A stretch of 60,000 nucleotides of DNA from the NCBI GenBank assembly GCA_949358305.1, contig OX442314.1:42418581-42478580 (forward strand). The letters are read 5' to 3'. The notes below the pieces were generated by a model. It was not told where the DNA came from. It searched no databases and saw only the letters and a list, made by a program, of their open reading frames with translations. Positions 1 to 60,000 of this stretch are shown here, one piece after another. The DNA is from Strigamia acuminata (lineage: Eukaryota; Arthropoda; Chilopoda; Geophilomorpha; Linotaeniidae). Both the position numbers and the translations under genes were made by a program. Position 1 is the stretch's first letter. Each line of letters opens with the position of its first letter.

Positions 1-764
1 GCTCCTTTTCGTCGCTGCTCCCGTAAAAAGAATGCCATTTATTCTCTTCGCTTTCTGGGCGCTCGCGGTCCTTATTCGCGTTCTTTTTGTTGAGTAACGC
101 GTCGATTGCGGCGCTTCTTTCGGATCGTTTCGAGGGGTTACGGTTTCTGGATTTTCTATCCGGTTGGTCGTCTTCCTGTGACTTCCTCTTTTTTGTTTCG
201 GCGTTGGAGCCGCTGGTGGGCTCTTTGTCCGTTTTCGGATCCTCCTTTTTATTCTTCTCCGAAACGTCCGGCTCGTACTCTCTTTGGAATTTCTCTGTTT
301 CCTTTTCCCAATTTTCGGCTTCCCATCGTTTCTGCTCGTCAATTATTGCTTTTTTCTTAGCTTGGTACTCGTCGGTCCATCTGTACCTCTCCCATTCTTC
401 TTGTTCTTCACGAAATTGCTCCTTTTCTCTCCTTGCTCTTGCGGCTTTCATCCTTTCGTGGTATTGCTCTTCCCACTTCTGGTGTTGCTGCTGAGCTTCT
501 TCTCTCAGTTTCTGCAATTTCTCGGCTTTTCGTTGGGCCAGGAGGGCTCGGAATTGTTCTTCGTAGTCTTGGGCTTCTCTGTGCCTTCCTTCTACTGTAT
601 TATTCCATTCTCTTCGTATTTTTGCTTCCTGCTCTTCCCTTATCCTCTGTACCATTTCTTCCGTTTCCTCCGTGGTCCTTTTTTCACGCTGCAGTCGTTC
701 CTCTTCCTCGTTCCAAAGTTCTCTCCTCTCAGCGCTTACTCTACGCTGACGATTTATCGTTTCC
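1..764 (-). pseudogene. Gag fragment of the nested Gypsy family, running off the left edge
   Basis: This stretch matches 26383-27146, the 5' half of the Gag gene of the nested Gypsy element, at a constant offset of 26382 and with no difference noticed in the translations compared. It encodes a highly charged Glu/Arg/Gln-rich segment, probably coiled coil, read on the minus strand. The match ends abruptly at 764; beyond that lies unrelated Gypsy pol sequence. The reading frame is open across the join, so the two coding pieces form one fused frame. The fragment continues past the window edge, so its own LTRs and insertion site are not visible. It could be a template-switch chimera, a recombination product or an assembly join. 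Confidence 0.85.
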
Positions 765-1648
765 GCGACCAATTCTCGATAAAGCTCTGCTTTTTTCGGA
801 TTCATAGGCCGGTCTTTGCATCGAAATGCTGGTGCATCGCCCGTTGGAATTGGATGTTCCAATGTTGGGTGACAGCCAGCTTTGCTACTAAACACATGTT
901 TGTGTTTTTTCACAAGAGCTGTGATTTGAAATCTTTGTCTTGCTGATAAGTGACTTTTGGATAAGAGTTGCTCCTCCAAAGTCAATGTATCAACTGCAGA
1001 TTCTTTCGATTCTGCAATCAAAGCTTCCCATTGATCTATTACAGCATTCCCAAAATCTTCCGCTAATGGGGGATCATCAAAAGGAAAAGTTTCAGCAGGA
1101 AAGTCAATATGGAAATATTCTTTCTCTATCAAGTTAAGAATAATCCTGTTTTTTATTATCCAAGAACAGCCTAACAAAATAAATTTAGAAGCTGATGGAA
1201 GTACTGTAAATTTTTCTGGAAATTCACCACCTCGCCACTTAAATGGTATAGTGATGGTTCCCATTGGTCGAGTTGGTCGGTCTCCAGTTAGCACAACTCT
1301 ATTTCCTAAAAATGGAGTCATGTACTTGAAAAGGTCCAATTTCTTAAGCATTCCACCACTGATGTATTTATGAGTTGCCCCAGTGTCCATCAGAGCGGTT
1401 GCCTTAATACCATTCAAAGTTGTGTTGAGGTAGGGCATTGGTGAAATGCTTTTTCCTGTTTTCAACGCAACATTGACTTGGTCAGTTTCTGGTTTTGATG
1501 AGAAAACAATGCATGGGTTTGGTTCTTCTGATGATTTATCATCAAACAGAGAATCATACATGTCTTCTTCCGATGGCATTAGAATTGTTGAAAGTGCGCA
1601 GTCGTCGATTACTCTAAAGTCTCCTCCGACTGCGACTCCTCGTTTCCC
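765..1648 (-). CDS. Gypsy pol start: aspartic protease and linker to reverse transcriptase, truncated
   Basis: Minus-strand reading frame, open from the frameshift site to the chimeric join at 764, lying in the -1 frame relative to the upstream gag. It holds a retropepsin active site with Asp-Thr-Gly-Ala (about 1392-1381), followed by a typical flap and C-terminal region containing Leu-Leu-Gly-Cys. Downstream comes the stretch that precedes reverse transcriptase in Gypsy Pol proteins (Arg-Pro-Met-Asn-Pro-Lys-Lys-Ala-Glu-Leu). The reverse transcriptase itself is missing because the sequence switches to another element's Gag. It would normally be made as a Gag-Pol fusion and cleave the polyprotein inside virus-like particles. 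No stop codon was found in this span. Confidence 0.8.
1597..1648 (-). promoter_or_regulatory. Programmed -1 ribosomal frameshift signal, gag/pol
   Basis: A slippery heptamer G-GGA-AAC sits in the gag frame at 1648-1642. After a 7-nt spacer (1641-1635), the 8-nt arm CGCAGTCG (1634-1627) is exactly complementary to 1604-1597. A -1 slip here enters the pol frame, which is open downstream. The heptamer is of the X-XXY-YYZ class used by many retroelements. The same geometry occurs in the two other Gypsy elements of the window. Confidence 0.8.
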
Positions 1649-3234
1649 GTTGCCGAATTCCAACCGAATTCATTGGCCATAAACATCTGTTGTGCCAGAT
1701 GAAGTTTGGTTGCCTCGATCAACTCGATGGTTGCCTTGGCGGATTCCTCCTTGTGCGGACAGTGTCGCTCAAAATGAGGGCCTCCACATCCCCAGCAACC
1801 GCCGGTTCGTGGTTTGTTTGCATAGTCCTTCAGCTTATTGCTGGGGACTAGCGATCGGTCTGTATTCTCCGTGCCTTTGGTTGCTGCTACAGCAGCATTT
1901 TTTGGTGCGGGAAATAGTGTTCGGTTATTGAGATTTCTCATCCCAAAAGGAACAAATGTTTTTGGTTTCTCTGCAGCAGTGGCGGTCGCAGGTGTTACCG
2001 ATTGCTGCGGAGTTTGTTTTGGTGGAAAAACAGTTTCTGTCTTTTCTACCAATGGAGTTGCTGAAACTACTGTCTCTTCGTTAAGGACAGAAGCTTCGGT
2101 GATTTCGCAGGCATGTTTTAATGATGCCCACGAGTTGTTAGCATGCAAAGCGGCTCGTGCCATGTCTTTAGCTGCTGGTCGCAGAATTGACAGCACTTTC
2201 CGAATTTGCTGGCTTTCATGCACCGGTATAGTAAGCTGTTGGTACAGCTTCTCAAGTCTGTTGACCACCTCCGCGGCCGATTCGTAAGATGCTTGTCTTA
2301 CTTTTTCAATTTCAGCCAGCAACGCAGTGTCGCTTGGCTTAAATCGTCTTATGAATTCGTTTTCGAATTTCTGCCAAGATTCCTTATTAGCTGACGAGAA
2401 CCATGTTCCCGCTTCGCCTCTAAAGAATTTGAATAGATGGTGTTGAAGCACCTGGTTTATGTAAGGATTTACATATTTCAAAGCTTTCTTCAGGTCGGTA
2501 AGAAAAGCCTTCGCTTTTGTTTTTTCCCCGTGAAAAGCTTCCATTCCAATTGCGTTGATATGTTTTGCCAAATCAATCGCATCTTTGGGTTTAAAATCAC
2601 CCAATGGTTCGTCCACTTCCTGACCGATGGTGTTACCCCAGGCCAAAAAAGTCGGATCCATAGTAATTGCTTGTGGCGTTACGTTTTGCGTATTGCCGTT
2701 CACAATAACTGGCGTGTTTGAATGCGTGTGCGATACAGCTGTTTTTGCAGCTTTCGCCACTCTATCGGCTTCGACCATTGCATGGCCCGCCGCTGTTACG
2801 TTGTCCATGACTGACTTCTGTTGGGTTAACAGATCAGACAATGTTTTTATCGATCGCAAATGCGTTCGATTTGTTATCTCCGCTTCTTTAAGACGGCTGG
2901 TTAGGTCGTCATTTTCCGCGTTGAATTCCGCTGATTGTTGCTTAAAAACACCAGCTTCGTGCTCGATTTCCACTGTACGGTTGGCCACTGCAAGCAGCGC
3001 GCTTTCCCATACAGCGTACGTGGTAATATTTTCAATTTTTAGATCGAAAATTTCACATGTCGTCTCAAGCATTGCTTGATCCAACGGTTTATTATTACCT
3101 TCATCCGTCATTTCTTCTTCGATTGTTGATTCAGATGATAAATTGTTGAAATCGTTGTCGGAATCCTCGTTTGTTGCAGAAGTTTTAATTGCCGGTGACT
3201 CCACCGTTTTCTTGCCTGACCTCGTGTATGGCAT
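1609..3234 (-). CDS. gag: Gypsy Gag (541 aa)
   Basis: Capsid/nucleocapsid protein of a Gypsy (Metaviridae-type) retrotransposon. The start is an ATG at 3234. Residues about 20-60 are acidic. Heptad-like charged stretches at about 85-160 suggest a coiled coil. A retrotransposon-gag-like capsid region lies at about 230-370, including a Phe-Phe-Arg-Gly-Glu-Ala-Gly-Thr-Trp-Phe segment. A nucleocapsid zinc knuckle near the C-terminus has spacing Cys-x2-Cys-x3-His-x4-Cys, one residue shorter before the His than the usual CCHC. The frame ends in TAA at 1609 and overlaps pol in the -1 frame. A degraded relative lies near 47800-48060. No LTR or primer-binding site for this element was recognised upstream. 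Confidence 0.85.
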   Translation of the reverse strand: MPYTRSGKKTVESPAIKTSATNEDSDNDFNNLSSESTIEEEMTDEGNNKPLDQAMLETTCEIFDLKIENITTYAVWESALLAVANRTVEIEHEAGVFKQQSAEFNAENDDLTSRLKEAEITNRTHLRSIKTLSDLLTQQKSVMDNVTAAGHAMVEADRVAKAAKTAVSHTHSNTPVIVNGNTQNVTPQAITMDPTFLAWGNTIGQEVDEPLGDFKPKDAIDLAKHINAIGMEAFHGEKTKAKAFLTDLKKALKYVNPYINQVLQHHLFKFFRGEAGTWFSSANKESWQKFENEFIRRFKPSDTALLAEIEKVRQASYESAAEVVNRLEKLYQQLTIPVHESQQIRKVLSILRPAAKDMARAALHANNSWASLKHACEITEASVLNEETVVSATPLVEKTETVFPPKQTPQQSVTPATATAAEKPKTFVPFGMRNLNNRTLFPAPKNAAVAATKGTENTDRSLVPSNKLKDYANKPRTGGCWGCGGPHFERHCPHKEESAKATIELIEATKLHLAQQMFMANEFGWNSATGNEESQSEETLE

Positions 3235-5300
3235 TGACTACAATGTGCCGGAGAACAGGTCCGCAGAAAACAAAATGGATGCAAAGGATTAGTTTGCGAC
3301 CAATTACGGATCAGCAACGTTGTGAAATTTAGCCATTCATGGGGGAGGGATTAGTGATGTCACTCCCCCCCATTATCCCCATAAATCACGTGATTGGTTC
3401 GAAATTTTCAGAAGTTATTTCCCAGAGTTCCAAAAAACTTTAGTTTCTCGAAATTCCAGAATTTCTGGAAAAATCTTAGGTTTCCACATGGTTTTCCTAT
3501 TGTTTCCGGGTCGCCATCTTTGATTTTTGAAAAAAATCAAGAATTTTGACCACAAAAAGATCTGATTTTTCTGTTTTTGCAGAAAAACCAACTTTTCGAA
3601 AACAACAGAAGGTGATTTGTTTGGTACTAGAAGCCATAGAACCAGATCATAAATGGTCTGATTCCAAAGAAACATGACTTTTGTACTTTGTAAAAGCACT
3701 CAAATCATGTCCCAAAAGCTTCGACATTACCAAACGAATGGTTTTTACCATTGTTAAAACAACGGTAAAGTGACACGCAAAAGCGTTAATTAATCCCACA
3801 ACTTTATTGTTTTTGCAACAAAGAAGTAGAATACACAAAATAACCCCACAACTTTATTGTTTTGCAACAAAGAAGTAGAATTCACAATTTAAAAAGAAGA
3901 AAGACAAGAAAAAATACAATGAAAAAATGATAAAAGATGTGTGAAGTTCCCAAGAAAATCACCCCAAAACTTACAATTTTTAGCAGAAGTCTGCAGAAAT
4001 AAACAGGGATATTACTAGTTCTCTCCTTCTGCCCCAAGAAAATAGCAATTGCGCCCGCTCGCCTACGCTGAGGCCTTCACCTCAGTCTGCACGAGGCTGC
4101 CTTCTCGACAGAAACGTGCCTACACTGGAATGTCTGCTCATCCCAATGAAGTGGTTGTTTGTTTGGGACAATCAGATATATTTTAAAAGTAGAAGGCAAA
4201 CACACCTGTTGTCCCTAGTCTCCCTGGGTCCCACCCTTCAGCTGCCATCTCGAAGCCATATCACCTTCCATTTGGTGCTGTATACCGCCCGGCATGAAAT
4301 ACTTGTATTCAATTGCAATGATATCTACTGTCAGGTGTGGAGTCCAAGGAAACCATGAAAATAATAGATAGAGAAGTAAAAATTGAAGAGAAAGAAAAAT
4401 GAAAAAAGTGTAAGTAAAAATATAAAGTTCCCAAATTGCAAAGATTGCTTTAAAACTGTGGTTCGAGCACAGTCTCTACACAACCAGTAACAACTCGAAA
4501 AGTTTAAAAAAAGGTGAATAAAATATTGAAAATAAAGTTACAGGCTAGATTCCCAGTCTTTTTTCAAAGCTGGTAGCTACCTGAATATACAGATATCGTT
4601 CCTACGCCCTAACGAGCTCTCTGTATCATTCGGGCACTTCACCATCGGTATCCCCGTACCTCCGGCAGCCCGCCCCGCTGTCCAAGTCCCAGTCTCCACA
4701 GTTCTTGGGTTGTGCGCAACAACTTGCAACTGTTTCTGACCAGTACTTGGGACAGGGTAGGAATTAGAACGGAATGAACTTGGTATTCCAGCACTTTGAG
4801 CGACCGCAGGGCAATTCAGAGCTAATGAATCGCCACAGCAACCTCCAAGCCAGTTTTCCCATGCTTGCCAGCACTTCGCCGCTACCCAGATCCAATTTAT
4901 TTGACCACCGCTCAGTGCATCCTGAGTAAGTCAAGGCAACTTCCCCGTAGTAGCGACCTGGATACCGGGTAATACCCCAGTCTTCAAAAGGTCTTGTGCT
5001 CAAAGCTCAGTTCATTGCAACGCTTCCTCGCCCGGCCCATAATGGAACCATTGGCTGCAGTGTGGCAATTGGATTATGCCCGCATTGGTTTTAGCGTAAC
5101 CGCCTATCCCCTGTGGGTTTTGGCTTGTTGGTGGCCACCAACGCGCCTCCTCCTCTAATCAGGTTCAAAAACTCTGCAGTTATAGTGCCATTACTTTACA
5201 TGGGCTTCGCACCAAGAAAATAAAAATAAAAGCAAGGTTCAGAATCATATTCCCCTCCCAACCACCCAGTTGTTTAAGCTGAGCTAGAGAGAAATAGGAG
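3235..5300. other. Non-coding or unrecognised stretch upstream of the left Gypsy gag
   Basis: No gene is supported here. The part next to gag (3235-3420) should contain the 5' leader and LTR of the left Gypsy element, but without the partner LTR in the window I could not define its borders, and no clear primer-binding site was seen. Small open frames at 4116-4358 (+) and 4764-5003 (-) lack recognisable motifs. Segments near 3900-3960 and 4350-4430 share similar A-rich text ending in AAGTTCCCA, suggesting old local duplication. Confidence 0.5.
3791..3889. repeat. Tandem duplication, two 50-bp units
   Basis: Two adjacent copies of a roughly 50-bp unit containing CCCACAACTTTATTG and GCAACAAAGAAGTAGAAT, with a few differences including one T fewer in the second copy. 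Confidence 0.85.
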
Positions 5301-6480
5301 ACTTTTGGAAAGTATGGCTAATGTAAGTCCCTGCTTGCCATTACCCAGGCAAGCTGGACATGCACAGCCAAAACTTTTTGTCAAATCAGGGTCCAATGGT
5401 CAGCGATTAGCGGCCGTTTCGCTTGCTGACCCCCTGTCACAACCATGACCAAAGAAGTTTCCCCCTCTTTTGAAAGAAAGGAGATTTGTCTAATATGGTG
5501 TTTTGCACCATCAGTAAACAAAAATTTTTCGCCAGAGAGTTCAAAATCTCGGACGGGCCCACAATTGTGAGTGTTCGGACGGACGCCACGTGGTCTGGGG
5601 AGGACCGCGAGGCGCTGGACGCAACACACACGATGATTCAATCCACGAAATACAACAGAGACACAAGTTTAGGTTTTGGTTATTGCTTTATTGTTGTCTA
5701 GGGGTATGATATGGTGTCTCAAGGTGTATTTCCCAAATGTAATAGCGGTTTTGCCGCTATTCCTGATTCGACCACGTGGCACGGCAATCGGTAGATCGCC
5801 ATGACACGTGAGATCGGTTATCGCAGTTTGTGCCGCGTCGTCGCGACGTTCTTTAGAAACGTGCGGCGAACACGGCGTGTTGGACGCTTAGGTCCCGACC
5901 GGCGACAGCATTGCTGCGTCGGTCCTTCGGGTCTCTCCTACGATCGGCATTGCGAAGAAGGTCGGAACACGACCGTTCGCCATGCTGGTCAAGAATCAAC
6001 TGTCGGGCTTCTGCGGGGCCCACCACTTCCGGAAGGGGCACTTCCGGTTCCCAATTGGCCGGAGCCAATGACCAACAGCTCCACCTGGTGCGGGGGACCG
6101 CGCCAGGTCGCGCACGAGAAACACACGAGGTGCGCGAGAGCTGGGAAGCGCCGTGTGTTGCAGTGAAGTGACACAGCATGAGTGGGCAGCTGGTCACAAT
6201 ACAGTAAAACTTTTAGCGATCTGCGATAACCTCCTTATGAGAATTATCATACAAGACAAATCTGGAGTAAACAAATAGATCGCAGGTGACCCACAAGGCC
6301 TCCGTAATCGGGAGTTTACTTATAAATAATAAACATAGCAAAGTTTGCCGAATCCATGGAGTGAGAACATTCCTAAGTTTAATACCTACTCAAACAAGAC
6401 AAATAAACACTAAAAATAAACAATTTGCAGATTTTTGAAATATAACGAAGAAAAGAGCAGGTGGGTCTAAAACCTGTAAA
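5301..6480. other. Unassigned GC-richer stretch
   Basis: No gene is supported. Several overlapping open frames on both strands at 5381-6197 are mutually exclusive, lack motifs and probably reflect the raised GC content. The segment about 5640-6210 contains a run with AATAAA-poor, CpG-rich sequence that could be an old solitary LTR, but no partner or target duplication was found. Confidence 0.4.
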
Positions 6481-6487
6481 AATTAAT

Positions 6488-7017
6488 TTATTCGAGGTCC
6501 GTGTGCAACTGTCGGCAATTCGTTCCTGCATTTTCGTCACGTATAAGTTGTCGTGATTCTGGATTGTCAACACAGTATCGCATTTGTTCTAAAACACCAC
6601 CTATGTGGGCAGTGTCGTCATTCAGGCGAATATGGTAGGCTTGCACATCTGACAATTCTCCATCATCTGCTGAGCATAACAAGCCTAGAATATTAATTTG
6701 CATATATTTAAACATTACAATTTTACTTGGGGTAGCCTACATTTGGCCATAGGTGAAGGCAATAATGATGGCGTAGTAAATCTTTGGCGGGACCGTGGTT
6801 GTGGTCCAGAAAATCTCTGAGAAAATCCATTTGTTACGGGTACGGGTCGTGCTACGGGTAGTGATGGTAGAATTGCCGAACTAGGTTGCATGGAAGTGCC
6901 GTGGACGCTGTATATGTCTCCTTGCAAAAGGTTTGCAGCATCGAACATACCATCAGTATCGTTCGGGAAATACTCTAATCCAGCCACGTCTGTCAAAAAC
7001 AGCGTGTTTTCTTGGAT
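6488..7017 (-). CDS. Last two exons of an unidentified protein gene
   Basis: Two open blocks join through a plausible short intron. Exon A runs from 7017 (after a CAG acceptor) to 6741 (before donor GTAGGC). The 56-bp intron is 6740-6685. Exon B starts at 6684 after CTAG and ends at a stop at 6488. Phases agree (phase 1 at the junction) and the composition of both blocks looks protein-like. The first half is Pro/Ser-rich; the second is acidic with several Asn, Asp and Arg. No family was recognised. A strong donor-like ACAAACAT/GTAAGT at about 7094 could end an upstream exon. It could be a host gene or a captured piece of one. Confidence 0.4.
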
Positions 7018-7120
7018 CTGTGATTGAAAAGGATTTTAAATAAATTATTTCAAAAAACAAATCAATGCAAAAACAAATAATTGCGATACTTACATGTTTG
7101 TCCCCACCACATTAAACATT

Positions 7121-7301
7121 AAGGGGAATCAGAAAAGAAATTTAAGTACTTAACTGGTCAAGTACTTAAGTGTGGATATGCAACTGAGCATGCCCACAAC
7201 ATTTTTAAAGTTTGTTTTTATACACTGGGCATGCTCAGTTGCATATCCACACTTAAGTACTTGATCAGTTAAGTACTTAAATTTCTTTTCTGATTCCCCT
7301 T
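7121..7301. mobile_element. Foldback MITE with 76-bp inverted repeats
   Basis: Arms 7121-7196 and 7226-7301 are inverted complements with one mismatch (GGTC against GATC), separated by a 29-nt loop. The termini are AAGGGGAATC and its complement. The flanking trinucleotide ATT is present on both sides (7118-7120 and 7302-7304) and is the likely target duplication. It encodes nothing. The 3-bp duplication and short size fit a non-autonomous DNA transposon; the superfamily is not certain. It sits directly beside the candidate exon of the unknown minus-strand gene. Confidence 0.85.
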
Positions 7302-7540
7302 ATTGTTTCGTTACATGTAAGTGTGTAAGAATCCATTGTAGCGTGTATTTAACTGAAAAGGAATAATTCCAATGCCACGTGGTATATATATACGTTACAA
7401 TACGTTACGAACGATCAAGATGCAACAATGTCATTGTCAAAATCACATTGCTACTTCCACTTCAAACTGCAGTTTTTGTGCATCAAAACTGCATTTCTAC
7501 ACTGCATAGACAAATAAACTGCTGTTTTCCAATCAATTGC
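7302..7540. other. Spacer between MITE and BEL element
   Basis: AT-rich sequence with a TATATATATA run near 7384. No gene or repeat was recognised. Confidence 0.5.
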
Positions 7541-8063
7541 TGTTAAACTTGAAGTAAATAAAAATATATTCAAAGTTTACCAATCAATTTCTAAAGTCCT
7601 TGACTACAAGTGGATGTAACAGTTGAAACTCGCGTTGAAGTCCAAGATGGCGTTGGAGTATAAAGGAGCACGACCACACAGTTTTAGTTGAAAAAGCACA
7701 CTGAGTTTATTCTATTCAAAAAAGGAAAAGGAAATGCAAATGACACGGTTCACAGAACCAATCACAAGCATCCGTAAGATAGGGGAATGACGTGTTCGAG
7801 CAGAGGAATGCAAAGGGATTAAAAGGGATTAACAAGTTAAGATTCCAATAAAAGAACAGGTCAACACATCTCAATGGAAATACAAAATACATTATAATAT
7901 AAAAATGTAACATCGAAATCAAATACACAAATCAAATAAAATCATAAATTCAATATTAAAAAATCACAAGTAAAAAATAGAAATATAAATCAACAATACT
8001 AATTTAAACAATATAAATGAAACTCAAATAATAATTCACGCGTAAAATCATCCGATTTTCACA
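7541..8063 (-). repeat. BEL/Pao 3' LTR
   Basis: Matches 29876-30398 at a constant offset of 22335, with one difference noticed near 7697 (C here, T in the partner). The element's pol frame runs slightly into it, with a stop at 8059. No convincing polypurine tract is seen directly inside it. Confidence 0.95.
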
Positions 8064-11000
8064 CTGCCGGGCGGGGATCACTTGACTCTACTTCCAAACG
8101 CACAAGACGTTGTATCGGTCGACGTAAATGTTCTCCATTAGCGAGCACCATCTCACATGATCTGATTTTATTATCTCGACCCTGCTTAACTTCGACCACT
8201 CTACCCATCTTCCATTTTAGACGTGGTTTGAATGGTTCCTCAATTATAACGACGTCGTTCAACTGGAGTTCTCGCACGCCTGGTTTGCCCGTTTGAATTT
8301 TCAGATCCGTCAAATATTCCCGAGACCAACGATTCCAGAATGAGAGCAACACACGCTGTTGGTAGCGCCATTGTCGAATGAATTGTTTCTGAGTTGGTTC
8401 GAGGCTGTCTGATGCTCCCGAGTCGGGTAGGTGAGTCAACATCACACCGGTCAGAAAATGTGCGGGCGTAAGTGGCTCAATTTCGTTTGGATCGTCGTAT
8501 ACATATGTGATCGGTCTGCGATTTATTACTGCTTCGGTTTGCACAAGAAAAGTTCCGAGTTGGTAAAAGTTCAAGTGTGCCGAACCGATAGCTTTCCTTA
8601 AGCACCTCTTGACCGTCTGCACCATCCTCTCCCAGAACCCGCCCCACCACGGTCCGTTTGGGCCAAGTAATTTCGAAACGTCTCGTCCTTCGTGTGGTTT
8701 AAGAGTGAGGCGAGCTCTTTGTGGGCGCGGTGGAATGTAGTTCCGTTGTCGCTGTACATCGTTTTCGAAAGCCCTCGGCGACCAATAAAGCGCTTGAACG
8801 CTCCCAAAAAGTCTGTTGTTGCTAGCGAGGGCACCAATTCCAAATGGACGGCTCGAATTGTTGCACATGTAAATACAGCTACGTACGCTTTAGTTTTCCG
8901 TCCCTTCACTATTATTGGTCCCGCGAAGTCGACTCCGGTGACTGCAAACGGTTGAGTTTTTGACGTCCTGTCGGCTGGGAGGGCGCCTGGCACTTCTCGC
9001 ATCAGACGGCCGTTGATTTTTTTGCAGACGACGCATCGTTCCAACATCGTCTTCAAGGTCCTCCTTGCGGATGGTGTCCAGTAGTTTTCTCGAAATTTGG
9101 ATAGCGTGGACGTCAGTCCGCAATGGAGGACCTGTAAATGTGAAAATCGCAAAATTAGTTCAGTCAGTTTGTGTTTAGGTGGCAAAATCAAAGGTTGAGT
9201 GGCAGTGGGCAAATCTCGCGATTCATGCAGTCTGTTTCGCAGCTCGATCAGTCCCATTTCGTTTAGTCGTGGATTCAGGTCTCGCAGTTTTGACTCTCCA
9301 TGCACCACCGATTTGCCATTCCTCATTCCCTCGATCTCTCGGCCATAAACTTCCGTTTGCGCAATTTTAATCAAATTGAATTTCGCGCGTTTCAGCTCGG
9401 CTGCTTTCAATGGGCCTCGATCGCGTTGACTGGCATCTGCTTGTTGCTTTCCAGCATTGTCTGCGAACCTAAAAACCCATGCCAGCGTTCGGATTGCCTT
9501 TGACAGCGATCCAAACCTGTCAAACGGAAAAATATTAGTTGTTGTTGTTTGTACCGCCTCGACGTGAATTTCTGCAGTTTCTTCATCGTCTTGCTCCTCG
9601 ACTGTATTCGATGGCGCTTTTGGCCAGTTCTGGCGACTTCCGCGCAGCCAGTCCGGTCCCTGCCACCAAAGTCAGTCGGATATCATTGCTTCCGCGTCCA
9701 TTCCCCTCGTCAGGCGGTCGGCTGGATTTTCAATTCCAGGCACGTGTTTCCATTCTTCAATTCTTGATTTTTCTCTTATCTCCAAGACTCGATTATGCAC
9801 GAATGTTGGTGGTCGTTTGGACGTGTTTCCTATCCAGTGGAGGCATATCTGCGAATCTGTCCAAAAAAACATTTCACTTGGTGTCACCAACTCCTTAATT
9901 TGGTCGGAGAGGCGCACAGCAATCAATGCTCCCATGAGTTCAAGTTTTGGTAGAGTTAGTGGTTTGACAGGAGCTACACGACACTTTGAAATTATAAAAT
10001 TTGTTTTGATCAAATCACCAGTACTGTTCTGTATATAGGCCACTGCCCTGTATGCCTTCGGACTCGCGTCGCAAAATATGTGCACTTCACACTGGTCGAA
10101 CTCGTCCAATCCTAACCATCGTGGAATTTGAATGTATCTCAACGTGGGAATTTGGTTGGTCCATTTTTTCCAGTCGGTGAGCAATTCGTTGCCCAATTCG
10201 TCGTCCCATGGCATGTTCTTGAGCCACAGGGATTGGAAGAACATTCGTGCAGTCACCGTGAATGGCGTGGCAAATCCTAAAGGGTCGAATATTTGAGACG
10301 TTATTTTTATTACTTCTCTTTTTGTTGTTTTCTTGCAAGATGGGCAAGTTTCTTCGACCGCTAGACCCAATTCGTCCGAGTTTGGGTTCCACTTGACTCC
10401 CAACACTTTGGTCTCTTCATCTGACATCAGCTGAGAGTCAGTGGGATTTTCCTCGCGAAATTTTGTTCTTAGTTCTGGCGAATTGGTCTGCCACTTGGCG
10501 AGTTCCATGCCGGCTGCTACAAAAATCAGATTAGCTTGTTGGAATGTTACCAGCGCTTCAGCGTCGTTCTTGAGCGAAGAGATGAAGTCGTCCACGTACA
10601 GGCATCGCAATAGTAACTTCACAGTGTTGGGGTACTGTTTCTCGAATTTGCGCAGGTGGTGTCGGATGGTCGCGCTCAACAGAAATGGGCTCGGAGTAGC
10701 GCCAAATAATACTCGAGTTTGTCGTAGTATTTTCAGCAGTGCCTTTCCTACGCCGTCCCAGTGTTCATCAATCCAGAAGAATCTCGTTGCGTCGCGGTCC
10801 TTCAAGGCGATTTCGATCATGTGAAACGCCTTTTTGATGTCTCCCACGATGGCCACTCTTCCGAGACGAAATCCCAACAGCACAAATATTAATGACGGCA
10901 AAAAATTGATACCTTTCGACAAGCAGTCGTTCAAGGAGAGATGTCCCTTTCGATGTGAAGATGCATCAAATACCACTCTCAATTTCGTGGTTACGCGTTC

Positions 11001-12293
11001 TTCCTTGATGACTGGGCTGTGTGGCATGTAGTAAATGGGTCCTGTTGCCGTTTGATTCGGAATTTCTTCGACAATGCCTGTTTTCAGTTGTTCGTCGATG
11101 ACTTTCTTGTATTCCAAATACAGGTTGGGTTGTTTTCTGAAACGACGGATTAGTGACATGATACGTTGTTCGGCGCCTCGATAGTTGTCGTCCAGCTCGT
11201 TGCTATTCACAATCCACGGCAGCTCCACTGAATAATTCGATCCCGTCCACTTGATTGCCTTTTCGAACTTTTCCAACGTCTCAGCGTCGTCGTTCGTTTC
11301 GACCGACTCGTGGCGGACTCCGATCGGTTCCAGCTCCCACATCCGGCGCAAAAGATCATCTGTTGATGGGGTGAGTGTTATTTTGTTAATTCTCACCGGT
11401 GCAGCAATGACTCTCGTTCCGTTTGTAGTCTGTCCGTGTAATGTCCAACCAAATTTCGTTTTTACTGCAATCAAGTTTTCTTCCAAAAATTCTGTTTGTC
11501 CAGTCATCACTCGCCAGTAATGGTCCACTCCAATTAGCAGGTCCACTTCCTTCGAATGCAACGCAACTTGCTTGCAGGCCACTTCGATTTTTCTTCGTTG
11601 TAGTTCCGCTTTGAGTTGTTTGTTTGGTTGTTCTCCAGGAGTGGACGTGACGTGGTCAGCTTCGATGGCTTCAATTGTGACTGCTGGCGACTTCGAGTTG
11701 GCGGGGCTGAGGACTAACTCGACTCTGTTGCGAACTTCTGATCTGGGCTCTTGCCCAAACACGGCCAAATTTATCGTTTCAGTGCCTAAAATTCTCAAAT
11801 TCAGTTTTTTAGTCAACTCAGAGCGTATGAAGGTACGTTGGGCTCCCCCATCGATATAGCACACTCCCAAAGCTGAGTGCGTTGGTCCGGCCATCTTCAC
11901 CATCTGCACCATCAAAAATTCGGACTTGGGTGGACAGGTGGTAACGACTGCGTTGGTGTGGGTGATTCCCTCGCCGGCTTCTGTAGCTTTTGGTGTGTCG
12001 CACACGTGGGTGTGATGCGCTCCCTCGCAGCTGTAACATTTCATGCGAGTCCTACATTCTTCCGTCTTGTGGGGCACTTTCCCCAAGCATCTCATGCAAA
12101 TCCCTTTTTTCTGCAGTCTTTTACGTCTCTCCTCCATCGTGAGCGGGCATCTTTTCCGATTGTGTTCTGTGGAATCGCAAAATTGACATTTCATTATTAA
12201 TACTGACAGTTGCGACGCCGATCCCGATCGAGGTTCCTTTTCTTTTCGACTAAATCGTCCTTTGTTGGGGAGATTGTTGTCCGACGTTTTGTT
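8059..12293 (-). pseudogene. pol: BEL/Pao pol: zinc knuckles, protease, reverse transcriptase, RNase H, integrase (broken)
   Basis: Continues the gag frame that begins at 29818 on the far side of the inserted Gypsy element. Three cysteine/histidine knuckles lie near 12189-12010. Next comes an A17-type protease whose active-site motif reads Asp-Gly-Gly rather than Asp-Ser/Thr-Gly (about 11850). The reverse transcriptase carries Tyr-Val-Asp-Asp near 10590 and an RNase H-like region follows. A single in-frame TGA at about 9672 interrupts the frame, which reopens at once. The integrase HHCC motif lies near 9130-9015 and DDE residues follow, in Val-Asp-Phe-Ala-Gly (about 8935), Ser-Asp-Asn-Gly (about 8750) and Trp-Trp-Gly-Gly-Phe-Trp-Glu (about 8640). 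A frameshift near 8660-8690 separates the last catalytic block from the rest. Reverse transcription and integration would not work from this copy. Confidence 0.9.
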
Positions 12294-13112
12294 TGTCGCG
12301 TCCTACCTGGTGATAGGTTTAATGAGCTAACGTGTATTACTTTACCTGTGATCCTACTAAATATGTAAATTACCCAAATGAATACTAAGTATATTTAAAT
12401 GAACAAATAGGTTTATTCAATAGGCGTAAGCCTTAAAATACACTCAGTATAAAACTAGAGTCGACTTGGTCAGAGTCGAACAAAGGATTTCCCAAGATGG
12501 CGTCGTCGGTTCCGCGTGGTCGGCGGAACAAAGGCGGCGTCTCGAGTTGTCGTTAATTCGTCACGGATTCGTCGTTCACGGACGCGGTGGAATGCTCTTT
12601 CGAGTCTTCTATCCGTGCCTGTTGTCTAGGGGTTGGTTTTAGCGTCGCAAGGCTCCGTCCAGAAACGAGGAGTTTCTTACAGGGCACTCGGACACTTTGG
12701 TGGCGGAATAACCGTGGGTCGGTTATTCGGTGTGAATTCACAAGGGTTATTTTCCTGCTTTCGCGGGAAATAAACGCACAGTGTAAATTCGTGAGAGTTA
12801 CAGTTGCACTGGAATCAGCGGTCCTCGATCAATCCTAACTTGTACTTGAAGTTGGCCTGACGGTGAGGTAGTTGCTGTGTTCTTGGTGTCGTTTGTGTAA
12901 GTTCTGCTTGTAGGGCGCGAAACTCTACCTGATATAGGCCAGGGTGAGGGGCCTGGCTCGGCCAATGGGGGCCGGCCACGCGTCACCTCACCCCCTCGGG
13001 GCACGCGCTTCCCAGGGGGGGAAGGCGGAGCCAACGCGAGGGAACTGACCTTTCCTAGTGACTCATGCGGATGGCGTCCACTGGAGGGACGACCACCCGC
13101 GGGGTCACCACA
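12294..13112 (-). repeat. Gypsy (nested) 3' LTR
   Basis: Paired with 27985-28803 at a constant offset of 15691. The open frames inside both copies translate identically, so the insertion is recent compared with the BEL shell. The purine-rich tract TGGGGGAGGGACG (minus strand, 13125-13113) lies directly inside and is the likely polypurine tract. Confidence 0.95.
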
Positions 13113-13125
13113 CGTCCCTCCCCCA
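13113..13125 (-). promoter_or_regulatory. Polypurine tract of the nested Gypsy element
   Basis: The minus strand reads TGGGGGAGGGACG directly before the LTR start TGTGGTGA. The plus-strand Gypsy has almost the same tract and the same LTR start, supporting close kinship. Confidence 0.75.
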
Positions 13126-13148
13126 GCTTCGATCATCGATCGGGGCGA

Positions 13149-14842
13149 TTACCCTATCTGGTCTCTCAGCGCAATAGCGGGCAACTTCCCTCCGCGGGGA
13201 CGTAGGATTGGGAGATTAACGGCTGGCGGTGGTGGAGGAAGGCCATCGGGCAGCGACGTGGTCAGATTCGCTGGATTCTCCGATTCGTTAATGAAGAATT
13301 GAGCGTGGCCGGGAGGTCCGTCCGTGCTGCTTCTTCTTTCATGTACCCAGATTTGGGTCGAAGCGGGGAAGCGGCCGGGACATCGACGCATCCGATGCGA
13401 TTCCGGCGGTGTGAGGGGCTCTCGGTGAGCCCGCTGGAGTCGTTGATGAAGGATCGGGTCGTTGGTCAACCTGATTTCCTTCGCCATCCATTGCAGGAAC
13501 GATTCACCTTGGCGGTGAGTGGCCAATAACGCTCGGCGCGTGGTCTCCGACATCTGCAAATTCGGATATTCTACCTCCAGTCGTAGATAGAGCTGGGTCG
13601 GCGCAGGTGCCGGTGGAGGCAGTGGTGGCGGAGACGGTGGCAACGGAATTTCCAGCGGTGGAGTGGTTTCCTCCAAGGACAGGGTGTCTCGGCCACCGCG
13701 ATGGGGCGGACGGCCTCCTCCTTAGCGGACGCCTCTTCGGCGACCTTTCGTAGCAACGTCGGGTGGACTCCTTGGCGGTGAGTGGCCAATAACGCTCGGC
13801 GCGTGGTCTCCGACATCTGCAAATTCGGATATTCTACCTCCAGTCGTAGATAGAGCTGGGTCGGCGCAGGTGCCGGTGGAGGCAGTGGTGGCGGAGACGG
13901 TGGCAACGGAATTTCCAGCGGTGGAGTGGTTTCCTCCAAGGACAGGGTGTCCATGCTCGTCGAAGGCGGCGAGGGCGACGGCAGCGGGGGAGTCTGGGGT
14001 CCCTTGCGTGATCGCTTCGGGATTAGCTTTGGCCGCGTACTCGCCCTTCGTTCCTTTGGGAATACAGGCTTTGGAGTCGGGACATAACTCCGGGCGGCAG
14101 GCTCGGGAGGAACCGTCTCGGCCACCGCGATGGGGCGGACGGCCTCCTCCTTAGCGGACGCCTCTTCGGCGACCTTTCGTAGCAACGTCGGGTGGACTCC
14201 CGGGTTTTTGTAGCGGAACGCCATCGAACGCATCTTCGCGAACTGGAAATTCGGGTTTTCCATGGAGCGGGCCAGCTCGAACCGGAGGTCGGCCGCGGCT
14301 GGCGTAAACTCGGCCCAAAGTTGGTAGAGGGCCCTGTTCAGAAAGACGCCCTCTCTGTCGATTATGGTCCAGGCGGCCATCGACTGTCGGCCGTCCAGGA
14401 AGAGGGCGGGAGACAGGATTTCGGACATCACGCGTGTTACCTCGGCGTTTAAGCTGCTTCGGTTGGACGGCAGGGCGCGGTTTGGATCTGCCGAAAAAGT
14501 GGCGGATAGTTTGCGCATTTGGGCTATCGCCCAATTGATGTGCTCCGTCTGAGCGGCGTCAGCCTGCGTCAAGGCCCGTTCGGCGGTAGCGGGGTGCTCG
14601 CATTCAGCCTGGTGGGCCTGTAGTTCTCCCAAGGTGGGATTCGCTGCCTCTCGGCGATTTCGGGCATCCCGCTCTTTCTCCTCGTACCACATGGCGTCAC
14701 GAGCCGGCCTCGGTGCCTGAGTTGGCGGAGGAACCGGCGGGGGAGCTAGTCCTGGTGGTTGGTGCGGGACGTATTCTAGGAACGCCTCGCCTGGTCGCAT
14801 GCTACCAGGGGGCGCCCATCTAGTTATGGCTGGTGGCGGGGC
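13149..14842 (-). pseudogene. ORF3 C-terminal part, nested Gypsy (after an amber codon, with internal duplication)
   Basis: Continues ORF3 exon 2 in the same frame beyond a TAG at 14845-14843. Residues after the stop align by eye with the plus-strand ORF3: an Ala/Glu-rich helical block, a Pro-rich linker, then a C-terminal domain whose landmarks are Ala-His-Arg, Trp-x-His-Glu-Arg, Pro-Gly-His and Asn-Glu-Ser-Glu. A rearranged direct duplication at 13507-13771 repeats pieces of 13770-13951 and 14115-14200. It shifts the frame, so the end of the protein (13676-13149) is in another frame. No signal peptide or membrane segment is present, so it is not an envelope protein. The function is unknown. 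Confidence 0.75.
13507..14200. repeat. Rearranged direct duplication inside ORF3
   Basis: 13507-13688 matches 13770-13951 (offset 263) and 13686-13771 matches 14115-14200 (offset 429). On the minus strand the original order B-X-A has become B-X-A-B-A, with X (about 13952-14114) absent from the extra copy. No mismatch was noticed between copies. This fits a recent copying slip during reverse transcription. Confidence 0.85.
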
Positions 14843-16270
14843 CTAGAGGAGAGGCGGCCAGCTTGGTTGGACCGGATGGAAGGTTGGTGCGGATGGCGCG
14901 AGCGCGGTTTGGCCCGTAGAGGGCGTTGGCCGGTTTGCGGAGAATCCGCGAAAGGCGTTGGTGAGCACTTCGGTCAGTTCTCTTCGTGACATGGGCTGTT
15001 CCGTTTTTGGCCCTTCGTCCAAATCCATTTTTTCTTCAATGGTTTCGCACCATCCTTCGGGTCCCTTCTTCCGATCGGAGGACGACACGGCCGCGGGTCC
15101 GGCTCTTGGCGAGTCCGAACTACCGGCGGCGGTCGGCCTCTTCTCGGCGGCGGCGAGTTTCGCTAGCAGGGTTTGCATCCTTTGCCTGCGACGAGCTCTG
15201 CTCTTCCGGTTGCGCCTGGTGTTGGCGGTTTCGACGTGCGAATGGGTTACCGAGTCTCTTCGGATTTTGTACGGGGGTTCCGCTTGGTCGAACATGGTCG
15301 ACTCTTCGTCCGACGGCCGGACGGTGCGCACTAGGAAGAGAGAGGGCGCGGCTGCGGTAGCCGCTTGTCTCTCCTGTTCGTCGACCCGGTCGCTCCACGA
15401 GTTGGAAGTTCCGGCCTCTGGATCTAGTCGCAATTCGTTGGATGAGGCGGGTACAATCACAACTGAGCGCAGGCCTCCCGACTGGACGACCGTTCGAGTT
15501 CTCGACTCGGAATTGCTCGAGTGGCCGGGTTGCGTCCCACTCGTCGACGGGCCGGGTTGCGTCCCACTCGTCGACGGGCCGGGTTGCGTCCCACTCGTCG
15601 ACGGGCCGCTCTCCTCGGTGGAGAGGGCCTGCCTAATCTGAGCGGGGCCGCCGTTTGAGCTTGAGGCCTGTCTCTTCAGCCTCCTGACTCGTGTGCCGCT
15701 CTGAAGGATGCCGACTTGATGCAGCTGCCACATTTCGGCTTGAGTGGCGATAAAGCCGACGGGCGGCACCCACGGTGTTGCTTGGCGGTCTTCGCGGGCC
15801 TCTCGTAACCATTCTTTGATTTCTCCCGTCGAGAAACCATTTCGCTCCAGAACTCGTATTACGGCACTGGTTGCCGTTCGCTCTAGGTGAGCGATCTCTT
15901 CGCGGACGATTCGTCTCCGCTCTTCTGGCGTTGCGGCGTTGCGCCACCGAAGGCCGGTGCGCTCGTCCGCCTCGGTACCGCCGTACCGAGCTCGAAGTAG
16001 CTCTGAAAAAATAGGGCTCGACGGATCGAAATCGGGATCGATCCGTGGCCCCACCCTTTCTCGTATTTGCCTGGGCAAACATTCGACCAGCGTCCTGGGT
16101 CGGTCAAAGAATTCTTCGATCGCTCGGGAGTAGCGTAATCTCAGGGCCCAGACATCGGTGTCTTCCTCTGGATAGGCTAGCCGGATAAATTCTGGCATCG
16201 CTAGCCGGAAGATGTTGCCCTTGGTGGGCACTGTAGACGGCAGGGCGTCCCATGATTGTAGCGGGTCGAT
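14843..16270 (-). CDS. ORF3 exon 2 (upstream part), nested Gypsy
   Basis: Open from acceptor CTTCAG at 16276-16271 down to a TAG at 14845-14843. Exon 2 begins at 16270 in phase 0. The first 150 residues align by eye with exon 2 of the plus-strand element: a Trp near the start, then a shared Ser-Arg-Ala-Ile, Pro-Arg-Gln, Gly-Phe/Tyr-Ser-Thr-x-Glu-Ile and Gly-Phe-Ile-x-x-Gln-x-x-Met. The middle is Ser/Thr/Pro-rich and contains three copies of a Gly-Pro-Ser-Thr-Ser-Gly-Thr-Gln-Pro repeat, then an Arg/Lys-rich stretch. An ATG at 16279 inside the intron could also start this frame. Regulation is probably by splicing, as with retroviral env, but the protein is unlike Env. Confidence 0.75.
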   Translation of the reverse strand: MDPLQSWDALPSTVPTKGNIFRLAMPEFIRLAYPEEDTDVWALRLRYSRAIEEFFDRPRTLVECLPRQIRERVGPRIDPDFDPSSPIFSELLRARYGGTEADERTGLRWRNAATPEERRRIVREEIAHLERTATSAVIRVLERNGFSTGEIKEWLREAREDRQATPWVPPVGFIATQAEMWQLHQVGILQSGTRVRRLKRQASSSNGGPAQIRQALSTEESGPSTSGTQPGPSTSGTQPGPSTSGTQPGHSSNSESRTRTVVQSGGLRSVVIVPASSNELRLDPEAGTSNSWSDRVDEQERQAATAAAPSLFLVRTVRPSDEESTMFDQAEPPYKIRRDSVTHSHVETANTRRNRKSRARRRQRMQTLLAKLAAAEKRPTAAGSSDSPRAGPAAVSSSDRKKGPEGWCETIEEKMDLDEGPKTEQPMSRRELTEVLTNAFRGFSANRPTPSTGQTALAPSAPTFHPVQPSWPPLL

Positions 16271-16813
16271 CTGAAGCATTAAATATATTTTAATTTCGAT
16301 ACCCTTTTTATAAATATTTGGAATAAAAATTGTGAGATCGGCGGTGGCACCAAAATTTCTTTCGGTTGTGGCCGCTCCTCTCTGTCCTGATTATTCGCAG
16401 GTCCGCGGTGGTTGGCCGCTGGTGTAGCTCAGTCTTTCTCTTGCTACCTTTTTTAGATTCAGGAGGTCCGCTCAAAACAACGTCGCGTAATACAAAAGAA
16501 TCGGTTGTTTTTATTTAAGCTTTTCTACTCGTATTTTAATTTATTACGAAGTTTCAACGTTACTTTCAGATTTTAATTTTTTTCTAATTTTTTAGCGACG
16601 CCATCTTGGCAAACAATTCCTTTGTCTGGGTTTGGAGATCGGAGATCTTCGAGCACGAAAAAGGTTTCCGCGCCCGAGCTCCGATTCTACCGAAAATCAA
16701 CAAAATAAATACAAAAAAGAATTCATCAGTCAAGTTATCACGCGCCACAATCCGACATGGTGTCGGATGTCGGCGGATTACATTTTCGATCTTACGGGAA
16801 GATCTTATGTTAC
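16271..16813 (-). other. Predicted intron in ORF3, nested Gypsy
   Basis: The donor is GTAACA at 16813-16808 directly after CAG. The acceptor is CTTCAG ending at 16271. Length is 543 bp. Both flanking exons are in phase 0. The plus-strand element has an equivalent 281-bp intron. Confidence 0.65.
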
Positions 16814-16933
16814 CTGTGGTTGTTGCTCCGGCTCATCCCAATCTTCTTCCTCCGCCTCGATGACCAATCCTTCGCTCTCGTCTCTGGAGGACGAGGCGTC
16901 GGGGTCAATTCTCGGGTTGCGTCGATCGGCCAT
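16814..16933 (-). CDS. ORF3 exon 1, nested Gypsy (40 codons)
   Basis: Starts with ATG at 16933 and ends in CAG before a GTAA donor. The product is short and acidic, Asp/Glu/Ser-rich, and ends near Asp-Trp-Asp-Glu-Pro-Glu. The plus-strand element has a 51-codon exon with the same character and an Asn-Trp-Asp-Glu-Pro just before its donor. This conservation of the motif and splice position between two diverged elements is the main support for the exon. Confidence 0.7.
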
Positions 16934-17233
16934 TCAAGAAAACTAAAGATTATTCGTGAGAAAAAGAGGTTTTGGGTCACTTTCAGGGAGAAAGGTTACA
17001 AAACGCGTGCTTTCGTCTCAGCGAACAATCGGAAACGGAAACCGACCGGCGCAGAGGATTCTGGGTCACGGACGCATCTCGTACGGTACGAGACTTGTCC
17101 GTGTGAGCATGGAGCTACGGGGACGACGTATGCGATCGAGCCGTGCGCATGTTATGCTACGGGGTTTCGACCGATACGTCATGCAATCTCGCTTTTCGAT
17201 ATTGACGGTGATAACTGACGACGAAGTTCGGAC
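16934..17233 (-). other. Deletion scar between protease and ORF3
   Basis: About 300 bp without a supported frame. It replaces the roughly 3.4 kb of reverse transcriptase, RNase H and integrase found in the plus-strand relative. The pol frame stops at 17234 shortly after the protease. Confidence 0.6.
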
Positions 17234-17989
17234 TTAGCCGAATTTTATGTCTCGACATACGAATTTTCGCAATCCTCTCTCGTATTCCTCCTTATCTTGG
17301 GCCTCGTCCAGTAATTTTTGGGGTACTACTGGAACGGGCCTTTCACCTTCGGGGCTTATCCAATTCCACGATCTCGTTATCGGATTTGGCTGTATGTTTA
17401 GTTTAGCCATGATGTTGATTCCGAGGAGGAACACCTTGTCGTGGGATGGCAACACTAAGAAGGGGTGGGATAGGTTCCCTCCCCTCCAATCGATGGTGAT
17501 TTTTATTACGCCCCTTGGCTTTACATAGCCATTAGCCGTGAGTAATTCCACATTCTCATTCACTTTCATCATTTTGTCTTCGATGTCTAGGCTCTCGACT
17601 AGATCTTCGGATATGAAAGAACGATCCGCTCCGGAATCCAGTAGTCCCAGTAACTTTTGGTTTTCAATGGTCACTGGTAACATACAGAGTGTCTCGCAAT
17701 GTGACTTTGAGACGTTGCAGTGGAATACTCGTAATTTCTGCGGTACGACGTCCAAGTCAAACGGGAGTTCGGCCCAACTATCGTCTGTCTTGGCCTCAGT
17801 TCTCATTTGCATGCCCCTCAGTATCACTTTTTCTTCCTTCTCTGGTGCGGATTGGGCTCGGTCTTTGACCTGCGCATCAAGTATGGCGTGACCGGCAGGT
17901 CCGGTATGGAATTTCTTTTTCCTTGTTATTTCCTCGGCTTTCGCAGACGAAGTCGATTCTATTTCTTCGGCGACGCCTGCGCTTGGCAG
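17234..17989 (-). CDS. Gypsy protease (truncated Pol), nested element
   Basis: This is the -1 frame entered at the frameshift site. It carries the retropepsin motif Leu-Leu-Asp-Ser-Gly-Ala-Asp-Arg-Ser-Phe-Ile and the later Phe-Leu-Leu-Gly-Ile-Asn hydrophobic-hydrophobic-Gly motif. It closely resembles the protease of the plus-strand element (Asp-Ser-Gly-Ala-Asp-Gln-Ser-Phe-Ile). After the protease it keeps a Pro-Gln-Lys-Leu-Leu-Asp linker, then stops at 17234. The full enzyme for Gag processing could still be made; polymerase and integrase are deleted. Confidence 0.85.
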   Translation of the reverse strand: MPSAGVAEEIESTSSAKAEEITRKKKFHTGPAGHAILDAQVKDRAQSAPEKEEKVILRGMQMRTEAKTDDSWAELPFDLDVVPQKLRVFHCNVSKSHCETLCMLPVTIENQKLLGLLDSGADRSFISEDLVESLDIEDKMMKVNENVELLTANGYVKPRGVIKITIDWRGGNLSHPFLVLPSHDKVFLLGINIMAKLNIQPNPITRSWNWISPEGERPVPVVPQKLLDEAQDKEEYERGLRKFVCRDIKFG

Positions 17990-17995
17990 TTTTTT
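17942..17995 (-). promoter_or_regulatory. Programmed -1 ribosomal frameshift signal, nested Gypsy
   Basis: The slippery heptamer A-AAA-AAC lies in the gag frame at 17995-17989. It is followed by a 7-nt spacer (17988-17982) and an 8-nt stem arm CGCAGGCG (17981-17974) that pairs with CGTCTGCG (17949-17942), including one G-U pair. The gag stop TAG is in the loop. A -1 slip enters the protease frame. Confidence 0.85.
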
Positions 17996-19508
17996 GCCAG
18001 GGCGATATTTAACTCGGCCATCATCTTCATCATAGTCTGTGTCTCGCTAGTGATTTTGGACGTTTTTTCGCATTTGTCGGAATAATGGCCGTATTCCCCA
18101 CAGCTGTAGCATTTAATATTGCTTTTGTCGCCCGTGGGTGTGAAACCCGGTTTTTTCGGGACGAATGCTGTTGGGAACCGTCTTTTGGGGCCCGGCGCCC
18201 CTTTTTCCTTGGCGGCGCGGGCGTGAGCTCTGAATTGGGTGATGGCCAGCGCTCGGTGCGCGTGATGAAGGTACGGACCTTGCTCGTCGCACCCCGTCGA
18301 TAAGTTCTCGAGGTGTTCGTGCAGGTCTTCTTCATCGCTTGATTCCTCTGCTGGCTCGGCGACTGCCGCGGGAGGTGACGCTTCTTCTGCTTTCGCCGAG
18401 GTGGCTAAGTCAGTCGAGGTCACCTGCATCGCCGTAGTCGTCGGAGCTTTCTTTGGGGCAGCAATCGGGTTGCTTGGGAGCGTTATACCGGTTTTCGGTG
18501 TCAACGTCCGTCCCGAAGACGCCTCAGTGAGGCTCATTATGCCGCTGAGGTATTCGCTCGGTCTCATTAGTTTCTCGGAAGCTTTATGGCGTTCGGCGCT
18601 GGTTATCAGTCGCTTTTCGTGGGCTTCCGCCTCTTCGGGTGGCAGTGAGGCGTAGTACCTTTGTTCTATCTCCAGCGTATTGGTTAGGAGATAATTACTG
18701 ACATCCCGATAGTTGCCAGTGCGGGGAGCACGCATGTCCAGCAATATTCGTTGTGAATGTGCTGACAATCCCCCATAGAAAATCATCGTAAACCCGGCAG
18801 GGTTAATTTCGTACGGTGCTCGGGCGAAGAGTAATTTCGCTCGGGCGTCGTAGTCGGCGAGTGTTTCACCTGGGGCTTGGCGGAGGCCACGCAATTTGTT
18901 GCTGATCTCGTCTGGTGTCTCGCCGTATCGAAGGTCGAAACGGACGAGAAAGTCGTCCCAGGTCGGATTCTTCAGCCCTTGGTACCACTCGCGGGCTGAC
19001 CCGGTGGTTAACTCCACTAGGCCGTGTGTAAGCATATCGGCGACGGTCGCCTTTGTAGCTTTCTTAATTCTCATGACTTCGTCGAGGAAGCGGTCTCCCG
19101 CTTTCCACGAACCGTCGAATCGCGTTTGTACGTAGTGTTGCCAGCGGATGTTGCCCGTGGCTTCGGCCGCTGGTTCGTTACGCACGCCATATTTGCGTTT
19201 GACCCTTTCACCGGCGCGGTTATGTTCATCTCCGGGGTGGCCTAAGTCGATTCCTTCCTTTCGGAAAGAGTTCAATAAGGCACGTCCCAGTTCAGCCATT
19301 GTATATTGTCGGCCGGCAGAGTCCTGGAAATTCCCCTCCTGTATGGAAGGGCGAGAGCTGTGCGAAGATCGGTTGGAGGCATTCGGTCGGTCCGAATGGT
19401 GCTGGTTGCTGCCGCGGCTCTCTCGGTGCGATCCGGATGACGGTCGACTTTGGTCGTCGTCGTCCGATGAATCAGAGGGGTCGGAAGGGTCGCCTTGTGG
19501 GTGGTTTC
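17959..19508 (-). CDS. gag: Gypsy Gag, 3' half (nested element)
   Basis: Continues the frame that begins at 27889 and is cut by the Copia insertion. Reading across the insertion is in frame if one copy of the 5-bp duplication is removed. It contains the Ser/Asp-rich linker and the retrotransposon-gag capsid domain (landmarks Phe-Asp-Gly-Ser-Trp-Lys-Ala-Gly, Ala-Arg-Glu-Trp-Tyr, Arg-Gln-Ala-Pro-Gly-Glu-Thr-Leu) near 19120-18700. The zinc knuckle Cys-x2-Cys-x4-His-x4-Cys lies near 18110-18070. The stop is TAG at 17961-17959, downstream of the slippery site. The uninterrupted protein would have been about 1040 residues, similar to the 948-residue Gag of the plus-strand relative. Confidence 0.9.
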
Positions 19509-19978
19509 TGTAGCAGAGGAGTGCGCTCACAGTATAAAATACTGTGTGTGGAAGCGAGTTTAAATGCCGAAACACGGCTAACATGAGCGCAATGACGTGC
19601 GCACACCTCCAGCGCTTGAAAATGGTTGAAAATGAAGTCACTGCACTCTAAAGTGCTCATATATAGCAAACACAATGTAAAATAAACTAAATGTTTAATA
19701 AAAACAAAAATGCTTACATAATGTGGTCCATTTAGATGGAGAAAATACATGAGTGCTTGCTGGCATGCAAGCGGCCATTGTGATTGTGAAAAACATACAT
19801 GCACACCATCTGGTGTTGATAATAAGTAATACAAAAGTAAACAGTATAGAGGCAGCATTATGCCCAATGTTAAATAATGAAATAAATCCTAATAAATACA
19901 CTAGGCTGCATAATGCAGTAATACATTAAGAAATATCCGTAATGAGTACGGAGGACTGTTTGGCATTGATAAACAACA
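19509..19978 (-). repeat. Copia 3' LTR
   Basis: Matches 25845-26314 at a constant offset of 6336 with no difference noticed. The polypurine tract GAAGGGGGAA (minus strand, 19990-19981) lies just inside. Antisense open frames within it are not genes. Confidence 0.96.
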
Positions 19979-19980
19979 AT

Positions 19981-19990
19981 TTCCCCCTTC
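19981..19990 (-). promoter_or_regulatory. Copia polypurine tract
   Basis: The minus strand reads GAAGGGGGAA two bases before the LTR start TGTTGTTT, the expected plus-strand DNA primer position. Confidence 0.8.
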
Positions 19991-20186
19991 TATGGCAAAT
20001 AGCCGCAAAAATAAAGAATAAGTTAAGGGAAAAACTTTAAATGTAACTTTACATAGAATAATAATAATGGAAATAATAATTCGGAACATCGAGCCGGGTA
20101 CTGTTATATTAATCACTACGGAAGCCCGAAAATTCCCACTGGAACTCGATGATCCTCATAATTCGGGTAAAACTAAATTAAGAATG

Positions 20187-23100
20187 TCACGATAGGTTGA
20201 AATTGAAAATCCGGGAAATCAGCAGACGCAGTTGAGATGATCCCAACCATTTGGTAAAAATGTCTGCCACGTTCATTGATCCGGGGACTTTGCGCAATTG
20301 GAATGCACCTGCTGTGTACCATTCCCGAATCCAATGAAATTTCACTCGGATATGTTTCGTTTTACTGTTCTCCACGTCATTTGATGTGAATTGGATGGAA
20401 GAAAGCGCATCGGAGAACACTAAAGGTGGTGAAGATCTATTCAGCATCGGTACGGAACTGTAGACGTAATCGAGCCAATAAAGCTCACGGACGCACTCAA
20501 CGAGGGCGACAAACTCCGCCTCCATCGTTGAGCACGCCACGCTGGTCTGTTTTCTACAACTCCATCCGATGGGGACGTTTCCAATAAAAGCTATATACCC
20601 GCCGAAACTCAAAGAAGTGCTGACTTCGGTGGCCCAGGACGCGTCAGTATATCCCCATAGTTGTCCATTGGAACAATTTGACAGTTCAATTGCATAATCC
20701 AAAGTATTGCCTACATAGCGCACAACCTGCATGAGCGCCTTGATGTGAGTGTGGTTGTAGCAATTGTTGAATTGTGACAACATTATCACTGAGAATAATA
20801 TATCAGGTCGTGTCCTCGATGCGAGGAAGAGAAGAGAGCCAATTAACGAACGATAAGGAAATTCTGGCAAGTCCTCTTTCGACCCTTTGACGAGCGTCGT
20901 TCCTGGTGTTACTGGGACCTTGATGAGTTTATCGGCGATAATTTCAAATTTCTTGAGAATCTTCTGTATGTATGCACGTTGGATGATGAAGATTCCTTTG
21001 GGAGTACGGATAAACTCTACACCTAAGAGTTTCGTAATTGGTCCTAAATTCACGACATCGAATTTGGTGCTGATGAGCGCAATTAATTGTGTAAGGACGT
21101 TATCCGTCGCGTAAAATAGAACTATATCATCGACGTATATTAGCATCACGGCGGAAGTTCCGTATATGTATACACAGTTGCATCCTGGTAATCTGCGAAA
21201 TCCTAAATCGCGCAATGTTTGATCTAATTTCTCAAACCATTGGCGCCCGGACTGGTGGAGACCATAGAGCGACTTTATCAGGAGCCATACATGATTTGGA
21301 TTTGAACATGTTGCGCCAGCTGGAATGCGCATATATACTTTGTGCGCAAGATCACCGTATAGGTACGCGCACTTCACATCTAAATGCGCATCCTTCCACC
21401 CTTTGAGGACTACTAATAGGCAGAAGAATAGGCGTATGAGAACAAAGTTGACAACAGGGCTAAAGACTTCATCGTAGTCTACACCTAAAGTTTGGCGAAA
21501 GCCCTGTGCTACTAATCTGGCGCGATATCTGGCTGGTTTGCCTAGAGCATCTTCCTTCAGTTTGAAGAGCCACTTGCACCCTAATATGGTTGTATTTTCC
21601 GGTTTAGGGACCTCTTCATAGACGCCTCTTTCTGCAAAAGTGTCTAACTCTTCATTAATGGCTTCCTGCCATTTGGTTGCATCCGGAAATCTTACAGCCT
21701 CTGCGTAACTTGTGGGATCACGACGACAAAGGTGTACTCTGGGAAGTGGTGGCGGAAGATTCTCTAATTCATATTCCATGTTGCCAAAATAAAATAATTC
21801 GGGATCATAAGGAATATTGTTCATGTGACAGAATTCCTCAACGTCACCTCTAGAACGTAATCGGAGTCCTGCTTCTGGGAAATAATAAACATCGACTTTG
21901 AGTTTTCCAGGTTCCTGTACTTTGCGCAAATGTTCCTCCCTTTTCCAGTGTCTACACTCAGTATTTCCACCAATGTAACGCCATTTATATGCAGTTGCAG
22001 CTCCAGTTGGAGGTGGACCATGGTGGGCTGCTTGATGAGCTTGTGGCGCATTTCCACGAGAGCCTCGACGAGCATTTACAAAACTCGGAGGTGAACCAGG
22101 TGGTGTATGACTTGGTGTATTGCCGGGAGTAATAACTGGACTCGGCACTGGTGTTATTACTGGAGTAATCAAAGGAGCTCGAATAGGAGATCCCGGAGTT
22201 GGAGTGGCTGGTGGAGTCCGGAATTGAGCATCCGCTGGGGTCGAATCGTCAGAGTCATAGTCCGTATCACATTCATCCTCTGAATCCGGAAATTTGGGCC
22301 AATCAGTATATTCCAGTCCGTCGTCAAACCTCACATGCGGTTGTGAAATGCGCAATGGTTGATAAGTTTGCGATGTTTGATGCGATTGGTCCTCATCTGG
22401 TCCCATCCACGGTTGCTGCGGACCTCGATAATGGTTGGAGCGCTTATAAGATTGCCGTTCATCAATTTGGACGTGAATGGACTCGATGACCTTGTTGTCT
22501 GTCGGATTCCAGATGCGGTAGCCTCGCGTTGTGGTGGCGTATCCAACCAAATAGCCCTCCCAAGCTCGTGGATCCAATTTGTCCCTGCCAGGAGCCGTGT
22601 GATGTACCCAGCATTTGGAGCCTAACTTCCGGAGGTGTCGGAGCGAAAGGGCACGTCGTCGCCACAAAATATAGGGCACCTCATTTTTGAGACGAGAATG
22701 AGGGCACCGGTTCTTTATATAAGAGAAAGTTACTGCGAATTCCGCCCAAAGTTCATTCGGAAGTCCGGTTTCATCCAGAATAGCACGCGTGTAATCCGCC
22801 ATTGTGCGATTTATGCGTTCCGCTGTGCCATTCATAGCGGGACTATGTGGATTGGTCCGTTGGGCTTGAATCCCAGTTTCCTTTAGATATCGTTCGAATT
22901 CATTTGACAAGAATTCTCCTCCTCGGTCAGTTCGGATGGCCTTCACTCGTTTGCCCGTCACTCGTTCGATTCGTGTGACGTAGTCTTTGAACAATCCAAA
23001 TACTTGGGATTTTTGGGCCATCGGAAATATCCAGGCATAGCGCGTGGCGTCGTCAATAATCGTTAGCACGTAACGCGCGCCTCCGTAGGAAGTCGTTCTT

Positions 23101-24992
23101 GATGCTCCCCACACGTCCATGTGTAGGAGATCTAAAGCCTTTGTAGAAATAGGATGTTCATCAGGTTTATGGGAAATGCGCGTTGATTTCGCAATTCGAC
23201 AATGATTACACGAAAGTTCCTTGTTCACTTCTGCCGGTGTCACTCCATAAACTTGGTTATTTCCGGCCAAAAGTTTCATAGCATTGGTGTGAAGATGACC
23301 CAATCTGCTGTGCCATATCCCAGTCGCATCCTTTTTAACCGTAGGCGCTGCAACTTTCTTTTGATTCGCCGACTTTAGATTCGGTTTGGAAGTTGGTGGA
23401 ATTGCCTTTAATGTGTCGGCAAAGGATGGGACTTGAGGTAATGGATTGGTAGGAACAGGTACAGGAGGTGTCTTGGACTGGGTTACTTTGATTGGTGCAG
23501 GTGGAGGAATTTCATTTGGCAAAGGAGGGAATTCGAGCCGAAAATCAGTAAAAAGTTCAGGATTTTTCGACTTTTTCTTTGCTCTTGGATACTGGATGAA
23601 ATCCTCTTCTGTCGTGACTAATGTTCGGGTCGGAGCGATTGACTGTGCAATAGGTACATCCACTGTTGACATCAGTGTTGAAGGTGGGCACAAGCCGTCA
23701 ACATAGTAAAGGCCGCCCTTTTCTTTGGCCCGAAGCATTGGATGCTTAATGTCGGATTTGTAGACATAGACGTCTCCATTCCAAATATGGATGTGATGTT
23801 TAGTTTTGTCCATTTTTGACACTGAAATCAAATTCGCCTCGAATTTTGGCGCATACAACACATCTTGGAGATTTACGACACATTCTACGTTGTTGATCAT
23901 GGAGATAATCTGGACTTTGCCCTTTCCTAGAACTTCGGAATGTCCTTGACCCAGCGCGATATTAAAAGGGACAACTTTAACAAAGTCCTGAAACCAAGCC
24001 TGGACGTGGCACACATGATCCGTTGCCCCACAATCCACTATCCATTCATGTGATTGCATGAAGTGAATTGTGGGCATTGGTTGAAGCGCACTGGCGAAAA
24101 AGTTCGTTTCCCGTCTTGCGCTGGAATTCCCCCTTGGTCTAGAATCATCTCGGTTTGAGTTCTTGTTGCGTTTGCGGCTTGAACTCCTCGGCTTCCTTTG
24201 GAGTGAAGCTGCCGGTTGATTCTTGTCATCTCGGCGCGATGGTAATGGACATTTATTTGCGTAATGGCCAAATTCCTGGCAATTAAAACACTGCACCGAA
24301 GATAACGGTCGAGAGGGACGAGAACGATTTCTCCCACGTTGCTGTTTTTCACCAGCATAGGCACGTGGAGGTTTAGAATTGTCTATGTCGCGCGAATCCA
24401 TAGCTTTGAGTCGCATATGTTCCGCGAGCAACTGTTCAGACACTTTCTTTGGTGTAAATTCTCCTTTGGGCAAGTGATATGTCGTGAATGAAATTTGTGA
24501 ATATTCACGAGGTAATAAGTCCAAGTATTGGTAAGCGTGATGATCAGGCGTAGTTATCTCTCCGATATCCTTCATTTGGCGGACATGATAGTCTACGCGT
24601 CCTAAGAAGTCGGCCATATCTTCGCCCTGCTCTAGGCACAAATTCAAAAATTCGCGGCGCATGGCTGCCTGTCGTGCGCGAGATGATGGCGCATAAATGT
24701 TGGCTAAAATGTCCCATGCTTCCTTCGGGGTTTTACAATCATCTAGCGCAGACTTCTTCGCCTCGCTTACAGAACAGTATATTAAGCCTAATGCCTTGGC
24801 TTTACGACGCTTGTATTTCTTCTTTTCCTTGTCACCCGCGGTTTTAAGGAATTCTGCCTCTTCTTCTTCAGTTACGTGTTCCCATAACTCTTCACTTCTC
24901 AGCACCATGCGCATTGAGCGCTGCCATAGTTCGTAGTTTCCTACGCTGAGAATCGGAAGGCGTCCGGAATTGGCTTCGACGGATTTTGACAT
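20187..24992 (-). CDS. Copia Gag-Pol polyprotein (1601 aa), intact
   Basis: Single uninterrupted frame from ATG at 24992. Domain order is that of Pseudoviridae/Copia. Gag occupies about residues 1-220 and a zinc knuckle Cys-x2-Cys-x4-His-x4-Cys lies near 234. The protease has Asp-Cys-Gly-Ala-Thr-Asp-His near 320, where Cys replaces the usual Ser/Thr. The integrase zinc-binding HHCC region spans about 560-600, and catalytic residues lie near 624 (Met-Asp-Val-Trp-Gly), 687 (Arg-Thr-Asp-Arg-Gly-Gly-Glu-Phe) and 722 (Gly-Thr-Ala-Glu-Arg). Reverse transcriptase has Tyr-Val-Asp-Asp near 1284. RNase H has Tyr-Thr-Asp-Ala-Ser-Trp near 1447 and a later Met-Glu-Ala-Glu. It makes the capsid, copies the RNA and inserts the DNA. 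With no separate gag stop, the Gag:Pol ratio must be set another way. Confidence 0.96.
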   Translation of the reverse strand: MSKSVEANSGRLPILSVGNYELWQRSMRMVLRSEELWEHVTEEEEAEFLKTAGDKEKKKYKRRKAKALGLIYCSVSEAKKSALDDCKTPKEAWDILANIYAPSSRARQAAMRREFLNLCLEQGEDMADFLGRVDYHVRQMKDIGEITTPDHHAYQYLDLLPREYSQISFTTYHLPKGEFTPKKVSEQLLAEHMRLKAMDSRDIDNSKPPRAYAGEKQQRGRNRSRPSRPLSSVQCFNCQEFGHYANKCPLPSRRDDKNQPAASLQRKPRSSSRKRNKNSNRDDSRPRGNSSARRETNFFASALQPMPTIHFMQSHEWIVDCGATDHVCHVQAWFQDFVKVVPFNIALGQGHSEVLGKGKVQIISMINNVECVVNLQDVLYAPKFEANLISVSKMDKTKHHIHIWNGDVYVYKSDIKHPMLRAKEKGGLYYVDGLCPPSTLMSTVDVPIAQSIAPTRTLVTTEEDFIQYPRAKKKSKNPELFTDFRLEFPPLPNEIPPPAPIKVTQSKTPPVPVPTNPLPQVPSFADTLKAIPPTSKPNLKSANQKKVAAPTVKKDATGIWHSRLGHLHTNAMKLLAGNNQVYGVTPAEVNKELSCNHCRIAKSTRISHKPDEHPISTKALDLLHMDVWGASRTTSYGGARYVLTIIDDATRYAWIFPMAQKSQVFGLFKDYVTRIERVTGKRVKAIRTDRGGEFLSNEFERYLKETGIQAQRTNPHSPAMNGTAERINRTMADYTRAILDETGLPNELWAEFAVTFSYIKNRCPHSRLKNEVPYILWRRRALSLRHLRKLGSKCWVHHTAPGRDKLDPRAWEGYLVGYATTTRGYRIWNPTDNKVIESIHVQIDERQSYKRSNHYRGPQQPWMGPDEDQSHQTSQTYQPLRISQPHVRFDDGLEYTDWPKFPDSEDECDTDYDSDDSTPADAQFRTPPATPTPGSPIRAPLITPVITPVPSPVITPGNTPSHTPPGSPPSFVNARRGSRGNAPQAHQAAHHGPPPTGAATAYKWRYIGGNTECRHWKREEHLRKVQEPGKLKVDVYYFPEAGLRLRSRGDVEEFCHMNNIPYDPELFYFGNMEYELENLPPPLPRVHLCRRDPTSYAEAVRFPDATKWQEAINEELDTFAERGVYEEVPKPENTTILGCKWLFKLKEDALGKPARYRARLVAQGFRQTLGVDYDEVFSPVVNFVLIRLFFCLLVVLKGWKDAHLDVKCAYLYGDLAHKVYMRIPAGATCSNPNHVWLLIKSLYGLHQSGRQWFEKLDQTLRDLGFRRLPGCNCVYIYGTSAVMLIYVDDIVLFYATDNVLTQLIALISTKFDVVNLGPITKLLGVEFIRTPKGIFIIQRAYIQKILKKFEIIADKLIKVPVTPGTTLVKGSKEDLPEFPYRSLIGSLLFLASRTRPDILFSVIMLSQFNNCYNHTHIKALMQVVRYVGNTLDYAIELSNCSNGQLWGYTDASWATEVSTSLSFGGYIAFIGNVPIGWSCRKQTSVACSTMEAEFVALVECVRELYWLDYVYSSVPMLNRSSPPLVFSDALSSIQFTSNDVENSKTKHIRVKFHWIREWYTAGAFQLRKVPGSMNVADIFTKWLGSSQLRLLISRIFNFNLS

Positions 24993-25826
24993 AATGACGT
25001 GGAGCTACGAAACAATCCGAAGCGAAGCACACAGGACGGAAAATGGTACAATTGATGAACTTGACGGTCTCGGAGCACAATATCGCGTTGCACAACACAA
25101 ATACGGCGCACTATTCGAAGCACTGTCAAAGCGGATATCAATCGAATTGGGCAACCACTTCTGAAGTGGTCAGATAACCCTAGCCAGCCAACACACAGGG
25201 GTCCGTTCGCCTACCTGGAGGCGCGGGAGTACCTGCTGGCCGCGGTAAGCACTGGCTAGGAATGAGTTTGTGCGGTGGTTCGACTGAACCGGAGGGCACA
25301 AACTATTCTAAGGGACCCACAAAAACTTAATACTATCTTAGATACTAACAAGCTAATTACGACTACTGAAAAGCAATTTTTAATTAGTATGATGAGACGT
25401 TGCGCCAATCTAGAGATGAAAATGGCGTAGTTGCGCATTTAAAATGCGAAAATCGTCGAAAAATCGTCGATACAACGACCGTACACGGTGTACTAAGTCG
25501 GGAATTAGTCCAAATCGTCGTTCACGCTGTGTAAAGCGGGTTTCCAACGTTGATTCTCGTTGGAAAATGGCGAAAATCTGAAAATAAATTGAAATTCGTC
25601 TCGAAAATTGCGAAACCCGCAGAAATCCGGACGAAATTAAATGAAAAATTGTAGAGCTGGTCGTGCAGACTACGTGAGAACGTCGGCGTGTCGTCTCGAA
25701 CGTTCTAGAGACGAAAATCGTCGCGGAAATCGGCGCAATCTGCAAATAGAAAATTTATCGCAAATTCGCGAATTTCGCGAAAATGGCGATAAAATTAGCG
25801 GTTTCGGCGTGCTGCAAGGATAGCAA

Positions 25827-25842
25827 CCACCCTCTGCTACCA
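25827..25842 (-). promoter_or_regulatory. Copia primer-binding site (initiator tRNA-Met)
   Basis: Two bases inside the 5' LTR the minus strand reads TGGTAGCAGAGGGTGG. This complements the 3' end of animal initiator tRNA-Met (…CUCUGCUACCA), the primer used by many Copia elements. Confidence 0.9.
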
Positions 25843-25844
25843 CT

Positions 25845-26314
25845 TGTAGCAGAGGAGTGCGCTCACAGTATAAAATACTGTGTGTGGAAGCGAGTTTAAA
25901 TGCCGAAACACGGCTAACATGAGCGCAATGACGTGCGCACACCTCCAGCGCTTGAAAATGGTTGAAAATGAAGTCACTGCACTCTAAAGTGCTCATATAT
26001 AGCAAACACAATGTAAAATAAACTAAATGTTTAATAAAAACAAAAATGCTTACATAATGTGGTCCATTTAGATGGAGAAAATACATGAGTGCTTGCTGGC
26101 ATGCAAGCGGCCATTGTGATTGTGAAAAACATACATGCACACCATCTGGTGTTGATAATAAGTAATACAAAAGTAAACAGTATAGAGGCAGCATTATGCC
26201 CAATGTTAAATAATGAAATAAATCCTAATAAATACACTAGGCTGCATAATGCAGTAATACATTAAGAAATATCCGTAATGAGTACGGAGGACTGTTTGGC
26301 ATTGATAAACAACA
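25845..26314 (-). repeat. Copia 5' LTR
   Basis: Partner of 19509-19978. A TATATA motif on the minus strand near 25990 is a candidate promoter. Fusion of the Gypsy gag frame into this LTR adds a short foreign tail before a stop at 26237. Confidence 0.95.
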
Positions 26315-27889
26315 GTTTCTTGGTCCCTTCGGGGGGACTTCTCCGCCATCCCGTGATTTCTTCGAGCCTCCGGAGGGCGGCGGCTCCTTTTCGTCGCTGC
26401 TCCCGTAAAAAGAATGCCATTTATTCTCTTCGCTTTCTGGGCGCTCGCGGTCCTTATTCGCGTTCTTTTTGTTGAGTAACGCGTCGATTGCGGCGCTTCT
26501 TTCGGATCGTTTCGAGGGGTTACGGTTTCTGGATTTTCTATCCGGTTGGTCGTCTTCCTGTGACTTCCTCTTTTTTGTTTCGGCGTTGGAGCCGCTGGTG
26601 GGCTCTTTGTCCGTTTTCGGATCCTCCTTTTTATTCTTCTCCGAAACGTCCGGCTCGTACTCTCTTTGGAATTTCTCTGTTTCCTTTTCCCAATTTTCGG
26701 CTTCCCATCGTTTCTGCTCGTCAATTATTGCTTTTTTCTTAGCTTGGTACTCGTCGGTCCATCTGTACCTCTCCCATTCTTCTTGTTCTTCACGAAATTG
26801 CTCCTTTTCTCTCCTTGCTCTTGCGGCTTTCATCCTTTCGTGGTATTGCTCTTCCCACTTCTGGTGTTGCTGCTGAGCTTCTTCTCTCAGTTTCTGCAAT
26901 TTCTCGGCTTTTCGTTGGGCCAGGAGGGCTCGGAATTGTTCTTCGTAGTCTTGGGCTTCTCTGTGCCTTCCTTCTACTGTATTATTCCATTCTCTTCGTA
27001 TTTTTGCTTCCTGCTCTTCCCTTATCCTCTGTACCATTTCTTCCGTTTCCTCCGTGGTCCTTTTTTCACGCTGCAGTCGTTCCTCTTCCTCGTTCCAAAG
27101 TTCTCTCCTCTCAGCGCTTACTCTACGCTGACGATTTATCGTTTCCTGCCTCGATTCTTCTCGGGCTTTCTCCCGAGATTCGTGAAGGGCTTTGTGAGGA
27201 TCGGGCACGAAGTTACCTACGTCACTCGGCGTTTCTTGCGATACAGGCGTCTCCGCCGCTGGTCTTGCGACTGGCGTCGGGGCCTGTGCTGCACAAATTG
27301 CTTTTGTGAGTATAGTAATCGAGTCCCAGACTGACGTTCCCGGCGGAATATCGGTTACTGCCTTCAGTCGGGCTGCTTGTTGCGATAGATGAATTAAATG
27401 GGCGACTTCGGGGGAAACAGGGGCAGGTCTCGCCGAGGCGCTGGAGGCCATCGGGGTCCTACTCGTATTTCTCGCCGGAGTTTCGTTCAGGGGGGCAGAT
27501 TGGTGACTTTTTGCCGGTGATGGGCTGCTGTCGATTGTAGTCGTCCGCCTCGGAGTTTCTATTTTCTCCTTGGCTACTAGTATCGGCACTCGTCCTGTTG
27601 TTGTATCGCGAATTTCTTCTTGATTTTCTAGGACTTCCGTATCGGTATCTTCGACAAAGGGCATATCTGAGGAGAGCGGCTCTCGCTCGGGCTCGGTTAG
27701 GGCCTCGAGCGAAGCAGCTGCTTCCTCTTTCTGCGCCTTTGCTTTCCTCCGATTCGCTCGGGCTTTCGCCTTCGCGGATTGTTCGGGAACCGGGCCGCCC
27801 GACCTTAGGTTATAGTCGGAGGTCCGTTTTCCCTTTTCGAGCGTAGGTCGCTCGTTATCAGACGCGGATTGTTCATCTTGGTCTGACAT
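26315..27889 (-). CDS. gag: Gypsy Gag, 5' half (nested element)
   Basis: The ATG at 27889 follows a short leader after the primer-binding site. The first 525 residues are highly charged, with a Pro/Thr/Ser-rich stretch at about 110-230 and long Glu/Arg/Gln/Lys-rich, probably coiled-coil, segments at about 240-480. The Copia element interrupts at 26315. The portion 26383-27146 recurs at 1-764. Large N-terminal coiled-coil extensions also occur in the plus-strand relative's Gag, so this is a shared family trait. Confidence 0.88.
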
Positions 27890-27964
27890 TTCTTTGAGTA
27901 ATTCTTCGATTTGGGTTATTATATTAAATGAGAGATCACAAGTTCAGTTGAGATTTATTTCTAA

Positions 27965-27982
27965 ATCCCGGACGGGCCCCCA
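27965..27982 (-). promoter_or_regulatory. Gypsy primer-binding site (tRNA-Pro-like)
   Basis: The minus strand reads TGGGGGCCCGTCCGGGAT two bases inside the LTR. It differs by one base from the well-known tRNA-Pro primer-binding site of gammaretroviruses. The plus-strand Gypsy has a near-identical site. Confidence 0.8.
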
Positions 27983-27984
27983 CG

Positions 27985-28803
27985 TGTCGCGTCCTACCTG
28001 GTGATAGGTTTAATGAGCTAACGTGTATTACTTTACCTGTGATCCTACTAAATATGTAAATTACCCAAATGAATACTAAGTATATTTAAATGAACAAATA
28101 GGTTTATTCAATAGGCGTAAGCCTTAAAATACACTCAGTATAAAACTAGAGTCGACTTGGTCAGAGTCGAACAAAGGATTTCCCAAGATGGCGTCGTCGG
28201 TTCCGCGTGGTCGGCGGAACAAAGGCGGCGTCTCGAGTTGTCGTTAATTCGTCACGGATTCGTCGTTCACGGACGCGGTGGAATGCTCTTTCGAGTCTTC
28301 TATCCGTGCCTGTTGTCTAGGGGTTGGTTTTAGCGTCGCAAGGCTCCGTCCAGAAACGAGGAGTTTCTTACAGGGCACTCGGACACTTTGGTGGCGGAAT
28401 AACCGTGGGTCGGTTATTCGGTGTGAATTCACAAGGGTTATTTTCCTGCTTTCGCGGGAAATAAACGCACAGTGTAAATTCGTGAGAGTTACAGTTGCAC
28501 TGGAATCAGCGGTCCTCGATCAATCCTAACTTGTACTTGAAGTTGGCCTGACGGTGAGGTAGTTGCTGTGTTCTTGGTGTCGTTTGTGTAAGTTCTGCTT
28601 GTAGGGCGCGAAACTCTACCTGATATAGGCCAGGGTGAGGGGCCTGGCTCGGCCAATGGGGGCCGGCCACGCGTCACCTCACCCCCTCGGGGCACGCGCT
28701 TCCCAGGGGGGGAAGGCGGAGCCAACGCGAGGGAACTGACCTTTCCTAGTGACTCATGCGGATGGCGTCCACTGGAGGGACGACCACCCGCGGGGTCACC
28801 ACA
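27985..28803 (-). repeat. Gypsy (nested) 5' LTR
   Basis: Partner of 12294-13112. Right flank TGTT (28804-28807) is the target duplication. TG and CA ends are intact. Confidence 0.95.
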
Positions 28804-29818
28804 TGTTGTGAGACGTTTCTGGCTTCGATTGGGTTTTTAGCATGTCGTATTTGGCGTGTTTAGCTATGTGATCACTCAACCAGTCCATCAACCTTGCTAT
28901 CGACCTCTCTCCGTCGCAGTCTTTGTCATATTCCATGATTATACTGCGCGGAACAGCCGACGACAGCACGGGGAAAATGGTCCGCTGTATTTCTGCCAAA
29001 GGCACGTCAATGTTGGCTAAATTTTCTATGTTAACTTCCACGTGTCTGTGGAGTTTTTGTAAACCCATTCGATCTCGTTCGCTGCTAACAGATGGCAAAT
29101 TTATGAGATTAGACAGGTATTTATTTTCGAGTACGATTTTATCGCCGTATTTCTTCTGCAGACGTGCGATTGCGACGGTGTAATTTCCTGCGGTGATTTC
29201 GAGTGCTTTTATATCGTCGAGCGCCTCTCCAACCAGGTAATTTCTTAAATATAAAAGTTTATTTGTTCCATCCAATTGTTCATCGTCTCCGACTTGGATA
29301 GAAAATGTCTTCCAAAACCCTCCCCATTCTTCTGGCTTACGCCCGTCAAACTTAGGTATTTCTAGCGGCTTACGTTTGATGAATGGCTGGCCGTTCGTTG
29401 GGGTCGTGCGTGGTGTTGCCGCCGTCACTGCTGCGGTAATAGCCGCCGCTAGTGCGTCGATGTCCGCCGGTTGCGCGTCCGCGTTCGGTCGTGGATTCTG
29501 GGGTAAATTAGGCGGGTAATTCATTTGAGTGTACCTGTTTAGATCGGCTCTTGATGCGGCCAAGCGGTCCTCCAATGCGTCGAGTGCTATTACGGTCTCG
29601 TCAATCTCCTGGTCGTTTTTTGCTTGATCCAGTGTGGCGTCGAACGTTTGTTGCACTCGCTTCTGTTTTTGTTCGAGCTGTTGCAGCCATAATTCGATTG
29701 TGGCTTGCGGAATTGCAGCTCGCCCATTCAGCGCAGTGGTTATCGTGGTCAGGAGTGTTTCCGTGACCATCATGGCCGCTCGGAATGCTTTGTTCTTTAA
29801 CTCGAAATTTCTCACCAT
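28804..29818 (-). CDS. gag: BEL/Pao Gag, N-terminal part
   Basis: ATG at 29818, shortly after the primer-binding site. It resembles BEL/Pao Gag of the DUF1759 type: an N-terminal helical region with Gln/Glu/Lys, then a block with Ile-Pro-Lys-Phe-Asp-Gly, Trp-x-x-Phe-Trp-x-x-Phe, Lys-x-x-Tyr-Leu and Gly-Glu-Ala. The frame is interrupted at 28804 by the Gypsy insertion and continues in frame at 12289, beyond the insertion, into the zinc knuckles and pol. Gag and Pol were therefore one fused frame, as in most BEL elements. Confidence 0.88.
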
Positions 29819-29856
29819 TTTAGTAGATTTTTAGATGAATTCGGAATTTAAAATGT

Positions 29857-29874
29857 TCCCGGGTTTCGGCACCA
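29857..29874 (-). promoter_or_regulatory. BEL primer-binding site (tRNA-Phe)
   Basis: The minus strand reads TGGTGCCGAAACCCGGGA one base inside the LTR. It complements all 18 3'-terminal bases of animal cytosolic tRNA-Phe as I remember that tRNA. Confidence 0.85.
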
Positions 29875-29875
29875 A

Positions 29876-30398
29876 TGTTAAACTTGAAGTAAATAAAAAT
29901 ATATTCAAAGTTTACCAATCAATTTCTAAAGTCCTTGACTACAAGTGGATGTAACAGTTGAAACTCGCGTTGAAGTCCAAGATGGCGTTGGAGTATAAAG
30001 GAGCACGACCACACAGTTTTAGTTGAAAAAGTACACTGAGTTTATTCTATTCAAAAAAGGAAAAGGAAATGCAAATGACACGGTTCACAGAACCAATCAC
30101 AAGCATCCGTAAGATAGGGGAATGACGTGTTCGAGCAGAGGAATGCAAAGGGATTAAAAGGGATTAACAAGTTAAGATTCCAATAAAAGAACAGGTCAAC
30201 ACATCTCAATGGAAATACAAAATACATTATAATATAAAAATGTAACATCGAAATCAAATACACAAATCAAATAAAATCATAAATTCAATATTAAAAAATC
30301 ACAAGTAAAAAATAGAAATATAAATCAACAATACTAATTTAAACAATATAAATGAAACTCAAATAATAATTCACGCGTAAAATCATCCGATTTTCACA
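29876..30398 (-). repeat. BEL/Pao 5' LTR
   Basis: Partner of 7541-8063. The right target duplication ATTGC follows at 30399-30403. Confidence 0.95.
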
Positions 30399-30757
30399 AT
30401 TGCGCTGGTTCATTTTATAATATTTTCCAAAATTCATTTTTGCCCTTTGGAACTCATTAAGTTAGTAGCATTGCAAATTGTAGATAAGAAATAATCATCT
30501 GGATGTTCTTCCTAGTTGACATCGCGTTTCATCACACTATTGAAACATTCTGAATTATTTTTTTGTAGCCGTGATATCACGAGATGCTTCATATTTATCT
30601 GTATTGAATCTAGCACTGTGCTGTTTAATATCAGGATATACCGGTATGTTCTTAATATATGAACAAAAGTTCAATGCCCATGAGTCTTCAAAAGTTGCAT
30701 ATTTCTTTAGGAGTGAATCTTCTGACTTGCAATCTAGCAATTGTACCACATCATCTT
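30399..30757 (-). other. Unrecognised open stretch beside the BEL element
   Basis: A 72-codon block without stops (about 30770-30555) reads in minus orientation and has protein-like composition, but no family was recognised. It may be the tail of the transposon-derived gene upstream. Confidence 0.3.
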
Positions 30758-31775
30758 TCAGCTCGTTGTCTTTGAAAAATTAAGTGGTAACAGAGCGCGT
30801 TCAAATTCTAAAACTGTTAATGGTAGTGGAGGAAACGTGCCTCTGCGTCTCTTCGCCATCCCCGGTTGTGTTCGTGCAAAGGAAAGAGTTGCATTGGGAT
30901 GTTCCTCTCCAACTCTGTCGTATATAGAACGATAGCTCTCAGGCGGATCCGATTCAGCCTGTTGTCTAATTGCTGTAGCAAACCTTCTGTTAGCATAATG
31001 AACATTCGCATCATCATGCCCGACACAATGTGGCTGCGACAATCTCAAAACTGTAAACCCCAACTCCTTGGCTCGAGAATCAAACATGTAACTAATAAAA
31101 TTATCTTTTACTGCAGCTACAACCTGCAGTGTAATAAATAAAAAATTAATAAATCAATAAATCAATTAAAGTAAATGTTATATTTTTAAGTTTAATACCT
31201 CCAGTAACTCAGCCTTCAAGTAGTGATTTTCAAAATAAGCATTGTGGTCAATGCACCATTGTTGAATCTTAGCTTTTAGTCACGCACTTGTTGGTGACGG
31301 ATCCAATTTCACAGTGTGATAGGGCGCGTTGTCCATCACTATTACACTGCCTTCTTGTAAATTCGGAAAAACGTTCTCCATCCATTGCATGAAATTTGTG
31401 GAGTTCATATCCGAATGATAATCACCTTCAGATTTCTTGGCACTGAAAAGATAAATTAAATAAATAAAAATGCTTTCATTTTTTTGAAATCAATTAAATT
31501 ACTTGAAAACCAGCAAACCATTCTCGACGAATCCGGTCTCACGTCCAATAAGACTGACAATCAACCTCCCGCCTTTAGATGTAGGATGTTTCAGTCCTGT
31601 TGTTAATACATTCAAAAAAGCATCTCTGTGAGATTTTATGATACTGTCTGCCCATTCCTTGGTTACATATTCACCTGTAATAATAATTATTAATTAGTAT
31701 TGAGTTTAAATTTTTATAATTAAGTTTAATTACCTGCATTTACCCATGTTTCGTCTGTGTAATAAATTTTTTACC
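30758..31775 (-). pseudogene. DDE transposase pseudogene in four exons, fused to a MULE-like segment
   Basis: Predicted exons, minus strand: about 31775-31734, 31674-31503, 31442-31199 and 31123-30758. Splice sites are GT/AG and phases agree. Exon 1 ends with Thr-Asp-Glu-Thr-Trp-Val-Asn-Ala (first catalytic Asp). Exon 3 holds Asp-Tyr-His-Ser-Asp-Met-Asn and Val-Met-Asp-Asn-Ala-Pro-Tyr-His (second catalytic Asp), typical of a large animal family of Tc1/IS630-type DDE transposases. A TGA lies inside exon 3, so it is dead. Exon 4 continues to Val-Leu-Arg-Leu-x-Gln-Pro-His-Cys, then switches to sequence resembling the region after the FLYWCH domain of MULE-type proteins. The expected Asn-Pro-Ile-Glu end is missing. 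Confidence 0.7.
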
Positions 31776-32480
31776 TGCCCGATGATGGACTCCAAACCTG
31801 GAAAATTAAGACTCACCAGCAGTTTATTTCATCCACAGTCAACATGGTAGCAGAGGCATTGTTCTCTGGTGAGTTGCTGTCGTTTTTGAACAATTTTCGT
31901 GCTATTTCCACGTCGCAGACGGCCGCGACGCACGGAAACCGAGGGCGGAGCGAGACGAATCGTTTCCAGCACGTCGCACGGAAGCGCAGCCAACTACGGG
32001 GGAGGCAGACGGAATATTTCGCCAAAGGACATTTTCACAGCAGGATTTTCGGTGTTCAACGTGTTGGAACTGTTCAACGGATACCACAGCAGGGCCGAAA
32101 TAGTGCTCGGTCACCTCGGCCGAGTCGATTCTTGTCGCCAGTTTGTAATTTGTCGCCATGTTTTGCGCTTCTTTGCGTTCATGTCCAGCGGCGGCATAAC
32201 CCCTGTCCCTTACTTTTTTCCCATTTCGTTCCTCTTCGGTCGCCACAGAGCGACGTACTAGTTTCTGCACAGTGCTGTGTTTGTTCGCAACAATTGGTCA
32301 TCAACCGGTAGCGCTGCAACACGATTTGCTTCTTGTTGAGAATTTATTTGTTTTTGCAACAATCTCTCATCGTTTCCAAGCAAGGCATGCTTTTTTTCTC
32401 TCTGCAAAGCATCTTTTATTTAAAGTTTGGCCCGTGATTCAGGAGACAATTGAGCACGTGGTATGTATTTACGTTTAGGT
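31776..32480. other. Unassigned stretch
   Basis: Overlapping frames on both strands at 31813-32311 lack clear family motifs and shadow each other. A fragment on the minus strand near 32130-31980 vaguely recalls a Helitron-like zinc region but needs frame changes to read. No gene is supported. Confidence 0.4.
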
Positions 32481-33676
32481 TTAGTTTTTAATACAGGTGG
32501 AGGTGGCATTTTCCACTTGTTGTAATTCACATATAGGACGTGTATACTCAATTTCTTGCAATTCACGCGCAAGACTTTCATTAGGAACGACAACAGTGAC
32601 AACTTTTGATTGTTGTGTTTTAGATTTCTGTACGACATGGATATAATCAAGTGAGAATTCAAGCTTTTCGCCTGTTACTCGTTTACAGACACTAACGAAT
32701 TCATCAAGCATATCACATTCAATTACGCAAGCTCGGCCATTTTCTGCAGGTGCTCCAATATTATCACATGAATGAGAATCGGCAAGGTAGTATTTTTCAT
32801 CAATCCACATGACAGCCAAGCATTTCGAATTAGCGATCAGAATGTCAGAGCTGTGGTCCGCATAAAGTGTACTAAGAGCTTGTGTTAGTGTTTGTCCAAA
32901 TAAATTTGTGACTTTATCATCATCCAGCACACCATATAAGCTATTTTTGGAATCATAATCGATGGAAAAATAATTATCAAAAGCAGAAATGTAGTCACGG
33001 ATCACGTCGAAGTTCTGTACATTCAAATAACCACTTGGTGGAATAAAAACACCTTTCTTTTGAGATGACGTGCGAATCGTTTCATACAATTTATCGCCAG
33101 CTAAAAGTACGTCATTGTAGACTTTTTCATTCCATTGGGAAGGTCGGATCATTTCAGCTTAAATGATAGCAGACAATGCCATGGCAGCGCACTGTTTATT
33201 GAGATACATTCGATTGAATACAGCACCATTGCCTTGATGAGAAGAGGCTTGAATCAAGCGAGAAATATTCTTCTCATTAAGTGGAGCATACGCCGAAACA
33301 ACTGGCTTGTCAACAAAGAGCGGATTGTTGATGATACATGTGGAGCAACAAAAACGACTTGTTGCATTACACCTTCGGCAGGTCGTTTGGAATGCACCAC
33401 TGTACGTACAGGTGCCGGCTTAACTCGTTTATTGACGTTAGAAACCGCCTGATAGGCTGGTTCGGGATTAATCTCGGCAGATGTACGTTTTTTCCTATTA
33501 ATTGTTTCTTGTGGCAACAATTGGTCCACCACAGGCAACGGAAATAGCACAGTATTAATATTATTTCGTAAAGCAGCATGAGTGGGAGAAAAAGCATTTA
33601 TTTGTTTAGAATTATTTGCTACAAAATCTTGGTGCGGAGCAGCAAAAATGACATTGGCAGGTCGTTCATAATGCAC
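32481..33676 (-). pseudogene. Decayed mobile-element protein with protease-like 'DSH' block
   Basis: Two open blocks, 33676-33254 and 33152-32481, belong to one gene by content. Between them the second frame can be followed upstream through residues ending Ala-Met-Ala-Leu-Ser-Ala-Ile-Ile to a TAA just before Ala-Glu-Met-Ile-Arg. The 223-codon block holds Leu-Ala-Asp-Ser-His-Ser and Gly-Arg-Ala-Cys-Val-Ile, reminiscent of cysteine-protease-like proteins (OTU or C76-like) that recur in repetitive animal gene families. The assignment is tentative. At least one nonsense codon and one frame change make it a pseudogene. Confidence 0.4.
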
Positions 33677-33923
33677 AACAGCTACTTGTTTACCTCTTTC
33701 ATTTACATATTACAAATCAAGATAAATGACCTCCAGGTGGATGAGCAAATTGTGTCTGTCCCTATGCTTTGCTAAAACTAGTGCTTTTTCTTTGGGCCCA
33801 GAACGTCGTATAATCTAAATTGAATTCAATATAGTGCAATTAGCTTGTTTCTCAGTTCTTAGTTGTTTTACCCATTTGGCAATGGGACATTCTTATTCTT
33901 CGGAAAGCGAAATAAGGAAAGTT

Positions 33924-34554
33924 TGTGGTGATTCGGCATCACCTGAAGAAGTAATTAGCGGTGATTATTGTGTTACTAATACTCGCCACTAGAGCGCGCT
34001 AGAAATACCGACTAGACTGACTAGTCTCGTGTTTCTGCGAACCTGCATAATCGGAAGGATTTGCATATGACGTCATTTCCGGTTAGTATATAACGCCGAT
34101 ACTTGACCGGAAACGACACTACAGTTACCACATTTCAGCAAGAGCACCATTTACCTCACCTTTCAGGCCGTTTCACGGATTGATCGAGGACCGGTGCCCG
34201 CTGACCATCTCAACTGTACAACAGCCACATTTATTTAGCGTAGCCAATCTACGCTAGAATAAATATTCGAACGATATTCGTTTAATTCGCACGAGAAAGC
34301 GAATTCTCGCGTGTTCATAATAACACGTGGAAATACCCTAGACAACAAACATAGACCACGCGTAGGACTAAACAATTGGATCCGCCATTGTTTAGCGGCA
34401 ACTCGTATTCGCAGCCGAATCCGAGGACCAACACAGGAAACATCTTGACTTATATTTGTATTAGTAAGCGTGTTTTAATAAAGCAGTATTTGAAATATAT
34501 TGTATTCCCGAGTGTATTATTTATTATCTTTAACCACAAAGTCGAATCACGACA
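33924..34554 (+). repeat. Gypsy 5' LTR with promoter
   Basis: The paired copy is at an offset of 11158. TATATAA at 34087-34093 is a candidate TATA box, and AATAAA at 34258-34263 a candidate polyadenylation signal (used from the 3' copy at 45416-45421). This places a plausible R region between about 34120 and 34285. Confidence 0.93.
34087..34093 (+). promoter_or_regulatory. TATA box of the Gypsy LTR
   Basis: TATATAA within the 5' LTR, about 170 bp upstream of the AATAAA signal. The position fits an LTR promoter at the U3/R boundary. No experimental start site is known. Confidence 0.55.
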
Positions 34555-34556
34555 CG

Positions 34557-34574
34557 TGGGGGCCTGTCCGGGAT
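34557..34574 (+). promoter_or_regulatory. Gypsy primer-binding site (tRNA-Pro-like)
   Basis: TGGGGGCCTGTCCGGGAT lies two bases after the LTR end. It is close to the classic tRNA-Pro primer site and to the site of the nested Gypsy element. Confidence 0.8.
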
Positions 34575-34639
34575 AGATTTGCTAACCTTAAGACAATACT
34601 TTAAATAATAACCGGGATCTTTCGATCGATCATTATATC

Positions 34640-34645
34640 GTAAGA
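34640..34645 (+). promoter_or_regulatory. Candidate splice donor just upstream of gag
   Basis: GTAAGA sits 7 bases before the gag ATG. A retrovirus-like leader donor here could join to sequence upstream of ORF3 exon 1 and so bypass gag-pol. No equivalent was found in the nested relative, so this is only a suggestion. Confidence 0.3.
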
Positions 34646-34646
34646 A

Positions 34647-37493
34647 ATGACAAAAACTACCGCAGAAGATAGAAAAAGGCGTAACGACGAAAAGGATAGA
34701 AAAGAAGCCGAAGAAATCGAACGCCAAAAAGCGGAAGAAGCGAACCACGTGGAACCAGAAGTCGAGACTAACTCGACTAAAGTTTCAACGGAATCATCAA
34801 GTGAAAGCCTTCCCCTTGCAAGACAACTTCCGTTTACGGGAGGCGAATTCGAAGGATCAGGAAGCTCTCACGAAGAAAACGGACTAAATAAATCGTTCGA
34901 AAACCCTCGATTCGGATTGAAAAGCCCAAGACCTGTCGAAAAGGATCCCAGTGAAATGGATCTAATGACTCTTCTAAATAAAGCGGCAAACACAAGTGCC
35001 GCAATGATCAACGAGGCTGCCCGCGCAGACCAAGCAAGAACAGTCGCGTTAGAGAAGAAGAAAAACGAATTGATGGAAGATTTAGCCAGAGAGCATCGCG
35101 AGAAATTAGCTGCCATGGAACAGAGCTTGGCACAAGAACACCAAGCTAAACAAATGGCACTGGAGCGCGAGCTGGCTCGAGAATTGCTCGCGAAGCAGAA
35201 AATAATCGAACGAGAAATGGCAAAGGACTGCCAGATCCGGCCGCCAAGCAACGGGTTAAGCCAGCATTCGGAGCCAAACTCCGTACAGAGCTCCCCAGAA
35301 CGGTCTCACACAGCTAAGGAGCTGGTAGCCAAAGCAATAGAAGTAACTCGGGTAGCTTGCGCACACGGCATCGAGATCGACCAGGACAAGGATCCCTACG
35401 CAGAGCTAAGCCGAGTAATCGACCTAGTAAATCAGAGGACTGAAAAACGATCGGCAGATAACACGGCCAGACGCGGAGAGAAACGACGTCGGGTCGGAGC
35501 AGATCGACAACAGTCCGAGACAGGCGGCGAAGCAACGTCAGACAGCGAAAGTATCGACTCTCAAGCATCTCACGGCAGTATCCGAGTCAACGGACTAGAT
35601 AGCATCTTGAACGAATCGGACGAAGTCAAAGGAGAACTGTACGAGGCGTTTATACAAGATAGGAGGAATAATCAGGGCGCGCAATCATGGGCAATAAAAA
35701 ACTCATTCGCAATGAAAACTGGCCAAACCAGTAATAACAACCCAGGCGACCCTAACGCAGAACTAATCAGATGTATAAATCAGAAGAATCAAATACGCAA
35801 CGAAGTAGGTCAAAATAAACTGGCCATGCCGACGCTCGAGGAGATTAACGCAGTTAAAAATCACCTCGAAAAGAAACACGCCGCCGAAGCGTATGCTGGG
35901 AGAGATTCCTACGTTTTTATCAAAAAAACGAACGAAGGCCTCACGGGGACCCGACTGGACGATCTGATACCGCCCGGAACAAAGTTGAGCCAAACCTCCG
36001 CTCCAGAGAAAGCGAACCCAGATAACTCAACCATAGCGCAAGACCTCACGAATAACCCGAACACCGCGGGATCATCAGGGAAAACGTCGTTCCAACACAA
36101 TCAGTTCGGACTGACGGGCAACGGTACGCATTACCCAAGCCTCCCTTCCGACAATCCACGATCATCACCGCTGCTTAGTGAGACTGACTCGCTAAGCAAC
36201 CAACTACGGACGATGAGAGACGAACTCCTTCAGGCCATGGACCAAAAGCTTCAACAAAGCCGTGGCCAAGAGACCGAGGAGGACGATCGAAGCGAAGGAT
36301 TGTTGAAACGTTACTCCGCAGACCGATGGCTGTATTCTCGCAAGGATAACAACATCAAGTGGACGACCCTGAGACTAATTAAGTTCGACGGATCCTGGAA
36401 CGCCGGCAACTTGTTTTTGGACGAAGTCGCCCTGACGATTAATCGCTTAGGAGCGGAACCCGACGAAATGGTTGCACGCGGAATACCAGAAATGCTGATC
36501 AACCGGGCCCGAAACTGGTACGCTGATGTCCAACCCCGAAACTGGGAAGATTTCGTCATAAAGTTCCACAATCAATATGGCGAGACGAGCCAAGAAATCC
36601 AGAAAAGAGTAAGCTCTATGAAGCAAGCTCCCGGGGAAACTCTGAGGGAATACGTACAACGAGCCGACAGCCTGTTCCGTGAAATGGACAAACCATTTGA
36701 CCAACACGCTCAGAAAGCTCTCTTCGAACAAGGACTAAACGAAACCGCAACCAAAGTCCTACGAGAAATGAACGCTCCTAAGGGGGATAATTTCAAAGCC
36801 ATCCTAGCTTTCGTCGAGAAGAAACACACCGAAGTAAATGCTCGGTATAACGAAAATCTGACAAAAGAAGAGCGAGCTCTAGGAGTGGCCCGACAGCAAC
36901 GAATACAGGAGCGCAGCATAGACTCCACTAAGCTGCTCCAATCGCGAAATTATCTAAACGGAAGTATAGAGCCACTCCCCTCAAAGAAAAACCAACAAGC
37001 TTCTAACCCTTTACCACCTCCGAGTAAGGCCTATCGCACGCAAACTAACGCCGCCGAGGAAAAGTCGGAAGACGAAGTAAGCGAAGACTCTGAGCAATTC
37101 TCGGAAAGCGATGAGGCTGACGAAGGTATCAACGATGTGGTACACGCAAACATGGGGAAGGAACTGGCGCCCAGCTACCGACCTCAGATGAAGTCCAGAA
37201 AATCGGAACACCACAACCCGAAAACAGAGGCGACTTCCGAGAAGAAGGACTACCCCAAAAAACCTTTTGAGCGGGAGGGAAAGAAGAAAAGCCCTTGTAA
37301 TTTCTGTAACGAAGACGGCCACTGGCGTCAGGCCTGCCCAAAACTGGCAAAGAAAAAAGCCGACGACAAGGCCGCAGAGCGTGAGGAGCTAGTGAAATTG
37401 CTCGCGAAGGAACAAGACAAAATCTTGAAGGAACTCACCGCCAAACTCGACAGTATGACAAAAAACTGGAACTCGCGGGCGGAACAAAAGTGA
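34647..37493 (+). CDS. gag: Gypsy Gag (948 aa)
   Basis: ATG at 34647. The first 250 residues are dominated by Glu/Lys/Arg/Ala heptads and are probably coiled coil. A basic patch with Arg-Arg-Gly-Glu-Lys-Arg-Arg-Arg lies near 275. The retrotransposon-gag capsid domain spans about 570-720 (Phe-Asp-Gly-Ser-Trp-Asn-Ala-Gly, Ala-Arg-Asn-Trp-Tyr, Gln-Ala-Pro-Gly-Glu-Thr-Leu). A Ser/Glu-rich linker leads to a zinc knuckle Cys-x2-Cys-x4-His-x4-Cys near 883-896. The usual Gypsy Gag is about 300-500 residues, so the N-terminal extension is unusual; the nested relative shares it. The stop is at 37491-37493, 25 bases after the slippery heptamer. The protein packages the RNA and builds the particle. Confidence 0.95.
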   Translation: MTKTTAEDRKRRNDEKDRKEAEEIERQKAEEANHVEPEVETNSTKVSTESSSESLPLARQLPFTGGEFEGSGSSHEENGLNKSFENPRFGLKSPRPVEKDPSEMDLMTLLNKAANTSAAMINEAARADQARTVALEKKKNELMEDLAREHREKLAAMEQSLAQEHQAKQMALERELARELLAKQKIIEREMAKDCQIRPPSNGLSQHSEPNSVQSSPERSHTAKELVAKAIEVTRVACAHGIEIDQDKDPYAELSRVIDLVNQRTEKRSADNTARRGEKRRRVGADRQQSETGGEATSDSESIDSQASHGSIRVNGLDSILNESDEVKGELYEAFIQDRRNNQGAQSWAIKNSFAMKTGQTSNNNPGDPNAELIRCINQKNQIRNEVGQNKLAMPTLEEINAVKNHLEKKHAAEAYAGRDSYVFIKKTNEGLTGTRLDDLIPPGTKLSQTSAPEKANPDNSTIAQDLTNNPNTAGSSGKTSFQHNQFGLTGNGTHYPSLPSDNPRSSPLLSETDSLSNQLRTMRDELLQAMDQKLQQSRGQETEEDDRSEGLLKRYSADRWLYSRKDNNIKWTTLRLIKFDGSWNAGNLFLDEVALTINRLGAEPDEMVARGIPEMLINRARNWYADVQPRNWEDFVIKFHNQYGETSQEIQKRVSSMKQAPGETLREYVQRADSLFREMDKPFDQHAQKALFEQGLNETATKVLREMNAPKGDNFKAILAFVEKKHTEVNARYNENLTKEERALGVARQQRIQERSIDSTKLLQSRNYLNGSIEPLPSKKNQQASNPLPPPSKAYRTQTNAAEEKSEDEVSEDSEQFSESDEADEGINDVVHANMGKELAPSYRPQMKSRKSEHHNPKTEATSEKKDYPKKPFEREGKKKSPCNFCNEDGHWRQACPKLAKKKADDKAAEREELVKLLAKEQDKILKELTAKLDSMTKNWNSRAEQK

Positions 37494-37510
37494 TTCCACA
37501 TCCGCTCGCG
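37460..37510 (+). promoter_or_regulatory. Programmed -1 ribosomal frameshift signal
   Basis: The slippery heptamer A-AAA-AAC (37460-37466) lies in the gag frame. After a 7-nt spacer comes a 10-bp stem: CGCGGGCGGA (37474-37483) pairs with TCCGCTCGCG (37501-37510), with one G-U. The loop is 17 nt and holds the gag stop codon. Slipping -1 enters the pol frame directly. This is the canonical geometry for retroviral Gag-Pol frameshifting. Confidence 0.9.
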
Positions 37511-40500
37511 ATAACTTCGAAAACGATGGACCTTACTCTGGTGGAAAAACAAATTAAAGAAATGGAAAAATTGTTGGAATTCTTCGAGGAAGCTGCCAAC
37601 GAGGAAGTCACAACTCCAACCAAAAAACGGAAATTCGAAATTAGAGACGAAGACGGTATAGCCAACGCTTTCATGACTTTGCCGCTTGACCAAGGGGCCA
37701 ATCCTCTTAAAAAGCGAATACTTCGTTGCAACCTATCAACAGAAGCGAAGAGCGTACTGGCTAAAATACCAGTCTCTTTCGGCAAAAAGGTGTTAATGGG
37801 ACTACTCGACTCGGGAGCGGATCAGTCGTTTATCTCCACCGACTTATTCGAATCACTCGAAGAAAAAATACAGAAAAAATTACGGGGAATGAACGAGAAC
37901 ATTCGAGTTCTTACAGCAGCGGGAGAAGTTAGAGCAGTGGGGACGTTATCAACCGATTTTGTATGGGAAGGAGGCACGATTAAGCATTTCTTCATCGTGT
38001 TACCAACCCGAGACACAATCCTGCTGATAGGAATGGATTTGATGGAACGGATGAACATCCAGCCCAACCCAGTCACACGTTCGTGGAATTACATCGACAA
38101 CCACGAGGACCCACGACTACCCATAATACCTCCGGAACTCCTAGACAAAGCTAAGGACGACGAGGAATGGGGAGGAGGCGAAATTAAGAAGTTCATCCAA
38201 GACTATAATTTTAAGTCGTTTAATACTATCCTCCAAGAGGAGAATTTAATACATAATCTGGCCATGGACGCCAATCTTGGAGAAGAACAAACGAAACTCC
38301 TCGAGGAAATGCTCAAGAAGCACTCGAAGAACTTAAATAAAGATCCAGGAAAGACTAGTTACGTAATGCACGAGATCGAATTGGTTACGGGAAAACCGGT
38401 GCGAGTACCTTTTAAAACTATGAATCCCCAAAAGAGACATATCGTAAGAACGATGTGCAACGAGTTGCTCGAAAAAGGGATCGTGTCGCACGCCATCGGA
38501 GAATATGGAATGAGGATTGTCCTCGTCATGCGACCAGGCTCCGAACCGCGCCTCTGCATCGATTATAGACCTTTAAACGCCATAACCGTCATCGACCCCA
38601 TCCAAATGCCGTCAATAGAAGCGATTCTACGGGAGCTCGCCCCATTTAACTGGGTCACGACCATGGACTTGTCCAAGGGTTACTGGCAGGTTGAATTGCG
38701 GGAAGAGGATAAAGAGAAAACAGCTTTTTGGGCACCACAGGGTCGACTGATGTTTAATGTAATGCCCTTCGGGTTAGTAAACGCACCCGCCACCTTTCAA
38801 AAACTAATAGAAAAAGTTCTCGGCGATGCCTTACACAAATACGCATGGGCTTACCTCGATGATATAGTCATAGTCTCCCAAACTTTTGAAGACCACCTGA
38901 TACACGTGAATGACGTCATGGAGCGACTCACAAAAGCCGGTCTAAACATTCATCCAGGGAAAAGTAAATTTTGCCGCAAAGAATTGGCATTCCTGGGTTA
39001 CACAGTCGGAACAGGTGGCCTATCCATCGACCCGAAAAAGACCCAGGCGATTAGCCAGTTCCCCGCCCCGGAAGATGTAAAAGGAGTCCAACGTTTCATG
39101 GGCATGGTGAATTTCTTCAATCGATTGCTCCCAAATTTGGCAGACGTCGCGGCACCCATCACAGATCTGTTACGCAACGATAAAGATTTCGAGTGGACTG
39201 ACCACTGCGAAACATCGTTTAACAAGATAAAACAAATGCTGATCGATGTAAAACGAATTCCCCTACCAGATCTTAATCGAGAATTCACTCTTCACACCGA
39301 CGCCAGTCGAATTGGCCTAGGTGCTGCGTTGCTTCAAAAGCATGACATCGACGGAGTAGTGTTAGAGGTCCCGACGATGTTCATCAGCCGGAAATTACAA
39401 GCAGCCGAAAAGAATTATAATGCGACAGAGTTAGAATGTCTAGCCGTCGTCTGGGCAATCCGAAAATTCAGACCATACCTGGAATTTACCAAGTTCAACG
39501 TACAAACTGACCACGAAGCACTAAAGTGGTTAATGGCGTTGAAGGAACCGTCCGGAAGAATGGCTCGCTGGCAGCTAGAATTAATGGCTTGTGACTTAAT
39601 CATTGAATACCGACCCGGAAAATTCAACGTCGTGGCAGACGCCCTCTCACGAGCCCCAGCTTCAGACCCCGAAGACGAGACCGACTGCGGAGAGGACGAC
39701 TCACGCCTCTTCTACTGTCCGAACCCCGTCCGAAAATGGGAATTTAAAAAGCTAAACGAATTACCCAAGGAGAAACTCGAGTCAGGAGACCAAAATTATT
39801 ACAATTATTGGCTCCGAGCATACCAGTCTGTCAAGGACGCTCACCCAAATTACGAGCTAACGATAGAACCTCGAATCTCCGACAAGTACGTTCGAGCATT
39901 CGTCGCCCACGTAAGCAAGGGGACGAATAGTAAGCCGCCCACCAGGGACGAATTAATAGCCGCCCAGATGACAGACGACTTCTGTAAAACTTATCGAAAC
40001 TTCATCACAGATAAAAAATTTCCCGACGAGAATTTCGACGAAATCCAACGCGAAGAATTCGAAAGAGAAGCCTCCACGTACTTAATCGAGGATGGACTTC
40101 TACTAAAACACCACCCGAATTTCCGCGATGATCTGACGGAGACGGGAACTTCGATGAAAGTCGTTATACCCAGGAGTCTGCTGACAAGGTTTCTGTGGAT
40201 GGTCCACGGACACCCGCTCGCCGGACATTCTGGAGTGGCCAGAACGATCTACCGAGCAAATCAACTTTATTTCTGGCCAAAAATGACCCGAGATATCGTT
40301 CGTTTTATTCATCACTGCCCCAGATGCCAAGCGTGCAAGCCGAGGACGCCCAAGAGCTACGAGAGAATCTCACTTGGCCCTTTCGCACCCTTCGATTGCT
40401 GGAGCGTGGATTTAATGGGCCCAAAGCCCACGTCATCCAATAAAAACAAATATATATTAGTAATCATGGATGTCGCGACTGGATGGCCCGAACTCTTTCC

Positions 40501-41572
40501 AATGGAGAGACCAACTAAGCAAAAAATCATTCGATGTTTGTACGAAGTGGCGCTTCATTTTGGATTCCCTCGAAAATTAATCTCCGATAATGGACCACAA
40601 TTCGCGTCAAATTTGTACAAAGACTTCTGTAAAAAATTCGACATCGAGACATCATATACATCAACCTATAATCCACGGGCCAATCCCGTCGAAAGGTTAA
40701 ATCGCGATATAAAATATGCACTAGCAATTTTCACCGATGTTCACTCCAGCTGGGACGAATATCTTCGTGAAATTGCCTTCAGCATCCGCACAACGATCTC
40801 AAGGAACCGCAAATTTTCTCCCGCGTTTCTAAACTTCGCTCGGGAACTCAGAGTACCCTGGGACCCACGAATACCGGAGGAAATACTGGAAATTGATCCT
40901 GAGAAGCCTCATATTTATGTCGACAGACTGGAGCAAATAATTTCGGCCACTTATCAGCACATGATGTCACACATATTCGACATGAGAGATCGTATTAGCA
41001 TTGCTGGAAAGGATCGGCCCTTCTGCAATTTTAAAGTCAATGACCTCGTCTGGAAAGACACACATATTCAGTCCAGCGCCGATAAGGGGGTCCACGCAGG
41101 CTTAGCAGACAAACGCGACGGCCCGTACGTCATACTCGAAGCCCACGGCGGAAACGCTTTCAAGCTAAAAAGATTGGCAGACAACGTTAATTTTAGATCG
41201 ATCCACGCCCGAGAATTAACTCCATACTTACCTGAGTTTCCTCAAGAGGCTTGGACGGAATATCAGACGAAACCAGCGCAAAATCCAATTATTCGCGACA
41301 TGTTTTTAGATGAACAAACTGGCCCAACCAATTTAGTTCAAGATGAGTCACACGAAGCGGCCGACGCCCCGGATGAGATTTCGGAGAGGGAGGAAATAGT
41401 CGAAGAATCTCCTAAAAAAGGAAAGCAATCAAACAAAAATAAGACTACAAGAATCCTCAAACCTGATAAAATATACGGTATGCGTCGACACAAGCCAAAC
41501 CCGTTCATAAAAGACGGGAAACTCGTCGGAAAACAAAAAGCGACTCCGGCCATTGTCTCAAACAATCGATAA
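37466..41572 (+). CDS. pol: Gypsy Pol: protease, reverse transcriptase, RNase H, integrase
   Basis: This is the -1 frame entered at the heptamer; the open stretch without an obvious ATG near its start supports expression only as a Gag-Pol fusion. Residue numbers below count from 37490. Protease Leu-Leu-Asp-Ser-Gly-Ala-Asp lies near 106. Reverse transcriptase has Tyr-Leu-Asp-Asp near 454, and RNase H has Thr-Asp-Ala-Ser near 603. The integrase zinc finger His-x-His...Cys-x2-Cys spans about 906-947, catalytic Asp residues lie near 973 and 1032 (Ser-Asp-Asn-Gly), and Glu near 1067 (Pro-Val-Glu-Arg-Leu-Asn). A GPY/F module lies near 1210 (Gly-Pro-Tyr). The tail is acidic then basic, without a chromodomain. 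Length and order are normal for Gypsy and every catalytic motif is present. Confidence 0.96.
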   Translation: MELAGGTKVIPHPLAITSKTMDLTLVEKQIKEMEKLLEFFEEAANEEVTTPTKKRKFEIRDEDGIANAFMTLPLDQGANPLKKRILRCNLSTEAKSVLAKIPVSFGKKVLMGLLDSGADQSFISTDLFESLEEKIQKKLRGMNENIRVLTAAGEVRAVGTLSTDFVWEGGTIKHFFIVLPTRDTILLIGMDLMERMNIQPNPVTRSWNYIDNHEDPRLPIIPPELLDKAKDDEEWGGGEIKKFIQDYNFKSFNTILQEENLIHNLAMDANLGEEQTKLLEEMLKKHSKNLNKDPGKTSYVMHEIELVTGKPVRVPFKTMNPQKRHIVRTMCNELLEKGIVSHAIGEYGMRIVLVMRPGSEPRLCIDYRPLNAITVIDPIQMPSIEAILRELAPFNWVTTMDLSKGYWQVELREEDKEKTAFWAPQGRLMFNVMPFGLVNAPATFQKLIEKVLGDALHKYAWAYLDDIVIVSQTFEDHLIHVNDVMERLTKAGLNIHPGKSKFCRKELAFLGYTVGTGGLSIDPKKTQAISQFPAPEDVKGVQRFMGMVNFFNRLLPNLADVAAPITDLLRNDKDFEWTDHCETSFNKIKQMLIDVKRIPLPDLNREFTLHTDASRIGLGAALLQKHDIDGVVLEVPTMFISRKLQAAEKNYNATELECLAVVWAIRKFRPYLEFTKFNVQTDHEALKWLMALKEPSGRMARWQLELMACDLIIEYRPGKFNVVADALSRAPASDPEDETDCGEDDSRLFYCPNPVRKWEFKKLNELPKEKLESGDQNYYNYWLRAYQSVKDAHPNYELTIEPRISDKYVRAFVAHVSKGTNSKPPTRDELIAAQMTDDFCKTYRNFITDKKFPDENFDEIQREEFEREASTYLIEDGLLLKHHPNFRDDLTETGTSMKVVIPRSLLTRFLWMVHGHPLAGHSGVARTIYRANQLYFWPKMTRDIVRFIHHCPRCQACKPRTPKSYERISLGPFAPFDCWSVDLMGPKPTSSNKNKYILVIMDVATGWPELFPMERPTKQKIIRCLYEVALHFGFPRKLISDNGPQFASNLYKDFCKKFDIETSYTSTYNPRANPVERLNRDIKYALAIFTDVHSSWDEYLREIAFSIRTTISRNRKFSPAFLNFARELRVPWDPRIPEEILEIDPEKPHIYVDRLEQIISATYQHMMSHIFDMRDRISIAGKDRPFCNFKVNDLVWKDTHIQSSADKGVHAGLADKRDGPYVILEAHGGNAFKLKRLADNVNFRSIHARELTPYLPEFPQEAWTEYQTKPAQNPIIRDMFLDEQTGPTNLVQDESHEAADAPDEISEREEIVEESPKKGKQSNKNKTTRILKPDKIYGMRRHKPNPFIKDGKLVGKQKATPAIVSNNR

Positions 41573-41757
41573 AAACAACCACAGGGGGGACACCTGTTAC
41601 GTCCCACAATGCGTCTTAATTGGCCAAACCAATCAAAGATGACATGAGACTAATAGTTAACCTCTAACCCGACCCACATTTATCACTGTCATCTCCGACT
41701 AAGCGACGATCACCTCGAGGCAGCCGTAAATCAAAGTATCAAATTAATTTCCGAAAA
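41573..41757 (+). other. Spacer between pol and ORF3 exon 1
   Basis: A 185-bp stretch with no frame of note. It includes CAG and AAG dinucleotide contexts (for example near 41702 and 41722) that could serve as an acceptor for a subgenomic RNA. Confidence 0.4.
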
Positions 41758-41910
41758 ATGAAAAGAAATGATTGGAAGAAAGAAATTGAACGGGCCGTAA
41801 ACAACGCTTCCGAGGATGACGATGAAGATCAAGTGGATTTGTTACAAATCATTGTAAACAACGAAGAGGGAAATTGGGACGAACCCAATGAACCCGATGT
41901 CCAACCCGAC
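41758..41910 (+). CDS. ORF3 exon 1 (51 codons)
   Basis: Begins with ATG at 41758 and ends in GAC directly before a consensus donor GTAAGT. The product is basic for the first ten residues, then strongly acidic, and carries Asn-Trp-Asp-Glu-Pro ten residues before the donor. Without splicing, translation would run into an oligo-Lys from the A18 tract and stop at a TAG. The nested Gypsy has a matching 40-codon acidic exon with Asp-Trp-Asp-Glu-Pro at the same relative place. Confidence 0.72.
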
Positions 41911-42191
41911 GTAAGTAAAAAAAAAAAAAAAAAATAGAAAAAATTCAAGTATCGATAATCAAAAATACGAAATAAGTTCGTGGACTGACCACAAACGAAA
42001 AAATAATTTAACTTTAAGTGACAAATTATCAAAATTAATCAAATACCGAAAGAAAAATTAACTTCAAAACACGTGGTCGAAAAGCACATGGCCGACCATG
42101 ACGCCATCTTGTGTTAGACGAAAGAATCTCTACAAAAATATGACAAATTAATCAACGATCCTAATATATTTATTAATATTCTAATATTTAG
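41911..42191 (+). other. Predicted intron in ORF3
   Basis: 281 bp with donor GTAAGT and acceptor TATTTAG. A CTAAT branch-point-like sequence lies close to the acceptor. Exons on both sides are in phase 0. An A18 tract follows the donor. Confidence 0.7.
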
Positions 42192-44882
42192 GACGGATAT
42201 CGCACTACGTGGGGGCAAATCGACCCGAAAAGAGTTTCCGCAGGCAGCTTATGGCGCGAAGTAATCCCCATACTGTTCCGACAAGCGCTCGAAGAAGCGG
42301 TCGACTTTGAACCATGGAAAATTCGCCTTTTATTGTCCCGTGCGATCAGCCGCTACTGGTCCAGCCAGCAAACGTTGATCCACTACATGCCGCGCCAATA
42401 TCAAGCAGCTTTACGGGCAGTTATCTCGAGAAATATGGACCCGCCAGCGCCAATCCCGAATCCACTAATCCGAGCCGCCTTTCCTGACGACCAGCGAGGA
42501 TGGGACGTTTACGAACAATGGCGCGACGCCGAAACAGATGAAGAAAAACACCAGATCCATATGGCATATTACGAAGAAGTAAGGCGGACCGCACATGACG
42601 AGGTTTTCAATTATCTACAGCCGGACGGTTACTCGACCGAGGAAATCAGGTTTTGGCTCCTTCAGATCCGCGAAGACCGGCCCGACCGCCCAGATTGGAG
42701 ACCGAGACACGGTTTCATCACCTCGCAACGAGCAATGCATCAATTGCATTTTTTGGGCTTCTTTGGTCGCAAACGCCAGAAAGCCGAGAAACGTCTCTCC
42801 AACGAGCACGACGAAGCAGGCTGCTCAGCGAAGAAACAATGCCTGGACAAGCCAAGCACTTCCAGCAGCGCGCAGAATAAGAAACCCGCGACAGAGAAAC
42901 GCCTGGCCAAACCAAGCGCTCTCTCTCGCCTGGGAAAGACGGAGGCCCCACAAACATCGCGATTTCAATCCAGGGACGCCCCGTCAACCAGCCGAAGAAG
43001 AGAAAATGTGCGCGAACGCCCCGACCGTCGAGAGGATCAACGCAGACGCGATAGGAACCAAGAAAATTGGGACGATTATCGTAGAAATTACTTCCGACGG
43101 CGGGAAGAAAACAAGGAATCCTGGAATAGACATCGAGAGGAGTTCCTACGCGAACGTGATGAGAAAGCCCGACGTGAACGAGAGAACCTCCGGTTACAGG
43201 ACGAACGAAGAAGGAGAGGATCGGAGAGTCGCGCACGTTCATGGAAAGCGTATCGCGAAGAGGAATTACGACAGCGAGATAGGAGACGCTGTGAAGTCAT
43301 CAAATCGATTTGGGACAGTCCCGAACCGATGAAGATTGACGACGAAGTGATTATCGACGAGGTCCCCGAGCAGAAGAAGATGTATACTCAGGCGGATCTC
43401 CTCGCGGTGGTTATGAAATACCAACAAATGCAGCCGAAACCAGTCTACCGCCCGACTCCCTCGACCGCCTCGAGTCTAGAGACGGCGCCAAGTGCTTTCA
43501 TCAAGCCGGAACTCTCACAGACGAGAAGCGTAACATCCAGCGTCAGCCTCCCAAGCGCCTTTCGCAAGAAAGTGATAATCGGCGCACCGACACTGAGTTC
43601 TGAAGAACAACTCAGACATCGAGAAGCTCGCTTTGGACCGACCAAAGTCGAACCTCTCCCAACTATCCCCGAAGCCTCAACTTCAACGAGAACTCCAATC
43701 GTTTGGGACAAGCCCGAACCGGAAAAATCAAGACGTCTGGTCAGATCTGTGCCTCAGCCAACGACATCCACGGGACCCAATCCGATGTTGCCAGCCCCAG
43801 CAGTCATCCAAGCCTCGACTCCAATCAACCCTTCGGAGGTAACGTTGCAACAGTTTCTGGAGGTAACGACCGTGGAGCAAGCTAGAGCGCTTTTGTGCGA
43901 GATGGACTCCTACCAACAAAACGTGATCCAAAACGTCATCACGAACCTTCAGCGGATCTCAATTGAATATACGCAGAACAAAAATCGGGATCATCCAAAT
44001 TGGAATACGAGGATCGTGGTTGCCATTACCGACTTGATGTCGATTTTGCTGGCCGCCGCCACCTTCCGAAACGCACGTGTTGCTGTAGCAGCCTGGATCG
44101 TGGTGGCCCACGAGGGTTTCCAAGTTCCGCCGGCTCTCGTAGACAGCTGGACACGTCTGGTGCCCTCTGCGGCAGTAATTCGAGCCCAAATGGTGGCCCA
44201 GGACCCGGATCCAGAGGCCTCCTACCAGAACGTTCGAGCGATAATTCAACGCTCGCTCCCGTCACCTTCGGCGGCCACGCCAACCGCAGAGACTCCGGTT
44301 CCCAGGGATCCGACGCCTCCTCCTCCGCCTCCGCCGAGGGAGAAGGGACCCTCCGAGCCACTGGCCGAACCAGTCCCGCTCAAGAAGAAGGAACCCAAGA
44401 AAAAGATGCTCCTCCCAAAGTCGAGCAAGAAGGTTCCAAAGACGACAGAGCCTCAAATCGCCGCCAGACTCAGGATGTACTTCCCAGGGTTGTCCTTTAC
44501 GAAGGACACGGAGGCAAAACTACTCCAGTCTCCAGATCGTGGCTATTCTCTTTACGTCTGGATGAAGGACGCTATCGAAGCCGGAGCCGGAGGCGAGCGC
44601 TTCATCCAACATCAACGACTACTCCGAGCCCATCGCGCACCAACCAGCATCGCCGAGGCCCAAAGAATCCACCACACCAATCAAGGTATGTCGGCCTTCC
44701 TGCCACCAATTTGGGCCCACGAACGAACGGGAAATCCGCTGGAAGCGCCGGGACACCTACGTTTCTACTTGAATGAGAGCGAAGACCCCTCGGACTACTC
44801 TTCAAGACTGACCACATCTCCCAACCTGGACGAACCAAGTTCGGAAGATAAGCCGAGTTATGCCGATAACTTGAAGAAATAA
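42192..44882 (+). CDS. ORF3 exon 2: accessory protein of unknown function
   Basis: Open for 896 codons from the acceptor; with exon 1 the protein would be about 947 residues. Similarity to the nested Gypsy ORF3 starts near the exon border, upstream of the first in-exon start codon, which argues for entry by splicing. Exon-2 layout: a conserved N-terminal block (about 1-195), an Arg/Glu-rich, probably helical segment (about 225-370), a linker with Ser/Thr/Pro, a second conserved helical block (about 545-650), a Pro-rich/Lys-rich segment (about 665-740), and a conserved C-terminal domain with Trp-Ala-His-Glu-Arg, Pro-Gly-His and Asn-Glu-Ser-Glu-Asp-Pro. There is no signal peptide, furin-like site or membrane span, so it is not an Env. 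No known domain was recognised. Confidence 0.8.
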   Translation, partial: DGYRTTWGQIDPKRVSAGSLWREVIPILFRQALEEAVDFEPWKIRLLLSRAISRYWSSQQTLIHYMPRQYQAALRAVISRNMDPPAPIPNPLIRAAFPDDQRGWDVYEQWRDAETDEEKHQIHMAYYEEVRRTAHDEVFNYLQPDGYSTEEIRFWLLQIREDRPDRPDWRPRHGFITSQRAMHQLHFLGFFGRKRQKAEKRLSNEHDEAGCSAKKQCLDKPSTSSSAQNKKPATEKRLAKPSALSRLGKTEAPQTSRFQSRDAPSTSRRRENVRERPDRREDQRRRDRNQENWDDYRRNYFRRREENKESWNRHREEFLRERDEKARRERENLRLQDERRRRGSESRARSWKAYREEELRQRDRRRCEVIKSIWDSPEPMKIDDEVIIDEVPEQKKMYTQADLLAVVMKYQQMQPKPVYRPTPSTASSLETAPSAFIKPELSQTRSVTSSVSLPSAFRKKVIIGAPTLSSEEQLRHREARFGPTKVEPLPTIPEASTSTRTPIVWDKPEPEKSRRLVRSVPQPTTSTGPNPMLPAPAVIQASTPINPSEVTLQQFLEVTTVEQARALLCEMDSYQQNVIQNVITNLQRISIEYTQNKNRDHPNWNTRIVVAITDLMSILLAAATFRNARVAVAAWIVVAHEGFQVPPALVDSWTRLVPSAAVIRAQMVAQDPDPEASYQNVRAIIQRSLPSPSAATPTAETPVPRDPTPPPPPPPREKGPSEPLAEPVPLKKKEPKKKMLLPKSSKKVPKTTEPQIAARLRMYFPGLSFTKDTEAKLLQSPDRGYSLYVWMKDAIEAGAGGERFIQHQRLLRAHRAPTSIAEAQRIHHTNQGMSAFLPPIWAHERTGNPLEAPGHLRFYLNESEDPSDYSSRLTTSPNLDEPSSEDKPSYADNLKK

Positions 44883-45081
44883 GTAATTAGAAATCGTGAC
44901 GAGAAGACTGTCTTCTCCAAACTAGGAAATTATTATTATTTGTTTGCGTATCAATTATTTAAGAATGTAAAATATTTTATGCACCATTCATCATCATTTA
45001 AATAAAAAGATTATTTTATGATTAGATATTGTTCCTCCTTTTATTTAAGGGACCCCGATGATTTATTCTCGGGGAGGGACG
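44883..45081 (+). other. 3' untranslated part of the Gypsy element with polypurine tract
   Basis: AT-rich, non-coding. It ends in the purine run GGGGAGGGACG (45071-45081) directly before the 3' LTR, the likely polypurine tract. Confidence 0.75.
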
Positions 45082-45712
45082 TGTGGTGATTCGGCATCAC
45101 CTGAAGAAGTAATTAGCGGTGATTATTGTGTTACTAATACTCGCCACTAGAGCGCGCTAGAAATACCGACTAGACTGACTAGTCTCGTGTTTCTGCGAAC
45201 CTGCATAATCGGAAGGATTTGCATATGACGTCATTTCCGGTTAGTATATAACGCCGATACTTGACCGGAAACGACACTACAGTTACCACATTTCAGCAAG
45301 AGCACCATTTACCTCACCTTTCAGGCCGTTTCACGGATTGATCGAGGACCGGTGCCCGCTGACCATCTCAACTGTACAACAGCCACATTTATTTAGCGTA
45401 GCCAATCTACGCTAGAATAAATATTCGAACGATATTCGTTTAATTCGCACGAGAAAGCGAATTCTCGCGTGTTCATAATAACACGTGGAAATACCCTAGA
45501 CAACAAACATAGACCACGCGTAGGACTAAACAATTGGATCCGCCATTGTTTAGCGGCAACTCGTATTCGCAGCCGAATCCGAGGACCAACACAGGAAACA
45601 TCTTGACTTATATTTGTATTAGTAAGCGTGTTTTAATAAAGCAGTATTTGAAATATATTGTATTCCCGAGTGTATTATTTATTATCTTTAACCACAAAGT
45701 CGAATCACGACA
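45082..45712 (+). repeat. Gypsy 3' LTR
   Basis: Partner of 33924-34554, no difference noticed. AATAAA at 45416-45421 is the likely polyadenylation signal. Confidence 0.95.
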
Positions 45713-46019
45713 AGTTTACAATTGCCACTGTTTTTACTGTATTACAACCATGCGCTCCACAATGAGCTCCGTCTGATACTCGAAATAACCTCTTCCATTA
45801 CTTTGAAAAAAATGTTATCATCTTGTATCTTTTAAGTGCTTTTGAATGCATTTCTCACTCATTAATAATACATTTTCCAATTTTTTTGAAGGATTGAGTA
45901 AATAACCGTTTGTTTTTACATTTATGAGCCGAGAATCGAGTGACAAGTTATCAGTGTTTTCAATAGATGAAAATCTGGATACGAAGTAAAATGTTTAACA
46001 TTTCTTACAATTTAACCCT
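45713..46019. other. Unassigned AT-rich flank
   Basis: No gene or repeat recognised after the 4-bp target duplication AGTT. Confidence 0.5.
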
Positions 46020-46625
46020 TCAAGTATGAAACACGTCTGTGTATGCGTGTAATTTTCGATCCTCACATCTGTACGACAGTTTGTAGTTGATCGTTTTTTG
46101 CAAATACTTCAATACTCGTTTCAGCGCTTGGTAGTGGGTCTGCTTGGGTTTTGCGTTGTATTGAGACAGCAAACTCATTGCAAAACTGAGATCGGGTCGT
46201 GTATTGATCGCTAAATACATGAGCTTCCCGATTAGCTCTTGATATTCTCGTTGGTCGACTTCTGGGCTGTTCTCGTGTTCGTCCAAATTTAGCTGTGCGT
46301 CCATCGACGTCGTCTTGTTATTGCAGTTTTCCATTCCGTAGACATGATTCGGCTCGGAATTGGAAAACAAACAAACAACCTTGTAACGCAGAAAGGCTAG
46401 TTCTTTCCGGCAAAATTTACTTTTTTCTGGGTATACATGTAAACAGGCATTTTTTAGACGTGAAATCACATCATCGATATGGGCTATGTGTTCTACAAAA
46501 GTATCGGACACAATTACAATGTTGTCTAGATACGCCCAAGCATATTTATGCAATGCATCACCTAACACTTCGATTAATGTTTGGCAATGGAATACAATAA
46601 TTAGGTAATACAATAAATTTTTCAC
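46020..46625 (-). pseudogene. In-frame Gypsy-to-Copia reverse transcriptase chimera
   Basis: One open minus-strand frame of about 200 codons. Its first half matches Gypsy reverse transcriptase (Leu-Gly-Asp-Ala-Leu-His-Lys-Tyr-Ala-Trp-Ala-Tyr-Leu-Asp-Asn, then Cys-Arg-Lys-Glu-Leu-Ala-Phe), close to the plus-strand Gypsy Pol near 38810-39000. It ends about 46380. The second half, from about 46290, is the reverse transcriptase/RNase H junction of a Copia element (Leu-Ile-Gly-Lys-Leu-Met-Tyr-Leu-Ala, Arg-Pro-Asp-Leu-Ser-Phe-Ala, Tyr-Gln-Ala-Leu-Lys-Arg). The catalytic Tyr-Leu-Asp-Asp has become Tyr-Leu-Asp-Asn. It is a fragment without LTRs. Confidence 0.8.
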
Positions 46626-46991
46626 AAACTACAGAATTCAGGTCAATTACATAAAATTTAGATTCATTACATTTTATTTCAAAAACGTGATGCCCCAATT
46701 CTTTTTGATTAACTAATGTGCTCTTACAACCAATTCCAATGTAAGCATTTTCAGTTTCGTTGTCGACACAGCCACTCGAGATCGAAAGCTGTTCCTGCTG
46801 GAGAGCATTGCTTCCATGAATTGATATTCGTCGCAATTCAATTGTTCTCGCGTCAAGTAAAGACCACAGTGGTATTTATTTGGTTTGTGTATGGGTTCGG
46901 TTTTGATGCCCTTTCGCTTACTGCTGTCTCTCACGTTCGCTTCTAAATAACGCCGACATCCCTCTGCTATGTCCTTTTCTGCTTCGAGCAC
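46626..46991 (-). other. Unrecognised open frames upstream of the chimera
   Basis: Two overlapping minus-strand frames (46991-46713 and 46836-46558) have protein-like composition and may be one gene with a frameshift. No motif was recognised; they could be retroelement pol remains or captured host sequence. Confidence 0.25.
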
Positions 46992-47045
46992 CTTTCTCTG
47001 CTTTTGTCTGGGAATAAGAACAGAGTTGTAGCAAATTCGTTAACA

Positions 47046-47330
47046 AATTTCCAACTACAACGCTGCACGAACTTAGCTGAAACAATTAAGGGGCTGAGTT
47101 TTGATGAGTTGAGCCCTTACATGCAAGTGCACGGCTCAACAGTTGAGCCAAGTGGAGACGATTAATCCTTATCTGCTTGGCAAAACTGACGAGTTCTGGA
47201 TGGAAATTTGCAGCCGGCATTTCAATCACGAGGTGCCTATGCGATTGCAGCAAGGCAAAACGTGCCGTATTCATGGATGCTACTGGTGCAGTTTCGGCTG
47301 AAAATGCAACGAGAGTAAAGCTCAAAGCGT
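47046..47330 (+). pseudogene. Elongin-A-like fragment
   Basis: In three changing frames the plus strand reads pieces resembling the conserved elongin-A core. The first is Asn-Leu-Ala-Glu-Thr-Ile-Lys-Gly-Leu. The second is Cys-Thr-Ala-Gln-Gln-Leu-Ser-Gln-Val-Glu-Thr-Ile-Asn-Pro, followed by Thr-Asp-Glu-Phe-Trp. The third is Ala-Lys-Arg-Ala-Val-Phe. In living elongin A this region binds elongin B/C and resembles an F-box-like module. Order and spacing agree with the family, but frameshifts disable it. It could be a processed pseudogene. Assignment is by eye only. Confidence 0.4.
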
Positions 47331-47648
47331 CCAGAATAGTCACCAATGAGAAGAAAAGTGCAAAAATAATTAAAATTATGTATTTAATCATTATTTTCTA
47401 AACTTTTAGACTTATTTTTATTGCAAAATAAAATTATTTTTTTTATTTTATGCAAAATATTTTTCACCTGCAGTACATGCTTGCAACCTAGTCACGATGC
47501 TGTGGTCGTAGGACACCATGTTAAAAATGCTCTTTATAACGAATTACAACAAACAAGTTATCAGAAAACTTCTACGCCCACAAATCCTTGTAATAACGAA
47601 TTTTGATTTAGATTGGCAAATTCGACAAAACCTCCAGTGTGCTTGTAG

Positions 47649-47772
47649 TTGTATTGTAAGCCCACATTCAAGAAGGAATGTGGCATTTACATGATCGTAT
47701 TGTAAGACTGCATTCCTACATGAATGTACTGTAGCGTTTACATTTTTTGTAGTTTCTTAATATTTGTGCTTG
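47649..47772. repeat. Dispersed repeat, copy 1
   Basis: About 125 bp shared with 55347-55470, including TACATGAATGTA and a pair of GTATTGTAAG blocks. The similarity includes small insertions and deletions. It is probably a short non-autonomous element or LTR piece. Confidence 0.75.
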
Positions 47773-47789
47773 AACTTAATTTTTGCTGA

Positions 47790-48060
47790 TTATTTCTTCT
47801 GAAAAGGACTCTTTCCAAGTTGTTTTAGTGGTTGATGAGAACCAGGTTCCTGCCTCACTTCTAAAAAAATTTGAACAGGTGTTCCTTGTGTACTTGGTTC
47901 ATAAAAAGTTCTGCAAATGTCAGAGCTTTTTTTAGATCCATTAAGAATGCCTCGGCCTTTGTTTTCTCACTATGAAATGCTTTTACACGTTTGCTGAGAT
48001 GAAACGCATTTATGGGTTGAAAAGGTAGTAAATTGCAATTGCGGTTCTGTTGGAGAATAA
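47790..48060 (-). pseudogene. Gypsy gag relic
   Basis: Minus-strand segment with Lys-Ala-Phe-His-Ser-Glu-Lys-Thr-Lys-Ala and His-Leu-Phe-Lys-Phe-Phe, matching the Gag at 1609-3234 (Glu-Ala-Phe-His-Gly-Glu-Lys-Thr-Lys-Ala, His-Leu-Phe-Lys-Phe-Phe). It is a short internal piece without LTRs, with frame damage. Confidence 0.7.
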
Positions 48061-48118
48061 CTGTACAGCCAATCTCACATTTTGACGCCCTCTCTCTGTA
48101 ACAGTCAAATGGTGTCAA

Positions 48119-48858
48119 AATGTATCAAAATGGGACTTTGGCCCTTCTGGTTCGATGGCTCTCCTGGGCCACGTGGACTTTTTTCCAAGAAATAGAAAAT
48201 ATTTGGATGGCCTTTCTGGGTCGATGGTCAGGATGAGAGTAGGGCCACAATAAAAAAAAAGAAAAAGGCATCCATAAGGGTAGACATAATATTTATTTTC
48301 CCAGGCGGGGGAGGGGGTGGGGAAAGTGAAGGACAGGAGGGTGATTTAGTCGTAAAAATACTCTTAAGCAACGCATTCTTTCTGTTCTTAGTTTAAGTGG
48401 CCCCATCCGGTGCACAGAGGACATACCGGTAGTTCAACATTTGGGAAACAATGTTCAATTTGATCCAGTTTTCACAAATACAAAAATATTTTACTCAGCA
48501 TTAAAAGTACCATCCAGTGAAACAAGCCATTTATTGAACCTAATTACTGTGCTTAGAAACCTATTATAGCATTGAGTTAGATGCCCTAAGCAAGCTAATG
48601 GTGGCAAAGTGAGAACTATAACATTTCTGCACCTAGCTCATTTAGAAGAGGAATTATCTTTTTTTTATAATTCAGGCACAGTTATGCCCTGCAATAAACA
48701 TTAAGAACATTAAACACCAATAAAAAAAGTAGTAAACTCCAGTAAATACAAACTTTTACTTAAATCTTTTTTTATCATTTGCTCCAATCAATAATACCAA
48801 GTTTTTAGCATTCAAGTTAGTCTGTTTGGCTAACTTCAGAGTCTGTACTATTTTGCAT
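48119..48858. other. Unassigned stretch with G-rich run
   Basis: No gene. A run GGGGGAGGGGGTGGGG at about 48307-48322 is notable but lacks a close fourth G-run for a canonical quadruplex. Confidence 0.5.
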
Positions 48859-48912
48859 TGTATTGGGACAATGTGCTCAACGCAAAACTAAGGTCAGGTC
48901 TCTTGTTGATGT
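48859..48912 (-). pseudogene. Copia reverse transcriptase crumb
   Basis: The minus strand reads Arg-Pro-Asp-Leu-Ser-Phe-Ala-Leu-Ser-x-Leu-Ser-Gln-Tyr-Asn-Ala-Lys, the same block as in the Copia half of the chimera at 46020-46625, then stops. Confidence 0.7.
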
Positions 48913-48918
48913 ATGTTA

Positions 48919-49846
48919 CTATATGGTATCCTGTAGTAAAGTCCTATATGGTAATGTACTTTGTATTTCATATCCCTGATCTGCATACAAACGGTACAAA
49001 CTACCATCAGGCAAATTCAGATAGCTACAGTTGATTTGAAAAATAGCAGAATCTTGTCTGCTTCTCTTATAACCACCATCTAGGTGGGTAATCATCCCAT
49101 TTGCTAGGGTTACACATGGAAATTTGATGCAGTGGCTACGTTTATAACCACTGAAATATGGCTTTTGGTTGCGTACTGGCCTGCAAATGGGTCTGCCCGT
49201 TCTATCTATAAACCCAACTACATTGGGTAAGCAATCCCCTTGAGTTCCAATTGGCTTCAAATAAACAAAATTTTAAATTAATCTTTTTACCGGTATATTT
49301 AATGGAAAATACACATCTGCATAAAGTTATAGGTTATTGTGGCTGAGCCAAGAGTGTTGTGTAGTGCTCAGAAAAAAATCAAACTTGTTTAATATGTAGT
49401 TTAACATTGCATAAAATATTCTGCAAAGTGACGTTTCGCTTCTCTTAGACAGCTTGACAAGATCAAACCATCTTGCAGCTGTTGATAAGCGACAGAGTAA
49501 AACGCAGAGTGCTGCAGTACCTGCCAAGATAAACATAATTTTATAAACACCAATCACAAAATTTAAATCAATTGTTGTTCTCACTTGAGAAATGATGCCC
49601 TTCATGGCTGAAAAAGTCATTGGGAATGCCCATAGTATCTCATAATATTATAAACTGAACTTTGGTAAAACGAAATTGCAACTTAAATTCACGATCAAAA
49701 AATTCTGCAATGGTGAATTTGGGTCGTATGCTGTACTTCCTTTTTGTGTCATCCAACTTGAATATTTCAAGATAATCAAAATATTCATGGAATTCAATAA
49801 TTCCATTAACATATAAAAATGCTATATTTTGTTCTATAAATTTCAA
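48919..49846 (-). pseudogene. PIF/Harbinger-type transposase, decayed
   Basis: Three blocks on the minus strand. The first (49846-49640) resembles the N-terminal Phe-Arg-Phe-x-Lys region of Harbinger nucleases. The second (about 49500-49370) reads Ala-Leu-Cys-Val-Leu-Leu-Cys-Arg-Leu-Ser, a hallmark block, after a GGCAG acceptor. The third (49260-48919) reads Asn-Val-Val-Gly-Phe-Ile-Asp-Arg-Thr-Gly-Arg-Pro-Ile-Cys-Arg-Pro, the DDE_4 catalytic start, then Tyr-Phe-Ser-Gly-Tyr-Lys-Arg and Ser-Arg-Gln-Asp-Ser. The rest of the catalytic domain and the terminal repeats were not found. Likely intron-bearing and now inactive. Confidence 0.75.
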
Positions 49847-49931
49847 TAATTATATTTATGACTTTAGACTTCTAACATTTGCTTACCTGTCCACTCATTT
49901 GCCTTTTCGATAGTATGAGATTGTGACTGGA

Positions 49932-50480
49932 TATTGTTACGTGACCCAGGGGATGAATGGGTCACATAGGCAAATGAATGACTCTTGTGTTAAAATACAA
50001 AGCAAGATTCTTTATTACTCAAACTAAACTAAGGCTAACACTACACATTAAAGTCAAAGAATCAATCAAGAGGTCAAGTTAAATTAATACTAAAATTATA
50101 AGAGGTCAAGTTAATTTAATACTAAAATTATAAGAGGTCAAGTTAAATTAATACTAAAATCATAAGAGGTCAAGTTAAATTAATACTAAAATCATAAGAG
50201 GTCAAGTTAATCAAATCAATAAAGCATTACTACAAAATATATCAAATTAAAGTATGAATAACACATTAAGAAGGACACACAAACGGGGCGTGTGATCTAG
50301 CGCGAAATTCCTTTACACTTAGTTGCAGCGCCGCTCTGGTGGGAACAACTCGTGATGCTTTTCCGTCGGCATAGCAACGGTCGCGTGTTTGTGCTCTCGA
50401 TTCTATTTCGCGCGTCGTTTTCGTCCGCTGTTTCCTCCGTTTCCTCTCGGATTTCAATTCGTTTTTTCGTATTTATGCAG
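49932..50480. repeat. LTR-like stretch containing a 31-bp minisatellite
   Basis: Begins TGTTACGTGACCC and includes, on the minus strand, AATAAAGAATC, reminiscent of an LTR polyadenylation region. Inside, from about 50068 to 50215, are four to five copies of a roughly 31-bp unit containing AAGAGGTCAAGTTAA. No partner LTR or target duplication was found, so solitary LTR is only a possibility. Confidence 0.45.
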
Positions 50481-52414
50481 TATTTAATTGATGTACTACA
50501 ACCAAGGAACTAGGTTAGGATTGTATTTCCAGTCGATGGTTTAATTTTAAGATTTTTCATGTCTCGAAAATGTTTCCATTCCATTTTAGGCCTAAGAATC
50601 GAATTGAAATAGGCTGATGAAATGACTTTTTTCCTCCTGTCTAGTATGTTTTTATCTTTTTCTAAGTTTCTTTGTCATTTTGTATGGATTTTTATTTGAA
50701 TTTCAGCTCGGTAACGCTTTGAATATTTTTGGTGGTTTGTCGTTTTTTTCCCCTCTATCCAGTGGTGTTTTTGTTTTCAAGATCAGATCAATTTGAAATT
50801 TAGGAAATACCAGAGATAATTAATGATTCTTTTGAATCTTTAGAGTTTTGGTTATATTATATTATTTGAGTATTGGGGTGTAAAATTCAGCTTTCTACCT
50901 CCTCGTGGTCCCCCTGAGTTGGTATTGTCAGCCTGCACGCCTTTCTGGGTGTCGCGTTTACTAACTGTTCTGAAATCAACCTCTGTTGGTTTGGGATAGT
51001 AATCCAACTATTCCCACATGGTGGTCAAATGTATTTCTCTTTCTTATGTATTGCTCGTGTAGTTTTGGCTCTGTGTGGTCTGTTTCTCCTTTCAGTGCTT
51101 TGATATTTCATATTCTATTTTTTCTCCTACCTTGCAGTTTGCAATATTTTAAAAATATTTGACAATACTTTTAACTCCTTTTCTTTAAATTTCTGCTCGT
51201 GTTTTCTCTGGTTGAATTTCTTGTTGGGGTCAACACTGAGCATTGACGTAAAAATGTGAAACAATAGTCCAGAGCCCGTTTGGCCAAAGGCCCAAACTAC
51301 TGAACTCAGTGAACTGAAAACCTGAAACCTGAAGAATGGAAAACATGAAAAAAGGCATGAAAATCGAATGGCAAAAAAAAACATACAACAAAATAATAAG
51401 TGAAATATAAGGCGGGTCTGACATGCATTGAGCGAACGAGTACTCGAAACAAGAAAAAAGCACATTCAGTGTGGGGAATGTTCCAAAATGGCGTGCACCC
51501 ACAGCGGCACCCTCGCTCTCAGTTGGATCTGTATTGCTGCTTTTTACTTGAAAGTTTTGTACGAAGTACTACATAAGGGTCTTTTGTACAGCTGATTATG
51601 ATGAAGGAAATTGTCGCGCAGATGAAAATAAATGAAGATACCATAGTCTTTGCGAAAAGGTCAACGAATTGGTATTGGGATTAGACCATAAAAAGACACA
51701 ACTGCAATTAATTACGCTCAAAGCGAAACAAGAAATCACAAAATCGAAAAATGAATTGGAAAAAGCCAACAGAAAAGAGGCAATAAATTGCGACACGTCA
51801 CGGATAAGAGTCAACAGGAAAAGGCTCAACTGAAAGCCAAGTTACGTCAGTCAAAACCTTTGGTTTTAGATTAGACATTTCTCTGTTATCCTCTGCTTTC
51901 AGTTTCTTTGATTTTCTTTAAAATATAAAAAAAAAACATTAAAATCAATCAATAAAATCAGATAAATAAAATAAATTACTGTGTTCAGTCATGTGGAACA
52001 TTTGAAATGCCAATAGATAAAGTCACAGCCGGCTAAAACTACAAAATAAAAATTAATAACAAGTGGGAATTTAACAAATTACGGTACTTTTGATGACATT
52101 AGGCCTCTGATTAGGCCTCTCATTAGGCCTCAAATGAACCACCAAATACACGAGGACTCTTGGATGTACTAGGGCCTGACATCCACTCCTTGGGTGTTTT
52201 TACCCGTCATATAGGTGAAGTTTTTTTTGGGTTTAACTGCTTGTGTATCCTTGAAGGTTTCGTTGGTGTTTCTTTCGGTAGTGACCTTAATCTTTCCGTG
52301 GCTGCCCCTAAGTTAGCTCCGTGTTTTGAATTATCAGGTCTTTAATGGATAAAACCATGCTTAAGGCCTTCTTTAATTAACTGATGTATTCGACGTTCGA
52401 TTATCCAGGCACCT
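50481..52414. other. Long stretch without a supported gene
   Basis: Mostly AT-rich. Near 51330-51180 the minus strand contains Ala-Phe-Gly-Gln-Thr-Gly-Ser-Gly, like a kinesin P-loop but lacking the Lys-Thr. Near 51600-51850 the plus strand has Lys/Glu-rich codons suggesting a coiled coil, in changing frames. Around 52100 there are three ATTAGGCCTC repeats. None supports a gene call. Confidence 0.4.
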
Positions 52415-52965
52415 TCACTGATAGTGTATGACATTTGCACAAAAGCAAAGACTGTGTCTAAGGGCGGGCGAGGTGAGGATGCGATGCTCCTCTGCCTCCA
52501 CGTGGTTTATTTGGAGGGGATAGTGCTTATACAAGTAGCCACCCTCATCATGGTCATAACGAAGCATGGTGAGGCATTGGCGGTGGCCAGGCGTCAGGTT
52601 TTCTGAGCGTAAAATTGCACAAATACTGTGAAATCTTTCATGTTGTTTGCAAACAGAAGACACAAAGTAGATAAGTCTTTCGTTGTCTAAGGCGCTATAC
52701 TTATGTCTTCCTTTGACAGCAGACATCTGACAATTTTGTTGAAAATCCCCATTTTCTTCTTGTTCTCTTAGTGTATAAATAAAATAAAAAATAAATAAAT
52801 GAATAAATGATAAATATAAACCTTTTACCTCGCGTAGCAAAACGTCGTGGCGGCAAGTACTATAGCACCCAAGACACAAAATATTACATAATACACATCT
52901 CCATATTTGTAATAGGTAATTGCGCTTGTTAAAGCGTAGAGCAATAATTCGAGTGGACCGAACAT
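52415..52965 (-). CDS. Candidate two-exon gene with a membrane-segment first exon
   Basis: Exon 1 would start at ATG 52965 and run to a GAG/GTAAAA donor near 52832. It encodes about 45 residues with one or two hydrophobic spans and a Tyr-Tyr-Lys-Tyr-Gly-Asp motif. Exon 2 is open from about 52765 to a stop at 52415 and is hydrophilic, Cys/His-containing. The first exon loosely recalls the opening membrane segments of XK-related proteins, but the second does not. No family is claimed. A plus-strand ATG at 52967 overlaps the start, opening a 65-codon frame to 53164 followed by AATAAA near 53203. Confidence 0.3.
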
Positions 52966-53164
52966 TATGGGTAAAATTCAAGGTAAAAATTTTGCAACGG
53001 ATTCTTACGAAAAAATAGGCACGAAATACCAAAGTTTTACACCAGGGGTATGTGGATACGCAATTAGCCAATTACGGGGCGGGTTGACTAAACGTCATCA
53101 CTCTGACGGCAGACCGCGCACGCCATACAAACGATTCGCAAAAGACCAGACAAGAAATACATGA

Positions 53165-53784
53165 AGTTTTAATTACGATTTAATGTATAAAAAGGAAATA
53201 AAGTGTGTTGAAACGAACGATTTGGACGTTATACGACATAAATACTCTTCTATTTGCCGCCGCCATTACCTTTTTGAAGTTTCGGACCGGTCAAGGACCA
53301 ACGGACCAATCGCGAAGCGGTTTACACAACGAGCGTAGGCCGCCGCCTACGCTCGTTGTGTAAACCGCTTCACCAATACTCTTGTTCGACTCAAGAGTAT
53401 GCCCTTCTCCCATTGGCCGCCGTATCACTGGTGTAGTGATCTAAAAATGTAGACCCAAACACCAGAAATGGATTCCAATGTGCAGACATTTGTAATCGAT
53501 AGGTTACTTGATTATATCTTTTTCCAACATCACATGTTATTTGAGGCTGTTCCACGAGTGATTTGATGATTTCATTGAATTTTTCTTTGGTGTGGTATCA
53601 ACTTCGAAGCGAAAAGAGGGTCACTACAAAACACGGGGTACACCCCAAATGGGGTACCCCATGGGGTATACCCCAAAATCCTGGAATGTGTAATAAATAA
53701 AAAAAAATTACTAAAATAATTGAAATAAAAATTACAAAAAAAAAATTTAAATTTTATACAAAAATATGACATTACATGTTAGAA
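53165..53784. other. Non-coding stretch with palindromes
   Basis: No gene. It contains the 27-bp inverted repeat at 53314-53371, a hairpin near 53390-53415 (ATACTCTTG...CAAGAGTAT), and three related GGGGTAYMCCCC blocks at about 53633-53685. Confidence 0.6.
53314..53371. repeat. Perfect 27-bp inverted repeat with 4-nt loop
   Basis: Arm 53314-53340 is the exact reverse complement of 53345-53371. The loop CGCC leaves almost no spacer. Such near-perfect cruciform sequences are rare by chance and may mark a foldback element or a palindromic end join. Confidence 0.95.
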
Positions 53785-54695
53785 ATCGCAAAAATAAATT
53801 TTTTGACTCAAAAATTGATGATTTTATTCAACAATAAATCTTTAAAAATTTGATATAAAAATTCGACAAAAATGGAGAAAAACGATAAAAACCGGTAAAA
53901 ACCGATAAAAATGGAGAAAAAACGATAAAAATCGGTAAAAATCGGTAACAATCGATAAAAATTGGTAAAAATCGATAAAAATCGGTAAAAATCGATAAAA
54001 ATTGGTAAAAATCGATAAAAATCGGTAAAAATTGATAAAACCGATTGTTTTCGTTTTTTCTCCATTTTTATTGATTTTTACCGATTTTTATCGTTGTTTC
54101 TCCATTTTTATCGATTTTTTATATCGAATAGTAATGTGTCATGGGCAGGTTACCCACCCTTCTTTTTTAATTCATTTCTACTTAGATTATTCCATCTTTA
54201 GTTTTCTTATTTTTTCCCAATCTTTATCTTCATCTAAAACTGATGAATCACCTCTAAATGTATGCGCAGCTTCATTGCGCACATTTCATTATTTTCAACA
54301 ATTAGACTTATTTTATACTTTTCACCCCCTCACCCACTTACATAGATCTAACCATGTGACTCATGTTTACCTCGTCACCTTTTTCACCGATTAACATCAC
54401 TTCTTCTCACCTCTCTCGACGGGCTAACATCTCTTAGATTGAGGTGCTCGTCGAATATAAATAATGTGAGTTACCGCAAGCTTAGGTTTATTCACCGTCT
54501 AATATCCGCATTTGACGACGGCACAAAACGAGTAAATCTACGAACTTAGCCCACTGGTTTGCGCTACATTTCCCATGCGCGTAAATTCAGATCAAATTAA
54601 CTATTCATCTCAGTTGATTCGTAACAAATGTTTTTTAAAGATTTATTGTTGAATAAAATCTTCGATATTTGAGTCAAAAAATTTATATTTGTGAT
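53785..54695. repeat. Inverted duplication around a 12-bp minisatellite
   Basis: Outer arms 53785-53855 and about 54625-54695 are inverted copies (shared block ATTTTATTCAACAATAAATC). Between them, 53870-54045 is a purine-biased array of ATCGRTAAAA-type units, followed at 54045-54120 by the opposite-strand version. The centre and the arms could therefore fold into a long hairpin. Open frames through the array (Phe-Tyr-Arg-Phe repeats) are artefacts of the repeat. Confidence 0.8.
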
Positions 54696-55346
54696 TTTTG
54701 TGATGTTTGACACGTGCAGGCCTTTCTCAGACCGCAGGCAGATCTCCAATAGAGTGCTGTGGGTGCACAATGAGAGTAAATATCAATACAGAATGTGTAA
54801 ATAAGAATTATTTGAGAAAAAAAATTGTTTCGAAAAAACAAATTATTTAGAGAAAAACAAATTATTTCGAGAAAAACAAATAATTTCGAGAAAAAACAAA
54901 TTATTTCTGGAAAAAAACAAATTATTTCTGGAAAAAAACAAATTATTTCTGGAAAAAAACAAATTATTTCTGGAAAAAAACAAATTATTTCTAAAGGAAA
55001 CAAATTAGTTTGGTGTAAATACAAAGTTTTTAGGTGTCAATAAATTTTATTGGTGAAAAATTCATGCTTTTTAGTCTAAAAACAAATTTTCTTGTCCTAC
55101 AATTCCACGCATGGTATTAAACAGTCCAAAAATCGAATTTGGCACCTTACTATTGCCCAAGATACATGGAGGGATGTGATTGGCCATGGGGACAATTATT
55201 ATTGATCACTTGTGTCTGGGTTTCAAGCTATATGAAGAGTAGTTGGAAAATGTGAGACAGACAGTAACACAAATGAAATTTTCGTTTTTTTGAATGAAAA
55301 GATTTGAAAGTTTTATTTTTTTTTAGAGAACACATCTTCTATAAAA
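54696..55346. other. Non-coding stretch with a minisatellite
   Basis: No gene. At about 54838-55010 there are roughly seven tandem units of 20-21 bp with core AAACAAATTATTTC. The frames through it are repeat artefacts. Confidence 0.7.
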
Positions 55347-55470
55347 TTGTTGTATTGTTAGCCCACATTCCTCCATAATTGTGGCATTTACATGATTGTA
55401 TTGTAAGACTGCATTCCTACATGAATGTAGCATTTACATTTTTTCAAATTTCTAAATATTTGTGCCGGTA
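55347..55470. repeat. Dispersed repeat, copy 2
   Basis: Related to 47649-47772 in the same orientation. Both copies end in text with AATATTTGTGC. Confidence 0.75.
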
Positions 55471-55652
55471 TATTACTTTTGTCGACTTTTTCTTATGAAA
55501 AGGTTATATAAATTTAACCCAGAGTAATTATTCTATTCCTGATAAATGTTGAAATATATCTTTCTTTTCGAATTCTCTATTTCCAACACCTTTTAATTTT
55601 TTTTCGCTTAACTAAATGACCCTTTATCAAAATATGATGTTACTTATTTGAC

Positions 55653-56216
55653 TTAATTTAAAGTAATAAAACTTGAAATATTATCAAGTGACCAATCATT
55701 TCCATGAATTGGAAACTGCCTTGCATCCCAAAAACTGAAAACCGCTGTGCCGTGACTCTTCTCAACCAAAATGTTTCGATATATTGGAGCAGACAAGTGA
55801 ATGGTGGTGTGGCAATGTTTTTCAGATTCAAAAATTGGCGAACACTCTGTACACCAGCAGCCATTGAGTCGACAAGCAACAATGCCAAAGCCTAGCACAT
55901 TTGCATGGCTTTATGGCACGGAATGCTAGCCTCATATTGGTTGTGCACACCAAGCTTCTGAATTCTCTTCTACACAGCTCGAGAATAATGAAAGAAACAA
56001 CCAGCAATTCTCCCATTGGGAAATGAAGTGGCAGCGGCATTTTGAATTGCTGTTTCGAAATCTGACGACTTCCGGATTTAACATGGGCACCATCTGCTTG
56101 ATCTGGTATGCAATTTCATTCCTTTGTGGCATCAGCGCATAGACGACGGGAAACACACAGCCGTGCGCATGCAAAGCTAATAAAAAATGCTGGAACAACT
56201 TTAAACGTACCATCAA
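55653..56216 (-). pseudogene. MULE-type transposase relic
   Basis: The minus strand reads Phe-Pro-Val-Val-Tyr-Ala-Leu-Met near 56150. After one frame change it reads Asp-Phe-Glu-Thr-Ala-Ile-Gln-Asn-Ala, Phe-Pro-Asn-Gly-Arg-Ile-Ala-Gly-Cys-Phe-Phe-His, then Ala-Leu-Ala-Leu-Leu near 55890. These are the successive blocks of the MULE transposase domain, including the catalytic Asp-Phe-Glu and Cys-x-x-His. At least one frameshift and two nonsense codons are present, and terminal repeats were not found. Confidence 0.7.
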
Positions 56217-56310
56217 AGTGTGTAAAAAAAGTAGTAAATAAATAAATAAAATAAAAAGAAAAAATGGAAAAAAAAGAAAGAAAAAAAAAGAATTTTCACC
56301 AAATAAACTT

Positions 56311-56490
56311 TCATCTTACTTCTTCGGCGGCTGTTTGTACTCTTAAATTGCTGTTTACTCGTTTCAATTTATTTTTGTTTTTATCATCTAAAGATTCGAA
56401 CAGATCCCACGAGATTATGGCTCCAGAGTCTAATAGTCCAATTAGTCGTTTACCTTCAAACGAGATTGGTAACGTAGTGCAGCGATCCAG
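56311..56490 (-). pseudogene. Gypsy protease relic
   Basis: The minus strand reads Pro-Ile-Ser-Phe, Leu-Leu-Asp-Ser-Gly-Ala, Leu-Phe-Glu-Ser-Leu, then Thr-Ala-Ala-Glu-Glu-Val-Arg before a TGA. It follows the protease of the plus-strand Gypsy (37750-37935) step by step, with a small deletion after the active site. Confidence 0.75.
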
Positions 56491-56938
56491 GTTTTTATTT
56501 AAAAACCTTAAACGAATATTTAAATAAATCAGCGTTGAGATGCCTTATAGGACTTCTACACAGCGGCCAAAGATGTTTTGGGGAATGATTTAACACACAA
56601 AATAAAAAAAGAAGAATTGTTTAAATTGTTCAAAATAATACAAAATAATAATGTACCGCCAAAACGTCTTCTCAAATACACACACGGTTATCCGGCTCCA
56701 AGATGACGTCACGTGAGCACAGATTTTGGCAGAGCAGGCCCGATGCCAAAATCTCCTCTAACACACAGTACTGTCTTCTGTGGAGCAAGCTTGTAGCGAA
56801 CGGTCATCGATCTTGTTGTGGGCAAGCGCGACGTTGTTTGCTGTTGAATATGAGTCTTGTCCTCTGGAGAATATCCGGGCTTCGTGCTGGACAAGATCTT
56901 GTGACTTGCTCCTGACCTCTTTAAGGAATGGCATTCAT
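56491..56938. other. Unassigned stretch
   Basis: Small frames on both strands at 56703-57046 shadow one another. Nothing was recognised. Confidence 0.4.
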
Positions 56939-57484
56939 CTAATGAAAACTCAGGAATGGAGCATGCACCAAAAGAAACCCACACATCATAAGGAGAAGGA
57001 GCACGTCAACCACCAACATGAGCATGATGGACGACCGGCTGTTTGACACATGAGTGGAAACGGGGTTCACCACTTGACCCACCACCTGACCAGACGATGA
57101 GGCGACAGCCCGTGTTGAAGCTGGAAAATCGGCGTCCCAATTTTTACAGACAGAAACACGCTTCCTCACCCTACTTGGCCCTGGCTGATCCAAATCCACG
57201 GTAAAGTCGGATACGAAAGTCGTTGCAGACTCAACTGGGCGGCGTTTTGACTGCGCCGAGATGCCCAATTTATTCGGGGAATTTCCTAACGGGAACTGAC
57301 CCAAGCACACGACATCGTCGTCAACCTCGTAACAGGTGTCTGGAGGGACAGGGGGACATTCTTCGACGCCGTGCGCAAGTGTATGCACCTTCTTGCAATA
57401 ATTCTCTATCTCGGACAGCCAGACTCGTGACAAGAGGGGATTGTAAAACAATTTCCATAACTTTTGGATCCCGGTGAACATCAT
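56939..57484 (-). CDS. Hypothetical protein end with C-terminal membrane anchor
   Basis: The 181-codon open frame is Ser/Pro/Val-rich and ends in a hydrophobic stretch of about 22 residues (Leu/Val/Met-rich) followed by a short tail, like a tail-anchored protein. An upstream frame (57981-57481) in another phase may be an earlier exon or the same gene before a frameshift; it is Ser-rich and basic. No family was recognised. Confidence 0.3.
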   Translation of the reverse strand: MMFTGIQKLWKLFYNPLLSRVWLSEIENYCKKVHTLAHGVEECPPVPPDTCYEVDDDVVCLGQFPLGNSPNKLGISAQSKRRPVESATTFVSDFTVDLDQPGPSRVRKRVSVCKNWDADFPASTRAVASSSGQVVGQVVNPVSTHVSNSRSSIMLMLVVDVLLLLMMCGFLLVHAPFLSFH

Positions 57485-57984
57485 TCAATTTCACCCATCC
57501 TCTGCCTATCTGCCTCAATCCTACGATCCTCATCAGTGTGATACATATTTGGGGAAACAGGTAGCCAAGTCGGGATCCCCCAAAAAACTACTTTAAAAAC
57601 CTTAAATTTAACAAAAATATTAAATCTATTCCTTGACTCTTCCTTAGACGAAGAAGTTTGCTTGATTAGTGGAAGTATTGCGTTGTGACTTTTCGAAAAG
57701 GAGAGCTTGACGTCTTGTTTCTGCAACTTGGACCGTCTTGGAAACTCAGTCGAAGCTTGAAGGTCGCTGGACTCGTATGCGCGGCACACGGCGGTCTCAC
57801 GTGAAAATCTCGGGCAATCGTAAATCCCCGAACTTTCTGAACTTGTGCTGCTGTGGCACACCACGATGACGGGATGACTCGTGGAGGACGAGAAGAACAG
57901 GTCGCTGCTCCTTCTTGACTGGTCAGAACACGGCTGAAGTCCACGGCGTGGATACGACGCGGCTCGGTCCAGAATCGTCAATTT

Positions 57985-58406
57985 CTCCGTAGTTTTTTCT
58001 CTTAAATCTGATTTTCACGGGATCAGCACAACGTCGCTGGTTCACGAGGAAAAATTTCGGTTTGTGCCTCTCTTTCTCTCTTTTCCCCGGGAAGAACTCT
58101 GTTGCTAGCAAGCAGAGAGAGTATTTTAGGCAGATTGCGCTTTTGATTTCTCTACAAAGACAAAAGTTAGGTTTTCAATGCGTTGCCCGATTATTGTGAA
58201 AAGTTTAAGGTAACTTATCTGATTTAAAGTCCTTTCTGGGTTTGTTCCTTGCAGTTAGAATTGTTTTTCTGAAAATACAAGGTGAATTTAGTTGTTTGCT
58301 CTAATGTTAGTTTTTCTAATTATCCTCGTTTATGTTGTACTCCGCTGTTATCGACATTTAACGGCGTCCAGGTCCTTCAATACGGATTTCGTCTACGTTA
58401 AATTTC
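57985..58406. other. Unassigned stretch
   Basis: Contains a short minus-strand frame at 58111-57923 and nothing recognisable. Confidence 0.4.
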
Positions 58407-58803
58407 CTATCGCATCCGAAATGCCATCAGGTTCGCTCTCACATGATGATTCAGCCACGTCGCCCTGTTTGCCGCACTTCCAGTTTTTAATTGGACTTGA
58501 AGTTCAGCTGTGACTCCCTGATTAACATCTTTGAGAATATCCCAGGCCTGCTTTGCTGTAGTCACAGTTAAAATATGTCTTAATTGGGCCACATCAATTG
58601 TAGTCAAGATATAGTTCAATGCTTCAGTGTCTGAAGTTTTCCAAGTGTCATATCTTGCCTTAAATGTTGCATCAGATTCTGCCACAATATTCAGTGGTTT
58701 ACCATCTGCATCCACTGTATTGGCTGCAACTATCTTGTGAGGTGGTAATTCAGTCACTACTTTCCACAGATTCTTGACTTGTAATAATATGGCTAAGCGA
58801 AAT
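58407..58803 (-). pseudogene. Copia gag fragment
   Basis: Minus-strand block typical of Copia Gag: Lys-Asn-Leu-Trp-Lys-Val-Val, then Trp-Lys-Thr-x-Asp-x-Glu-Ala, and Ala-Lys-Gln-Ala-Trp-Asp-Ile-Leu. It stops at 58407. The rest of the element is absent here. Confidence 0.7.
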
Positions 58804-59172
58804 GACCACTCAAAATAATTTCGTTCATTTAATTTTTCAATCTATGCTAGGCTTGGGTCGGCCATTTTATAATTCCAATCGCTCAGAACTCACAACACTA
58901 ATATCTTCCATATCATATTTGTCCATTTACTCACAAATTTCATCAGTGGATAAGTGCAAAATTCAGCATCAAAATAATAGTGGAATTGGTGTCAGGGGCC
59001 ATAACCTTTGTTGGTGTAGTCCACAAATAAATGCCAGAGGCAAATCTCATCTCGACATGTTTATTAATTTTGTTTACAACAATATATATTCCAATAATAT
59101 ACCACTAGTGATATCTTACATTGATGCCAATATTCACGTTACAACAGAGTGGCTTCATTGTAAGTCGCTCGA
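58804..59172 (+). other. Possible non-LTR endonuclease scrap
   Basis: The plus strand encodes Ile-Pro-Leu-Val-Ile-Ser followed by Asp-Ala-Asn and an earlier Cys-Ser-Pro, faintly like the apurinic endonuclease of LINE elements (Pro-Leu-Ile-x-x-Gly-Asp-Phe-Asn). Key residues are altered. Only a hint. Confidence 0.2.
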
Positions 59173-60000
59173 TCATAAATTTGTGATAACACGCTGTGCC
59201 CTCATCACGTGATTTCCATTTTTATCTTGCACGTCAGCGCACTGTCGTGTAAAAATCACTGTCAACCCAGCATCGACCATCTTCGGAACGGATAGCAAAT
59301 TTGTTTGCAGTGTCGGGACGTACAGCACGTTGCTCAGACGTGGATTCGCATTTCCACGCGTCGCATTGCCCGTTTTACTCTTGGACCAACAGTCCCTTGC
59401 GTAGTGTCCGATCTTGTGGCAATTGTAGCATTCCACATTGCATTTCCCCCTTGGTCGAGCTCTGTATGCGCTCTCGTTTCCATCGTGATTTTTCTTCTTT
59501 ACTCGCTGTCTTTCCTCTTCGAATCTCAAGGCGGTTCGAGCTTCACCCAAAGTCAGGTCGTTGTTTTGCCCCTCGAAAATTCGCACATTGTGCTCGAACT
59601 CTACTCGTAGTCATCGTGCCACGTAACTCAACATCTCCTGATTACTGAATATCTTCCCAAGTTCCGCTGCCTTGGTCTTTATCGCTTCCGCACGATTTAT
59701 GTAAGTGTCAATTGCCTCTTTATCGTTCATCTTTAGCTGTGCCAATTCTATGCCGCATTTGACCACTTCAAAATCATTTTTCGGTCGCATGTGGGTCTCA
59801 ATCGTTTCCCACAGCTTCTTGGCGTTTGTCTCCGTGCTGTAACGCACTCCCTGCTCTCCAGAAAGTGACAGCATCAGGATTCCCATGGCCTCGTCATTTT
59901 TCCTCTCTCAATCATCCCAAATGGCCCGCATTTGCTCGTAATTTGACAGTCCACGTCGGTCTTTTTCCAGTTCCTCATTCACGATCACTGTCCTCCAAAG
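59173..60000 (-). pseudogene. Copia gag-pol remnant lacking protease, running off the right edge
   Basis: One minus-strand frame broken by TGA codons near 59611 and about 59910. It has Gag landmarks (Leu-Trp-Glu-Thr-Ile-Glu, Ala-Ile-Asp-Thr-Tyr-Ile) and a zinc knuckle Cys-x2-Cys-x4-His-x4-Cys near 59435-59395. It then passes directly to Leu-Ser-Asn-Val-Leu-Tyr-Val-Pro, which in Copia Pol lies downstream of the protease active site. About 60-80 residues with the protease catalytic Asp appear to be deleted in frame. Confidence 0.75.

Follow-up and report, generated by a model that had tools for sequence, protein, structure and literature searches.

The question raised by this locus is what a Gypsy retrotransposon carries in the env position, between pol and the 3' LTR. 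The window analysed, to which all positions refer, was a 60,000-nucleotide stretch of Strigamia acuminata contig OX442314.1. The element concerned, here called g1, occupies positions 33924-45712 of the plus strand and contains gag, pol and then a further gene, ORF3. Its two LTRs (TG...CA; 33924-34554 and 45082-45712) are 631 bp long and 100% identical, and a 4-bp target duplication, AGTT, was read from the sequence at 33920-33923 and 45713-45716; g1 is a young, intact-looking copy. The primer binding site TGGGGGCCTGTCCGGGAT (34557-34574), which we take to be of the tRNA-Pro type, lies 2 nt past the LTR, and the polypurine tract GGGGAGGGACG (45071-45081), which g2 (described below) has as well, precedes the 3' LTR. 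The gag gene (34647-37493) gave a Retrotrans_gag match, with a zinc knuckle under the cut-off, and the pol open frame (37385-41572), which is in the -1 frame relative to gag, contains protease-like, RT, RNase H and integrase regions. With LTRs, target duplication, primer binding site, polypurine tract, gag and an integrase located after RNase H, g1 belongs to the Ty3/Gypsy group. A protein search with pol placed 1358 of the 7984 scored candidates at E 1e-30, and identity to the g1 pol was at most 41% among the best 120 of these 1358 matches. Scans of the window against Rfam (gathering threshold) and for tRNAs gave no match.

ORF3 starts 185 nt past the pol stop, in a frame of its own, with a short exon of 51 codons (41758-41910, plus strand; ATG at 41758) that is acidic (17 D/E vs 5 K/R) and ends in ...NWDEPNEPDVQPD. 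The putative intron that follows (41911-42191; GTAAGT...TATTTAG) comprises 281 nt at 26.7% GC, has stops in all three frames and contains GACGCCATCTTG at 42100. The second exon (42192-44882) runs for 896 codons to position 44879 and then reaches a stop; at its base composition a frame of this length without a stop has a chance of about 5e-16. Both exon borders are in phase 0, and the coordinates that the first-pass annotation had given for this arrangement were exact. Joined in this way, the exons of g1 would encode a protein of about 947 residues.

The same annotation had described an identical architecture in a second Gypsy element of the window, g2 (12294-28803, minus strand; LTRs of 819 bp, 100% identical), and this was borne out. 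An acidic first exon of 40 codons (16814-16933; 14 D/E vs 4 K/R; ending ...DWDEPEQQPQ) is followed by a putative intron (16271-16813; GTAACA...CTTCAG; 39.8% GC) and by a second exon that opens at 16270 in phase 0. In both elements the first exon contains Trp-Asp-Glu-Pro near the donor. The g2 copy is damaged: the first part of its second exon (14843-16270) ends at an in-frame TAG (14845-14843), the middle block lies past this TAG (13571-14842) until a tandem duplication that shifts the reading frame disturbs it, and the C-terminal block is found in another frame past the duplication (13152-13691). The element also carries a nested Copia element (19509-26319), and its pol is reduced to the protease part, with no RT, RNase H or integrase detectable in g2.

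Comparison of the two ORF3 copies showed three conserved blocks separated by charged or proline-rich linkers. In g1 the N-terminal block covers 42207-42764 (exon 2 residues 6-191; 34% identity over 186 aa, E 1e-28), the middle block 43869-44252 (27% over 128 aa, E 2e-15) and the C-terminal block 44454-44810 (34% over 119 aa, E 2e-19; HQRLxRAHR ... IWxHER ... PGHxxFxxNESExP). As the C-terminal parts of gag are 27% and the protease regions 42% identical between g1 and g2, ORF3 has been kept about as well as gag. We regard it as practically certain that ORF3 is coding and conserved; it constitutes a genuine third gene in a Ty3/Gypsy lineage, probably an animal one judging by the named pol matches and the BEL/Pao element of the window. 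The idea that it is a decayed envelope or a captured host gene of no current function for the element would agree with its position and with the lack of any database relative found; it is nevertheless very improbable, as the 896-codon frame is intact beside identical LTRs and the gene is conserved like gag between two diverged elements.

Relatives were sought in several collections. Of 7993 candidates scored in the protein search with exon 2 none reached E 0.001, and exon 2 residues 1-200 (485 candidates) gave no match. Among viral contigs, exon 2 yielded 3 pattern matches, the N-terminal alignment 68, the C-terminal alignment 44 and pol 11, none of which was confirmed; the same held for 47 pattern matches in bacterial and archaeal genome contigs, and phage records contained no match. 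The protein, viral, bacterial/archaeal and phage collections thus revealed no relative. All of these except the protein collection contain no animal genomes by design, and the misses say little because few animal genomes were covered. A published description of the ORF3 protein was not found in the literature searched.

How the gene is expressed can be judged from the sequence around the two acceptors. The long frame of g1 opens right behind the acceptor TAG, and the first methionine of exon 2 is residue 66 in g1 and residue 25 in g2. Since the similarity of the two second exons already starts at their residue 6, it precedes any in-exon ATG, in g1 by 60 codons; its start near the splice border had been noted correctly. 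GC content, taken in 30-nt bins, jumps across the acceptor: in g1 it goes from 6.7 to 56.7% and in g2 from 20.0 to 60.0%. The AT-rich part of each intron is its last 60 or so nt, and the two bins before it have 56.7 and 43.3% GC in g1 and 60 and 50% in g2. The motif AATATATTTA begins 28 nt (g1) or 18 nt (g2) before the last intron base. The exon 1 peptides reach a local alignment score of 50, which was attained by 24 of 5000 shuffled pairs, and form the joint best of 17 same-phase candidate mini-exon pairs, tied with a pair using an alternative GT at 41899. The opening of the frame at the TAG, the homology from residue 6, the late ATG of g1, the shared phase, the similar ends of exon 1, the GC step at both acceptors and AATATATTTA argue for splicing of the short to the long exon, which we consider very likely, and ORF3 is probably a conserved, spliced third gene of g1 and g2.

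Several features of g2 stand against splicing: its donor GTAACA is weak, a donor-like GTAAGA whose use would include a stop lies 18 nt farther on (16795), and an in-frame ATG is located six nt upstream of the acceptor CTTCAG. This ATG, together with a frame that is open back to 16390, would suit translation of the long frame alone from an unspliced RNA, with exon 1 being a separate short frame or leader. In g1 such translation would have to begin at a non-AUG codon at or near the border, as the frame is shut by the acceptor TAG, no ATG occurs until codon 66 and homology starts at residue 6. It would also leave the likeness of the exon 1 peptides unaccounted for, and we consider unspliced expression quite improbable.

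ORF3 could also be a transcription unit of its own, with an internal promoter at a site in its first intron that we presume to be YY1-like; this is compatible with the RNA-control role favoured below. On the two strands together, the 60 kb contain four copies of the 12-mer CAAGATGGCGTC, located in the two LTRs of g2 and in the two ORF3 introns, and AAGATGGCG is present also in both BEL LTRs. A GTAAGW donor was looked for in the g2 leader, and none is present. The motif was chosen post hoc, however, and of 1000 shuffled intron pairs 111 had a word of 12 or more nt in common, which in 9 cases included five or more G/C. The 12-mer has opposite orientations in the two introns, and AAGATGGCG also occurs once, at 3512, outside the LTRs and introns of these elements. 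The leader of g1, moreover, does contain a donor-like GTAAGA (34640-34645, 7 nt before the gag ATG), one of three GTAAGW sites in the interior of the element (34555-45081) and a possible donor for a subgenomic RNA. An internal promoter is rather unlikely.

The absence of envelope features, claimed in the first-pass annotation, was supported in most respects. The first exon is hydrophilic in each element, with 19-residue hydropathy reaching no more than -0.66 in g1 and -0.53 in g2, so that no signal peptide is present at the ORF3 N-terminus. A Pfam search with ORF3 of both elements gave no family at the cut-off and no env domain, and the whole exon 2 of g1 matched no family at E 1. The claim is weakened by residues 606-626 of g1 exon 2, the sole hydrophobic stretch of this ORF3, which lies in the middle block and reaches a 19-residue hydropathy of 1.84; the customary threshold for a membrane helix is 1.6. 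The pieces of g2 ORF3, including that from the middle block, reached at most 0.92, and a membrane anchor appears unlikely from the sequence. Exon 2 of g1 contains one N-glycosylation motif, and its furin-like RRRR (339) and RDRR (362) are both within an arginine-rich, mixed-charge stretch (42996-43295; residues 269-368; 35 R, 3 K, 27 D/E). As this 100-residue stretch has no counterpart in g2, it is a hint only.

Candidates below the Pfam cut-off were TetR_C_41 in the middle block of g1 (E 0.064) and, in ORF3 of g2, Tail_P2_I (E 0.011), MerR-DNA-bind (E 0.014) and REV (PF00424; E 0.068). PDB sequence matches in the proline-rich region (E 0.17, 0.29 and 2.8) were set aside as weak. Models of the ORF3 blocks had low confidence, with mean pLDDT values of 58.5 and 49.0, and when they were compared with PDB by Foldseek no structure reached E 0.001; for these reasons no fold is claimed. 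The N-terminal and middle blocks are predicted to be helical, the former with low confidence.

A spliced ORF3 might do some other work in place of env, as a particle component, in cell-to-cell transfer or as an antagonist of host defence. It occupies the env position, its helical-looking blocks might also suit a capsid-like or scaffold protein, and the stretch of hydropathy 1.84 would fit, except that the corresponding region of g2 is not hydrophobic. The missing signal peptide and the single N-glycosylation motif speak against such a role. MDG1-group elements of Drosophila spread without env by means of a small accessory protein, and their sORF1 and sORF2 are, like ORF3, accessory ORFs of env-less Gypsy elements (PMC11952523). 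They are located upstream of gag, have about 110 and 70 aa and transcripts without splicing evidence, and sORF2 is a membrane protein (PMC11952523); its small size, membrane nature and position are unlike ORF3. A structural or transmission role is plausible, but on balance we doubt it.

We favour, at a probability of roughly 40%, a main role of ORF3 in controlling how the genomic RNA is spliced, exported or otherwise dealt with, by analogy with known systems. The short acidic exon behind pol would be joined to the long exon, translation of the fully spliced RNA would supply the protein early, and the protein would then act on unspliced genomic RNA still carrying the ORF3 intron. Through ORF3 this RNA might leave the nucleus, or gain protection, packaging or translation. 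An element whose genomic RNA carries an intron, as is predicted for g1, would face the same export problem as Cer1 of C. elegans. The lack of a signal peptide and the arginine-rich stretch of g1 are consistent with RNA handling. Arginine-rich mixed-charge domains promote localisation to nuclear speckles, although arginine-rich domains have been seen to retain RNA in speckles, which differs from export (PMC12629991). Against an RNA-handling role stand the absence of a fold supporting RNA binding, the restriction of the arginine-rich stretch to g1, the hydrophobic stretch of g1 and the export pattern: the leucine-rich pattern quoted for Cer1 had 0 matches in the six ORF3 pieces scanned. That ORF3 represents an undescribed family, with a CERV/Rev-type switch in a second, differently built Gypsy lineage and an intron promoter tying transcription to this switch, is an unlikely combination.

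Among known systems, the env of errantiviruses also stands behind pol and is expressed by splicing; ORF3 shares the position but lacks both a signal peptide and a conserved transmembrane segment. In LTR elements of bdelloid rotifers a third ORF likewise follows pol, often with non-envelope content, and those described are GDSL esterases, DEDDy exonucleases and env-like or other membrane proteins (PMC5408684); the profile search found no such Pfam enzyme domain in ORF3. HIV-1 Rev may be compared in that a spliced accessory message yields a product acting on unspliced genomic RNA (PMC10309623, PMC3315495), as is proposed for ORF3. Unlike Rev, ORF3 shows neither a Rev-like domain, PF00424 staying below the cut-off in g2 (E 0.068), nor a match to the export signal. 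It is also far larger than Rev.

The closest parallel in layout is Cer1, a Ty3/Gypsy element whose CERV protein is produced from a spliced mRNA that includes the env-position ORF, is nuclear and is needed for export of the genomic RNA (PMC10309623). CERV has 517 aa and five exons, of which exons 1-3 are in the gag frame and the env-position ORF supplies the C-terminal half; no stop separates gag from pol in Cer1, and CERV has no obvious homology outside nematodes (PMC10309623, PMC3315495). In both systems pol and the 3' LTR are separated by a large ORF in which no env domain is recognised, joined to an upstream coding exon by splicing that for ORF3 is predicted from sequence, and for neither protein is homology outside its host group on record. 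The primer binding site of Cer1 is of the tRNA-Pro type; it and that of g1 both start with TGGGGGCC and differ in later bases (PMC3315495). In contrast to CERV, the other exon found for ORF3 lies past pol and is not gag-derived, exon 2 supplies 896 of the 947 residues, and gag and pol of g1 are in separate frames. The block models are too poor for a comparison with the H, M and G domains and the Cys loop of CERV, and ORF3 may be likened to CERV by layout, not as a shown homologue. The earlier suggestion of an undescribed accessory protein made by splicing fits the sequence, but a spliced accessory gene in the env position of a Gypsy element is known already from Cer1, and ORF3 differs in build. 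Genes in the env position of LTR retrotransposons frequently lack an explanation, as has been stated for plant elements (PMC10309623). A two-exon ORF3 that g1 and g2 have conserved in spite of their divergence, g1 being intact and recent, offers a testable case. If the RNA-control role is true, more than one Gypsy lineage would have a spliced accessory gene whose protein controls unspliced RNA, and such control would extend beyond Caenorhabditis and the complex retroviruses.

The window is composed of LTR retrotransposons nested in one another. One of them, the Gypsy element g1 on the forward strand (33924-45712), has LTRs of 631 bp each that are 100% identical and carry TG...CA ends, and a 4-bp target duplication, AGTT. 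The primer binding site, TGGGGGCCTGTCCGGGAT, lies two bases past the LTR, and the polypurine tract, GGGGAGGGACG, lies ahead of the 3' LTR. The gag frame (34647-37493, forward strand) contains a Retrotrans_gag domain, and pol (37385-41572, forward strand), which is -1 relative to gag, encodes a protease-like region, reverse transcriptase (RT), RNase H and integrase, with RNase H before integrase as is the order in Ty3/Gypsy elements. Since all three long frames are open, this copy is young and looks intact. Outside g1, an ORF at 32481-33158 on the reverse strand had a weak, below-cut-off match to a herpesvirus tegument N-terminal family (E 0.0015), and an array of repeated units, each about 10 bp long and based on GATAAAAATCG, spans 53848-54129 and includes an inverted arm.

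Behind pol lies a third gene, ORF3, which consists of a 51-codon exon 1 (41758-41910) and, 281 bp farther on, an 896-codon exon 2 (42192-44882), both on the forward strand. These coordinates, taken from a first-pass annotation, were correct when the frames were rechecked. At the composition of exon 2 the chance of 896 codons without a stop is about 5e-16. The second Gypsy element, g2 (12294-28803, reverse strand), has 819-bp LTRs that are 100% identical and carries a related ORF3, as had been proposed. Homology to g1 was found in three blocks, each run separately in BLASTP with composition adjustment: 186 aa with 34% identity (E 1e-28), 128 aa with 27% (E 2e-15) and 119 aa with 34% (E 2e-19). 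Across most of exon 2 combined, identity was 23%, and in the comparison regions it was 42% for the protease parts and 27% for the C-terminal parts of gag. ORF3 is a conserved gene of the two elements. Judged from these alignments its conservation is about that of gag, which argues for a role in the life cycle of the element. The g2 copy of ORF3 is disrupted by an in-frame TAG (14845-14843) and by a frame-shifting tandem duplication.

Element g2 retains gag and part of the protease; because tblastn with the g1 pol matched it at residues 82-271 only, RT, RNase H and integrase are judged to be gone. It has identical LTRs and no RT, RNase H or integrase, yet has kept gag, protease and the ORF3 exons; perhaps it is a recently mobilised non-autonomous derivative. 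The first 764 bp of the window (1-764) are a perfect copy of part of its gag region (26383-27146) and adjoin sequence similar to the pol of another Gypsy element. A Copia element (19509-26319) is nested inside g2, and its pol ORF (20187-25004) contains a methyl-CpG-binding domain (21735-22007, reverse strand), placed after integrase/SH3 and before RT. Pfam scores it at 22.9 bits (E 6.4e-5; cut-off 21), and its best match of known structure is MBD2 (E 0.012). This domain could target the Copia element to methylated DNA; a limited search of partly accessible literature found nothing recognisable on such a domain in a Copia polyprotein.

We infer that exon 1 of ORF3 is spliced to exon 2, and the evidence for this is good in g1. 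The g1 intron is interrupted by stops in each of the three frames, and its GC content is 26.7%, against 42.5% and 54.4% in the flanking exons. The TAG of its acceptor itself shuts the exon 2 frame directly upstream, and the first ATG in exon 2 is codon 66. Homology between the g1 and g2 exons starts at residue 6 in both, at equal distance from the border, which bears out the earlier claim that similarity begins near the splice border, ahead of any in-exon start. In 30-nt bins the GC content jumps at the acceptor border, in g1 from 6.7 to 56.7% and in g2 from 20.0 to 60.0%; farther upstream in both introns it is back at 43-60%. The sequence AATATATTTA begins 28 nt (g1) and 18 nt (g2) ahead of the last intron base. 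The exon 1 peptides end in NWDEPNEPDVQPD in g1 and DWDEPEQQPQ in g2. Their local alignment score is 50, a value that 24 out of 5000 shuffled pairs attained. Among 17 mini-exon pairs in the same phase none scored higher, and the one tie comes from an alternative GT at 41899. Three features of g2 count against splicing. Its donor (GTAACA) is weak; 18 nt past it there is a GTAAGA that looks like a donor but would include a stop; and six nt upstream of the acceptor there is an ATG in frame.

Three GTAAGW sites are present between the g1 LTRs (34640, 38444 and 41911). The GTAAGA-type site at 34640, 7 nt upstream of the gag ATG, is at the place expected for the leader donor of a subgenomic RNA; no GTAAGW site was found in the g2 leader. 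The 12-mer CAAGATGGCGTC, which resembles a YY1 site, occurs four times in the window with both strands counted (12493, 16597, 28184 and 42100), namely in both g2 LTRs and in the ORF3 introns of g1 and g2, which carry it in orientations opposite to each other, and nowhere else. Its core, AAGATGGCG, is additionally present at 7644 and 29979, in the LTRs of a BEL/Pao element, and once at 3512. A 12-mer or a longer word was also common to 111 of 1000 shuffled intron pairs, in 9 cases with 5 or more G/C, and it was by inspection that the motif had been picked out; it is therefore a pointer to an internal promoter and does not amount to evidence. The g1 and g2 LTRs have GGATTGATCGAGGACCG in common (34177-34193; 28526-28510), and CCCTAGACAACA elsewhere.

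The protein had been described as having no recognised domain, and indeed Pfam gave no family for the whole g1 exon 2 at E 1 and, for the exon in pieces, one sub-cut-off match only (TetR_C_41, E 0.064). Exon 2 of g1 had no match in PHROGs and no significant match in a PDB sequence search, and no relatives of ORF3 were found in protein, viral, bacterial/archaeal and phage collections, which include few animal genomes. Alignments of 2 and 3 rows gave mostly helical AlphaFold models, whose confidence was low (58.5 and 49.0); neither had a Foldseek match at E 0.001.

Exon 1 is acidic and hydrophilic in both elements and therefore provides no signal peptide. As no recognisable env domain was found either, ORF3 is probably not an envelope. 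The earlier statement that it has no envelope features held for these two. A possible, though unlikely, membrane anchor is formed by residues 606-626 of g1 exon 2, the one stretch whose 19-residue hydropathy (1.84) exceeds 1.6, the value customarily required of a membrane helix; in g2 the piece with the matching block reached a maximum of 0.92. There are one N-glycosylation motif and four cysteines in g1 exon 2.

Residues 269-368 of g1 exon 2 contain 35 Arg, 3 Lys and 27 Asp/Glu. Arginine-rich mixed-charge domains are reported to favour localisation to nuclear speckles and in excess to hold some mRNAs there (PMC12629991). The g2 protein has no arginine-rich stretch at the matching place, and its best 100-residue window, with 40 charged residues, lies inside the N-terminal block.

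Cer1, a Ty3/Gypsy element of C. elegans, is the best precedent for ORF3. Its accessory protein CERV is reported to be the product of a spliced mRNA, to be nuclear and located on the genomic RNA, and to be needed for export of this RNA and hence for GAG expression (PMC10309623, PMC3315495). Genomic RNA still carrying the ORF3 intron would meet an export problem like that of Cer1, and for this reason a role like that of CERV or the lentiviral regulator Rev is put first, with a probability of roughly 0.4; the function is assigned by analogy only. None of the six ORF3 pieces scanned, g1 exon 2 among them, matched the leucine-rich pattern for export that has been given for Cer1. A structural or transmission role for ORF3 is a possible alternative, above which the CERV- or Rev-like role ranks only a little. 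In the literature covered, mainly openly available papers and for the most part their titles and abstracts, we recognised no description of the ORF3 protein or of an ORF3 in an animal Gypsy element whose first exon is its own. Exons 1-3 of CERV come from the gag frame, whereas no gag-frame exons were found among the ORF3 exons recognised in the sequence, although further exons upstream may exist; and gag-pol of Cer1 has no intervening stop, a feature absent from g1 with its pol at -1 relative to gag. Because of these two differences ORF3 is not filed as CERV, although on this reading it would work like CERV.
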